From Lichenostomus cassidix (Eukaryota; Chordata; Aves; Passeriformes; Meliphagidae), in assembly GCA_008360975.2 (NCBI GenBank), contig CM039183.1, positions 78,404,350 through 78,468,349 of the forward strand: a DNA stretch of 64,000 nt. The letters run 5' to 3'. Positions 1 through 64,000 of this stretch are shown here, in pieces. Position 1 is the stretch's first letter. Every line of letters starts with the position of its first letter. Made by a program: the position numbers and the translations under genes. Below the pieces are notes generated by a model. That model made no database searches. It was given only the letters and a program-made list of their open reading frames with translations, and was not told the DNA's origin.

Positions 1-2438
1 ATCAAACAAACTTTTCAAGTGTCAATCCTGACCGGTTTTCAGCCCATCATCCTAGGCTCTGAATACAATGGAAGTGTTTTAATTAGTCAGTACACACAGA
101 AATACTAAAAAACTCTAAGACAAGAAAAACCTAATGAATCAAACATTGGTGTTCCCATAAGCACTTAGTATTCACAGCCTTGCCACCAAATTGGAATTGC
201 AATCATTTCAGGTAAAATGATTACTTTTATTAGAAAGCACAAATAACTAGGAGAACTATTAATATACAAAAATTAAATAAAATAAATAAAAAACATGTAA
301 CAAGATAACACAGCTACTTTCTATTCTGTTCCCAAATTTTCGGAACGGGAAATTATTACTTACACTGTCTTCACACAAGACTATCATATTCATTATAAAT
401 AAAAGGTAATGCTGAGAGTAAGCAGATGAAGATTCAAATGAAAAAAATCTGAATATTTAGGGAAACATATCAGTGCTGCCATATATTAAGTGCTGCATAG
501 AAATACCAGATATAAAGCTATAAAACAGCTTTTTAATTTTTTTTTCACTTTTAAGTATTACTTCTTTGTTTACACTGCACAAGATATGAGTTCCTTTACC
601 CATAACATTATCTTGCTGCCACAGAAGTGGAAACAAAAATGAAAATTCTGCCATTTAGAATAAAGGAGCACAATTCTAAGCAGAAAAGGAAAATGGCTAT
701 GCAAGACTAATGGAAGTGAATAAAAGCCTCCAACATGTAGACTTTATGGCTGATCTGAAAGCACAGATTCAAATGAAGGAAAGACATGTAGCCCTGAGCA
801 TTCTTCTTCTATAAACATTCTTGCATGCTCAATTTTAAATTTGGAAATTTTAAAATTAAAAACCTGCAGAATAGAAGTTTCTCTATTAGGGATTAAAAAG
901 CCATAGATATCAATTTATTTGCTAGATTCCTTGCTTTTGTAATCAGGGTTTTGAAGAAACCCAGGGTCAGCAAGCCCTTTAGCTGAAGTTTCCCGCATAT
1001 TCAATTTAAGCTGATGTGAACTCAGTCAAGGATATATAATAAAGTTATCCAATACCTATAACATTTCTTTGCCTAACAGGAGAAATGTTATGTTGGAGAC
1101 TCACTTCTTATAAAAAAAAGCGAAGTAATTATCTAGAAAGCATTGGTTACAAATGCTCAATATGTATTTTGTTAATTACATTTAATCATCCGCACCTTCC
1201 TCATTTGCAAAGGATCTATAAAGCCACTATACTCTACATCCCTTGTTCTTTCAGATTGTCTTCTCTTTTTGTTTTCTATAATCATGAAAAGCAGTAAGAA
1301 GGGAGAAAATGGGCGATGGACAGTGGACAACACATTAGATCAGGCTGTAACCCCTTAGATACAGAGGACTATATTGAAAAATCTAATATTAAAGTGGATG
1401 ACTCAACAGTTACAGGAACTCCCATAAAAATTACATTCTACATAAGCTAAAGGTAGCTAGAAAGATGTGCTTTTATGCAGTCAGTCTTCCTTTTTGTACC
1501 ACGGCAATCTCTTGACTTTAATGGCCCATGTAGTATAACTGAGGGCCAGTAAGAGGTGCATAACATGGTGAGCAACATTTAATTAGCTCTTAAAAACATA
1601 CAGCTTTGCTTTCACATATAATAAGGCAGACTGATATCCAACAGTCAATTTTTGAGCATTATTAGACAGACGACCAAGAGGGCTTTTCAGAAACTAGGCA
1701 ACTGCAATAGTATCAGGAGTGTGGTTATAATATACAATGTAATTGTACAGAAATTTTTAATTTAGCTGAATAAACCCCAGACCCACACTGATCACTGTAA
1801 CATACCTTGGTGCTGCATCATACTATTCTGTTACCACAAAGTGAACCCATATATAACATTTACTGCTTCTTACAGACACATCAGCTTATTCAGAGCCAGC
1901 TTTAATACCTATTTGACTTGAAGACCCTTATTTAATCTGAGCTCGAGTTACAAAGATGCAGTGTGCTGGAACAACATTACAGTGATGGCAGATGTTACCT
2001 TATTTATAGTAACAACTGGAAGTGAAGGTTTTTGATCCTTCACTTCAGTTACTCCCATAATGATTGACACATGTCCATGTACTCGCTGCTCAGAGTCTAC
2101 TGTGGTTTTCATATGGATAAAGAGGTCATTAAGCACACAGGTAACCATAAGATGGAAAAATACTCAGGCAGTCTTCACCTTCCAAATATTAGGTTCACCT
2201 TCAACTCCATTGTGGGACAAAACAAGCCAAGAAACCAGAGCAAAGCAAAAAAAACCCACCTCTAAGTCAAACCTTTTCAAGGAAAATTCCTGAGTAGCTT
2301 TCAACAAGATCAGACAACAATTGTGAAAGAAATGAATGTATAACAACAGAAAAAGAAAATCCTGAAAAAAACCTGAATATGACTAACAAGCTCCAAGAAG
2401 TCCTAAAACAGCTGGTAAGTGGCCATGAAATTGCTTAC
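1..2438 (-). other. CYB5R4: CYB5R4 intron 10 (partial)
   Basis: This is AT-rich intronic sequence left of exon 10. I looked for the expected reductase-domain exon (a YYRKCQL-like motif) and did not find it, so the intron runs off the window. One 101-bp open stretch at 1999-2099 has splice-like flanks but no homology I recognise. Confidence 0.8.
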
Positions 2439-2561
2439 CTCTGTCTGTGCGTTTGATAAATGTATTATGACCCTCCCAGGGCTGTCCCAGCATTTTCCAA
2501 TGAACATTATCCTTTTTATTTAAGATAATCTCTACTTTTCCTACTTTTTCAGCAATATTTA
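2439..2561 (-). CDS. CYB5R4: CYB5R4 coding exon 10 (end of CS domain), last in window
   Basis: This 123-bp exon encodes [18 protein letters not shown], then [20 protein letters not shown], and leaves one base of a Gly codon. It corresponds to the last CS strands and the linker to the reductase domain. The acceptor is CTTTTAG and the donor is ACAGAG before GTAAGC. No convincing exon 11 is visible to the left. Confidence 0.93.
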
Positions 2562-5500
2562 CTAAAAGAGAAAAGATTTCATATTGTTACTTTTAGTTAC
2601 AGTTCGTACAAAAAAATATTTCATACGTCAACTATCATGAAATTTCAGAACAATTTCTCAACTGTCAAGAGACACGTAATTAATCTATTATTGGAATATC
2701 AATTAAATTAGAATAGCAAATTAAAGGTACTTCCAGCTATCTCTCTATAATGTTTTAGAGTGCACTTAAAACAAGCACTAACTGGATATGCATAATTAAT
2801 ACACCTTATTTGCTAAACAGATTGTGGAACCAGTACAGCTTCACAGCCCATCTGGTCAAGAAAAATGCTTATGAACCCAGAGTCCTCATGTATTGGAAAT
2901 CAGTAGTTACCACTACTTACTACTTTCTTTTCAAGGCTATTTGAATTAATAATTAAATCCCAGAAAATCCCAGTCTAAGCAAAGAAGAGTTTAGAAACAC
3001 ACAGCAGAACTAACTTCTACCTATTTTAACACTTAGTCATACTCAGAGGCATCAGAGTACTATAATTTACTACTTTCACAGGCCCAAATGCCACAATTAA
3101 AAAAATGTTATGGCTTGGTTTGATTGACTGTGTCAGGACCTGGTGGTAAGTAAAACTGTAAAGTATCTGATGAGTCAGAAAAAGAAATTTCACATTCTGA
3201 TATCAGAACCACAGAATATCATGAGTTGGAAGGGCTCCATAAGGATCATGGAAGTTCAGCTCCTGACTGGACTATCCTAGAAGAGATACAGAACTGTTCC
3301 AAGAGACAGAACGCACCAGCCACATCTTCTGAAACTGCATGATCCAAGTCTGAAATAAATACAAACAAACTCTGTGTTATGCAATAACAAAATTCTATTT
3401 CAGCCATCACATATATAGAAAGTGTAAGTCTAGGAATACTGAGTGAACTAATGACCCTAAGAGTCTATGCATGTTTATCAGGCTTTGAAATTTGACTCAT
3501 GACTTCTACAGGCCTCATACATAAATGCATTGTTTTTCCCGTTACTTTTAATTTTAATGAGGGCTCACGTAAAGCTACCAATCTGCATTTATGTAAACTA
3601 CTGCACTTGCCCTTGTCAATGAGGGCATTTTGATAACCGTAAAAAACACACTTGAAACATTTTACACAACTTTAAAATCAATTTCTTACTGCACTTTAGT
3701 CCACATGTGAAAATTTTAGTACATACTAAACAAATGAAGATGTGAGTTGATAAACAATCTAATTCCGCTACATCAAGGCACTTTAACCATCTCTAATGAA
3801 AGAGGAATAAAATATTAATTGGTACATGTAAAATGCTTATGGTCTGATGAGAGGGTTTTAATAAAGTACAATGAAAATTCAGTACTTTCAATTGCAAAAT
3901 TACAGTACCTACCAACTGCTATAAGATATGAGTGATCATCCATGATGATTTCTCCCCTTAATCGTTTGTCTTGACAGTCAACTATCACCGACTCTGCATT
4001 CATATCCTTTCATAGCCCAGGGAAAAAAAACAAACCACAACAATTTTTATAAAGTTCTCCCAGAATTCAAGCTAGATCACAACTGGATCTTGTAATTCTC
4101 CCTTCATGAAATATACTTACCTTCTGCTTAGTATATATGACAATTGTGATCAAACTATCTGTTTGGAACCAGTCATAACTGTAAAACAAAAAATAAAATA
4201 AATTAAAAAAATACACACTTTCTTTGTGCATATCAGAACATATTTAACCCCAAGTTTTCAAGCAGAGCTTCTTTAATGAATTTACAAGTCATACATATTA
4301 CTACTTTTGAAGACTAAGTCCAAAGTCAGTAATTTTGAAAGAACTACTAAAATAACTATCTAATTCTGCATCTACATAATCAGTACACTGGAGTTAAAAT
4401 TGTATGGCATTAGTTTTATTTAAAAAGCACATGCATTCTCTTTGTAGTATATGAACCTTTCTCAGGAGATTTTTAAAATCTTGAGTCCAGACAAAAGCAT
4501 TAAATAGGCAGGGTGGCTTCCAAGAGTTAAAGGTATGATGCACATACCACAAAACCACAGTTCCCTTCATCTCCACAAATCAAGTTTTTGCATTCATTCC
4601 TACGTTCCCAAGTTCAAACATTGTAATAAATCCAGGGTGAGGTACAAAAAAAAAAAAAAGAAAGCCTTCAAATGCTAGTTATTTGTATGGCCTCATACTT
4701 GCCAGGAAATAGCTCCCATCTACTGTTTAGACTCCTGGACCAGAAAAACAGGCAGAGAGGGACAATGATCCCTCCAGCAAACACTCCTGAGAGCCAACAC
4801 ATTCTAGGCTGCACACCTTCCAGTCACATGCCAGAATATGCCAGACACACATGGGAAGACAGACAACAAGGTTTGGAGAGCACTTCAGAAAATAAACCTC
4901 ATTCCAATGTTTACAAGCCACAATATTTTAAGACTGCATGTAACTAGCCCAGAGATCACACTCTCACAGGGGATTTTGATGCCAAGTGAAAAACTGCACC
5001 CTGAGGACTAAAGGCATCATGGAGTAAAATGACACCTCAGTGACAACAGCAGGAATATCACAGTGAGCTTTTAGGGCCTGCTTCACTTTGCATATTGTAG
5101 AAATTTGAAAGTGGCTAACACATCTTAATATATTCCAGCTTGAAATGAAGCACTTTTTCAAGGCATGGTAATTCATATGTTTATGGACAAATCAGGTAAA
5201 GTCAAAGAAGTAGTCAGTTCAGTTGAAATAATTTTCCATGAGTTTTCTTAAGAAGCAAAGCTAAGGAGCCTGCAAATACAAGCCATACATTTGTATACAA
5301 TGCAAGACAGCACAAGTGTTAGGAATCAAGAGAACAAGCCAAGAACCATCATCTGCCCATACAACCTTGGCCAAGTTGTTCAAACCTGAACCTCAACTTT
5401 CCTACTTACACATGGATAGTAATGACATATACTTGTTTAACTGAAACTTCAGTAGCTAACCATGGAAGAAGTTGCCTGCATTTACTAAGAATTAATTGCA

Positions 5501-8500
5501 CAGAATTCTCAAATAGAATGTTCAACAATGACAGACTCACCTTGGACTTAAATCTTTAGTAGAAGAAGCCAGTACTTTCTTCTCAAGAAGCACACCTGCA
5601 AAGAGCAGAGAGTCATTAAAATATTATCTGGGATGCTTGCTTAACATAAATAATACTCAGGTATGTTTGGGGTTTGTGGTTTGTTTGTTTTTTTTTAACT
5701 GAATGTTCTGAGTGTCCTCGAACAGTATTTAGTGGCTTTAGTTCCACAGGTAGCTAGACTACGTACTTTTTATATTTGGTTTTTATTCAGCACTTTCTCT
5801 TCAAGAGCAGGGTCCTGGAACATAGAGGACCTATGTTCTGAACTTGGGTTGCATACAGCACAGTGCCTGTGCTGTACTCAGTTTCACCTGTTATTAGCTT
5901 GTGCTTTTTACACTTTGTGATAGTGAAGCACAAAAAGACAAAAGGCTATCTGAATTAATTTCCATTAACAGAACTATTTGTTTACACAATTCAGATGAAT
6001 AAATTCAATTTGAGATGTCTGATCTAACCTAGTTCACAAGTAAAATTTCATGTCAGTCGGTTAAGCAAAGATATCAGCCTTAATCTTTCTACACAGCTCT
6101 TTGCTAGGAATATCCACAGAATTCAGATGCTCACATTAAGTATTTAACTACATTAAACAGTCTGAAACAGCCTTTGCTGGGAAGCAACAGTTGGTCAGTC
6201 TTTCAAAATGTCAACTGTACTAATCTCTGGCATAAGAGAAACTGAACATATTTGGCAAAAACTTGAGCACAGAGACAGATAAAAGCAACTGCAATCCTGC
6301 ATCAGTTTTAACACAAAGAAGCTAAATAAAATGATGATGGAGAAAGCTGCAGACTGAACAGCTGGTAAGTGCTGGTTTCAAGCCCATTCAAAGGCAAACC
6401 TTGCAAACCTGAAATGTCTATGCATAAAATAATTAGCACATGAATTCTCAGCTACCCAGATTATTATCTTCTAAATGCCAGTAAGTTTTGTAGTATGACT
6501 ACAAGCTTAAACACCGTAATTAAGTGGCTCCACCACGTGGGAAGTAGATAAAAACAAAGAGAGCCACTCTGGTATAATCCAATCTGTCAAAACTATTTGA
6601 TCATCCAGATGGGGGAATTAACCCAAAGCAATTAAAACTCAGTCGAATTACTTATTCTTTGATCCTTAATTACTCCTAAGTACACACCATCTGCAGCTGC
6701 CAAGGAAGCTAAATGGCAGAGCAGTCAGATCATTGCAAAAGAAAACCAATCACCTAATGATAAAAGCCTTCTCAAAAGCTAAGCCTTTCTTGAGGACACA
6801 CATCATATGATTTGCTTGGCCTCCACGGATAACAGGAATTCATGGTCATACATACTCCTATTTGCTTTTGCAGGTCAACAGAAATATATTAATAGCCACA
6901 ATAAAACAGAACATTCTGACAAAACAAGTTATTTATGAATTATTTTGAAATACTGTAAGATGCTACGTGAAAAAAACTATTCACACTGCAATAAAATGAT
7001 AATGATTCAGGTGATCAGTGAATCAATTAAGCAAAGTGCTCTATTAGTCATGGTGATCATAATTAAAGAAAAGCTGGGGGTGAAGCCAAAGGCTGATGGC
7101 AGGGATGAAATGAGGAGTTTAAGGTGACCAGATGAACAGCAGAATACAACTCTGCATGTCACAGGACTGCTTTGCACATTCCCATGGGACAGCAATGCTA
7201 ATGATAAAGGTTCTCACATTATTCTCATAGCTACATTGCAAAGAGCTGGGTTTGATAGGTGGATTGCAACATGGATAGAAAATCAGAACTGCCAGTCACA
7301 AACGGTTTGATCCGCATACTAAGTCCAGCTGGAAACTAGTTACTGTTGGCATTCTCTAGGGAACAGGGAATGCTGATACTGTTTCACACAGTTATTAGCA
7401 ACCTACAGGGCAAATACTCTCCCAAGAAGCCAGGGGAGTCGTTTTCTCAGGAAATACACGAAGAGTAACAAATTATGCAAACAGGCAAAACATGAAAGGT
7501 TAATGTTATTATACAAAGGGGTGCAGAGAGACTGAAGAAATGGGCTGACAAAAACTTCACGATGCTCAGAAGAAAATGCAAAATTTTGCACTTTGAAAGA
7601 AAATAAAAACCATCCAGCAAAACAAGTGGCAGACTTGACTGGATAGAAAAGACCTCGGCAGAAAATCTTCCAGGCACTTCACGGACAAGCTAACCTTGCT
7701 TGTCCATACCATACCTCCCTCGTCTATACTATACTGCAGTCTTACAAAACTTTCAAACACAGAATTCACAATATTTGGTCAGGATTTTGCCTTCTGAAAT
7801 TCCCACAGATCACTACAGCCTCATCACTGTACTTGAATGCAAAGAGACAGAAGTCTGAGTAAACACTGCTCATTCAATGATATTCACATAAGTTTGAGAT
7901 TCACTCCCCACTTCGCTCCATGTGAAAACTTACCATTAAGCTGTTTCTTGTCTTCAGACACAGTAGAAGAAATCTCTATAGGCATTAAGAAAAAACACCA
8001 AGCACAACAGTTAAGAAGTTACAGTACTTGCACACATCATGCTAAATTAGCCAAAGTAAGGCTCTCCAAATAAGCCTTCCAAAAGGCTTAATGGATTGAC
8101 CAGGATGCTTCAGACATCAAGAAGCAACAAATAAATGCAGCACTGATTATCATTCTAAAAGATTATATCTAATTTAAAAAATGGTACATTAAAAGTGCCA
8201 AGAGTTGCACACAATAAAGGATAGGAAATGCAAGACCTATGACCCTTCAAAAAAAAAAAAAAGAAAAGACAGATTATCTTGTGCAATTATAAACTTCACA
8301 GCTAAGAAGCTCACTGACTCTGTTAAGAATTCCAGTGACACTTGTCTCACAACATCACATAGTGAAATGCAAATCTGACCAACCCAATCCATGGAAATCT
8401 AAATCCAGTTCTTGGCAGGAACACAGGAAAAAGAAAATCTTTCGATAAGCTCCTTGTACCAAATGATTTTATTCTCAGGTCATTATCTGAGCTTTTCATT

Positions 8501-11500
8501 AATTCTACAGTATGCTACAGCTATTCCAAACCAACAAACTCTAGCAGAAAAAAAAAGAAAATAAAGACTAAGCAGGTGAATTACACAGTATCAATTCATT
8601 TATAAGATGCTCAACTCAATGGGAAAGGCACTGCACCTCTCAGCCACATCCTTCTGTTCACAGTAAATATGTGGGGAAATTAGAGCTCTGGATATACCTG
8701 GGCCCCTTTCTGCTCTCCTCCACATTGCGCATCTCAGAATGTCCCAATATGAAAGGCTCAATTTACATTCTCTCTTATGGGAGCCAAGTCTGGGAAGTGG
8801 GAGAAACAAATCTGTTCTTCCTGCTCCCTTTTATGAAAACCAAAACCGGAATGTTTCTTCCCTGTTCTTCCATATCCTTTCAAATGCTCTACATCACACC
8901 AGCCAGTGTTAGAGGGAAAATGCTAGAGAGAAGTTAAGGAAGGCTCCTAGAGGAAAGCACCAACCATACAGTATTGCAAAATTACTTGAGAGGTCTTTAA
9001 CAACAATCTTCATCAGAGGCTTTCATGCTGTGCCATTGTAAGGTAAAAAGAAAATGCTCCAGATATTTTTGGTTGAGGTGAAAAGAAAATACTCCACAAA
9101 TTTTCGGTTAAGGCAACATTTGTTTATACATTCTCCCATATATCACTTAATGGTTTCTGCCAGTAGGGGCAAGTTGTTCACAAAAACTTCTTTCTAACGA
9201 AAAAAGAAAGGTATTTAGAAGTCTGCTCTCATTTCACTATATTTTAACACACTGCACAGAAATCAGCACTGCAATTTTAAGGACCACTGAGACACACTGA
9301 AAGCAGAGCCCTACCTCTCTTCCTTGGATGACATCAGAACTCTCAGTCTAATCTTGTTGAATTAACAGTAATACAACATGCATTCTGACTCCCAAGTAAC
9401 CACTGAAGTAACATAGGGACTTAACACTAACATGTGTCTCTGGAAACACCAGCAGTATTAAAATATTTCAGAAAACACACTGCACTAATGCTTACAGCTC
9501 AGCACCCTGAAGGCAAGACAAGCAATTTAATGCTGTACAGGTTTGCTGAGGGATATTCTGAAGTCATCTCTTACATACCTGGGTACTGCACTGGCCTTCC
9601 CAGCAAGTACAAACACTACATGGTTCAGTGCAAAGATCTATGGTAACACTACAGAAGGGACACTTCAGAATTTCCTGTGAGTCACTACCAAAGCATGAAG
9701 CAGCATTCCCAAAACACAAGTTGACAAAACATTAGCTATCACTAGTATTTTCAAAAGACTCTCCTTTCTTAAAAAAAAAAAAATACAGAGTATGCAAGGA
9801 CAAACTTCAGCTTCCTTGAGCAGTTCAGTAAGGAAACCACTGTACCATTTCCCAAAAAAACACCAAAACACAGGAAAAAAAGCCCTAACCTCAACAACCA
9901 CCTATCTTCCAGCAATGCTCCAACAAACCTACATCAGCCTTTCTGCTCTGTATCAAGACTGTACCAAACAGCAAGTACCAATGCTTGTCCTACTACAGAA
10001 CACTCACTCTCCATCACAAAAAGAAAGCAATGTAATCCATAATCTGAAGTCTTATCTTCCCTCTATACTAATGGGCTCATTTAATCCTATATTCAAAAAC
10101 ATGCACCTTGGTAATCTATTCTTGTATTCTAAAAAGCAAACTTTGCAGAATATGGTCTTCTGGAAGGATAAAAGACTAGGATTATTGCTAGCTAATAGTG
10201 AAGTTAGTCAATCACATTTTTGATAATTCAAAAGAGAAGGCTACATAACCAGAAATTGAAGTAAAACTTGAGAATCTCACAGTGAAGGATTTTAGCAAGT
10301 CCAGTGGCGGAGCATTCCAGAGAAAGGCCAGAGAGCTGGTGAAGGGCTTGGAGGGTAAATCCTATGAGGAGTGGCTGAGGGAGCTGGGGTTGTTTAGCCT
10401 GGAGAAGAGGAAGCTGAGGAAAAACCTCATCGCTCTCTACAACTCTCTGAAATGAGGCTTAGCCAGGTGGGGGTCAAACTCTTGGTTGCACCAGGGGAGG
10501 TTCTGGTTGGAGATCAGGAAGAACTTCCCTGAAAGTGCTGTCAAGTGTTGCATCAGGCTGCTCAGGGAGGTGGTGGAGTCACCATCCCTGGAAGTGCTCA
10601 AGGAAAGACTGGACATGGCACTTAGTCCGTGGTCTAGTTGACAAGGTGGTGGTTGTTCAAAGGTTGGACTCGATCTTGGAGGTCTTCTCCAACCTAAATG
10701 ACTCTGTAATTCTGTAATCAGTTTGATTCTTATATTAATGAAAGTACTTTTTTCAAGCCTTAAATTGCTAAAAGTCACACAGGCAACAGAACTGGTTTTG
10801 TATAGTTGACAACCTTTATCCTGCAAATTTTAGTACAGCAAAAGGGATAGTCCTATTACAGAACCACAGCAAAAAAAGGGAACAGCAGAAAATGGACCGC
10901 CAGAGGTGGCAGGGGCAAAGATGTGTTTATGTTTTACTGACTGGCTGTCACAAGAATTCTTTCCAGTTGCAGGAAAGTTAGATTAATGAAATCAGCAAAA
11001 TTCAGGTTTACTTTTAAATTTCTAACTCAGCTGACAAAGTAGCAGTAATGTCTCTGTAATGCATCAACTCAATGAGGCAGTTATGCTGCCGAGATTTCCC
11101 CATTCTTTGCAGCATTTACCTTAAAAGTTCCACACTGGAATTAGCTACCTAGCATCATGAAGATGTAAAATACTGTTCCCCTTCATGAACAGACCAAACT
11201 CAACCCAAGTTAAGGAAATGGTATCTAAGTACTAATGAAGCATGCAGTGCACTGCTTCAGGAGTTGAAGAGCTACAAGACCACAGAAATTGTGAACTAAA
11301 AGATGCCACAGAATTTGAGAAAAATAGTTGCAATCATTAATCCTTTCATGTTTTTACTGCAGTATAGTTAAGGGTCAATATTGAGTAACAGTGTCTGCTT
11401 CCCAGGTATAGGAAATTTTTGGCTATTGCCTACAAACCAAAAGACAGACTGAAGATTAAAGTTTCTGGAAACAATCACCTGCATTCTAACACCATACTAC

Positions 11501-14500
11501 ATTTCTTGCTCTCCTCAAGCAGAGGAGAGTGTGTTGTATCAGGCCAGAGGAGTCTGTTGTATCAGCAAAATTTTCTCAAGGTAAATCCAAACTAAAGAAT
11601 CCAATAAATTGTTCTGGAAAGAGTAACTGCCCGAAAAATGTATTCAACTATCTCAATATGTACACAACTTGCCAGATGTACGTAAGGTGCTGGAATAACC
11701 AGACTGAAAATACTGACTTTTATTTCAAGACAAGAGCTGCCTATGACAGTTTGGTCTCTGGGATCAGAAGAAAAAAGAGGGATCTTGATGGAGGGCAGGG
11801 CAGGAAAAGGTTCCTTATATGCACACAGACATATAGCATACACACACAGCTGTTTTCTAATGACTAAAAACAAAAAAAGAAACATAGCAGTACATTACTT
11901 CTAAAAGTCTTCGTGTACACAACAATTTCATCTTCAGGTATCTACTGTAAAAAAATTAATATATGCAAAAGTCTCCAACTGTGCAAGGAGAGAGTCTCCT
12001 GATAAATATGAGGTGATTTAGGATTTCTCATAATTTCCACGTAATTTTGGAATAAAGCATAAGAGACAATATTTTATTCTTAAAAAAACTCACCTTTTGG
12101 AGCAGCAATAGGCTTGACAGCCATTCTCCCAACAAGACATTCCTTCAGCATTGATTCATAATTGACCCAACGATGAACCTACATTAACAAGATATTTTTT
12201 CATAAAATTTGCAATTCCTACTATGTTATTCTATGCACTGAAATAGAAAAGTTCATTGACTAATATAATTCATTTAGTGGATTATTTTTTAAACACATTA
12301 AAAGTCACTATTACATCATTCAGTACTTGTTTTTACTTCTATTACAGATACCATGACACTAAATGAAAAAATAGGATTATGAAGAAAGTAAAAATAGTTT
12401 AATTTACTCATTTATGCTTTGCGATATCTGAAAATAACCTTAAACTACAGAATATAAGAGCATTTCACAAGAGCATTTTTATGATGCATGCTACACAACT
12501 AACAGAATAAAGACTTTGTCATTACCACAACATTTATTACTCTTTCTTAGACAAGTGAAGGGAAAAGGGATGAAGGAAACAAACATAAAGAATAATAGTT
12601 AAGACAAACAAACACCTCCTACCAAGCTGGTGTATTTCTGTTTGCTTCTGTCTTACTATCACTGAATCATTTGGAAATTCCTATTTTAGAAAGTCAAATA
12701 AAGTGAAGAAAAAGCAGTAGCTTTACAGACCAGAACTGGAGAACTTGTAGAGGAAATGGATGGCAGAAAAGCGAATTCTGATAGGGCATCCAGGATAACA
12801 TCACAAGAAGAGAAAAGGAAACAAAGTGTTGCATGACAAATTTGAATGGTATCAAGATTTAAAAATAAAAACTCTAAACTGGACAAACTAAGGAGACGAG
12901 ATAAAGAATCCCATCGACAAGTTGTAGTTTCCTCATATACAGATAACAGAAAGAAATGAAGGATTATGAATGACAGTTGATTTTCCCAGAAATTTGGGGA
13001 ACACAAGCAAGCTACTGAACTCTTAAAAAAAAACTAGTATCTGACAGACACAGAATGCTAAAGCAGAGGGGAAAACAAATGCCTATAGTAACAGGATAGT
13101 CATAAGCCAGAAACAGTAAGAGTGAAAAGAATATTTTCAGGATCTCAATCTGCTTCCATTCCCATGACAAAAAAAAACTTAAAAAAAAAAATGCAGCAAG
13201 CATGTGTCTGAATTTAATAACCACTACAGGAATGTCCCCAAATATTACTGATGTCAAGACTCCTGTTTTCAAGTACTTCATATAATGACCCAGCCACATA
13301 ATTCCAAGCCACAACTAGATACTGGATACTTGATACTACAAATTTTTTGAAACCAAAGAATTATGTCCAAATCCAACACTTCATTCTTGAAAGGACTAAC
13401 CAAGGATAAACTCAACAAAGGCAAAACATTATCCATCTTTATTTACATTGTTAAAAACATTCTGCAAATAAAGGCCTAACATTCTCTGGTACATGACATG
13501 TAAAGAGGTAACAGATTTCCTTTCAGAAACAGAGGATATTTCTTTTCTGCTCTTTCCCAGTTTCTCAGATAAACCTAGTGAGTAATGGAGACTCAAAGAA
13601 TGGGTGTTTCTAAAAAATACCAACTTAGTGAATCACCTTTTACAGCATCAAGATTGCAAGATTCCTTGCAGAAAGCACACTCATGCTGCAGAACCTTTAT
13701 TCTCTGAGTCTTTTCAAAACATTTAAAGAAACAGTAAACAAATAAGAAACCAAGTGTCATCTTGTGACTTGTTCACCAGTTAACAGCAGCTCCAGCACTT
13801 TTTCAGATAATGCAGTTGTCAAGTGAATAGACAAAGAATTCTACAAGCATTTGCCTTTCCTTAGGACTGAAAAGGTTCAAATCACCATTTCCACTGAAAT
13901 GTCCTAAAAATAATCGCAAAACATGCATTTTTCAAAGTATGGTGAGCAAGTGTCATTTGCTGCCAGTTGTTCTCACCTGATCAAAGAGATCTGTACCATC
14001 AGTTCCTGCTGCTTTCATTAGTTCATCCTCACCACCAGGATGATATTCCATGTACGGTGTGACATTATATACATATCCTGAAGAAAACAGAATATATAGG
14101 CTGTGAGCAGCATTTCTACAACCCCTCCTGTCTCCAAAAACAATGGAAAGGTTAGCACAAATTAAAGAGTGTACTAGCAAACAGTAGACACAATTGGAAC
14201 AAATAGTATGACTTCACAAAAACAGAAACATAAGTTACTCAATTGTATAGAGCACAAGAGGTATCTCATTACATGGAGATGCCAATCCTAAAATGCCATA
14301 CCGTTTGCCCTGGGTTAAGACTTCAACCTAGAAACTGAACATGATGTATTCTAGCTAGAGGGTAAAGGAATCATAGGCAGGCTTAAAAAGAGACAAAACT
14401 GAACCAGCTAGTGCACAGAATTGTTTTCCATTTCCTTCCAATTAAGTTACACCTGAAGTGTTGTCATAGCTGTTTCCCTACCACTCATCACCTAAGGAAT

Positions 14501-17500
14501 TAAATGCCTACAGGAAAAAACTGTCTCACAGAAGGAAAAACTGTCTCCATCAGCAACAAAACTTCTATTCTTCAGATTCAGCAATGTAAGAAACTTCTCA
14601 TAGCCTGCACGCATTAAAAGATTTCAACTTTGGTAGCACATCTGCCCCAGTAAAAGGGTTCAACATTGTTTCCACACTTCCAGGGAGATACAACAATGTT
14701 TCTTCACAGATCTGATATCATGACAGCTAATTATTGTTGCTAGGCAACTCGGTTATTGGAGCTTGAAGAATGCAGCTATGAACAGATTTAACTATAGACA
14801 TATTGATGATAATATGATTATTGCACACCTCCCTAGCAGAATATTTGAAGATATTTAACATTATCAAAACAGGAAGCTACCAAAAGTGGAACTGTGCCAG
14901 CGCTTACAGAAGAAGCTTTTAAGACATTAGGAAGTGTACATTAATTACTTCAGAAAGAGAAAAAGGCATTCAGCACTGAGCCTGGGAGGAGACATATTCG
15001 GGACAATCCTAGTAGGCAAGAATAACAATCCCAATCAACAACAAATATCCACTTAACAACAAAGGAAGAAGGATCTTTGCATACATTACTGACCTGCTCT
15101 TCTGATGGCTGTATTCACTGTGCCATCTTGTGTGCAGCAGTGATTACTGCACATAATAAAATATAAGTATCTGCACAGTCATGGCCTCCTGAAAATTACT
15201 CCAATTTACCAGCAAACTTACTGGAGCAAAAGAAATCTCTTTTATATACCCTTCAGGCTTTTTTTAACTCCCCCGAACCCCTCTTTATATACAAATTTGT
15301 GGCCTATATGACATCTTCTTTGATGAAGAAAATATTGAGGTTTTGAACAAAGTTAGCTCCTGTTCTTTTACTTCACATTCTTCTCGTAAGTTTCTGCTCT
15401 TTCTTACAGAGACACAGTCTAACTACCAATGCAGAGATGTCACTTAGCTTTTCCATAATTATGTTGTTTTACTTCCTGTCCACCTATGAAGTCTACAGAT
15501 AATCTATTCTCAGTTGTGATGTTTTTTTCACTAGTCATCTCAGAACAAAGAAAAGGCAGATATGGAAAAATTTAAGGAAAGATACATATGCAGCTTGGTG
15601 GAGTTCTTGTAAAAACCAACGACAGAGATGCAGTGAAGGCAGGATGAGATTAAAAAGAAAACAGAAGCATTTTTAGGCAGTAATTCCATTTGCAGTAGAT
15701 TTTCTTATTCCAGAGAGAAAAATGAACAGACGCACACAGTAAACAAGCTTTCTTTAGCTGCTCTCCTGCTATAGTTTTAGGAACATATGCAGCTACAGCA
15801 CAGAGAATTAACAACCCTATTATTTTGCCCAAAGGCTGGTACTGAATGACATTTTACCTTTACTTTCACTCTCATCCCCTTCAACACCCAACAATAATAC
15901 CACCCTCACACAGAAATCCTTAACTTTCTTTAGCTGAAGTTCAGACTTGACATTTCATCAAATATAAATGCTGTTTCTTACCAGATCAATGTTATCGCTA
16001 ACAGAACCATTTTTTCTACCGAAGTGTCAAATTAGCTACTCTGATCTTCTTAATCTATCTTCATAGAAATTGGTGTTATTTTCTAACAAATTTAAGGTGA
16101 TATTAGTATATTTTAGCCTCTAAATTATTAAATTGCAGAGCAAACATTTTAGTCCTTTCTGTATGATAATTAGGAACTTCATTTGCAAATATGAAAATAC
16201 CTTCTAGCCACGGCTATTGCTCCAGACCACCTTCATACATTGCTAAAGGTGTAACATATGATTCAATTTCTCAGCTAAAATGTCATTAAAATAATAACAG
16301 AAATAGAATGGCATAGTTACCACAGGTATTTGTTATTGTAGACAGACAATACAATTGCTCTATGTGGCAACTGCCATTTGCATTACTAAGTTTATGAAAT
16401 AGTACATGGGCTTTCATAATTATTTCCCAAAGGCCATTCTACCGGTTTAAGTAGTATTTTTAATATTTTTATGTCTCTGAATGCTCTAAAGCAATCACTA
16501 AAATTAGTCAACTGCTCAAAATAAAACTGTCCAAGACTGAGGAGTGTAAGTACATGTAGGCATTTTCAAAACCCTTTTTTCTTGCTAAGCCCTTTTATTT
16601 GATACATTACCTAAAATCTTGTGTTTAATTATTTTCATAGGTAGCTGTAAAATAGGTATAAAATATGCCCACTTGGAAGAATTGTTAAGAAAGACTTAAA
16701 AGCAAAGAAAATCTTTGTAACACAAAATCTCTTATTTGAAGTTACACCACATTATATCAAGATTACACCTGTCCTAAGCACAGGAGATGCATAGTTTCTT
16801 TTGGAGTGTGGCTTTTGTTGTTGTTGTTTGGGTTTTGTTGCTTCTTCTTTAAGTACAGAAAAGAGAAGACAGGTAAAAAATGCAGAAGTAACATCAGAGC
16901 AACCAACCTCTTATACATATCCAGCAGTCCTCCTTTTTGTTGTGTTTAGCAAGCTCATCTTCAGTCACTTCAATCAGCCTCCCTTTCAAACCAGTCAAGT
17001 CTTTCCCACTTTTAGTCAGTCGAATCCAATCCATAAGACTCCTCCCTGGTTTTAAAGGTACCTGAAAAATAATAAATGTACAAACAACTTCAAACTCTGA
17101 AGGAAGAAAAAGCCACTCAATACACTTTTCTAAGTTCCATAGGAGGGCTCAGAAAAAAAATTAAGAAATAACCCGGCTCACATTATTCACCGCTATTTGG
17201 GAGCCCTATTCAGCATAAAGGGTGCTTAAGGAGGTGTTCTGGGTAGTAATCCAGACCCAGAAATTACTGAATATCAACAAACATTCAGACGACTCTTCCC
17301 AAAGCTAACTGAAGATACCAAGTCTGCCTGTGGTGGTAAATGATTTGAGATATGGTCTAGAAATCTACGAGAATAAAGGAGATTTGAAATCGTGGTCAGG
17401 TAAGAGAAGATTCGAAAGTTCACCTTCACAGTATTCATAAAGACTTTCCACAACCCCTAGAGCTGGGACAGAGGTCTAGTAGCTTCCCAGGGAAGTATTG

Positions 17501-18265
17501 CAATGGCCTGTCCTGAAAAGCAGAGCAAGATCTTCAGGGTATCTAACACCTTCCTTTTCAACAGCACCACAGCCTGGGAACCCTTTTGATCTACACTTTA
17601 ACAGCAGGAAACTGGGTTAAAGAACTGCGGTCTTACAAAGCCACAAGAAAAACAGAAGCAAAAAAATTAAAGCGTACATAGCCCCACATCTCTTAATGCT
17701 ACTTTAGTCCAAGTCTGCTGTCCAGGCGATGTCTGCAGACAACAAGTGTTCTCAAAACCCCTCCAAAGATGAAGATCCAACATGTGAAGCATAAGCTGCA
17801 CGCAGTAATTCCAAGGTGAAAGTCTCCATCACTGCGCAGGAGGAACAGCGAGTGCAGGCAGTGCCGGAAGCGTTATCACCGCCGCCCTCCCGAACGAGAA
17901 GTACCAAGTGCTCTCCAGCGACGCAGCCGAGCCGCCCCTCGCCCGAGACCCTGCCGTGCTCCCTCGGCGGCCGCTGGAGTACAGACCGCCGGAGGGGACC
18001 GGCGGGCGGCAGCCCAGCCCCGGCGGCAGCCCGGAACCGACCGGGAACAGACCGGGAGCCGACCGGCAACCAGCGCAGCTCGGCCGGGCGGGGCGGGGCT
18101 AGGCCAGGCAGTCGCCGCCGGCGCGGGGGGGAAAACGCGGGCGCCCTTCACCACCCCTCAAGCGACGATCGGCGGCAGAGCCGCCCGTACCTTGCTGCGG
18201 GCGCCCGCTGCCGCTCGCTGCTGGGAGCCGGGCGCGGGGAAGGCCGGCGGCGGCACGTTCAGCAT
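2439..18265 (-). CDS. CYB5R4: Cytochrome b5 reductase 4 (NCB5OR), 5' ten coding exons, partial gene
   Basis: The gene encodes a soluble flavoheme reductase that fuses a cytochrome b5 domain, a CS domain and a b5-reductase domain; the family passes electrons from NAD(P)H through FAD to heme and is linked to ER redox and lipid metabolism. Ten exons join in frame: 18191-18265, 16908-17061, 13977-14077, 12094-12178, 7934-7975, 5541-5595, 4121-4178, 3913-4006, 3317-3349 and 2439-2561, giving 820 nt (273 codons plus one base). All borders are GT-AG. The heme ligands are His89 in the HPGG motif and His112 in [11 protein letters not shown], the same numbering as I recall for the human protein. The CS domain starts near residue 171 ([10 protein letters not shown]). 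The family is about 520 residues long, so the FAD/NAD half lies left of the window. Identification is very secure; single exon borders rest on splice consensus, phase and homology by eye. Confidence 0.95.
2562..3316 (-). other. CYB5R4: CYB5R4 intron 9
   Basis: This 755-bp intron is AT-rich and unique except for an old CR1 fragment at about 3206-3275. No coding potential was seen. Confidence 0.85.
3206..3275 (-). mobile_element. Degraded CR1 LINE 3' end fragment
   Basis: The stretch ACCACAGAATATCATGAG, followed by TTGGAAGGGCTC and a GGATCATGGAAGTTCAGCTCC-like run, follows the reverse complement of the avian CR1 3' end with many changes. It lies within about 110 bp of CYB5R4 exon 9, on the downstream side of the exon. 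Confidence 0.65.
3317..3349 (-). CDS. CYB5R4: CYB5R4 coding exon 9, 33-bp microexon
   Basis: The exon supplies [11 protein letters not shown] plus one base, with the first Asp and the last codon split across introns. It fills exactly the segment expected between exons 8 and 10, aligning with a Leu-Ser-His-Glu-Val-type stretch in mammals. The acceptor is ATTTATTTCAG and the donor is GCTG before GTGCGT. A degraded CR1 fragment ends close to its donor side. Confidence 0.82.
3350..3912 (-). other. CYB5R4: CYB5R4 intron 8
   Basis: This is 563 bp of AT-rich intron between exons 8 and 9. I see no repeats or coding signal in it. Confidence 0.85.
3913..4006 (-). CDS. CYB5R4: CYB5R4 coding exon 8 (CS domain)
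   Basis: This 94-bp exon encodes [19 protein letters not shown] and continues to DDHSYLIAV plus one base. It matches the central strands of the CS domain by eye. The donor GTAGGT is good. The acceptor (CTATGAAAG) has a poor pyrimidine tract, so the exact 5' border is slightly less certain than the others. Confidence 0.9.
4121..4178 (-). CDS. CYB5R4: CYB5R4 coding exon 7 (start of CS domain)
   Basis: This 58-bp exon encodes [19 protein letters not shown] after the split Ser codon. The YDWFQT...VTI-like strand opens the CS (p23-like beta-sandwich) domain of this family. The acceptor is TTTTACAG and the donor is CAGAAG before GTAAGT. The following intron is only 114 bp. Confidence 0.95.
4179..5540 (-). 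other. CYB5R4: CYB5R4 intron 6
   Basis: This is 1,362 bp of intron. It holds short homopolymer A runs (for example near 4,647) and no feature I can name. Confidence 0.85.
5541..5595 (-). CDS. CYB5R4: CYB5R4 coding exon 6 (hinge)
   Basis: This 55-bp exon encodes [17 protein letters not shown] and leaves two bases (AG) for a split Ser codon. It completes the hinge before the CS domain and is the least conserved part of the protein. The acceptor is TTTGCAG and the donor is CCAAG before GTGAGT. Phase agrees on both sides. Confidence 0.88.
5596..7933 (-). other. CYB5R4: CYB5R4 intron 5
   Basis: This is 2,338 bp of unique, AT-rich intronic sequence. The open frames inside it are short and lack homology or splice context. 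Confidence 0.85.
7934..7975 (-). CDS. CYB5R4: CYB5R4 coding exon 5, 42-bp hinge exon
   Basis: This short exon encodes [14 protein letters not shown] plus the first base of a Gly codon. It aligns with the variable hinge between the b5 and CS domains, where the mammalian protein has a Lys/Glu-rich stretch ending in LNG. The acceptor is CTATAG and the donor is AATG before GTAAG. Its length is a multiple of three, so skipping it would keep the frame. Confidence 0.85.
7976..12093 (-). other. CYB5R4: CYB5R4 intron 4
   Basis: At 4,118 bp this is the longest complete intron in the window. It contains a CR1 3' end at 10,300-10,720 in the opposite orientation to the gene. The remainder is unique AT-rich sequence with poly-A runs near 8,251 and 9,771. 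Confidence 0.85.
10300..10720 (+). mobile_element. CR1 LINE 3' end, 5'-truncated
   Basis: About 420 bp reads in sense as avian CR1. It has the GGAGAAGAGGAAGCTGAGG segment, then GGAGATCAGGAAGAACTTCC, then CTGCTCAGGGAGGTGGTGGA, and ends GGTTGGACTCGATCTTGGAGG with a degraded ATTCT-type tail (near 10,710). Only the 3' end is present, as usual for 5'-truncated CR1 copies. It lies antisense inside CYB5R4 intron 4. Confidence 0.92.
12094..12178 (-). CDS. CYB5R4: CYB5R4 coding exon 4 (b5 domain, second heme His)
   Basis: This 85-bp exon begins [19 protein letters not shown] and ends in the Pro/Ala-rich start of the hinge (KPIAAPK). The His of VHRW is residue 112, the second heme ligand in this family. 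The acceptor is TGTAG before GTTCAT and the donor is AAAAG before GTGAG. It ends in phase 1. Confidence 0.95.
12179..13976 (-). other. CYB5R4: CYB5R4 intron 3
   Basis: This is 1,798 bp of AT-rich intron. I see no repeat family or gene. The minus-strand open frames here (about 100 residues) are hydrophobic and biased in composition, and look like chance. Confidence 0.85.
13977..14077 (-). CDS. CYB5R4: CYB5R4 coding exon 3 (b5 domain, first heme His)
   Basis: This 101-bp exon encodes [19 protein letters not shown] and ends at DLFDQ. It carries the cytochrome b5 HPGG signature; the His is residue 89 and is the first axial heme ligand. The acceptor is TTCTTCAG and the donor is CAG before GTGAGA. 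The exon ends in phase 0 at codon 110. Confidence 0.97.
14078..16907 (-). other. CYB5R4: CYB5R4 intron 2
   Basis: This is 2,830 bp of unique AT-rich intron with a good AAGAG/GTTGGT donor and a TTCTTCAG acceptor. Nothing else was recognised. Confidence 0.85.
16908..17061 (-). CDS. CYB5R4: CYB5R4 coding exon 2 (residues 26-76)
   Basis: This 154-bp exon begins [19 protein letters not shown] and ends at DCWICIR plus the first base of a Gly codon. It holds the conserved N-terminal block of the family and the start of the b5 fold. The acceptor is CAG before GTACCT and the donor is AAGAG before GTTGGT. It leaves phase 1, which exon 3 completes. Confidence 0.95.
17062..18190 (-). other. CYB5R4: CYB5R4 intron 1
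   Basis: This is 1,129 bp. The part next to exon 1 (about 17,830-18,190) is very GC-rich and belongs to the promoter CpG island, with overlapping GGGCGGGGC boxes near 18,085-18,099. The rest is ordinary intron. Confidence 0.85.
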
Positions 18266-18530
18266 CGTGCCGGGCCAGGCCGCGGCCGGGCCCCGGCGGG
18301 CTGGCGGGCGGAGCGCTGAGGCACAGCGCGCAGGCTCCGCTGCGGCGGGCGGGGCCGCGGCCCGGCCGGGAGCGGGGCTGGCAGCGGGACCGGGAGCAGT
18401 GCCGGCCCCCTCGGGTCGCTGGGCGCTCGGGGCGGACCGCCCGGGCCCGGACATCCCTGGGAGCAGAGAGCGCCGCGCAGCCCGTACGCTGCCTTGTCTC
18501 CCCTCGGGCTGGCGGTTTGCCTCGCCCTGC
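17830..18530. promoter_or_regulatory. CYB5R4: CpG island at the CYB5R4 5' end
   Basis: G+C and CpG density rise sharply from about 17,830 and fall after about 18,530. The block contains exon 1 and several GC boxes (for example GGGCGGGGCC near 18,347 and repeated GGGCGGGG near 18,085). I see no TATA box at a suitable distance upstream of the ATG. This fits a dispersed CpG-island promoter for a broadly expressed enzyme. Borders are by eye. Confidence 0.8.
18191..18265 (-). CDS. CYB5R4: CYB5R4 coding exon 1 (residues 1-25)
   Basis: The exon starts at an ATG with A at -3 and begins [17 protein letters not shown], which closely follows the conserved vertebrate N-terminus. It ends GCAAG before a GTACGG donor, in phase 0. 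The same frame stays open upstream to 18,769, but that stretch is GC-rich and looks like 5'UTR and promoter, so the conserved MLNV methionine is the chosen start. Confidence 0.93.
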
Positions 18531-19424
18531 ACTAAGGTTGGTTTTCCGTCCAGGTCTCCCAGCGCCCGGTGCTGGAGCTGGGAGGTTGTGACTAACACAG
18601 CTGCTTCACCCCAGGCTCTGAAGGTGAAGTGTGAGCAGGCTCTGTGAGGGCCGCTCCCGTCCTGCAGCAGGGCCCCTGGGAGCAGAGGGCACGGGGCAAG
18701 CACTCCCTGCAGGGTGTTGGCACACTGAGCCAGCCCGGCCTGCAGCAGCACAACACAGCACTCAGGCAAGGGCAGATCCAGGTAAGAACACAGGCTTACC
18801 TGACAGAGGCACTGGCCTTAACTTTAAAGCTTGGCATTTGTTTTGTTGCTTTTCTTTTAGGGGCTTTAGCCTTTGTGATGTTTGCCTCAAACTTTGCCTC
18901 AATTATTAAAACCAAGCTCGTTATCTTAACAACTCAATTAGACCTTTTCCTCATTTCTTGATGTCCACTTAACAAACAAATGCAGTATGAAACTATCACT
19001 TGTGTGTATAACAGCACAGCATACGTACATGAGAGCACAAGTGACTTAAGGCAAACACCTCTACAAGACAGGAACTAGATTTGAATTTGGATTCTCCATT
19101 TAGAAAATAGCTGTATTGTTTCTCTTCATGTTTGAAACTGTTGTAACAGCAGGCACAACACAATTCAAATACTTAATCCAATGATTCCTGGATACACTTC
19201 CATATGGAGCCTACTAAATCATAATGACAAGCTTTCTTTGTGTCCTCAGACTTTGAGAAAGTCACATAACCATACAGCCCTTCAAAGCAAGGCATCTGTT
19301 CTCTATTTCAAAAATTCATGTTCAAGTTATGATCTGCAAACTATGGAACCTCAGATATAAAAATACTAATCAATACCTTCCCCACTTAAGGGCAGGAACA
19401 GAACAAAGGGAAAAGGCTCAGATA
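18531..19424. other. Spacer between RIPPLY2 3' end and CYB5R4 5' end
   Basis: This is about 0.9 kb of mixed sequence with no gene of its own. The part nearest the CYB5R4 CpG island may hold upstream promoter sequence, while the part near 19,400 is just past the predicted RIPPLY2 cleavage site. Confidence 0.6.
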
Positions 19425-19444
19425 AAATTACAAGACATCTCAGT

Positions 19445-19450
19445 TTTATT
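19445..19450 (-). terminator. RIPPLY2: RIPPLY2 polyadenylation signal AATAAA
   Basis: TTTATT on the plus strand reads AATAAA on the gene strand, about 105 bp past the stop codon. It is the first canonical signal downstream and implies a short 3'UTR ending near 19,425. I did not verify a GU-rich element. Confidence 0.6.
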
Positions 19451-19553
19451 AAGAATAACTTACATAGAAATAAATTATCTTTAAAAATACTATAATACAT
19501 ATTTATATTATGTTTAAATTAAGTCTTAGAAGTGGCATTGGCCTTCCCTGCAA

Positions 19554-19719
19554 TCAGCAACGTGATTCTGTTCTTGAATCTTGTTCCAGTTCATCTTCAT
19601 CATCTTCACTATCCGAGTCTTCATAAAAGGAAATTGTAGCCTGAACTGGGAAGTTTTTCAGAAGTGCTTCAGCTTCCTGATACAAGTAATCATAACACCT
19701 TGATTTGGGCCAAAATAGT
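19554..19719 (-). CDS. RIPPLY2: RIPPLY2 coding exon 3 (Ripply homology domain, stop)
   Basis: This 166-bp exon including the stop completes Arg89 and reads LFWPKSRCYDYLYQEAEALL, then KNFPVQATISFYEDSDSEDD and the tail ending SRC before TGA. The FPVQATI core is the family signature. The acceptor is TTGTTTCAG. Confidence 0.97.
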
Positions 19720-21895
19720 CTGAAACAAGTATACAATAGATTTGCTTATTGTTATTACATATTTTACTCAGAAGTTGACATGCAAAGAAACAAAGTGAAA
19801 TTCTACTAAGACAAGCATCCTAAAGAGCTTTTCCTTACAGGTTAAATTGCTTTCTACATTCAATTAGGAAAAAAAAATTCTCTGGATTCTTACTTTAATC
19901 TGAAGCGATAAAGATGCATTTAAAGTGCTAGTTTTGCAGCAAAACTACTCTAAAGCACAAGACCCACTGCATCTGAAACTTCCCACTCCAGTACCTCATT
20001 AACAGTACTACCTGGGGATCTGATCCAAGTAGTACTGCCCCTACTGGAACTATTCCTAGGGAATATAATGGGTGTAAAACAGGATCAAAACCACAATTTG
20101 AATCAAATTAGTATTTTCTTACTGAAGGTCCCCAGCCTAGGTAGCTGTTAATAATTGTTTCACACCATTGTAAAATTCAAAGCAATTATAAAGGTCAAGG
20201 GGTGATCAGACCTTAATATTTCATCTGTCTTTCCAAAAATAATCAATAGACTGCTTAAGGAAGATGTCCCACAGATCTAGATTTTAAAGCAGTCTGTGTT
20301 ATATCCAAAAAAGTCTGATAAGATCACAGTTAGGAAGGGCTATCGGCTAATTATAATTTATTGCAATTAATATAATCTAAGTTGCTGTTCCTTTTCAACT
20401 ACCATCCTCTTTTGCTTACAGTTTGGAAACTGCTAGAAGGAACAGACCATGGAAGTCCCAAGAGCCAGGGGACTAGCATACTACAACATAATGAAATGCT
20501 GACTACAGATTGTTTAAAATAGACATGTATTAAGAAACAGAACTAGATGGCTTTCTAGCAATTACAAGAAATACTTTCTAGGCTACTGTTTAACAGTAGA
20601 CTGCTTCCTTTGCAGCACAAAGTCACTGACATCAGCTTTGTAACAGGTCTCCGTTCCCAGTGTTCCCTGCAACAGCATTTACTCAAACCTAAGCATTGGA
20701 GCAGTCACAGTGAAGTGTGCATATATAGTTGCTTAGTTAGTGCATCAGTATTTGAAGGATCAGAGCCTAGATTTGAAAGAAAGCCGCATCTCATCAGAAA
20801 AAACTACCTGTGCAATTATTTTAAGCACCTTGTAACACCTACCAGCATTTCTTAATACAGACTCTCCTACAGATTCAACTGTTCTTACTCTCTGTATTTC
20901 CTTTTCAGAACTGACAGTGCAGATACTATCACGACCTTCGTCGTTAAAGCAGTAGTTACATGAGTATTTTCCTCGGCAATGGTGACTTAGCCAGTCCATA
21001 CCCTCTTCTCCTGCCACTCTCTCCCGTGCCTCCACCTGCTTCCTTGCTCTGGGAGGGCGCTGGATGTTTGCACAGCAACACAGCCTAGGAACTACACGCC
21101 CTTGCCTTTTTTAATCCTGGGCACAGGAATGAGTAGCAAGGTGCATCAGCCAACTCCACCACCACCAAAAAACACTCACATAACTGTGTAATAGGTCTTA
21201 AGTCCCACACCACAGAGGCCCATCAACACCTCAACGATCTTAAATCCACGAGTCCTGGCAATCATTTGCCCAAGGATCTGTCAGTTCAAAAGCACATAGA
21301 TGGCCAATTCACTCCTAAGGCACTTTAATATCTACATAAATATATGGGTGGAAACAAAAGGGGCGGGAGAGCGAGCGTTGCGGCACTGCCCGGGCGAGCA
21401 AGGGACTCCCCTCCTGGCCGCGCAGAGCCACGGGCCCCTGGTCCCGGAGCTCCCCCGCGGGAACCAGCGGCGACCCTGGACAGTCACTTACCTGACGGGG
21501 TGCGTGTACTGCGCCAGCTTTCGGGAGGCTTCCGCCAGCCCGCCGGAGCTGTGGGGCTGCGGAGGAGAGAGCAGAGGTCAGCCCGCCGGCACGGCACCGG
21601 GCCCTCCCCGAGCATCCCCGCCCCGCCGGGACTCCCCAGCCGTGCGTGCGGCGATGCCAACGGCAGATGCTCCGCCGCGCCGAGCCCCACTCACCGCTGC
21701 GGGGCCGGGGCCGCTCCGCCGGGCCGCCTCGCCCGGCGCGGGCACCCACGGTCTCCAGAAGGGCGCAGGGCTGCGCGGCAAGGGCAGGGCCGTCAGGGCA
21801 GGGCCGGGGCGCCCCCCGCACCGGGAGGAGGAGAGGGGCGAGTAGCCCGGCGGGGGCAGCGCCGCTGAGAGCGGGCGGGGGCAGCCGCCCTCCAT
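19554..21895 (-). CDS. RIPPLY2: RIPPLY2 transcriptional repressor, complete
   Basis: Ripply proteins switch T-box factors such as Tbx6 from activator to repressor by recruiting Groucho/TLE, and so set somite boundaries in presomitic mesoderm. Three exons join in frame: 21695-21895, 21492-21556 and 19554-19719, giving 143 residues (human about 128). Exon 1 carries the Groucho-binding WRPW tetrapeptide at residues 47-50 (APFWRPWVP). The Ripply homology block spans roughly residues 80-121, from YTHPVRLFWPKS through YDYLYQEAEALLKNF to PVQATISFYE. An acidic tail (SDSEDDEDELE) follows, then a short QDSRTESRC end. The start ATG has A at -3 and G at +4. The N-terminal half is rich in Pro, Ala and Gly, as its CpG-rich DNA would predict. 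The gene lies upstream of CYB5R4 on the same strand, which is the conserved order. Confidence 0.95.
19720..21491 (-). other. RIPPLY2: RIPPLY2 intron 2
   Basis: This is 1,772 bp of unique sequence joining exons 2 and 3 in phase 2. No further exon is needed, because the junction reads HPV-R-LFWPKS without a gap. Confidence 0.85.
21492..21556 (-). CDS. RIPPLY2: RIPPLY2 coding exon 2
   Basis: This 65-bp exon encodes PHSSGGLAEASRKLAQYTHP and V, and leaves AG of a split Arg codon. KLAQYTHPVR matches the KLYQFRHPVR block before the Ripply domain in mammals. The acceptor is CTCCGCAG and the donor is GTCAG before GTAAGT. Confidence 0.93.
21695..21895 (-). CDS. RIPPLY2: RIPPLY2 coding exon 1 (WRPW motif)
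   Basis: This 201-bp exon (67 codons) begins MEGGCPRPLSAALPPPGYSP and contains WRPW at residues 47-50. The donor is GCAGCG before GTGAGT, phase 0. The intron that follows is only 138 bp. The frame has no upstream stop, but a TATA box 55 bp upstream limits how far the transcript can extend. Confidence 0.92.
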
Positions 21896-21949
21896 CCTCT
21901 GCCGGACCGCGGCCGCTCGCCTGGCACTGCCGCCCGCGGGCCCGGAGGC

Positions 21950-21956
21950 TTTTATA
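21950..21956 (-). promoter_or_regulatory. RIPPLY2: RIPPLY2 TATA box
   Basis: The gene strand reads GGCTATAAAAGCC, a strong TATA box with GC flanks, 55 bp upstream of the ATG. The start site would fall near 21,920-21,926, giving a 5'UTR of about 25-30 nt. A sharp TATA promoter fits a transiently pulsed segmentation gene. Confidence 0.75.
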
Positions 21957-22131
21957 GCCGGCGGCGGGCGCTGCGCGGCGCGGAGCCCCCACCTCCCCCG
22001 GCTCATCTGCCAGCGCCATCCACAAAAAGGCTCCGCGCGAAGGCGCCGCCGTGTAAACACGGGGCGCGGGCGCGTGCATGCCCCAAATGGCCCGGGGAGG
22101 GGAAGCGGGCGTGGGGGGGATTTGGCGAGTC

Positions 22132-22200
22132 GGTGTTAATCGCACTTGAGCAGACACATGGCAGCTGCCGGGGGGCGGGCGGGGGCAGCCCCTGTGGGAA
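22132..22200. promoter_or_regulatory. RIPPLY2: Putative T-box / E-box / RBPJ cluster upstream of RIPPLY2
   Basis: Within 69 bp there is GGTGTTA (22132-22138, T-box half-site-like), CACTTG (22143-22148), CACATG (22155-22160) and CAGCTG (22162-22167), all E-boxes, then TGTGGGAA (22193-22200), a canonical RBPJ/CSL core. The cluster lies about 180-250 bp upstream of the TATA box. Ripply2 is known to be activated in presomitic mesoderm by Tbx6 and Mesp factors, with Notch input into that circuit. Function here is inferred from motifs only. Confidence 0.55.
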
Positions 22201-22470
22201 CGGAGTGGGGGGCGGCGGCACCGGGGACGCGCTCGGCCGCTCTGCGCTCCGGCGGCGGGATCCGGCCGCCGTGACAGCGGCCTTTTGTTGTTGCAGCCGT
22301 GTTTGTTTATGCCCCGAAGCGGCGAGTCACGGCGTGTGGGCACCGCGACCCGCCCGGCCATGGCAGCGCCCGCTGCTCCTCGCAGCAGCAGGCACAGACA
22401 AAGGGACACATCCCGGGCTGGCGGAGAACATGGCGCTCTTTGGATCGCTCCTTACTCAGAAACGCGGCAC

Positions 22471-25400
22471 CCCAGTGCGCGCCCTGGCGTGCTCCCCCTG
22501 AGGCAACGTTGGTGCTTCTTTTTATATCTTTTTTTCTTATATACACACACACCCCCTTTTTTATAGGGTACTTTTACCGAGGACATGTGCCCTCCTTAAT
22601 TCTTTTATCGTGTGGTCCCAATACTTCATTCCGCTGCCAGCATCAGATGCTGTCACTATATATGCAAGGTTTTCCGCTGAGCTCCTGCCATTTCCATGTT
22701 CCCCTGTACCAAGGGAATTTACTTTTGTTTCTATTTTTATTTATTATTTTTGTTTCCCCTTTTCTATCTGAGGCTGCATGTGAGAGGGGCAAAAACAAGT
22801 TATATAAGAGCTGGCGAACAGTAATAGTACCAGCCTTGAGGACTGGGAGGGTTGGTGGGATGGAGCTGCCCTAGAAGCTGAAGGAGGGCTTAAACCCCAG
22901 GTAATTTATTGTCCCATTGAAGACCCACATTACTGGGGCACCACAAAGATTGAAGCACTCTTTGGAATAGTATTTTGCATTTTTGAGTTTGTATGAGGCA
23001 TAAGGAGTGTGCCTACCTTAGCAGTGCCCCAGAGTAGCTTCAAGTAGCTGCTACTGTAAAAACAGTAGCTACAGACTTGTGTTTTCTCCACATCTTCAGC
23101 ACAATACATTTCACAAAATAGCACCAGCACAGAAATGTTACATATTTGAAGCTCTATGGGAAATGTAATCAGGTTAATTTTTCACATCTGAAAGTCAAAA
23201 CCAGATACAGACTGATTTCTGAAGAAAAGCAACAACTTACTTTGAACAAGAAATAGTTGGAAGAGTGCTTGCATTCAAGCTTGTGCGTGCTGTGGTACGT
23301 CCCAACTTCACCAGTGGACATACTCTGTCATTTTGGAGGTGTGTGCCATTTGGCCACTTGGAAAAATTGGTAATTATGACTTAAGAGTTAATAAAGGACA
23401 ATGTATTTTTCAGTGAAAAATCCAGTTTAGTAGGACATGTGATATTTGTAGCTGGTTTTGTTTTTCCCCACCTCATTTTCACTGTGGCCTAGAATCAGAT
23501 TAGTTAAAATCAGAGTGAGCAAAGGGCTCAAAATTAAATACATATTCATCTTAGGGCTAAGAAATGGAGAATAGAGCAAAGTATAGTAACTTGTGCAATA
23601 AACTGAACATGATCATAAGCAAAATTGTTTCTATTTTTCCTCTTTTTTGAGATAGCTATTGTGAAGCTTGTCAGATGAGGTAAATGTTTGAAAGCTGTTT
23701 GATGGTAGAAACTTCTTTGGCCTAAATTAAGTGAGAGCAATAATTTTTATATTTCACATTTCTCTTTTGAGAAATGCAACACAGGCTGTATAAGGAAAAA
23801 AAAGAGGAAAGGTTCATTGTCTAAAGAAGAAAAGCAGAAACATCCTCTGTCACATTAATAATTACAAGGTGCTAGGAGAACAAAATGTCAGCTTTATCTG
23901 TTTGATAAAGCATAAAAATTAGTTTTAATGTCTGCAGTGAAAGCAACAAAAGATGGGATGTCTTTGACCAATGACTCTTAATTGTCTCAGGATTCTTTTT
24001 AGTACCTGCCTGAAATGAGAAAATATCCCAGGGAGAAAGTGTGATTTACCCATTAGAGAGCAAATTGAAAGAGAGGTGTTGAAAGGATAAGGAGAAAATA
24101 ATGACTAACAGCTGTTGTTCCCCTGCATATTTTCACACTGTATGAGTCTTCTTGGCTTTATTGTTCAGTAATGCAGTGCTGTTTATTGAGAGAAATACAG
24201 AATTTTGTCTTTGCAATTAATAACTTATCATAGACATCATAAAAAAAAAATAAAACCCACCTTAACATTTTGCTGTCTTCCCACTGACCTTGATATACAG
24301 GCTAGAAATCGGTAAACCAGGGATAGAAGATGCTTTGTCATGTTTGTCTCTTCTGCAGTTTGTGCACAGTAACAGTGCATTCGTAAGTTACTATCTGAGC
24401 CATGGTTTCATGGTGCTTAAATCTCTGCAAGCAGGAGCTACATACAACTGCAGAACAAATAGCTGGTCAAAGGGGAGTGATGGAGTGCACTTAAAACTAG
24501 TTCTTTGCATATAGTAATGAAATATATAGCTCTGAATTCAACATGAGATCTGATAGAGGCAGTTCCCTCATGCATTCTTGACTCATCTAACTAAGGCAAT
24601 ATTCCTCATTCTGTGCCTTAGTTCCTGCCTTTTTGTATTTCTACTTTTTTAAAAAGTGCAAGTCCTGAGTTGATGGTTGTTCATGGTTTTACGTATATAA
24701 CTAGACTGCCACTAGTAGAGGAAGGCTGGGAATCAGGGTCTAATACACTGTGCTTTAAATATTATACTGGAATGAAAATGGAAATATTATGGTTTATGGT
24801 TTTATTTACTTGTGTGCAATAATAAAAACGTCTGGGCTTTTGACCAGTTATCAGCTTTTTGAAAATTTAATTGGTAGAAAAAATTTTCTTACCACTTTCC
24901 AAGCAGATCATAGCTGGTCATTTACAGGGTTCAATCCTGTTTAGCCATAGCTTGATTTTTATAGGGATTTTTGTACAAAATTGCAATTGAGGAATTCCAA
25001 ATGCAGTACAAAAATTCTTGTACAGTCACTCTGAATTTACAATGGTAGAATTAAACCCCAATTTTGTTTTCTCAGAATTATACCAAGCAGTATTTATCCA
25101 GAATGAAAGTAATTTGTTTGATTTTGTTTAAATTGATTAAAAGTGCATTAGTGGCTTTCTGCAGTATCACATCTTGAAATGCAGTGCCCTGTTAATAGGA
25201 TATGCAGAAAAGCAAACACAGAGGTCTGTGCAGATTTCAGTGTGCTACTATAAACAAAGAAGGTGGTCACAAATGGCTTAGAGCTAAATTTGACAAGACA
25301 GTGCTAATCACACTTGGACATGGGAATATCTGGACACAGGACATTCAGCTGACTTCATATTCACCTCTCTGAAGGTGGAGGTTGCTCTCACTTATTAGTA

Positions 25401-28160
25401 AAGCAGGGACCTTGCATGAGAATTATTGCATGAGTTGATACGGGGAGAGAATTGACTTGATCTTGTCAGGAATTTGTTTTAGTGAGGAAAGCAAGGTCAA
25501 ACGTGGAACTGTTCCTCTGCTTATTGAGACTGAGCTGAGTAAACTGATTAACAAACAAAATTTGATCTTGATTATTTTATAGCCTAGCTTCATCTTGTTG
25601 CTTCCACTTTTGGCAACACTAAAGGGCCAGGTTTTGAAATTAGGTGTATGGCTGATTTTGCATATAGATATTGACTGTATATGCATATGTCATTTATTTA
25701 CATGTTTGGTCTGTTAGCTCATAAATTGATCTTTTTTTTTTTCCCTCTGAAAGCAAAGATTGCACAGGAAGTTTATGTACAACTTTGATAGATGCTCATC
25801 TGTGTGCAGTGACAATTTCCTGAAAATTTTGCAATGGTGTCTTATGAGGCCTCAAGCATTTTTAGTTGTGATATGAGACAAAGGGCATTCTTTCTGCTAT
25901 GGTTTGAAAATAAAACATCAGTTTGTAAAGAACAAAGATCAACACAGATGTTTCCACCAACCTTTATCCTTACCATTATTTGGATTTGATATAGTATTTT
26001 CAATAGACCTAAAAATAGTACCTGAAAAGTGGACTTCATTCAGCATTTCCACAAAATGATTTCTTTTTTCAGTAAATAATATGAGATCCAAACTAGATTC
26101 CATGAAATAAAATAAATATAATTTCTCTTTTTTAATTTAAAAAAAAGGGAATACGACATCAGTGAATCAGTCTATTCACATTACCAATGATACCAATGGC
26201 TATAAAATGATTGCTTGGCTAATGAAGATTATTGCTGGCATGTATTTTTTCCATCCTATTCATACACAAAAATGCAGTACATATTCAAACATTGTAATAC
26301 CACTTAAACAAGATTGCCAGGTGATTCCTACAGAGGGGTATGTTTGGGGGCCTAAAGATGGAATTTTCTTTCATGGACACATCCATCCAACTTCTCCCCA
26401 TTTCTCTGGATTTTTACTAGGCTGTAATAGTGTTAAACATCATTCTTTCATTTTATCGAGAAAATTATTCTTCCCTTTCCTCTATTCAACTGAAACACTG
26501 GAAGGAAAACTTTGTGAAAATGAGGCATGCAATTCTGGGAAAGGACATATTTTCATCCCCTTTTTGCTACTGGAAACCAGCTCCTGGTAATTCAGGAATG
26601 AATGGCCTCACTTGAAGGAGAACAGCTGTACATTCCACTCTGTCAATGAGACTGAAACCCTCCAACTTTCCTAGATTTATCCCAGAACTGATGCTGTTAC
26701 AAACTTTGGGGTGGGGTGATCATTGGAATCTGCTGGGAGATGAGCAATGTGTTTGTGTTCGTGGCACACGTGCAGCTACATGAGAGCCCTGGGTGTCCAT
26801 GTGGCAAAGTGTGACTGCACACAGCAGGTTGGGCTTCCTCATTTCCCTCCTCCTCTGCACTCTGCTCCCAGGCCTAGGCTGGCAAATGGTAAAGGATAAT
26901 GTATCCACATGGGAAAGCAACACATTAAGGGACTGAGAATGTGTAATGGAATCAGCCACCAGTTACAGGGATCTTTTAAAAAAATAGGAGTATCACTTGC
27001 TATTGAATAATGGGCACTTTAAATTCCATGCAGATAAGAAACAGAGACATCAGTGCTGAACACCAATCTTGTTAACCTCTTTTAATAGAATGGGAGTCAG
27101 TGAAACACTGATACATCATTGATGCCAGGGCTCAGCAGAAGTGTCTGGCTGGCTCAGCATAATGCAGCATAATGTCACAGTGTTTGCTGCAGTTGGAGCA
27201 CACAGTGCTGCAGTGTGGCACTGGCAGGATTTGCCCTCTTGCCTCTGGAAATAAGTGAGAGGCAGCCAAATGAAATGAAGTCAACAGCTATTGACAGAAG
27301 AGATGAAGAAATTAAGATAATCATTGGAATGTCCTGATCTGACCCCACTGGTAATACAGTCCCTAGCAATGTCATCTCTTCTCTCACAATGTTCCATTCA
27401 ATTAACTGTTTCTTCAGATATATTGCTTTCCTGGCTACAAAGATAGTGATGGAGGCAGAGCAATTGTTTTTCAATTTCCCTTGTCTCTCCAAGCTATCAG
27501 CACAGCATCAACTCTCTAAGATGCATGCCACTAAGCATGATGTATATAATGCAGCGTGATGTGTATGATGCAGCATTTAACCTCTGGCAGGAAGGAATGA
27601 ATTGCAAGAAACAGAGCTGTACCTCGGACAAACAAGCACCTGAGAAAGGCAATGTGAGTCCTAAAGATAAGCAGTGCCAGCCAGAGGACTACACACAGTA
27701 TCTTGTACTGCACTGCAGGGATGTCAGGGCTCTTACACAGGTGCCTGGAGATAGGTGCTGACAGAGACCCTCTAAGCCTACAGTTCCTTCCTGGCCTCTT
27801 GTGACTGATGTTATGAGGCTGCCAATTCCATCATGTCAGAATTTCAGCACTTCTTCCAGCATGCTTGCATCCCAGAGATCCTTTGTGGTAGCAAGGATCC
27901 TTGAAAAGGAATAGGCTAGTGCAGGCTGCTAGCCTGTCTGTTTTAATGAGAATGCAGGTAAACGCCAGAGGTACCAAAGATAAATACTGATGTCACTTAT
28001 TTTAAGGCTGCTTGTCAGTACCCTTAAAATCACAATTTCTATTGCTTATAATTTTCCAAATTTTATTTTGGACTGAATTTTCCTGTGGCAGGGGAATTAG
28101 TTGGTGGTGATCTAACTGTGATAAGAATAAGACAGCTCAAATCACTGAGCCATTTTCAAG
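22471..28160. other. Intergenic DNA upstream of RIPPLY2
   Basis: About 5.7 kb of AT-rich sequence with no gene or repeat family I can support. A short ACACAC tract near 22,543 and poly-A/T runs are the only simple repeats. Confidence 0.6.
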
Positions 28161-28335
28161 AACCATGGAACAGTTTGGGTTAAAAGGGACATTAAATATC
28201 ATCTAGTTCCAACCCCCCCATCATGGGCAGCAATGCTACTCATTAGATCAGGTTGCTCAGGGCTGCATCCAACCTGGCTTTGAACACTTCCAGGGATAGG
28301 AAGATCATCTTGCAACATAAAGAAGTTCTGGTGCC
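28161..28335 (-). mobile_element. CR1 LINE 3' fragment
   Basis: The stretch from AACCATGGAACAGTTTGGG through ATCATCTAGTTCCAACCCCC to TTTGAACACTTCCAGGGAT is the reverse complement of the avian CR1 3' region, diverged but unmistakable. Confidence 0.9.
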
Positions 28336-29785
28336 TTTTTTTTTGGAGAGCAGTAGGCTTCAGTAGATATTGGGAAGGGCAGCTTAAGGATGTGGGAAGA
28401 ACAGATCATGTTTGAGCAAGCAGACTGGATCTAAGTTCCAGGTAGGCAGTGGAGAGCAGGAAGAAGGAAGGGGCGGGAGAGTCACCAAGGAGCAGGGTTG
28501 CAGAAGCAAAGCAAGAATGACTGGAACAGGAGCTGGCAAAAGAAAGCATTGAGCATTGGAAGGATAATTTGGACTGGAAAAGAATAACTTGGTGATATCA
28601 GGCAGGAATAGGTTTTGTGAAAGGTGAAAGATGGATAGGAGGAGAAACTGAGAGAGAGAAATAGCATTAACAGGGTAAGAGGATTTAAGTGAAGGACTAA
28701 AGACAGGAAGAGCTCCAAGGACTTACAAACAGGGTAAAGACTGAGAAAATAGTCAAAAGCCATGAGACAGGTTTGTCTTAGTGAAGGACATTGAGCCAGT
28801 ATGTCTTGGTCCCAGAGGTGACCTAAACAGAGGTCGGGAAGCTAGAACCTGGGACTGGTTAATAAGTGACATGAAAAGCCCAAATTGGAAAGATACATGA
28901 CTAAAATATTAGTACATTTGAGGGGAAGGGAGAGGGGAATTGAGTTGGGAAAAAAATAGGTATAGGAGTTGTAGCTCCAGTGTATACCTTTCCAAAGCCT
29001 GTGTGGACCCCAGGAGACCCTATTTCAGCAAATCCTGAGAAACGTGCTGGAAAGGTCCCATCACCTATTAGAGAGGCTCCAAGTTAGTACTATTAACAGT
29101 TACTCTTCTAGCTCAAGGAACAAAATCCTGCATCATGGACCTGAAGTTTTCTATCCAGGTGCTATTATTACATGACCTGATGATTTTTTTCCCCTAGTTG
29201 TTTCATTTGTATTTGTACAACATAGCAGCTCACCTATAGACTGTAAATTGGAACAATTTTAGTGCTGCAGTCACCCAAAAAATCAGAAACTTAAAAAAAA
29301 TTTTGTGACGTTCACATGTGAGTTATAGCTCATCAAATTTAAGTGTTTAATGGTTAGTCATCTAAATCTAAGAGGTTGAATTCAGGCTGTTGTTAGATGG
29401 GAACCTTCAGAGACAATTGTGTCCTGGAAAAGCATGTCTTCTAAAAATGCCCTAAAACATCTAAAATGCACAGGGCAGGCAACATGACAAGCTCTCTGGC
29501 ACAATCTGTGTCTCTACTGTCTCTGAAAGATGGCCAGTTTAACTAAGAAATGCCTAGTTTAGCTCAAAAATAGCTTTTAGATGTCTCAAGCCAGGTAATG
29601 TGAATCCAAATGACATGTTTCTGTACGTGTGTGTCTGATATGAGAGACTGCAGTATGATTTGTAGAAGTGTTTAAGTCCAGCCCTCCCAGCATTTTCAAG
29701 TGCAAATTCCCTCTTGCATTTGTGTGTCCTAAATAGGCTGAACACCATGGATCTGAGGCTCACGACTGCATTGGAAATTAATGAG
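28336..29785. other. Intergenic DNA
   Basis: Purine-rich stretches (GGAAGAAGGAAGGGGCGGG near 28,457 and similar) but no gene, repeat family or regulatory site I can support. Confidence 0.55.
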
Positions 29786-29860
29786 AATCTTAGAATCATA
29801 GAATGGTTTGGGATGGAAGGGACCCTAAAGATCATCTAGGTCCAGCCTCCCTGGCCATCA
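29786..29860 (-). mobile_element. CR1 LINE 3' terminal fragment
   Basis: GAATCATAGAATGGTTTGGG followed by ATGGAAGGGACCCTAAAGATC and CAGCCTCCCTGGCCATC is a well preserved antisense CR1 3' terminus, about 75 bp long. Confidence 0.92.
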
Positions 29861-31036
29861 AAACAGCATTTTGAAATCTTGTCTTGTTTGTGCTATGGAA
29901 GAAAACCACCAGAGTGTGCAGGCTGTGCAGAGAACAAATGATACGTTGAAAAGCCAGTCGGTACCTTCTCATCACCTATTCTGGGCACTGAGAGAGGGAA
30001 GGAATTTGTGGCTAGTGAAAAATAGGAGATGGTGATGCCATTGACTGCCATAATGCCTAGATACATGCAAGCTGAATTTAAGTTGTGTAGACAACCACAA
30101 TTCTGGTGTTTTTCTAACTTTCTGGTGCTTTCTATCACAGTCTTTATAACATTGTTTTGACACATGATTGTCTGTGAGTGTAAGACATATGTGTCTGTGG
30201 TTTATTCCATCTGGAGATTTTGCCTAGGATCCTCCCCTTTTTAATTTCCCTCAAAAGCCTTTGTGCGTGTCTTTACATGCCCAAACCTAATATTCAAGAT
30301 ATTATTCACTATCAAATATATCAAAACATTCAATATATTTTATATCAAGCATAAAGCTATGGGGTACAATGTTTAGTTTTGACATGAATATAGATACTCA
30401 GATACAGGTACTATACACAGGTAAAAGTTTTGAAGTAGATGATTGAAAATATTTTCTGATAGTCATAAATTTGTCATTTTTAATGAACTTGAGGAACACA
30501 ATAACAATGTTTTAAAAGCTGCATCTTCAATATTTTTATCACCTTCCTCCGGTCAACATTTTATTGATTTCTTTCCTCTTTGACTTACAGTCACAGCCTC
30601 ATTATGAGACATTGCAATGCTGCACATCCTAGCATTCACAATGTGAAATACAGGATAACAAGTAAGTGTGATATAACATTATTAAAAATTTTCTCCTGAC
30701 TTTTTTCATTAGTAAGCTTTAAGAATTCCACAGATCCCACTGTCCAAGTTACTGATGTGGCTTTACTCTGTGAAACAGAAGTCTCTGAATAATTAGCATT
30801 TTGTTAGTCAGCCAAGTATCTCTCTGGCCTCCAGGCATTACAGCAGCATGAGTATAAAAAAAGAGTCTGAAATTTTTCCATTACATTTATCTCCTGTCTT
30901 CCTAAACTGGTTCTGTCTTCAAAATAACAGTTCATATCATACCAAATTTCTTTTTTTTCCTACTGAAATACTTTGTGACTATAATACATATTGTAAATTC
31001 CTGTTTGTTTGGGTTTTTTTTACTTTTACAGACTTT
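29861..31036. other. Intergenic DNA
   Basis: AT-rich unique sequence leading into an AT satellite-like tract. No gene supported. Confidence 0.55.
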
Positions 31037-31285
31037 ATAAATATATAAATATATAAACATTTAAATATAAATATATAAATATATAAATATATAAAGATAA
31101 TTAATATATTAAATATATAAATATATATAAATACATAAATATATAAAGAATATATAAATATATTTATATTTATACTGTAAAAATATATTGCATATAAAAT
31201 ATGTATTATATAGGAGAATATCCATATTCTTACCATCCAAGAATATATATATTTTATATATATACCATGAAATATATATGGAATT
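31037..31285. repeat. AT-rich ATAAATAT-type low-complexity tract
   Basis: About 250 bp is almost entirely A and T, with repeated ATAAATAT and ATATAAAT units and interruptions. It gives open frames rich in Tyr, Ile and Phe on the minus strand that are artefacts of composition. Confidence 0.9.
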
Positions 31286-34200
31286 TTTACATATACATGA
31301 AGTACATGTTAGATTAACTTTCACCTGAATATATATGACCTAGCTGGAAATTGACAAATAGCAAATCTAAACCTTGTCGGGAGTATCTTCCTAAGTAAAA
31401 ATTGTGAAAAATATGTATTTTTTTAAATGGTGCTTCTATTAAGAGGAAATGTAAAACACAAATTTAAGAGCATTTTCCAGCCTAAATGCAGAGCAAACTA
31501 TGGAAATTATTACCTGGGGTATTCATTTTCTCAGCACTGCAAAAGATCTCTCATATTGTTGGCAAATACTCCAAAATAAAACATGGTTTCACATGCACAC
31601 CAAGTACCTTTCTGTCTAAAATAAATACTTTAAATACATTGAAACATGTTTGTTTAATGGTGGATATATTTATCTATTTACTGAGTTACACAGAAAGGAT
31701 TAAGAGGACATGAATATGGAGTGCTAGGCATTAATTTTTAAAAATATTAAGTGAAGGCTCTGCTAAAGCACTATTATACGTAAGTATTCTTAAGCATCTT
31801 GTTGAGACAAAGTATTTTTCTTTGCATTTGAACATATATTATTATATATATTAATATATAATTTTCATTATATATGAAAGCCAGGGCTATGTATTAACTG
31901 CAGAAGAGCTGTGGGCTTCATTTCCAGGTGCCCATTTTGCTTTTATCAGGAAAAATCTTATGCTGACCGGCAGCATACTGGAAATTTAGAAAAGGTTTAA
32001 TGACCTCAAAAGGAAATGCAATTTTAAAACCTTCCCTGTCTCCCTCTGAAACCTGCAAGGGAGTCATATGAATTCTCACTGATGTCACAGTGCCCATAAA
32101 CACATTCCATTCAGACGGAAGGAAAGAAAACCTGTCTTGACACTGCAAGACCTGTGCCTATTCAGACAAGGAGAAAATACCAGCTTCTGAGGATCCATCC
32201 TTTCATTTCAATTCTTCAAAGAACCCTAGAGATGCCCTTCATGAATTTACTTATATCATGAGCAAGGAAACAGTGGAAGATCCAGTGCTTGTTTTTTCCC
32301 ATACTGAAGCCAAGAAAAGTATTGTTTGAAGAAAAACTGATGGTGCTTTTTTAAAGAGGTTACTATTTTTCTTCCCTTTCCTGGTGCAGCTTCTGTTCTC
32401 TCTCATTGCTCTCTTTCCATGGTAGGAGAGCAGGTGTGAGGCAGACACTTTGGCAGATAGAAATGTTCTAGTACTATAATTATAATCAACATTTCTCCAT
32501 AAAATACCCAAGGGTTTATGCATGCACAACACACATAGGAAGTTCCACATGGGATTTTCAGTTTTTTTGCAATTAGTCATAAATACAAATACAAATACAA
32601 ATACCTTTAATTTTCTGGAGAATTCTATTTTTAGGGGGGTGAAGGGGATGTCAGGGGGGTGTCAGGGGAGGGATGAGATGTAATACCACTGGAAAGTACT
32701 GGCTTGAACAGACTTAATCCTCCATTGCATTCCAGATGCCTTTGGTGTAGTGGAATGAGGGGAAGCACTATGAATATTCTGCAAAGACTTGGACTTATGA
32801 ATGGTGTCAGCCTCAGCCTCCCCAGCACAGCCTTTAACTGTGTGTGAAAGGCTAACAGTGGAGAAGGAGCATGTGCAGCACAAGGCTTTGTTATTTTCAT
32901 GGACTTTACATGGACATGGGATTCCCTACAGGCCAAATAGCAGGACAAACCTGTAATGGAACTTGAGTTCAATTAAACTCAAGGTTGGAAAGCCTTCTGG
33001 GAACACTCCCTGGAGGGGGAGGACATGGGTTTTATGTGTTCCTCTGTGCTGCACATGCAAACCACAGTGACAGTTGGGGTAATGGCAGACACGAGAAATT
33101 AGCTCAGCTTAATAGCATGCCTCAGTGAGCATTAAAATGATTTTTAATAAATAATTTACTTCAAGAAGTTAATCTCTGTGTTTTCAAATGCGCCTGTTTA
33201 TTTCTGTTGTATAATTGTGTACAGGTTGAGAAATACTTGAATTTTGTTTGTTTATTTAAAAATACATTTTTAATAAATTATGCACAAACTGTTTTGCTGT
33301 TCCTTCTAATCAAACTGATGTGTACCAAGGAACTCAGCAAGGTGGACAGACTCATCACATCTCTCTGCTCTCTTATTGAACTGGGCTGCTATGATTGAGT
33401 GTCCCATGAGGACATTAAACAGATTCCTATTTATCAGTTAAGACTTCCATTCCCCAAAAATCTTAAGTATCGTGTTTAAGAGTCTTTATTTCCATAAGCG
33501 CTCATTCCAGTAAATAGAATAGAAACAAATGCAGAATGTGTGAAAACCCCTGCTTTCATTGTACAGGTGAAAGGGTCTGCGAGCATTCAGGATTAAAAAA
33601 AAAAAACCCAAACAAAATAAAAAAAAACAACTGTAGGAGTGCTTTAAAATGAAGGATTGAGGACAAGGTGACAGATGCAGGAGAGCACGCCAGTTGGAGT
33701 GACTCATTATTGAAAGGGCAAAACTGAAAACACTCTGCATGCCTGAAAGAAGATGACAAAATCCAAGCAGGAGACGACAAAGATTAGTGCAAACAACCCA
33801 AAGAAATCAGACATACAAATAGGAGTTAGATCAGTACCCCGCAGGAGAGTGCTCTGTGTGACTGCTGGGAGTCTGAGGATGGAGGTTAGTGAACTGGAAT
33901 ATTTAATTTTAAATGTTTATAGTATTAGGCATCTGGTAGAAAATAATCAGTGTGATACTATAATGCAGTGGAGTTCAAATACATCTGAATTACGGAGAAG
34001 ACTACACCATTAGAGGAGCAGTAGTTTTAAAAGAAAGCTCAGCCTTACATTGCTAACAGAATAATTATGTGCTGTAAAATCAATTTGTGTTGAAATTTCC
34101 CAGCCAAGAAAGAACAATAGTTAAAATCAGTTGTCCTGTACTGGGAGGTCAGCCTGTACAATCTAGAGGACAGCCCCCCATCCCAAAGCAGGTGGAGCCA

Positions 34201-34904
34201 CCAACACTCTGCGCATGCCTGTCCCTCTCTGTTGATGACAAGCGTGGGAGTCTGCCTGGCAAACTTTGACAAAATATTTACCTGTTCAGTGGGTAAAGTT
34301 CAGCATGATAAATCCACCTGATGATCCAGGCTGTGCTTCTAGTGACTCTCACGGGTCGTGGTAACAGCTGCAAAACACCCTCAGATTAAAGGCTGCAAGG
34401 GTCAGATAGGTGCAACTGGGGACTGCAGCTGTCTGCAGAGGGATTAGGAAGAGTTCAGAGCACGCTATTATTCAGAGACAATCGCTTTAGATAGTTTCAG
34501 TTCTTGGCCCAACTAGTCACGAGAAAAGCCGTTCAAGATTTTACCCCTAGCAGTTTGAAGGATGTATTTTGACATATGACCATACAGTAGCAGTGAGTTG
34601 AAGGTTTTCAAGTATAGTATCCCTGTAAAAATGGAAAAGGCACCAACATCTGAAGTTTGAGAAGGGAGCTGCTTACAAATGGTGAAATTAGTAAAAAATA
34701 AATTACAAGAGTCATTAAAAATTAAATAAAAGTAAATTATAAATAAATTAATATTGTTCATTAAATAATTATAAATAAATTTATATGTGAGAGAGTAAGC
34801 ACGGCTCCTAAAGGTTGAAGACACACTTCACTCATGAAATAAACATTGTTTATCAGCAACTTACTAAGTACAGGTAGCAAAATGAAACAGAAACCATGAT
34901 TATA
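31286..34904. other. Intergenic DNA
   Basis: Contains a small AATAC-type pentamer run near 32,581-32,605 and an AT-rich patch at about 34,685-34,790. The rest appears unique, with no supported gene. Confidence 0.55.
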
Positions 34905-35690
34905 CCACTTTGAGCCACTGGTGAAACTGTATCTTGAGTACTGTATGGACTTCTGCTCCCCTGATACTGTGGCTAGCACAGGTCTTTCCCATGGGAACTT
35001 TTTCCTGTGTTTTATAAACAAAGATAAAGTTTGGATGTTGTTGTTACAGTGTCTCGAGATTTGGACAGTTCAGGTCTGGCCAATCAGGCCTAGGGGGAGG
35101 TTTCTGACTGACTAATCTGGGTGACCTCTGAAAAGTCTATATAGGTTGGATTCAAAATAATAAATCTCTCTTTTCTATGCCACGCTGAGAATCCTGGTTT
35201 TCTTCTCTGCTAGCGGCTCAACAGCGACATGATACAGTGTAACTAGAAAAGGTACAGATAGGCAGCAATTGGGTCAGAGGCAGGAAACAATAGCTAGGCA
35301 AGGGGAGGAAGTATTATGGACTATTTTCTCTTATATTACTCTTCAGCATAGAAAGAAAAAGGTAGCTAAAATAATTTTATTGGCTATCTGTAAATAGTAA
35401 ACAGCAATTTATTATTACCTATGATCTAAAAGCATTTTATAAAATTGCACCATCACAGGCTTAAAATCATCAGAACATGCTTTTTCATATAATGTGTGAT
35501 AAAAATGAAAAACTCATTGCTAGAGGGTGTCACAGAGACCAAAACCATAGATGAGTTTAAAAAACTATCACACATAGATAAGGCAGATCCATCACAGCCT
35601 TCTCAGCATCTAGTGTCAGAGATTGAACTGGACAGGTGCCCTGCCTATCTGGGGATTGCTGTTCTCGCATTCTGATCAAAGTAATTTAAA
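34905..35690 (+). mobile_element. Old CR1-like LINE remnant, split by an LTR
   Basis: The left part (34,905-34,967) reads GAGCCACTGGTGAAACTGTA...TTGAGTACTGTATGGAC, the CR1 segment for the 'gtactgtgtccag' block. After the LTR the right part resumes with ACATGATACAGTGTAACTAG-like sequence and runs to a diverged stretch near 35,515-35,640 (AACTCATTGCTAGAGGGTGT, then GGCAGATCCATCACAGCC) typical of old CR1 3' regions. The middle (35,300-35,500) is poorly aligned. Subfamily cannot be assigned by eye. Confidence 0.6.
34968..35229 (+). mobile_element. Solo LTR (endogenous retrovirus), 262 bp
   Basis: The element starts TGTGGCTAGC and ends CAACAGCGACA, with the TG...CA termini of retroviral LTRs. It is flanked by a 6-bp direct repeat TGATAC (34,962-34,967 and 35,230-35,235). 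Inside are a TATA-like TCTATATAGG near 35,137 and AATAAA at 35,159-35,164. Six-base duplications suit the ERVK/ERV2 or alpharetrovirus-like groups. No internal viral genes accompany it, so it is a solo LTR left after recombination between two LTRs. Confidence 0.8.
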
Positions 35691-38600
35691 AATTGCAAGA
35701 AAAAACCCAAGATATTCTTTTCTCCACTTCTACCCATGAGATAATAACCTTTGATTATTGCAAACCAGGCTGGATTCCAAGTGAAAATTTCAAGATGAAC
35801 AGCTCCAGTTAAGTTATCATATCCCAGGGGTTCTCATTTATAAATGGAAAATAAACATGAATACCAAGTCTTTCTAACTGAACAAAGCACAGCAGCTCTC
35901 TGTCTGGTTATTTTAATGAAGATAAGTGTCTTTAAGTCAGAATTTAAATATATCTCTTTCAATGCGCAATTCAATTATTTCCACTTCCACATTCTTCTTT
36001 AATAGTGAGAATTTGGTAAGAAAAACTGTGAATAGAATAGGGTAATTTTCAGACTGATGCTTCCACTAGTTACAGTTACTTGAAAAACACAGAAAATGGG
36101 TTGTCCTTATCTGCCTTTCTCTGGTGCTCAGTGTGTGAGACACCATGGGCCAAGAATGATAAATTTAATTAAGCTCCTTAAGAAATAGCATTCTGACTCA
36201 GTAAACATTAACACTTCCCCTTATGCCTGAGCAAACACAAAGATCTGGTCTCAGCTTGGGAATAGTTCAGAGTGCTAATGCAAACAACACAACTACAGCT
36301 ACTTCTACAAATGGTCCTGAAAGGTTTTCCAGCATGTGTTGATCACACCTCTCACTTAGGAAGGTAACTTTACTCTGTTATTCTGTATCTTATGAGCAGA
36401 ATCTTCTGTGGCACTGAGTGAAATTATTTCTTTGGGTTAAGGAGGGGAGGATCTGTGCTGAGAAGGCTCTAGATAGTCTTCCCACAGCTAAAAAAGAGTG
36501 GATAAAACCCAAGCCCCCAAGTGACTAGAACTTATAGCTGCAGTTATTCCCCACTGACAAGGAGAAGGTTAGATTTTCACAGCCCCCCTGCCTTTTCACA
36601 ATCTGGAGGTGCTAGAGTTACTTTTGTCCAAGTCTGTGTGCCCAATCTACATCTTACACAGAGAAGGAAAAGGCATATGTATGCAGATGTGCATGATTAT
36701 ATGTCAGTTTATCTATTGATCAATAAGGGCCAGCACTGGCACAAGAGCATTGACTGCATTTCTGTGCCAGGCCAGCCACTTGCTCACTCTGCCCCAGCAG
36801 AGCTTCCTCTCCATCTGAGGGGCTGTGCAACACTCCACTCTTCAGAATTCCCTTCATTTGTGTTGTTCTTTTAACTGCTGACTGGTGTTTGAGGTGGGGA
36901 TGCAGGGGAACTGTACAGGAATTATCTTCCTCATACTATGGAAGTGCCTTATGATCTCACATGTTTGGAGTTCTTGAGTCTCTTGGGGAAGAATGGCTCT
37001 GTTCAGGCTGTTATCAGAGAGGAACAGCAACCACAGCTATGAACTCATTCATGAGAAGAGTATTTGGGAGCTACAAATTGGTAAAGTGGCACAGGTGAGG
37101 TCCTGGGGGCCTGCTGGAATGTCTGAGGTGTTTCCCTTGGGGTTTTAGGCCAGGCATCTTGGGGCACTGTGGGGATGACTGCATTGCACACTGACCCAGT
37201 GATGCATCAGAAATGCAGAAATTTTTGCTTTTGAATTAATCCATGCTGAAACTCAGCAGAGCACATATGATAAAACGGGATTTCTGTTGTTGTTTCTTAT
37301 GCCTTTGATTACAGTGGAGTCAAAGAAAGCTAAAAGGGTTTCTGTATTGTCAGTATTTCTGGAAAAGGAAACCAAAGCACCTGCATCTGTTTTTGCACTG
37401 GAAGACAATGGGCCTTGACCTGGTTACTTGCCTTGATAATTTTTATTATTTCTATTTCATCTAAACTGGATGCCAAAAAATGCAGATTCACTTGTTGAGT
37501 TTTCATGCTTGCCATTTTGAGTTCTACTGCTAGGTGCCAAATTTCATTTTGTAAAATCTTAAAATAGGTAAATGCTTGTATCCAATGTTATTTTTTATTT
37601 GAAATACAGGATAATTATATTGTTTAAATAAGGCTTAGAAATTTCATGAGCACTGAAGGCTCAATTGACCCAATTAATGTTCTGTTCAGTCAGAACATCA
37701 TCCAGCCCTGACTCTTTTCCTGACTCCAAACTACACCTTGTTTACAAATACATACATGTTTAGCAATTAGCCTTTTTGGCCTATGTAAATTTTGTGTCTT
37801 TTAAGTTCTGCAGAAAAGCACCAATTGGTTTAAAGGATCTTTATGATTTCACTATCTTTGTTTGCAACTGTGTTTTGCTTCCTCTTAGGAGCCCCACTCT
37901 CATTCATCACATTTCTTTTGTTCTCTTTTATTATCAGGCTGCTGTCTAAGAGAACATGAGCTAAACACTAAATGCCCCTTTGTTAGTTACTGGTCCTTAT
38001 CGTTATCATCAGGATCACTTCCCTTTACATTTTCACATGTGACCAGCCTTCCTGAAACTCAAAATTATATTACAATTAGGAATGCTGTAGACATAATGTG
38101 CACAGGAACTTCCTATTCATATTCACAGAGTTGTGTATCTTGAACTGAACAGAAAAACAAGTCACTGCCTTTGGAATGCTAAATTCAGGGACAAGGCAGG
38201 GTGGACTGTGGTCTGCTATGGGATATGTCCATTTTGTCTGCCATAGTTATCAGCTGAAAAGGGCTTGTTGATCCTTATAAACTATGTGGGAGATCTCAGC
38301 TGTGTTCTGCACCTGGATATATCTGTTTGACTGTTACCTCAGACTGAAAGGACTAAAGCTCAGGTTTTCAACTTCCCCAGAAAATGGCCTAATCAAGAAG
38401 CATCAGGCCATGCTGGTGGGGAGGGTTATCCTGGGAATAGGAAAGTCACATTATTCTCAAGATCCACATTCACAGATTAGGTAGTTAAAATGTACTTTGT
38501 AACTCATATATGTCTATTTTTCCTTCGCTTTCACAACTTCCTTGTGTAGAAGTATTTCCAGCAATGTCTTGTTTCCTCCTGGAGCTCCAATTTTAACTCC

Positions 38601-41397
38601 ACCTGTTGGCATTTGATCAATTTGAGAATGACCTGTCTTTCCTCCACAGATCAGAGAGAAAAGAAGCTGAATGTGTGCTGTCTGGACCTTTTCCCTCATT
38701 ATCTGTGCTGGTAGTACGAAAGCTCTCATTATTTTCCTTCCTTGCTGTAAACCTTGGGACTGTATTTTGATAACCTTGACAATCCTCTGAGCAGATCTCG
38801 CTGTACCTTCAATCAACAAAATGCACATAATGAGTAAGCAAAATACAGAGTTTGCAGGTATGATTGCTCGTAAGTGTAGAGACTTCTTGTCTTCCTGTGT
38901 GCCAGAACCAATGAAGAGATTCAAGGTGAGCAGTTCTTTAGAGGATGATCTTTATGTTCTTCCCCATGGAAATTTTGTGTTACATTCTTTTTAGGCTGCA
39001 TATTTCCATAATGAAAAATAAAAACAGATTGAAAGTACATTCCTTATTCCAGGTGCACAAAAAGCTGAGTGGGAAATCTTCAGATCATTGTGGTGCATCC
39101 AATACCCTATATATTATTTCTCATATAACCTTTCCTTTCTAATAAAGATCCTTGTGACTAATTAAAAAAAATAAAAACCTGTACAGTTATTGATGGTTTT
39201 ATTTTTTTTTCAATTTTTTAATAGATGAAAATTAGATGCAACATTCATGAGCCAGATTTCACTGCCTGTGCTAATATTGATTTAACAAGAGGGCAGAGGG
39301 GAAAAAGAGCAGTTGAGATTGAAAGAGGTCAAGACTTCCTTGTGATGAAATGATATAAAAACTAGAATCACACCCTGGCAAGAGAGCAAATGAGATAAGG
39401 CTGGTCCTGAGGATTCATTCAGTTCCCAGAGCATCCCTTTGCAATTGCATGGACCATGCCATGCTGAGTAGTGCTGGTGCCCTTCTGACTGGGGGGTCCT
39501 GCAACTGCACATCATGTGCTTATACAAGACCATTTGCATAGTTTTATGTAGAAAGCATAGATCCTAGGCTGAAAGCTTTGTTCATGATCTCTGACTTTGT
39601 GTCTCAAGCCTGAAGAGCCTTACCTAAGATACTTGAACACATTGAGCTTGGTGCACAAACTAACTTTCAGTAAGTAAGGGGTACTGACACTCCTGAAAAA
39701 AATAATATGTGATTATTTCTCATATACCCAGAACATTCTGCTTTCTAATTCTTCACCTTATCTCAACATTTTACTCCTTACCCATTTGATACTCTAGGGC
39801 TGGCTCGACTCTATGTCATATAAACTGAGGAAAGAGATTACACAATGTGGTTCCCTGTGTTTCTAAGTCAAAACGCATTTTGCCATCAGTGAGAACAGCA
39901 TCATATCATATTCCCACGACAGACTGTGATGACAACAGGATTACAGTCTGTGGTTTAGGATAGGAAAGAAATAGTGGAAGGAAACAAAGTCTTAAAGAAC
40001 AAAGATCCTGTTTTCTTTAAGATAGCTTTAACAGCCAAAAAGTAAAGCAATGGCCTGAGAATTTCAATTTGAGGTATACCTGACAGGCATTTTATCCTAA
40101 AGATTTTTTTTTAATTTCACAATGTGTCACAATCACTAAAGCATCGAAGTTGTGGCTTGCAGGCTGTGCAAGTACAACTATATGTGTTATGTTTTTATAA
40201 TTTAAAATTTTTTATCATTTTTATGATATCAAGGGGCAGAAATAAGAAATCTGAACAATGGAAACTTAAAAACTGCATCTAAGATAGAAGTGAAAAAAAT
40301 ATAGGTCTTAGACCTGTAATTAAATCTACCCTATAAATCTCCTCTTGTTAACTTCGGTGGAGACCAGGGATATTGGAGCATCAAAGGCAACAAAGACTGA
40401 AGCTGAAGCTCTGTAATGTCACAAATCAGGAACCATAATTTTGGCTTCTCAGCCGTACAAGGGGTCTCAGAAATGCCCATTCAGCTTGTTCTACTGCAGA
40501 CTTATTTACACTGGACACTTGATTAAAAAAAGCTTTTTAGTGATAATGTTGCATTTGAGCATGTTCTGTACTTTAATGCTTATTCTATTTTCCTGCTCAA
40601 CCAGTTTAGACTTGTTAGAGATGAACATCTTTTTTTAAACTTGCTAAAACTGAATCATTAATTCAGATCCAACTGCCACTGAGAAGTAATTCCCGAGCCA
40701 CAGTCCCTCATGGAGGATCAGTAACTGCTCTCAACTTGTGCATGGCTCCAATGTTAGTGAGACTACTCAGGTTTTGCAGTTTCTTGAAGGGCTGGCTCAG
40801 TTCCTTTAGGACAAAGAATTCACCGTTGTTTATAAACATATATTTATATTGTTCTTCACTTGATTCACATCCTTGGCCCACATGTGCCAGCATTTAATCA
40901 ACATATTTTAGTTTGTCTCATCTATACTGGGGACACAGCTATTCATGATGAAAAATAGGTTCATTTTAGTTTTTCCACTTAGTATTATGTAACTTCCCTG
41001 AGAATGTGTCTCAATTAACAGTGATCAGAGATTCTGTATGAAAGTTCTAACACAGCAAGAATGAATTAAGTTCACACACATATGTCTTCAAAGTTCTGTT
41101 ATCTTAGAAAGATGTTCTCAGGCAATTAAACTCCAAAATAATATAATGCAATATTTAAGCATATCTGAACTTATCTCAGCTGGAGATGGATTTGTCTACA
41201 TGTTTAGCTCTTTTGGATAATTTTGGTAAAGCATCAGAAGTGTTTTACAAATCCAACTGACTGTAGAAAGCCTTTAGTATTTATTTAATTATTTCAGTTA
41301 AAACAGCTTGTCCTTTGTTCACATCCATAGAGAACAAAACCAAAGCAATTCTGGGAACTTTCATATCATGCTGTGAATTTCATTCCTCAAGTTAAGT
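35691..41397. other. Intergenic DNA
   Basis: About 5.7 kb of unique AT-rich sequence. A 136-codon minus-strand frame at 38,514-38,924 is the longest here, but I recognise no domain and see no splice or promoter context. Confidence 0.55.
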
Positions 41398-41567
41398 GAA
41401 GTTTCTTAAGCTTCTGGAACAGGTTGTCCAGAGAGGTGGTAGACACTCCATCCCTGGAAACATTCAAGGCTGAGCTGGACAGTGTTCTGAGAAACCTGAT
41501 CTAGTTGTTGGGCTAGACGACACTTAAAACTCCTTTCCAACACAAATGGTTACATGATTCTATGACG
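41398..41567 (+). mobile_element. CR1 LINE 3' end
   Basis: The sense CR1 3' end reads GGAACAGGTTGTCCAGAGAG, then CACTCCATCCCTGGAAACATT, GCTGAGCTGGACAGTG and a tail with ATGATTCTATGA. It lies about 420 bp left of the satellite array. Confidence 0.92.
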
Positions 41568-41984
41568 CACCAAGACTTTTGTTTTGATTTTTCATTAGTG
41601 ATGAAAGTCCAGAGCAAAAAAAACCAGCTGATTGTCTTTGTGCAAGGATACAAGAAACAACCAAAGATGGTGGTAAATGCTGGAGTGCACACAGCAATTC
41701 TGAACCTCCCGAAGTCACCATAATGGGATTAATGGGGCCACACTGTGATGTCTACTAAACTCACCTCCAGTGACAGATTCAAGCTAGCTATAGAAATCCT
41801 ATTTCCACACTGAGGGAATAGTGATTTAAATAATTCACAACTATTTATGTGGTTTAAAATTCAATAAATTAAAAAAGATAATAAGTAACTGATCCCATGT
41901 GAGAGAAAAATACCAGAAAGCCACACAGGCAAGAGTTCCGAAACCACAGTCATCAAAACCATATATATCAATTAAGATGAGATC

Positions 41985-42222
41985 AGTTTCTCAGCTGGCT
42001 AACAAAGGCACTCGGCTCAAGTAATTGACTAGGGCTAGGGTCAGGGTTAGGGCTAGGGTTAGGGTTACGGCTGGGGTCAGGGTTGAGAGATCGAAAGAGC
42101 CTCGAGCTCCAGGGACACTGCCACTGGAATGAGCCTCCCAAAGCCATTGCAAGAAGGCCCTAATATGGCTGCTCCTCCACCTTTCTCAGCTGGTGAGTCA
42201 CATGCACTCGGCTCAAGTAATT
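41985..42222 (+). repeat. Left edge monomer(s) of the satellite
   Basis: The array begins abruptly after AT-rich unique DNA, with TTTCTCAGCTGGCTAACAAA joined to GGCACTCGGCTCAAG, the standard body end with a small alteration. The first head contains a mutated GGGTCAGGGTTAGGGCTAGG. This edge is outside the repeated higher-order unit. Confidence 0.8.
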
Positions 42223-45200
42223 GACTAGGGCTAGGGTTAGGGTTACGGCTAGGGTTACAGTTGAGAGATCTAATGAGCCTCCAACTCCAGACACACTGCC
42301 ACTGGAAAGAGCCTCCCAAGGCGATTGCAAGTAGGCCCTAACACAGCTGCTCCTCCAAGTGTCTCAGCTAGAGAACACAGGCAGTCTGCTCAACTAACTG
42401 ACTAGAGCTAGGGTCGGGGTTGAGAGTTCTAATGAGCCTCGAGCTCCATGGACACTGCCACTGGAAAGAGCCTCCCAAGGCCATTGTAAGAAGGCCCTAA
42501 CATGGCTGCTCTTCCATCTTTCTCAGCTGGCGAGTGAAGGGCACTCTAATGAATTAAATGACTAGGGCTAGGGTTAGGGTTACGACTAGGGTTAATGATG
42601 AGAGATCTAACGAGCCGCGAGCTCCAGACACACTGCCACTGGAAAGAGCCTCCCAAAGCCATTGCGAGAAGGCCCTAACATGGCTGCTCCTCCACCTTTC
42701 TCAGCTGGAGAACACTGGCACTCTGCTAAAGCAATTGACTAGGGCTAGGGTTAGGGTTACGGCTAGGGTTAGGGTTGAGAGATCGAAGGAGCCTCGAGCT
42801 CCAGGGACACTGCCACTGGAAAGAGCCTCCCAAGACCTTTGCAAGAAGGCCATAATATGGCTGGTTCTCCACATTTCTCAGCCGGCGAGGTACAGGCACG
42901 CTGCTCTAGTAATTGACTAGGGCTAGGGTTAGGGTTACGGCTAGGGTTAGGGTTACGGCTAGGGTTAGGGTTACGGCTAGGGTTAGGGTTACAGCTAGGG
43001 TTCGCGTTGTGGAGATCTCAAGAGCCTTGAGCTCCAGGGACACTGCCTCTGGAAAGAGCCTCCCAAGGCCATTGCAAGAAGGCCCTAACATGGCTGCTCT
43101 TCCACCTTTCTCACCTGGCGAGTGAAAGGCACTCTGCTCAAGTAATTGACTAGGGCTAGGGTTAGGGTTATGGCTAGGGTTAGGGTTAGGGTTGAGAGAT
43201 CTAAAGAGTCTCCAATTCCAGAAAAACAGCCATTGGAAAGAGAATCCCAAGGCCATTGTAAGAAGGGCCTAACATGGCTGCTCCTTCACATTTTTCAGCT
43301 GGCGAGTGACATGCACTCCGCTCAAGTAATTGACTAGGGCTAGGGTTAGGGTTAGGGTTACGGCTATGGTTAGGGTTACGGCTAGGGTTAGGGTTGAGAG
43401 ATCTAACGAGCCTCGAGCCTTAGGGACACTGCCACTGGAAAGAGCCTCCTAAGGCCATTGTAATAAGGCACTACCATGGTTGCTCCTCCACCTTTCTCAG
43501 CTGGAGAACACTGGCGCTCTGCTCAAGTAATTGACTAGGGGTAGGGTTAGGGTTACGGCTAGGGTTCGGGTTGTGGAGATCAAAAGAGCCTCCAACTCCA
43601 GAAACATTTCCGCTGGAAAGAGCCTCCCAAGGCCGTTGCAAGAAGGCCCTAATATGGCTGCTTCTCCACCTTTCTCAGCTAGAGAGCACAGGCACTCAGC
43701 TCACGTAATTTACTGCGGCTAGCGTTAGGGTTACGGCTAGGGTTCGGGTTGAGACATCTAATGAGCCTCGAGCTCCAGGGACACTGCCACTGGAAAGAAC
43801 CGCCCTAGGCCATTGCAAGAAAACCCTAAGAAGCTGCTCTTCCATCTTTCTCAGCTGGCGAGTGCAGGGCACTCTTCAGAATTAAATGACTAGGGCTAGG
43901 GTTAGGGTTATGACTAGGGTTAATGATGAGAGATCTAACGAGCCGTGAGCTCCAGACACACTGCCACTGGAAAGAGCCTCCCAAAGCCATTGCAAGAAGG
44001 CCCTAATATGGCTGCTCCTCAACCTTTCTCAGCCGGAGAACACTGGCACTCTGCTCAAGTAATTGACTAGGGGTAGGGTTAGGGTTACGGCTAGAGTTAA
44101 TGATGAGAGATCTAACGAGCCGCGAGCTCCAGGGACACTGCCACTGGAAAGAGCCTCCCAAGGCCTTTGCGAGAAGGCCCTAACATGGCTGCTCTTCCAC
44201 CTTTCTCAGCTGATGAGTGAAAGGCACTCTGCTCAAGTAATTGACTAGGGCTAGGGTTAGGGTTACGGCTAGGGTTAGGGTTACAGCTAGGGTTCTGGTT
44301 GTGGAGATCTCAAGAGCCTTGATCTCCAGGGACACTGCCAGTGGAAACAGCCTCCCAAGGCCTTTGCGAGAAGGCCCTAAATAGCTGCTCTTCCACCTTT
44401 CTCAGCTGGCGAGTGGCAGGCACTCCGCTCAAATAATTAACTAGGGCTAGGGTTAGGGTTACGGCTAGGCTTAGGGTTGAGAGATCTCAAGAGCCTCGAG
44501 CTCCAGGGACACTGCCACTGGAAAGAGCCTCCCAAGGCCATTGTAAGAAGGCACTAATATGGCTGCTCCTCCACCTTTCTCAGCTGGCAAGTGACAGGAA
44601 CTCCGCTCAAGTAATTGACTAGGGCTAGGGTTAGGATTACGGCTAGGGTTAGGGTTACGGCTAGGGTTAGGGTTATGGCTAGTGTTAATGTTAAGAGATC
44701 TAACGAGCCGCAAGCTCCAGACACACTGCCACTGGGAAGAGCCTCCAACGGCCATTGCAAGAAGGCCCTAATATGGCTGCTCCTCCGCCTTTCTCAGCTA
44801 GAGAGCACCCGCACTCAGCTTACGTAACTTACTGCGGCTAGCGTTAGGGTTACGGCTAGGGTTAGGGTTGAGACATCTAATGAGACTCGAGCTCCAGGGA
44901 CACTGCCACTGGAAAGAGCCGCCCTAGGCCGTTGCAAGACAGCCCTAACATGGCTGCTCTTCCACCTTTCTCAGCTGTCGAGTGACAGGCACTCTGCTCA
45001 AGTAATTGACTAGGGCTAGGGTTAGGGTTAAAGCTAGGGTTAGGGTTGAGAGAACTAAAGAGCCTCGAGCTCCAGGGACACTGCCACTGGAAAGAGTCTC
45101 CCAAGGCCGTTGCAAGAAGGCCCTAACATGGCTGCTCATTCACCATTCTGAAATGGCGAATGGCAGGCACTCTGCTCAAGTAATTGACTAGGGCAAGGCT

Positions 45201-46652
45201 TAGGGTTACGGCTAGGGTTACAGTTGAGAGATCTAAAGAGCTTCGAGCTCCAGGGACACTGCCACTGTAAAGAGACTCCCAAGGCCATTGTAAGAAGGCC
45301 CTAATATGGCTGCTCCTCCACATTTCTCAGCTGGCGAGTCACATGCACTCCGCTCAAGTAATTGACTAGGGCTAGGGTTAGGATTACGGCTATGGTTAGG
45401 GTTACAGCTAGGGTTAGGGTTTTGGAGATCTCAAGAGCCTTGAGCTCCAGGAACACTGCCAATGGAATGAGCCTCCCAAGGCCATTGCAAGAATTCCCTA
45501 ACATGGCTGCTCGTCCACATTTCTCATCTGGCGAGTGACAGGTACTCGGCTCAAGTAATTGACTAGGGCTAGGGTTACGGCTAGGGTACGGGGTTTGGAG
45601 ATCTCAAGAGCCTTGAGCTCCAGGGACACTGCCAATGGAATGAGCCTCCCAAGGCCTTTGTGAGAAGGCCCTAACATGGCTGCTCTTCCACCTTTCTCAG
45701 CTGGCGAGTGGCAGGCACTCCGCTCAAATAATTGACTAGGGCTAGGGTTAGGGTTACGGCTAGGGTTAGGGTTGAGAGATCTAAAGAGCCTCATGCTCCA
45801 GGGGCACTGCCAATGGAAAGAGCCTCCCAAGGCCTTTGCAAGAAGGCCGTAATATGGCTGCTCCTCCACCTTTCTCAGCTGGAGAACTCTGGCACTCTGC
45901 TCAAGTAATTGACTTGGGCTGGGGTTAGGGTTACGGCTAGGGTTAGGGTTACGGCTAGGGTTAGGGTTGAGAGATCTAAGCAGCCTCGAGGTCCAGGAAC
46001 ACTGCCACTGGAAAGAGCCTCCCAAGGCCATTGCGAGAAGGCCCTAACATAGCTGCCCCTCCACATTTCGTAGCTGGCGAGTGACAGGCACTCTGCTCAA
46101 GTAATTTACTGCGTCTAGGGTTAGGGTTACAGTTAGGGTTAGGGTTGAGAGAACTAAAGAGCCTCGAGCTCCAGACACATTTCCACTTAAAAGAGCCTCC
46201 TAAGGCCATTGCAAGAAGGCCGTAATGTGGCTGCTCCTCCACATTTCTCAGCTGGCGAGGTACAGGCACCCTACTCCAGTAATTGTCTAGGTCTAGGGTT
46301 AGGGTTACGGCTAGGGTTAGGGTTGTGAGATATAAAGAGCCTTGAGCTCCAGGGACACTGCCAGTGGAATCAGCCTCCCAAGGCCATTGTAAGAAGGCCC
46401 TTACATGGCTGCTCTTCCACCTTTCTCAGCTGGCGAGTGGTAGGCACTCTGCTCAAGTAATTGACTAGGGCTAGTGTTAGGGTTACGGCTAGGGTTAGGG
46501 CTAGGGTTAGGGTTGAGAGATCTAAAGAGCCTCACACTCCAGACACATTACCACTGGAAAGAGCCTCCCAATGCCATTGCAAAATGGCCCTAACATGGCT
46601 TCTCTTCCACCTTTCTCAGCTGGCGAGTGGCAGGCACTCCGCTCAAATAATT
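42223..46652 (+). repeat. Higher-order copy A (about 4.43 kb)
   Basis: This copy is bounded by equivalent GACTAGGGC monomer starts (42,223 and 46,653). Diagnostic variants also present in copies B and C include GACTAGAGCTAGGGTCGGGG (42,400 region), CGACTAGGGTTAATGATGAG (42,590) and TTTACTGCGGCTAGCGTTAG (43,710). Relative to B it has two extra 18-bp head units near 42,945-42,990 and an extra block of four monomers (about 44,210-44,975); it lacks three monomers that B has. Confidence 0.85.
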
Positions 46653-49600
46653 GACTAGGGCTAGGGTTAGGGTTACGGCTAGGGTTACAGTTGAGAGATC
46701 TAATGAGCCTCCAACTCCAGACACACTGCCACTGGAAAGAGCCTCCCAAGGCGATTGCAAGTAGGCCCGATCTTGCGTGGGAGAGAGGAGATTTATGTGC
46801 TTTTGCAGTTTGACAGGCTTTAAGACAGCTAGTTCCCCAAGACTTAGTCCCGTTCGCAAGATTCTTTGATATCTGGCTGATTTGTCTAAAAATACCATTT
46901 ATTTGACACAGAACATAATAAACATACAAACATAGAACAGATTGACACACATAAACACACAATGAATACATAATTGCAACACTATGGTAGCTAAAAATGC
47001 AATTATGGGGTAAAACCTTACTTGAACTATCAAGATAGTTAAAAACGCAAGAAATGCTTGCTTGAACAATAATGCAAGTTAAGAAATGCTTGCTTGAGCT
47101 AGCTGAAATGCAAGTTAAGAAAGGTACCTATAAGTTAGCCGGAATAATACAATTTAGGAAACTCAATGATCTCACCAAATCCAGTTTTTGGAGCTGGAGA
47201 TACATCAGCGTCCTCACTCAATCCCTCGGGAAGTAACCACAAAGTTTGCGTCCAAACTCAGGGGAGAAAGCTTTTACTTCACGTTCCATGTTCTATGTAT
47301 AAAGCTTCTGATTTTACTGAGTTTTTCGTGGTGTTTTATAGGGAAAAGAGTGTGTATTTGCGGTCACCTGAAAATTCTTCACATTCTCTCAGTGTCTCGC
47401 TCTGAGTTCCAGACGCCAGCACTGATAGTCAGGATTAAGCCATTGACTTAATCTGAGCCATCGATCTCGGCTAGCAATCAGGGAGAGAGAGAAGGGGGGG
47501 GGGGTGTCTGTCCTGCCACAGGCCCTAACACAGCTGCTCCTCCAAGTGTCTCAGCTAGAGAACACAGGCAGTCTGCTCAACTAACTGACTAGAGCTAGGG
47601 TCGGGGTTGAGAGTTCTAATGAGCCTCGAGCTCCATGGACACTGCCAATGGAAAGAGCCTCCCAAGGCCATTGTAAGAAGGCCCTAACATGGCTGCTCTT
47701 CCATCTTTCTCAGCTGGCGAGTGAAGGGCACTCTAATGAATTAAATGACTAGGGCTAGGGTTAGGGTTACGACTAGGGTTAATGATGAGAGATCTAACGA
47801 GCCGCGAGCTCCAGACACACTGCCACTGGAAAGAGCCTCCCAAAGCCATTGCAAGAAGGCCCTAACATGGCTGCTCCTCCACCTTTCTCAGCTGGAGAAC
47901 ACTGGCACTCTGCTCAAGTAATTGACAAGGGCTAGGGTTAGGGTTACGGCTAGGGTTAGGGTTGAGGGACCTAAAGAGCCTCGAGCTCCAGGGACACTGC
48001 CACTGGAAAGAGCCTCCCAAGACCTTTGCAAGAAGGCCGTAATATGGCTGCTTCTCCACCTTTCTCAGCCGGCGAGGTACAGGCACGCTGCTCTAGTAAT
48101 TGACTAGGGCTAGGGTTAGGGTTACGGCTAGGGTTCGCGTTGTGGAGATCTCAAGAGCCTTGAGCTCCAGGGACACTGCCAATGGAAAGAGCCTCCCAAG
48201 GCCATTGCAAGAAGGCCCTAACATGGCTGCTCTTCCACCTTTCTCACCTGGCGAGTGAAAGGCACTCTGCTCAAGTAATTGACTAGGGCTAGGGTTAGGG
48301 TTACGGCTAGGGTTAGGGTTAGGGTTGAGAGATCTAAAGAGTCTCCAATTCCAGAAAAACAGCCATTGGAAAGAGAATCCCAAGGCCATTGTAAGAAGGG
48401 CCTAACATGGCTGCTCCTTCACATTTTTCAGCTGGCGAGTGACATGCACTCCGCTCAAGTAATTGACTAGGGCTAGGGTTAGGGTTAGGGTTACGGCTAT
48501 GGTTAGGGTTACGGCTAGGGTTAGGGTTGAGAGATCTAACGAGCCTCGAGCCTTAGGGACACTGCCACTGGAAAGAGCCTCCTAAGGCCATTGTAATAAG
48601 GCACTACCATGGTTGCTCCTCCACCTTTCTCAGCTGGAGAACACTGGCGCTCTGCTCAAGTAATTGACTAGGGGTAGGGTTAGGGTTACGGCTAGGGTTC
48701 GGGTTGTGGAGATCAAAAGAGCCTCCAACTCCAGAAACATTTCCGCTGGAAAGAGCCTCCCAAGGCCGTTGCAAGAAGGTCCTAATATGGCTGCTCCTCC
48801 ACCTTTCTCAGCTGGAGAGCACAGGCACTCAGCTCACGTAATTTACTGCGGCTAGCGTTAGGGTTACGGCTAGGGTTCGGGTTGAGACATCTAATGAGCC
48901 TCGAGCTCCAGGGACACTGCCACTGGAAAGAACCGCCCTAGGCCATTGCAAGAAAACCCTAAGAAGCTGCTCTTCCATCTTTCTCAGCTGGCGAGTGCAG
49001 GGCACTCTTCAGAATTAAATGACCAGGGCTAGGGTTAGGGTTACGACTAGGGTTAATGATGAGAGATCTAACGAGCCGTGAGCTCCAGACACACTGCCAC
49101 TGGAAAGAGCCTCCCAAAGCCATTGCAAGAAGGCCCTAATATGGCTGCTCCTCAACCTTTCTCAGCCGGAGAACACTGGCACTCTGCTCAAGTAATTGAC
49201 TAGGGGTAGGGTTAGGGTTACGGCTAGAGTTAATGATGAGAGATCTAACGAGCCGCGAGCTCCAGGGACACTGCCACTGGAAAGAGCCTCCCAAGGCCTT
49301 TGCGAGAAGGCCCTAACATGGCTGCTCTTCCACCTTTCTCAGCTGTCGAGTGACAGGCACTCTGCTCAAGTAATTGACTAGGGCTAGGGTTAGGGTTAAA
49401 GCTAGGGTTCTGGTTGAGAGAACTAAAGAGCCTCGAGCTCCAGGGACACTGCCACTGGAAAGAGTCTCCCAAGGCCGTTGCAAGAAGGCCCTAACATGGC
49501 TGCTCATTCACCATTCTGAAATGGCGAATGGCAGGCACTCTGCTCAAGTAACTGACTAGGGCAAGGCTTAGGGTTACGGCTAGGGTTACAGTTGAGAGAT

Positions 49601-51573
49601 CTAAAGAGCTTCGAGCTCCAGGGACACTGCCACTGTAAAGAGACTCCCAAGGCCATTGTAAGAAGGCCCTTACATGGCTGCTCCTCCACATTTCTCAGCT
49701 GGCGAGTCACATGCACTCCGCTCAAGTAATTGACTAGGGCTAGGGTTAGGATTACGGCTATGGTTAGGGTTACGGCTAGGGTTAGGGTTTTGGAGATCTC
49801 AAGAGCCTTGAGCTCCAGGAACACTGCCAATGGAATGAGCCTCCCAAGGCCATTGCAAGAATTCCCTAACATGGCTGCTCTTCCACATTTCTCATCTGGC
49901 GCGTGACAGGTACTCGGCTCAAGTAATTGACTAGGGCTAGGGTTACGGCTAGGGTACGGGGTTTGGAGATCTCAAGAGCCTTGAGCTCCAGGGACACTGC
50001 CAATGGAATGAGCCTCCCAAGGCCTTTGTGAGAAGGCCCTAACATGGCTGCTCTTCCACCTTTCTCAGCTGGCGAGTGGCAGGCACTCCGCTCAAATAAT
50101 TGACTAGGGCTAGGGTTAGGGTTACGGCTAGGGTTAGGGTTGAGAGATCTAAAGAGCCTCGTGCTCCAGGGACACTGCCAATGGAAAGAGCCTCCCAAGG
50201 CCTTTGCAAGAAGGCCGTAATATGGCTGCTCCTCCACCTTTCTCAGCTGGAGAACTCTGGCACTCTGCTCAAGTAATTGACTTGGGCTGGGGTTAGGGTT
50301 ACGGCTAGGGTTAGGGTTACGGCTAGGGTTAGGGTTGAGAGATCTAAAGAGCCTCGATTTCCAGTAACACTGCCACTGGAAAGAGTCTCCCAAGGCCGTT
50401 GCAAAAAGGCCCTAACATGGCTGCTCTTACACCATTCTCAGATGGCAAGTGAAAGGCTCTCCGCTCAAGTAAATGACAAGGGCTAGGGTTAGGGTTACGG
50501 CTAGGGTTAGGGTTGAGAGATACAAAGAGCCTCGAGCTCCAGGGATACTGCCACGTGAAAGAGCCTCCAAAGGCCATTGCAAGAAGGCCGTAATATGGCT
50601 GCTCGTCCACATTTCTCTGCTGGCGAGTGACAGGTCCTCTGCTCAAGTAATTGACTAGGGCTAGGGTTAGGGTTAGGGCTATGGTTAGGGTTATGGCTAG
50701 GGTACGGATTTTGGAGATCTCAAGAGCCTTGAGCTCCAGGGACACTGCCAATGGAATGAGCCTCCCAAAGCCTTTGTGAGAAGGCCCTAACATGGCTGCT
50801 CTTCCACCTTTCTCAGCTGGCGAGTGGCAGGCACTCCGCTCAAATAATTAACTAAGGCTAGGGTTAGGGTTACGGCTAGGGTTAGGGTTGAGAGATCTAA
50901 GCAGCCTCGAGGTCCAGGGACACTGCCACTGGAAAGAGCCTCCCAAGGCCATTGCGAGAAGGCCCTAACATAGCTGCCCCTCCACATTTCATAGCTGGCG
51001 AGTGACAGGCACTCTGCTCAAGTAATTTACTGCGTCTAGGGTTAGGGTTACGGTTAGGGTTAGGGTTGAGAGAACTAAAGAGCCTCGAGCTCCAGACACA
51101 CTTCCACTTAAAAGAGCCTCCTAAGGCCATTGCAAGAAGGCCGTAATGTGGCTGCTCCTCCACATTTCTCAGCTGGCGAGGTACAGGCACCCTACTCCAG
51201 TAATTGTCTAGGTCTAGGGTTAGGGTTACGGCTAGGGTTAGGGTTGTGAGATATAAAGAGCCTTGAGCTCCAGGGACACTGCCAGTGGAATCAGCCTCCC
51301 AAGGCCATTGTAAGAAGGCCCTTACATGGCTGCTCTTCCACCTTTCTCAGCTGGCGAGTGGTAGGCACTCTGCTCAAGTAATTGACTAGGGCTAGTGTTA
51401 GGGTTACGGCTAGGGTTAGGGCTAGGGTTAGGGTTGAGAGATCTAAAGAGCCTCACACTCCAGACACATTACCACTGGAAAGAGCCTCCCAATGCCATTG
51501 CAAAATGGCCCTAACATGGCTTCTCTTCCACCTTTCTCAGCTGGCGAGTGGCAGGCACTCCGCTCAAATAATT
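46653..51573 (+). repeat. Higher-order copy B (about 4.16 kb without the LTR)
   Basis: This copy starts with the monomer at 46,653, is interrupted by an LTR-like insertion (46,769-47,520), and continues to 51,573. It lacks the four-monomer block seen in A (44,210-44,975) and C (53,890-54,655); the junction lies near 49,345. It has three monomers at about 50,345-50,885 that A lacks. Confidence 0.85.
46769..47520 (-). mobile_element. LTR-like insertion (752 bp) inside the satellite
   Basis: Non-satellite sequence interrupts a monomer whose two paralogues (about 42,325-42,340 and 51,680-51,695) are intact. A 5-bp duplication GGCCC flanks it (46,764-46,768 and 47,521-47,525). On the minus strand it begins TGTGGCAGGACAGACACC followed by a C10 run, has TATAAAA at 47,334-47,340 and AATAAA at 46,898-46,903, and ends CACGCAAGATC. 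This looks like a solo retroviral LTR, although the end is TC rather than the usual CA. No viral coding region is present. Confidence 0.7.
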
Positions 51574-54500
51574 GACTAGGGCTAGGGTTAGGGTTACGGC
51601 TAGGGTTACAGTTGAGAGATCTAATGAGCCTCCAACTCCAGACACACTGCCACTGGAAAGAGCCTCCCAAGGCGATTGCAAGTAGGCCCTAACACAGCTG
51701 CTCCTCCAAGTGTCTCAGCTAGAGAACACAGGCAGTCTGCTCAACTAACTGACTAGAGCTAGGGTCGGGGTTGAGAGTTCTAATGAGCCTCGAGCTCCAT
51801 GGACACTGCCACTGGAAAGAGCCTCCCAAGGCCATTGTAAGAAGGCCCTAACATGGCTGCTCTTCCATCTTTCTCAGCTGGCGAGTGAAGGGCACTCTAA
51901 TGAATTAAATGACTAGGGCTAGGGTTAGGGTTACGACTAGGGTTAATGATGAGAGATCTAACGAGCCGCGAGCTCCAGACACACTGCCACTGGAAAGAGC
52001 CTCCCAAAGCCATTGCAAGAAGGCCCTAACATGGCTGCTCCTCCACCTTTCTCAGCTGGAGAACACTGGCACTCTGCTAAAGCAATTGACTAGGGCTAGG
52101 GTTAGGGTTACGGCTAGGGTTAGGGTTGAGAGATCGAAGGAGCCTCGAGCTCCAGGGACACTGCCACTGGAAAGAGCCTCCCAAGACCTTTGCAAGAAGG
52201 CCGTAATATGGCTGGTTCTCCACATTTCTCAGCCGGCGAGGTACAGGCACGCTGCTCTAGTAATTGACTAGGGCTAGGGTTAGGGTTACGGCTAGGGTTT
52301 GCGTTGTGGAGATCTCAAGAGCCTTGAGCTCCAGGGACACTGCCAATGGAAAGAGCCTCCCAAGGCCATTGCAAGAAGGCCCTAACATGGCTGCTCTTCC
52401 ACCTTTCTCACCTGGCGAGTGAAAGGCACTCTGCTCAAGTAATTGACTAGGGCTAGGGTTAGGGTTACGGCTAGGGTTAGGGTTAGGGTTGAGAGATCTA
52501 AAGAGTCTCCAATTCCAGAAAAACAGCCATTGGAAAGAGAATCCCAAGGCCATTGTAAGAAGGGCCTAACATGGCTGCTCCTTCACATTTTTCAGCTGGC
52601 GAGTGACATGCACTCCGCTCAAGTAATTGACTAGGGCTAGGGTTAGGGTTAGGGTTACGGCTATGGTTAGGGTTACGGCTAGGGTTAGGGTTGAGAGATC
52701 TAACGAGCCTCGAGCCTTAGGGACACTGCCACTGGAAAGTGCCTCCCAAGGCCATTGCAAGAAGGCCCTAACATGGCTGCTCTTCCACCTTTCTCACCTG
52801 GCGAGTGAAAGGCAGTCTGCTCAAGTAATTGACTAGGGCTAGGGTTAGGGTTACGGCTAGGGTTAGGGTTAGGGTTGAGAGATCTAAAGAGTCTCCAATT
52901 CCAGAAAAACAGCCATTGGAAAGAGAATCCCAAGGCCATTGTAAGAAGGGCCTAACATGGCTGCTCCTTCACATTTTTCAGCTGGCGAGTGACATGCACT
53001 CCGCTCAAGTAATTGACTAGGGCTAGGGTTAGGGTTAGGGTTACGGCTATGGTTAGGGTTACGGCTAGGGTTAGGGTTGAGAGATCTAACGAGCCTCGAG
53101 CCTTAGGGACACTGCCACTGGAAAGAGCCTCCTAAGGCCATTGTAATAAGGCACTACCATGGTTGCTCCTCCACCTTTCTCAGCTGGAGAACACTGGCGC
53201 TCTGCTCAAGTAATTGACTAGGGGTAGGGTTAGGGTTACGGCTAGGGTTCGGGTTGTGGAGATCAAAAGAGCCTCCAACTCCAGAAACATTTCCGCTGGA
53301 AAGAGCCTCCCAAGGCCGTTGCAAGAAGGCCCTAATATGGCTGCTCCTCCACCTTTCTCAGCTAGAGAGCACAGGCACTCAGCTCACGTAATTTACTGCG
53401 GCTAGCGTTAGGGTTACGGCTAGGGTTCGGGTTGAGACATCTAATGAGCCTCGAGCTCCAGGGACACTGCCACTGGAAAGAACCGCCCTAGGCCATTGCA
53501 AGAAAACCCTAAGAAGCTGCTCTTCCATCTTTCTCAGCTGGCGAGTGCAGGGCACTCTTCAGAATTAAATGACTAGGGCTAGGGTTAGGGTTACGACTAG
53601 GGTTAATGATGAGAGATCTAACGAGCCGTGAGCTCCAGACACACTGCAACTGGAAAGAGCCTCCCAAAGCCATTGCAAGAAGGCCCTAATATGGCTGCTC
53701 CTCAACCTTTCTCAGCCGGAGAACACTGGCGCTCTGCTCAAGTAATTGACTAGGGGTAGGGTTAGGGTTACGGCTAGAGTTAATGATGAGAGATCTAACG
53801 AGCCGCGAGCTCCAGGGACACTGCCACTGGAAAGAGCCTCCCAAGGCCTTTGCGAGAAGGCCCTAACATGGCTGCTCTTCCACCTTTCTCAGCTGACGAG
53901 TGAAAGGCACTCTGCTCAAGTAATTGACTAGGGCTAGGGTTAGGGTTACGGCTAGGGTTAGGGTTACAGCTAGGGTTCTGGTTGTGGAGATCTCAAGAGC
54001 CTTGATCTCCAGGGACACTGCCAGTGGAAACAGCCTCCCAAGGCCTTTGCGAGAAGGCCCTAAATAGCTGCTCTTCCACCTTTCTCAGCTGGCGAGTGGC
54101 AGGCACTCCGCTCAAATAATTAACTAGGGCTAGGGTTAGGGTTACGGCTAGGCTTAGGGTTGAGAGATCTCAAGAGCCTCGAGCTCCAGGGACACTGCCA
54201 CTGGAAAGAGCCTCCCAAGGCCATTGTAAGAAGGCACTAATATGGCTGCTCCTCCACCTTTCTCAGCTGGCAAGTGACAGGAACTCCGCTCAAGTAATTG
54301 ACTAGGGCTAGGGTTAGGATTACGGCTAGGGTTAGGGTTACGGCTAGGGTTAGGGTTATGGCTAGTGTTAATGTTAAGAGATCTAACGAGCCGCAAGCTC
54401 CAGACACACTGCCACTGGGAAGAGCCTCCAACGGCCATTGCAAGAAGGCCCTAATATGGCTGCTCCTCCGCCTTTCTCAGCTAGAGAGCACCCGCACTCA

Positions 54501-56715
54501 GATCACGTAACTTACTGCGGCTAGCGTTAGGGTTACGGCTAGGGTTAGGGTTGAGACATCTAATGAGACTCGAGCTCCAGGGACACTGCCACTGGAAAGA
54601 GCCGCCCTAGGCCGTTGCAAGACAGCCCTAACATGGCTGCTCTTCCACCTTTCTCAGCTGTCGAGTGACAGGCACTCTGCTCAAGTAATTGACTAGGGCT
54701 AGGGTTAGGGTTAAAGCTAGGGTTAGGGTTGAGAGAACTAAAGAGCCTCGAGCTCCAGGGACACTGCCACTGGAAAGAGTCTCCCAAGGCCGTTGCAAGA
54801 AGGCCCTAACATGGCTGCTCATTCACCATTCTGAAATGGCGAATGGCAGGCACTCTGCTCAAGTAATTGACTAGGGCAAGGCTTAGGGTTACGGCTAGGG
54901 TTACAGTTGAGAGATCTAAAGAGCTTCGAGCTCCAGGGACACTGCCACTGTAAAGAGACTCCCAAGGCCATTGTAAGAAGGCCCTTACATGGCTGCTCCT
55001 CCACATTTCTCAGCTGGCGAGTCACATGCACTCCGCTCAAGTAATTGACTAGGGCTAGGGTTAGGATTACGGCTATGGTTAGGGTTACAGCTAGGGTTAG
55101 GGTTTTGGAGATCTCAAGAGCCTTGAGCTCCAGGAACACTGCCAATGGAATGAGCCTCCCAAGGCCATTGCAAGAATTCCCTAACATGGCTGCTCTTCCA
55201 CATTTCTCATCTGGCGAGTGACAGGTACTCGGCTCAAGTAATTGACTAGGGCTAGGGTTACGGCTAGGGTACGGGGTTTGGAGATCTCAAGAGCCTTGAG
55301 CTCCAGGGACACTGCCAATGGAATGAGCCTCCCAAAGCCTTTGTGAGAAGGCCCTAACATGGCTGCTCTTCCACCTTTCTCAGCTGGCGAGTGGCAGGCA
55401 CTCCGCTCAAATAATTGACTAGGGCTAGGGTTAGGGTTACGGCTAGGGTTAGGGTTGAGAGATCTAAAGAGCCTCGAGCTCCAGGGACACTGCCACTGGA
55501 AAGAGCCTCCCAAGGCCTTTGCAAGAAGGCCCTAACATGGCTGCTCCTCCACCTTTCTCAGCTGGAGAACTCTGGCACTCTGCTCAAGTAATTGACTTGG
55601 GCTGGGGTTAGGGTTACGGCTAGGGTTAGGGTTACGGCTAGGGTTAGGGTTACGGCTAGGGTTAGGGTTGTGAGATCTAAAGAGCCTCGATTTCCAGCAA
55701 CACTGCCACTGGAAAGAGTCTCCCAAGGCCGTTGCAAAAAGGCCCTAACATGGCTGCTCTTACACCATTCTAAGATGGCAAGAAAGGCTCTCCGCTCAAG
55801 TAAATGACAAGGGCTAGGGTTAGGGTTACGGCTAGGGTTAGGGTTGAGAGATACAAAGAGCCTCGAGCTCCAGGGATACTGCCACTGGAATGAGCCTCCC
55901 AAGGCCATTGCAAGAAGGCCGTAATATGGCTGCTCGTCCACATTTCTCTGCTGGCGAGTGACAGGTACTCGGCTCAAGTAATTGACTAGGGCTAGGGTTA
56001 TGGTTAGGGTTACAGTTGAGACATCAAAGGAGCCTCAAGCTCCAGACACACTTCCACTTAAAAGAGCCTCCTAAGGCCATTCCAAGAAGGCCGTAATGTG
56101 GCTGCTCCTCCACATTTCTCAGCTGGCGAGGTACAGGCACCCTACTCCAGTAATTGTCTAGGTCTAGTGTTAGGGTTACGGCTAGGGTTAGGGTTACAGC
56201 TAGGGTTCGGGTTGTGGAGATCTGAAGAGCCTTGAGGTCCAGGGACACTGCCTCTGGAAAGAGCCTCCCAAGGCCTTTGCGAGAAGGCCCTAACATGGCT
56301 GCTCTTCCACCTTTCTCAGCTGGCGAGTGACAGGAACTCCGCTCAAGTAATAGACTAGGGCTGGGGTTAGGATTACGGCTAGGGTTAGGGTTGAGAGATT
56401 TAAGGAGCCTCACACTGCAGACACATTACCTCTGGAAAGAGCCTCCCAGTGCCGTTGAAAAACTGCCCTAACATGGCTGCTCTTACGCCATTCTCAGATG
56501 GCAAGAAAAGGCACTCCGCTCAAGTAATTGACTAGGGCTAGGGTTAGGGTTATGGCTAGGGTTAGGGCTAGGGTTAGGGTTGAGAGATCTAAAGAGCCTC
56601 ACACTCCAGACACATTACCACTGGAAAGAGCCTCCCAATGCCATTGCAAAATGGCCCTAACATGGCTTCTCTTCCACCTTTCTCAGCTGGCGAGTGGCAG
56701 GCACTCGGCTCAATA
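51574..56715 (+). repeat. Higher-order copy C (about 5.14 kb)
   Basis: This copy has the same diagnostic variants as A and B, plus a 386-bp two-monomer direct duplication (52,443-52,828 matching 52,829-53,214). Its right part (about 55,980-56,715) is rearranged compared with A and B. Confidence 0.8.
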
Positions 56716-58249
56716 ATTTACTACGGCTAGGGTTAGGGTTACGGCTAGGGTTAGGGTTGAGAGATCTAAGGAGCCATGAGCTCCAGGGACACTTCCAGTG
56801 GAAACAGCCTCCCAAGGCCATTGCAAGAAGGCCCTAACATGGCTGCTCCTCCACCTTTCTCAGCTGGAGAACACTGGCACTCTGCTCAAGTAATTGACAA
56901 GGGCTAGGGTTAGGGTTACGGCTAGGGTTAGGGTTGAGGGACCTAAAGAGCCTCGAGCTCCAGGGACACTGCCACTGGAAAGAGCCTCCCAAGGCCATTG
57001 CAAGAAGGCCCTAACATGGCTGCTCTTCCACCTTTCTCAGATGCAAGTGAAAGGCACTCCGCTCAAGTAATTGAATAGGGCTAGGGTTAGGGTTGCGGCT
57101 ATGGTTAGGGTTACGGCTAGGGTTAGGGTTTTGGAGATCTCAAGAGCCTTGAGCTCCAGGAACACTGCCAATGGAATGAGCCTCCCAAGGCCATTGCAAG
57201 AACGCCCTAATATGGCTGCTCCTCCACATTTCTCATCTGGCGAGGACAGGTACTCTGCTCAAGTAATTGACTAGGGCTAGGGTTACGGCTAGGGTAGGGT
57301 TTGGAGATCTCAAGAGCCTTGAGCTCCAGGCACACTTCCAAGGAAGAGCTTCCCAAAGCCTTTGTGAGAAGGCCCTAACATGGCTGCTCTTACACCTTTC
57401 TCAGCTGGCGAGTGGCAGGCACTCTGCTCAAATAATTGACTATGGCTAGGGCTAGGGTTACGGCTAGGGTTAGGGTTGAGAGATCTAAAGAGCCTCGAGC
57501 TCCAGGGACACTGCTGATGGAAAGAACTTCCCATGGCCATTGCAAGAAGGCCTTAACATTGCTTCTCCTCCACATTTCTTTGCTGGAGGACACTGGCACT
57601 CTGCTCAGGTAATTGACTAGGGCTAGGGTATGGGTTACGGCTAGGGTTAGGGTTACTGCTAGGATTCAGGTTGTGGAGATCTAAAGAGCCTTGAGCTCCA
57701 GGGACACTGCCACTGGAAAGAGCTTCCAAAGGCCATTGCAAGAAGGCCCTAACATGGCTGCTCTTACACCTTTCTCAGCTGGAGAAGAAATGCACTCTGC
57801 TGAAGTAATTGACTAGGGCTAGTGTTAGGGTTACGGCTAGGGTTAGGGTTGAGAGATCTAAAGAGCCTCGAGCCTTAGGGACACTGCCAGTGGAAAGAGC
57901 CTCCCAAGGCCATTGCAAGAAGGCTGTAACATGGCTGCTCTTCCACCTTTTTCAGCTGGCGAGTGACAAGCACTCTGCTCAAGTAATTGACTAGGGCTAG
58001 GGTTAGGGTTACGGCTAGGGTTAGGGTTAGGGTTATGGCTTTGGTTAGGGTTGTGAGATCTAACGATCCTCGAGCTCCAGACACACTGCTACTGGAAAGA
58101 GCCTCCCAAGGCCATTGTGAGAAGGCCCTAACATGACTGTTCCTCCACCTTTCTCAGCTGGCGAGTGACAGTCATTCTTGTCAAGTAAGTAACTAGGGCT
58201 TGTGTAGTGTTATGTCTAGGGTTATTGTTTAAAGATCTAAAGAACCTCC
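56716..58249 (+). repeat. Right edge of the satellite, diverged monomers
   Basis: About eight monomers do not continue the higher-order pattern. They carry more changes, for example AATAGGGCTAGGG and GGGTTGCGGCTATGG near 57,073. The last head at about 58,195-58,225 is barely recognisable (GGGCTTGTGTAGTGTTATG), and the array stops after AAAGATCTAAAGAACCTCC. Edge decay is typical of satellites homogenised in the middle. Confidence 0.85.
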
Positions 58250-59223
58250 GTGGATTTTCTCTAGGGAAAGGCTTCATGGAGGTATCAGTAGTAATAGCTT
58301 TGGAGAGGAAGCAGGAGTGGTAATGCAATAGTGCCATGATATACACAGGAAGGCCTTTGCAATCTGCTAAATTTTGTAGTGCTTAAGTACACCCAGAAGA
58401 TTGTAAATAAGTGTTAGGGAAATAAAATTTGTAGAGCAAGGGAGCAATAAAGGCTCAGTGTATCATTAAACAGTGATTAAAGTACTAAATGCAGATATGT
58501 TTCCTTTGCAGCTCTTTAAATGCTTAGAAAAATCATCTGTTGAATATGGTGTGATCAGGATGCAAACACAAAACCTGCCAAGCATGTAGCTGAAATGTAT
58601 TCAATCAACAGCTGCTTCTCAAAGGGAAGCTGAAGATGGAATAGCCAGGGGTGTGCCCTGGGCATTGTTGAGAGTGGCAGGCACCAAGGAATGTGCAGTA
58701 CAGTGGGCAGCCCTGAGCAACCACCACTGCAGTGGCAGGGGGGGTCCCCAAAGCTGCTTCCTAAAAGCCTCTAGGTGAAACTCATATGAAGCTCAGATTT
58801 TCTTTGCATACCTCAGTGGTATGAAATGACCACTTCTCTGCTCAGACTGTGTAGGCAAAAAGAAGAATATAAATCGCAGCAACAAATTTTCAGCCAATAT
58901 TGAAGTTTTCTTTTTCATTTTTATAAAATTAATGTGGGAAAGTTCAAAGCAGCGTCTATCAAATTTATGCATTTTCAAATACACCGTCCTAGAAATTTCA
59001 CACCTAGGATTTTAAGGAAAATAAATGACAATATTTTTCATTACTAGTACTAATATTTCAATGTATTGAAATAGTTCATTATATTCATTTGCAATATTAA
59101 AAAGACAGGAAAAATATATGGAACCTAATAGGCAAAACATTGGAATGGTTTCTATAAGGACGCATCAGCAAAGAGGTGAGGCTAGAAATGTGTTCAAGAT
59201 GTGTTTGCATCTTCTGCTCGGTG
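58250..59223. other. Intergenic DNA right of the satellite
   Basis: About 1 kb of unique sequence with no gene or repeat recognised. Confidence 0.55.
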
Positions 59224-59328
59224 TTATGGTTTAGTGGTTTAGGGGTTACAGTGGCCTTTCTGGGTGGGAGGTTGGACTGGATCATCTTGAAGGTCTCTTC
59301 CAACCTTGATGATTCTATGATTCTATGA
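59224..59328 (+). mobile_element. CR1 LINE 3' terminus
   Basis: About 105 bp of sense CR1 3' end: GGGAGGTTGGACTGGATCAT, then GAAGGTCTCTTCCAACCTTG, ending GATTCTATGATTCTATGA with the octamer tail repeated. Confidence 0.95.
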
Positions 59329-62300
59329 AAAATGCAAGTAATCAATGTCATGGTTTCATGACAGGTAGACTTTAAATCAAATTTCACCGTCTTTGGCTTA
59401 GCTACAGCTCCCCAATAGTCCCAGTATGTCAATACCCCCAGCTTGGGTTTTGGCAAAGCATTTACATATGCTTAATATGTTGACATTTATCTAATATATA
59501 TTAACATTTAATTAAGATTATTTATTTTTAAGTTTAGATCTAAAAGCTTTTATCTGGTGAAAGAAGGCAAGTGCTAAATCCAGACATTTACAGACAGGTC
59601 TGAAAGTAGATGAGAATTGAAATCTCCAATGAATTGGGCAGGTTTTAATAGGTCTCCCAGCACTCAGTTTCTGGTCCAAGGCTATTCAGCATTTGTGTTG
59701 AAGGCTCACAGGACGAGTCACAAAGTCTTTGCTGGCAGATTTTGGATCTCAGAAGATTGCATTGGTAATGTGTACTAGGAATCAGCGACTTAGTTCTCTG
59801 GATCTGCTGAACACATGGTCCCAATGCAGTAGGGTTTGCTGTAATATGTACAAACGAAAGAGTCGGTTATTGGGGGAGAAAGCATATTTCTACACATTTT
59901 CATTGTAAGAGGATATATGGGAAACTAGCAACTCCAAGGAGAAGAAATGGGAAAATAAGAAAGACAAGTCATGGTGCTGTAGGGAAAGAGAGGTCATGTC
60001 AGAAAGAAGCTGACCTCTAAGTGAGGGGGCAAACCTGCCCCCTGTGCAGCCCAGATGGGAGAGTGCCCACACTGCACCAGCCTTGAGAAGAGATCCACAA
60101 GTAATTCAGAGATTAAGGAAAACCTTTCACAAAAGGAAGATGGAAGGTGGTTCGAAAATCATGTCTCATATGGAGAAGCCACAGTAGTTTCACCCTGGGA
60201 AATAGGAGTAAAATGTTGTTCAGGAATTTTCCACTGAGGTTAGCTGAACAGAGAGAGTAGTGAATGACTGAATGCTTCATCCAGGAGAGAAAGAGGAGCT
60301 GCTTACATACTTTCAGGTGAATTATCTGTCTCCTTGCTGCCTGTGGGCATCATAGGGAAAGCTCTGTGTCTGTGTGTGTGAGCTTGAAATCTGGGGGGCA
60401 CCCCATTTACCCACTGGTGGTCTTCCACAGAGAAAAGGAAACTTTCTACTGTGCTCTTAATACTCATAAATGCTGCAGTTCTGCAGTGGGACAATGATTA
60501 TAATTAAATCTCATGCTTCAAGGCTTCAGGGTCAGGAAAAAATAACACCCTCCATGCCACTATCAGTACATGCTCCAAAGCCCTCTGAGGCCTGACAGGA
60601 GAGTCTTTTCATTTTTCATGCGCTCAGGCATGCTGAAGACATTGGGAACTCTCTACCTGCCTGTGCATGTGGAGATGGTTTTATTGCCTGGGGTCATACA
60701 AAACCTGCTGCTAGGTTTTAGAAAGCAGGTTATATTCAGCCTACATAAAAGGCATCAGTTTGACTCTAGGTGTCCTGGGATCTGCAGGTGAATTTATTTG
60801 GTACTCCGAATTGGACTTAGCATCTGTGAAGGAGATGACAGAAAATAAATTCCAAACTGAAGCTGAAAATATTGTCTTCTTAATTCAGAGGGAGTCACTG
60901 TTAATACAGAATTTTTGGACTAAGTTAATTAAGCCTGTTTTATATTCTGCTTCTGCACTTTGTGTTCCAGCTTTACTAAGGCAAAACTCCCAATATAATT
61001 ATGAATGATTTCATAAATGAAGTGTTCTACAGAATACACACAAAATCCCCCATCTCTGGAACTTATTATCTATTGTTTTAATGACATACCTGAACAAATT
61101 CTTAAAAATCCAATTCTGTGTTTGCAAAATAAATTTGCTTATCCTGTTTCCATATTCATGTAGTACTTTTCCCTTTTTAGTCCCAGTAGCAATCATTCAG
61201 TATCAGTCAATATTAATTGACTAAAATGAAATGGACATGTAATAAAAGGAATCTTCCCAGATGCAATACTCTGCATCTTAGTTGAGGATTATGAAAGCAG
61301 ACATTCAGAGCTAGCAATATGCAATCTTTCTAGCCCCTGTTCTTAACTAAGGATACCGAAAACTTCCCTCAATGTGTGCAATTAAGTTGGCAAAGAGAGT
61401 GGTAAAGCTGGACCAAAATATAGTAGCTATGCTTTGGTACAAATTGCAAATGAATCCCCAGAGTTGCCTGTTCATCAGGTTGTTGTTTAATTTTAGCATA
61501 ATATTTCTCATTTCAAAATAAATGGCCTATTTCAGAGAGGAGAGATACTTGACTGTACCTCTGCAAATTTTGCAATAATCCTTCCAAAAAGGAAGGAAAA
61601 AGCTGTTAGCTCAACCGTGCAAGGAAGGCATGGTGAGAGAAGTTTCAAGGTGGCCATAACTGAGGAGGAAGGAAGGAGAAGGAGGGATGGAGAATAATGG
61701 CACACTGTGCTTGAAGGCAAGCAAATGATTAGAGTGTATTCTGAGAAATAATGGAGGATCAGCACTGGGATCCTGCTCAGTGCTCAGATTTGGGGAATGG
61801 GTGTGCACCAAGGTGCACAGAGCTGTGAGACACCAGCAGGTCAGGGGACCACCCGGGCAGCGAGCTGCAGGACACTGATAACCCTAATGGCAATACTCCA
61901 GAAAACAGGTAATAGCACAAAGTGAGATGAGAAAGGCCTTGACCTCATGTGCGACACAAAATGTCTCTTTTCTAGTCTCCCTGGTATTACTTGCAGCAGG
62001 CAATGACAGAAGTCCCCAAAGCTAGTCAAGAGACAGTCTGCCCCAAGCCATCTGCACCACTGCTCAACCCCAACACCTCTTCCCTAGAGATCCCATGCCC
62101 TCACTTCTTTCCTTGTCTGTTTACTCCTTCCTCCTTCCTCCCCTGACCTTACCTGACTCCTGCCATCCAGATGGCCCTGTCAAGCTCATAAGCCCTTTAC
62201 CCAGTCCATGATGCTCTAGTCCCATGACAGATGGATATTTTGTTGGGAGACAAGGAGAGAAAACCTCTGGCTATCATCAGTGTATGGAAGTGAAGGCTAG

Positions 62301-64000
62301 AGGAGCAAATGTCTTTCTCCTAAGCCTGTGACCACGTGGCTGCAAGTTTCATGGTGTAATGGTGGGAAGCTCTGTTGAGCAGGGTAGGGAGAGGAGCTAT
62401 TTCAACTGAAACACAAAGTTGGTACAGAAATGAAAAAGAATAACAGGTCCACAGATAAATTTGTGCTGGAAATTAAAAGGCTTCTAAGTTTCAGAGAGGC
62501 ACAGGAGAAACACAGGTAACACATTCAGGTAACTATTGTTGGAATAAAAACCATTAATTAGGTTTTCATATACAGCTTCACCATTTTATTAATAGGATTA
62601 CTTTACCTAATTGCATGAAAATGTAAACATTAGGCTTCATGGCATACAACCCTACACAAAAACCTATTCAGACTGCTCGGTCTTCAAAGTAGCACTGGTC
62701 CCATTCCACACTTTTTCAAAGTGTCAACATACTTTATCCATGACTGTGGTAGGACCTTCTGTATGCTGCTGTATTTAAAAAGGAATAACCTGAGGGTAGG
62801 GAGGACAATTAAAGAGGAAAAAATAGTTGTGACACTCAGAAAGGTTATTTGATTTGGGGGGATGTACAGAATCGTCTTTTGGAAGAAGCTGTGACATTCC
62901 TGGCACCTCGTGGCAGGCAGTCTGTTTGCTGGGCTGCCCCGGCTGCAGTCGCACTTGAGCACTCAGCCGGCTGCTCCAGCTGTAAGAAGGGATTGCTCCG
63001 CTCGTGGTTGTTTGGTGCCATCTATGGCCAGACACTCGTTTCCACACCCCAGGATCATTTTAGAAAGACATGCATGCATATGGATGGGTTTAATGAGATC
63101 AGCAAAGACAATGATTTACAATGCACCTTTATATCTGTCTATGGATATTAATGTGTCACTTCTCTGCCACTGCCACCTGTTTGATGTTGCATGTGAGCTC
63201 CTAAAGGCTGTGAGTACCTTCTGGAGCTGCTAAATACTTTTCAGATTGGCCTTGGTATGCAAAGTACAAAGTATTGATTTGGGGTATGGAGTTAGGAAAC
63301 TCCATAGGAAGTTAGTTTCTTCTTTACTGAAGAAAAGGAAGCATAGTGCTAGAGAAGATAAAACATTTGTTTTTTGACACAAATTATATGTTCATTAATG
63401 ACATCAGTTGCTGTGTCATCCCCTTTTTCCTCCCATACATCCTCAAGGACAGTGAGCCTTCAATGCCACAGCCAGAGATCATTGTGCTGTTTTAGAGATG
63501 TTGCCTGGCCATGCCCATGGCTTTGCAAAGACAGCTCTCAGATGTAAAACCACGGAGTGGATCAGCACATCCCCAGCTGTGCTGCAGTGTGTCTGTGGTC
63601 TGTGTCTTCAGCTCTTGGCAAGCACTGCTGGCATTCCACTCCTGCCCCAGCAGCAGCTCCTCCGAGGGCAGCAGTCAGTGCTGCTGGCAAGGCCATGTGC
63701 ACAAACCCAACATTGCCTGCAGAGCTTGCCCAGCCCAGGTCTGTGTCTTCTCCATCTTCCCTCTTGGTTCAGTCCCAGGGTGTCACTCTGCATTTGCAGA
63801 AAGCTATGAGACCTCCCAGAGTATCTCTGGAAAAATGTGGAGCACATCAAAGCTAGGTATATCTAAATAACCTCTTGAAATTAATCTCTCTCCCTCGATG
63901 GCATACAGGGAAGGATGCAAACACCTGCAGATAGATGCCTGCATATCAAAATCTGCATGTGGGACAATGTTACAAATCCAGACTCCTACAGCCACTGAGA
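59329..64000. other. Intergenic DNA to the right end
   Basis: About 4.7 kb with no gene I can support. A more GC-rich stretch at 63,490-63,870 gives three overlapping plus-strand frames of about 100-119 codons, but none shows recognisable domains, splice signals or a promoter. Confidence 0.5.

What the first reader, a model, noticed from the sequence alone, without database searches (positions are those of the whole stretch)
41985..58249. Four-tier telomere-derived satellite with higher-order repeats
Seen: hexamers (TTAGGG, TTACGG, CTAGGG) build an 18-bp unit, which heads a monomer of about 175-235 bp, and about 20-27 monomers form a 4.2-5.1 kb unit present three times. Monomers in one copy differ clearly while equivalent monomers across copies are nearly identical. 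Known: this pattern is the hallmark of higher-order satellites, best described for alpha satellite. Inference: an interstitial telomeric seed captured a non-telomeric body and was amplified. A higher-order organisation built on telomere-like heads in an avian chromosome arm, close to RIPPLY2/CYB5R4, is to my knowledge not a named family.
Basis: partly seen in the sequence, partly recalled or inferred. Interest (0 to 1): 0.78.

Follow-up and report, generated by a model that had tools for sequence, protein, structure and literature searches.

The report
Telomere-headed songbird satellite with higher-order repeats
This stretch is an old island of a repeat family found across this bird's genome; each repeat begins with telomere-like letters, and here whole blocks of about two dozen repeats were copied three times, most simply by ordinary recombination errors.

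Summary
Window 41985-58249 is a tandem array of 84 anchored monomers (159-233 bp; 44 of 83 spacings are 177/178), each a telomere-like head, (TAGGGT TAGGGT TACGGC)n, plus a body of about 139 bp. Three higher-order copies are 98.7-99.1% identical in register and 87% when slid by one monomer. They differ by a four-monomer deletion with a hybrid-like junction, a local duplication, a conversion-like tract and a 751-bp insert beside one copy, so a simple assembly duplication is unlikely.

The interpretation needs correcting. The family is genome-wide (3,639 tag hits; at least nine contigs) and the window holds a diverged subfamily. Elsewhere it forms large homogeneous arrays sharing one 177-bp consensus; three of five of those tested also show a higher-order period. 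At the start of C5 and near the end of C2 it adjoins a 377-bp satellite. Higher-order repeats are published for chicken CNM, and telomeric components of satellites are known; repeat libraries could not be searched. Most likely it is an ordinary (peri)centromeric-type satellite with an unusual monomer. A role for the head is untested; conservation gave it little support.

The parts
41985..58249 (+). Whole satellite array, 84 anchored monomers; TRF-type head sites on the + strand only in the monomers counted; both ends fall inside a monomer body
42326..46577 (+). Higher-order copy A (monomers 1-23; junction monomer 24 follows and holds the insert)
   Evidence: 98.7% to B and 99.1% to C in register
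47513..51498 (+). Higher-order copy B (monomers 25-46); lacks the equivalents of A's monomers 11-14 and has three that A lacks (41-43)
51677..55908 (+). Higher-order copy C (monomers 48-70); contains a two-monomer local duplication (52/53 = 54/55)
55909..58249 (+). Older, more diverged tail (monomers 71-82 plus a partial one); best partners 0.90-0.95, except monomer 76 at 0.989 to monomer 27
46769..47519 (.). 751-bp non-satellite insert flanked by a 6-bp direct repeat (46763-46768 and 47520-47525); the same monomer position is uninterrupted at about 42326 and 51677; element type not identified
47915..47975 (+). Conversion-like tract in monomer 27: seven sites differ from both in-register equivalents (3 and 50) and all seven agree with tail monomer 76
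49301..49478 (+). Hybrid-like monomer 35 at the four-monomer deletion in copy B: agrees with monomer 11 at three early sites where it differs from 15, and with 15 over most of the rest; two head sites (110-111) also differ from 15, so the junction is not perfectly clean
42921..43002 (+). Example of an expanded head: unit GGCTAGGGTTAGGGTTAC, 4.6 copies at 98%; this monomer is 54 bp longer than its equivalents in B and C
19596..19769 (-). Ripply-domain exon (context, about 22 kb from the array)
   Evidence: PF14998, E 1.6e-23; coordinates converted from the translated frame
14001..14084 (-). Part of a Cyt-b5-domain exon, cut by the edge of the stretch searched (context)
   Evidence: PF00173, E 1.4e-6

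Best explanation
The interval is a diverged island of a genome-wide, telomere-headed satellite (unit 177 bp plus multiples of 18 bp). Shown by the sequence: the head varies mainly in 18-bp steps; monomers are tandem and mostly 80-94% alike; a block of 23-24 monomers exists in three copies about 1% apart; a hybrid-like junction, an internal duplication and a conversion-like tract are what unequal exchange and gene conversion leave behind; elsewhere the same family forms large, homogenised arrays with one consensus. Inferred: the family's main home is (peri)centromeric heterochromatin or a chromosome end; the window array was seeded from an older layer of it and then re-amplified locally; it has no function of its own at this site and persists by recombination; the head came from telomeric repeats in the family's ancestor, not at this locus.
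For: In-register against slid identity. Lag test: window lag 24 (0 of 300 shuffles reach it), C5:93.7M piece lag 19 (0 of 300), C88 piece lag 20 (0 of 300), C115 piece lag 18 (1 of 300). Genome tag count 2,578 + 1,061 = 3,639 against 0 for the reversed pattern; the same tag finds 70 matches among the 84 window monomers. Of 13 pieces read from C88, 10 are satellite; so are all 30,000 bp read from C115 (31,638 bp), all 8,503 bp read from C113 (18,503 bp), and 19,999 of 20,000 bp at C5:93.716-93.736M. Majority consensus identical, 177 of 177, in C88, C115 and C5:93.7M; window consensus 160 of 177. On a tree of 291 monomers (83 from the window; other arrays with more than 12 cut to 12) the 158 majority-type monomers form one clade, and window against the rest needs 5 changes, shuffled minimum 61. 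At the start of C5 and near the end of C2 it adjoins a 377-bp satellite.
Against: No cytogenetic or CENP-A data. The telomere-headed satellite was seen at only 1 of 22 chromosome-scale contig starts (C1-C22, first 600-2000 bp; C9 reads N) and at 0 of 7 ends (last 600-2000 bp). At the C5 start it is absent at 4,001-4,300, so that array is under 4 kb; near the C2 end it is patchy (present at 57.6805 and 57.6903 Mb, absent at 57.6850 and 57.6930 Mb). Sizeable arrays lie inside C5 (78.4, 84.6, 93.7 Mb), which fits dispersed islands as well. Two of six arrays gave no higher-order lag: C113 (lags 2-26, 261 of 300 shuffles reach it) and C32 (109 of 300), though lag 37 in C113 has mean 0.998 over seven pairs. 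Window monomers form six separate pure clades (support 0.72-0.95), not one. No outgroup bird was available.
Confidence: 0.8

Rival explanations
1. Local birth: a short interstitial telomeric seed at this locus captured neighbouring non-telomeric DNA and was amplified here.
For: The head of the majority consensus aligns to (TTAGGG)n with score 31 against a maximum of 12 in 300 shuffles; the body does not stand out (287 of 300 shuffles reach its TTAGGG score, 48 of 300 its CCCTAA score). Window monomers fall in window-only clades.
Against: The full monomer, head plus body, recurs on at least nine contigs, and far larger homogeneous arrays lie elsewhere. The small C5:62.6M island has the window-type sequence (0.913 to the window consensus, 8 monomers).
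Confidence: 0.05
2. The three copies are an assembly artefact (haplotype or read-overlap duplication of one copy).
For: Tandem satellites are often mis-assembled; no read depth was available. One C88 piece holds 500 N.
Against: In-register copies differ by 45, 32 and 40 substitutions; one lacks four monomers with a hybrid-like junction, one has a local duplication, and one junction holds a 751-bp insert. The 100 bases left and right of the array share no word longer than 7.
Confidence: 0.06
3. The telomere-like head is functional: a binding platform for telomere Myb proteins (TRF-type site YTAGGGTTR, motif recalled) or a G-quadruplex module that helps chromatin or kinetochore assembly in the main arrays.
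For: Mean 3.2 YTAGGGTTR sites per monomer in the window set (3 of 83 with none) and 3.6-5.1 in the C88, C115, C113 and C5:93.7M sets (none without a site). Mean divergence is lower in head than body in all five array sets, clearly in four (for example C88 0.025 against 0.053; C32 0.081 against 0.083). G4Hunter-type score 1.18 in the head against -0.12 in the body. In chicken, (TTAGGG)n makes up the centromere core of seven chromosomes (PMC9974502, passages).
Against: Against all same-length blocks of the monomer the head ranks only 29 of 178 (window), 80 of 177 (C32), 27 of 177 (C88), 18 of 177 (C5:93.7M) and 14 of 177 (C115); its 15-base core ranks 13, 97, 7, 102 and 46 (170-180 bp monomers only). 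In C32, 6 of 39 monomers have lost every site. Slippage inside the head could alone keep it uniform.
Confidence: 0.15
4. The head is a G-rich minisatellite that merely resembles telomere repeats (convergence).
For: TACGGC, not telomeric, recurs in the 18-bp unit; the head's main step is 18 bp, not 6.
Against: Of six head hexamers in the consensus four are exactly TAGGGT and a fifth TAGGGC; the telomere alignment score is far above shuffles.
Confidence: 0.15

Closest known systems
Chicken CNM 41-bp centromeric repeat with higher-order repeats (PMC9974502; passages seen)
   Same: Avian satellite; diverged monomers within repeated units of 26-98 monomers; (TTAGGG)n found within the arrays at seven centromere cores.
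   Different: Monomer 41 bp; here a 177+18n bp monomer carries the telomere-like part itself. CENP-A position is known for CNM and unknown here.
Heterochromatic interstitial telomeric repeats / telomeric component of satellites in vertebrates (PMC9693754; passages seen)
   Same: [quoted passage not shown] Chinese hamster, arvicolids and marsupials are named.
   Different: The passages mostly concern TTAGGG blocks seen by FISH; here a short fixed head sits on a long non-telomeric body, with higher-order copies. The review says bird FISH usually shows only terminal signals.
Primate alpha satellite higher-order repeats (recalled)
   Same: Nucleosome-sized monomers, multimonomer units, in-register identity far above adjacent identity.
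   Different: No sequence relation is claimed or was tested; only three units here.
Telomere-similar repeats in potato centromeres (cited in PMC3276127; passage seen)
   Same: Telomere-similar tandem DNA in centromeric regions.
   Different: A plant; its array structure was not read here.

Membership tests
Higher-order-repeat satellite (alpha/CNM type) | Equivalent monomers across units far more alike than neighbours | tested here: met
   0.987-0.991 in register, 0.867-0.873 slid by one monomer; lag 24, 0 of 300 shuffles reach it
Higher-order-repeat satellite (alpha/CNM type) | Long runs of many near-identical units | tested here: inconclusive
   Only three units in the window, the last running into a diverged tail; arrays elsewhere were only sampled
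Higher-order-repeat satellite (alpha/CNM type) | CENP-A / kinetochore occupancy | not testable with these tools
   No chromatin data
Chicken CNM repeat | 41-bp monomer | tested here: not met
   Monomer 159-233 bp, 44 of 83 spacings 177/178
Telomeric-component satellite (het-ITS type) | Telomeric hexamers as a constant part of an amplified satellite | tested here: met
   Telomere-like head in all nine group consensuses built and TRF-type sites in most monomers
Telomeric-component satellite (het-ITS type) | Location in constitutive heterochromatin | not testable with these tools
   Only adjacency to a 377-bp satellite at the C5 start and near the C2 end was seen
Fusion-type interstitial telomere | Head-to-head TTAGGG/CCCTAA junction of pure repeats | tested here: not met
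   No reverse-strand TRF-type site in any monomer set counted; the consensus CCCTAA lies in the body
Catalogued repeat (Repbase/Dfam) | Match to a library consensus | not testable with these tools
   No repeat library on hand; six sequence strings in PMC text, 0 papers

The most novel reading that the evidence does not exclude
This is the main (peri)centromeric satellite of a songbird in which the telomere module that chicken carries as separate (TTAGGG)n cores has been fused into each nucleosome-length monomer. The head recruits telomere Myb proteins or forms quadruplexes that mark the array, and the family expands in layers: diverged subfamilies at the edges (C88:25 kb, C5:84.6M type) and a young homogenised type inside.
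Probability: 0.12. Interest if true: 0.72.

Novelty: new member of a known kind. Interest (0 to 1): 0.4.

Why it matters
It adds an unusual satellite monomer, telomere-like head plus non-telomeric body, to the known avian higher-order satellites. It also gives a compact, readable example of how such units grow: 18-bp slippage, monomer loss with a hybrid-like junction, a conversion-like tract and block duplication. Telomere probes used in songbird cytogenetics might light up such arrays and be misread as chromosome-fusion scars. If the main arrays prove centromeric, it offers a direct test of why telomere-like DNA recurs at bird centromeres.

Tried and rejected
Self-BLAST of the array chained unrelated monomers and was replaced by anchor-based decomposition. 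Rfam at gathering thresholds found nothing in the window. Exact-string scans of viral contigs and prokaryote genome contigs gave 0 matches. A body-consensus search of the whole genome had too many candidates and was not scored. The idea that the head is under selection was tested and got little support, so it stays a rival. The species was not identified; contig sizes (152.7, 115.3, 113.3, 71.4, 63.8 Mb) resemble a songbird set from recall only. In the passages or sections opened no matching repeat was seen: ten thrush satellites of 21-1644 bp, none near 177 (PMC11375038, section 5); nightingales without interstitial TTAGGG signal (PMC8687609, passages); wheatear with 16 satellite consensuses whose sequences were not seen (PMC10234393, passages); geckos with telomeric-like motifs of unresolved origin (PMC9859368, passages). 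Supplements could not be opened.
Full report
What is there. The interval 41985-58249 is a tandem array on the + strand. It starts and stops inside a monomer body, with non-satellite flanks. An anchor in the body finds 84 monomers, spaced 159 to 233 bp (one spacing of 935 holds an insert); 44 of 83 spacings are 177 or 178. The consensus is 178 bp: a head CTAGGGCTAGGGTTAGGGTTACGGCTAGGGTTAGGGTT and a body of about 139-140 bp. In the majority consensus the head scores 31 against (TTAGGG)n, with a maximum of 12 in 300 shuffles; the body does not stand out on either strand (287 of 300 and 48 of 300 shuffles reach its scores). Length classes step mainly by 18 bp, the head's repeat, with some 6-bp steps.

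Higher-order structure. Over 83 units the mean pairwise identity is 0.867 (for the unit with the insert only its two ends were used). In register, copies A and B agree at 0.9869 over 19 monomer pairs, A and C at 0.9912 over 20, and B and C at 0.9869 over 17; sliding by one monomer gives 0.867 (A-B) and 0.873 (A-C). I chose the pairs from the identity matrix, so they are best-register pairs. Left out of the sums were monomers without a partner (A's 11-14 in B; B's 41-43 in A), C's duplicate pair, the junction monomers, and the tail; in A-C and B-C also the end of the unit, where C is diverged. A register-free test, the best mean identity at any lag, gives lag 24, reached by 0 of 300 order shuffles.

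How it grew. Copy B lacks four monomers present in A and C, and monomer 35 at that place agrees with monomer 11 at three early sites and with monomer 15 over most of the rest. That is the kind of hybrid expected from unequal crossing-over, though two head sites also depart from 15. Monomer 27 differs from both in-register equivalents at seven sites within 61 bp and agrees with tail monomer 76 at all seven, which looks like gene conversion or a short out-of-register exchange. Copy C has a two-monomer duplication, and monomer 4 of A is 54 bp longer in the head than its equivalents. A 751-bp insert with a 6-bp direct repeat interrupts the junction after copy A, while the same position is uninterrupted at about 42326 and 51677. 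The simplest reading is that it came after the units had been copied. The tail beyond 55909 is an older, more diverged relative of the same series.

Genome-wide setting. The window lies at G000:C5:78404350-78468349 of a 1.10-Gb assembly with 514 contigs. A 26-base body tag with up to three mismatches occurs 2,578 + 1,061 = 3,639 times, the reversed control 0 times. It gives 70 matches in the window, where 84 monomers were anchored, so the true number is probably higher; at about 185 bp each, 3,639 is roughly 0.67 Mb. Places seen include C1, C2, C5 (several), C6, C9, C32, C88, C113 and C115; both listings are capped. Of 13 pieces read from C88 (281,608 bp), 10 are satellite, in both orientations, with non-satellite DNA at both contig ends. 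C115 (30,000 of 31,638 bp read), C113 (8,503 of 18,503 bp read) and C5:93.716-93.736M are almost wholly satellite.

Subfamilies. Arrays on C88, C115, C113 and C5:93.7M are homogeneous (mean identity 0.937-0.965 per piece) and share one 177-bp consensus, with extra head bases in C113's; the window (0.868) and C32 (0.863) are diverged. On a tree of 291 monomers the 158 majority-type monomers form a single clade; the window falls into six pure clades and needs five changes against a shuffled minimum of 61. A third type is found at C5:84.6M (18 monomers, 0.909) and at the C88 edge (4 monomers, 0.924, against a consensus made from those four). Young homogeneous cores with diverged edges would fit layered expansion, but only one edge piece was read. 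Of five other arrays tested for a higher-order lag, C5:93.7M, C88 and C115 pieces show one (0, 0 and 1 of 300 shuffles reach it) and C113 and C32 do not (261 and 109 of 300).

Neighbouring satellite. A 377-bp satellite fills C6:1-2000, lies at the starts of C5 (308 bp) and C16 and, more weakly, C10 (190 bp at 81%), at the end of C3, and at C2:57,676,769-57,677,767, directly beside the telomere-headed satellite on C5 and C2. Of 22 chromosome-scale contig starts examined (C9 reads N) four carry it, and of seven ends one. The telomere-headed satellite was at one of the 22 starts and none of the seven ends; at the C5 start it is gone by 4,001, and near the C2 end it is patchy. This is suggestive of a chromosome-end or pericentromeric home, no more.

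Function. The head carries TRF-type sites (the motif YTAGGGTTR is recalled): 273 in the window against 2.5 expected, 3.2 per monomer in the window and 3.6-5.1 in the major arrays. It is also the G-quadruplex-prone part. Head columns diverge less than body columns in all five array sets, barely so in C32, but compared with every same-length block of the monomer the head ranks 14 to 80 of 177-178, so it is not exceptional. I therefore hold that the array persists by recombination alone, and give a binding role 0.15.

Against what is known. [quoted passage not shown] Telomeric repeats as part of satellites are reviewed for several vertebrates, while bird FISH usually shows terminal signals (PMC9693754, passages). 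A thrush paper mentions a higher-order relation between two of its ten satellites, none of them near 177 bp (PMC11375038, section 5). Six sequence strings were found in no PMC paper, but repeat libraries and supplements were not searchable. So the find is, as far as I can tell, a new member of a known kind with an unusual monomer.

Noticed in passing
L047 (G000:C6:1-2000), L060/L081 (C16 start), L088 (C3 end), L029:1-308 (C5 start), L067:769-1767 (C2 near its end), L054 (C10 start, weak): A second satellite of 376-377 bp at several chromosome-contig ends, beside the telomere-headed satellite on C5 and C2; possibly a centromere-core or subtelomeric repeat. If C2 and C3 are two parts of one chromosome (recalled songbird sizes), both break at or near it.
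   Followed up: partly
G000:C88 (pieces L010-L015, L036-L039): The satellite on C88 changes orientation at least three times (+ in pieces at 25-55 kb, - at 70-116 kb, + at 135-145 kb, - at 170-226 kb); unrelated DNA was read at both contig ends.
   Followed up: no
G000:C5, 21.3 to 103.3 Mb: Satellite tag or BLAST places at many points of one chromosome (21.3, 49.6, 55.3, 62.6, 71.3, 75.5, 78.4, 84.6, 87.2, 93.4-93.7, 103.3 Mb; those at 21.3, 55.3, 71.3 and 87.2 rest on single tag hits). Enrichment could not be judged because the listings are capped.
   Followed up: partly
window 31036-31188: AT-rich tandem repeat (8-bp TATAAATA unit, 15.4 copies over 31036-31163, with longer periods to 31188).
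   Followed up: no
window 59223-59328: Looks like the 3' end of a CR1 retroposon, from recall only.
   Followed up: no
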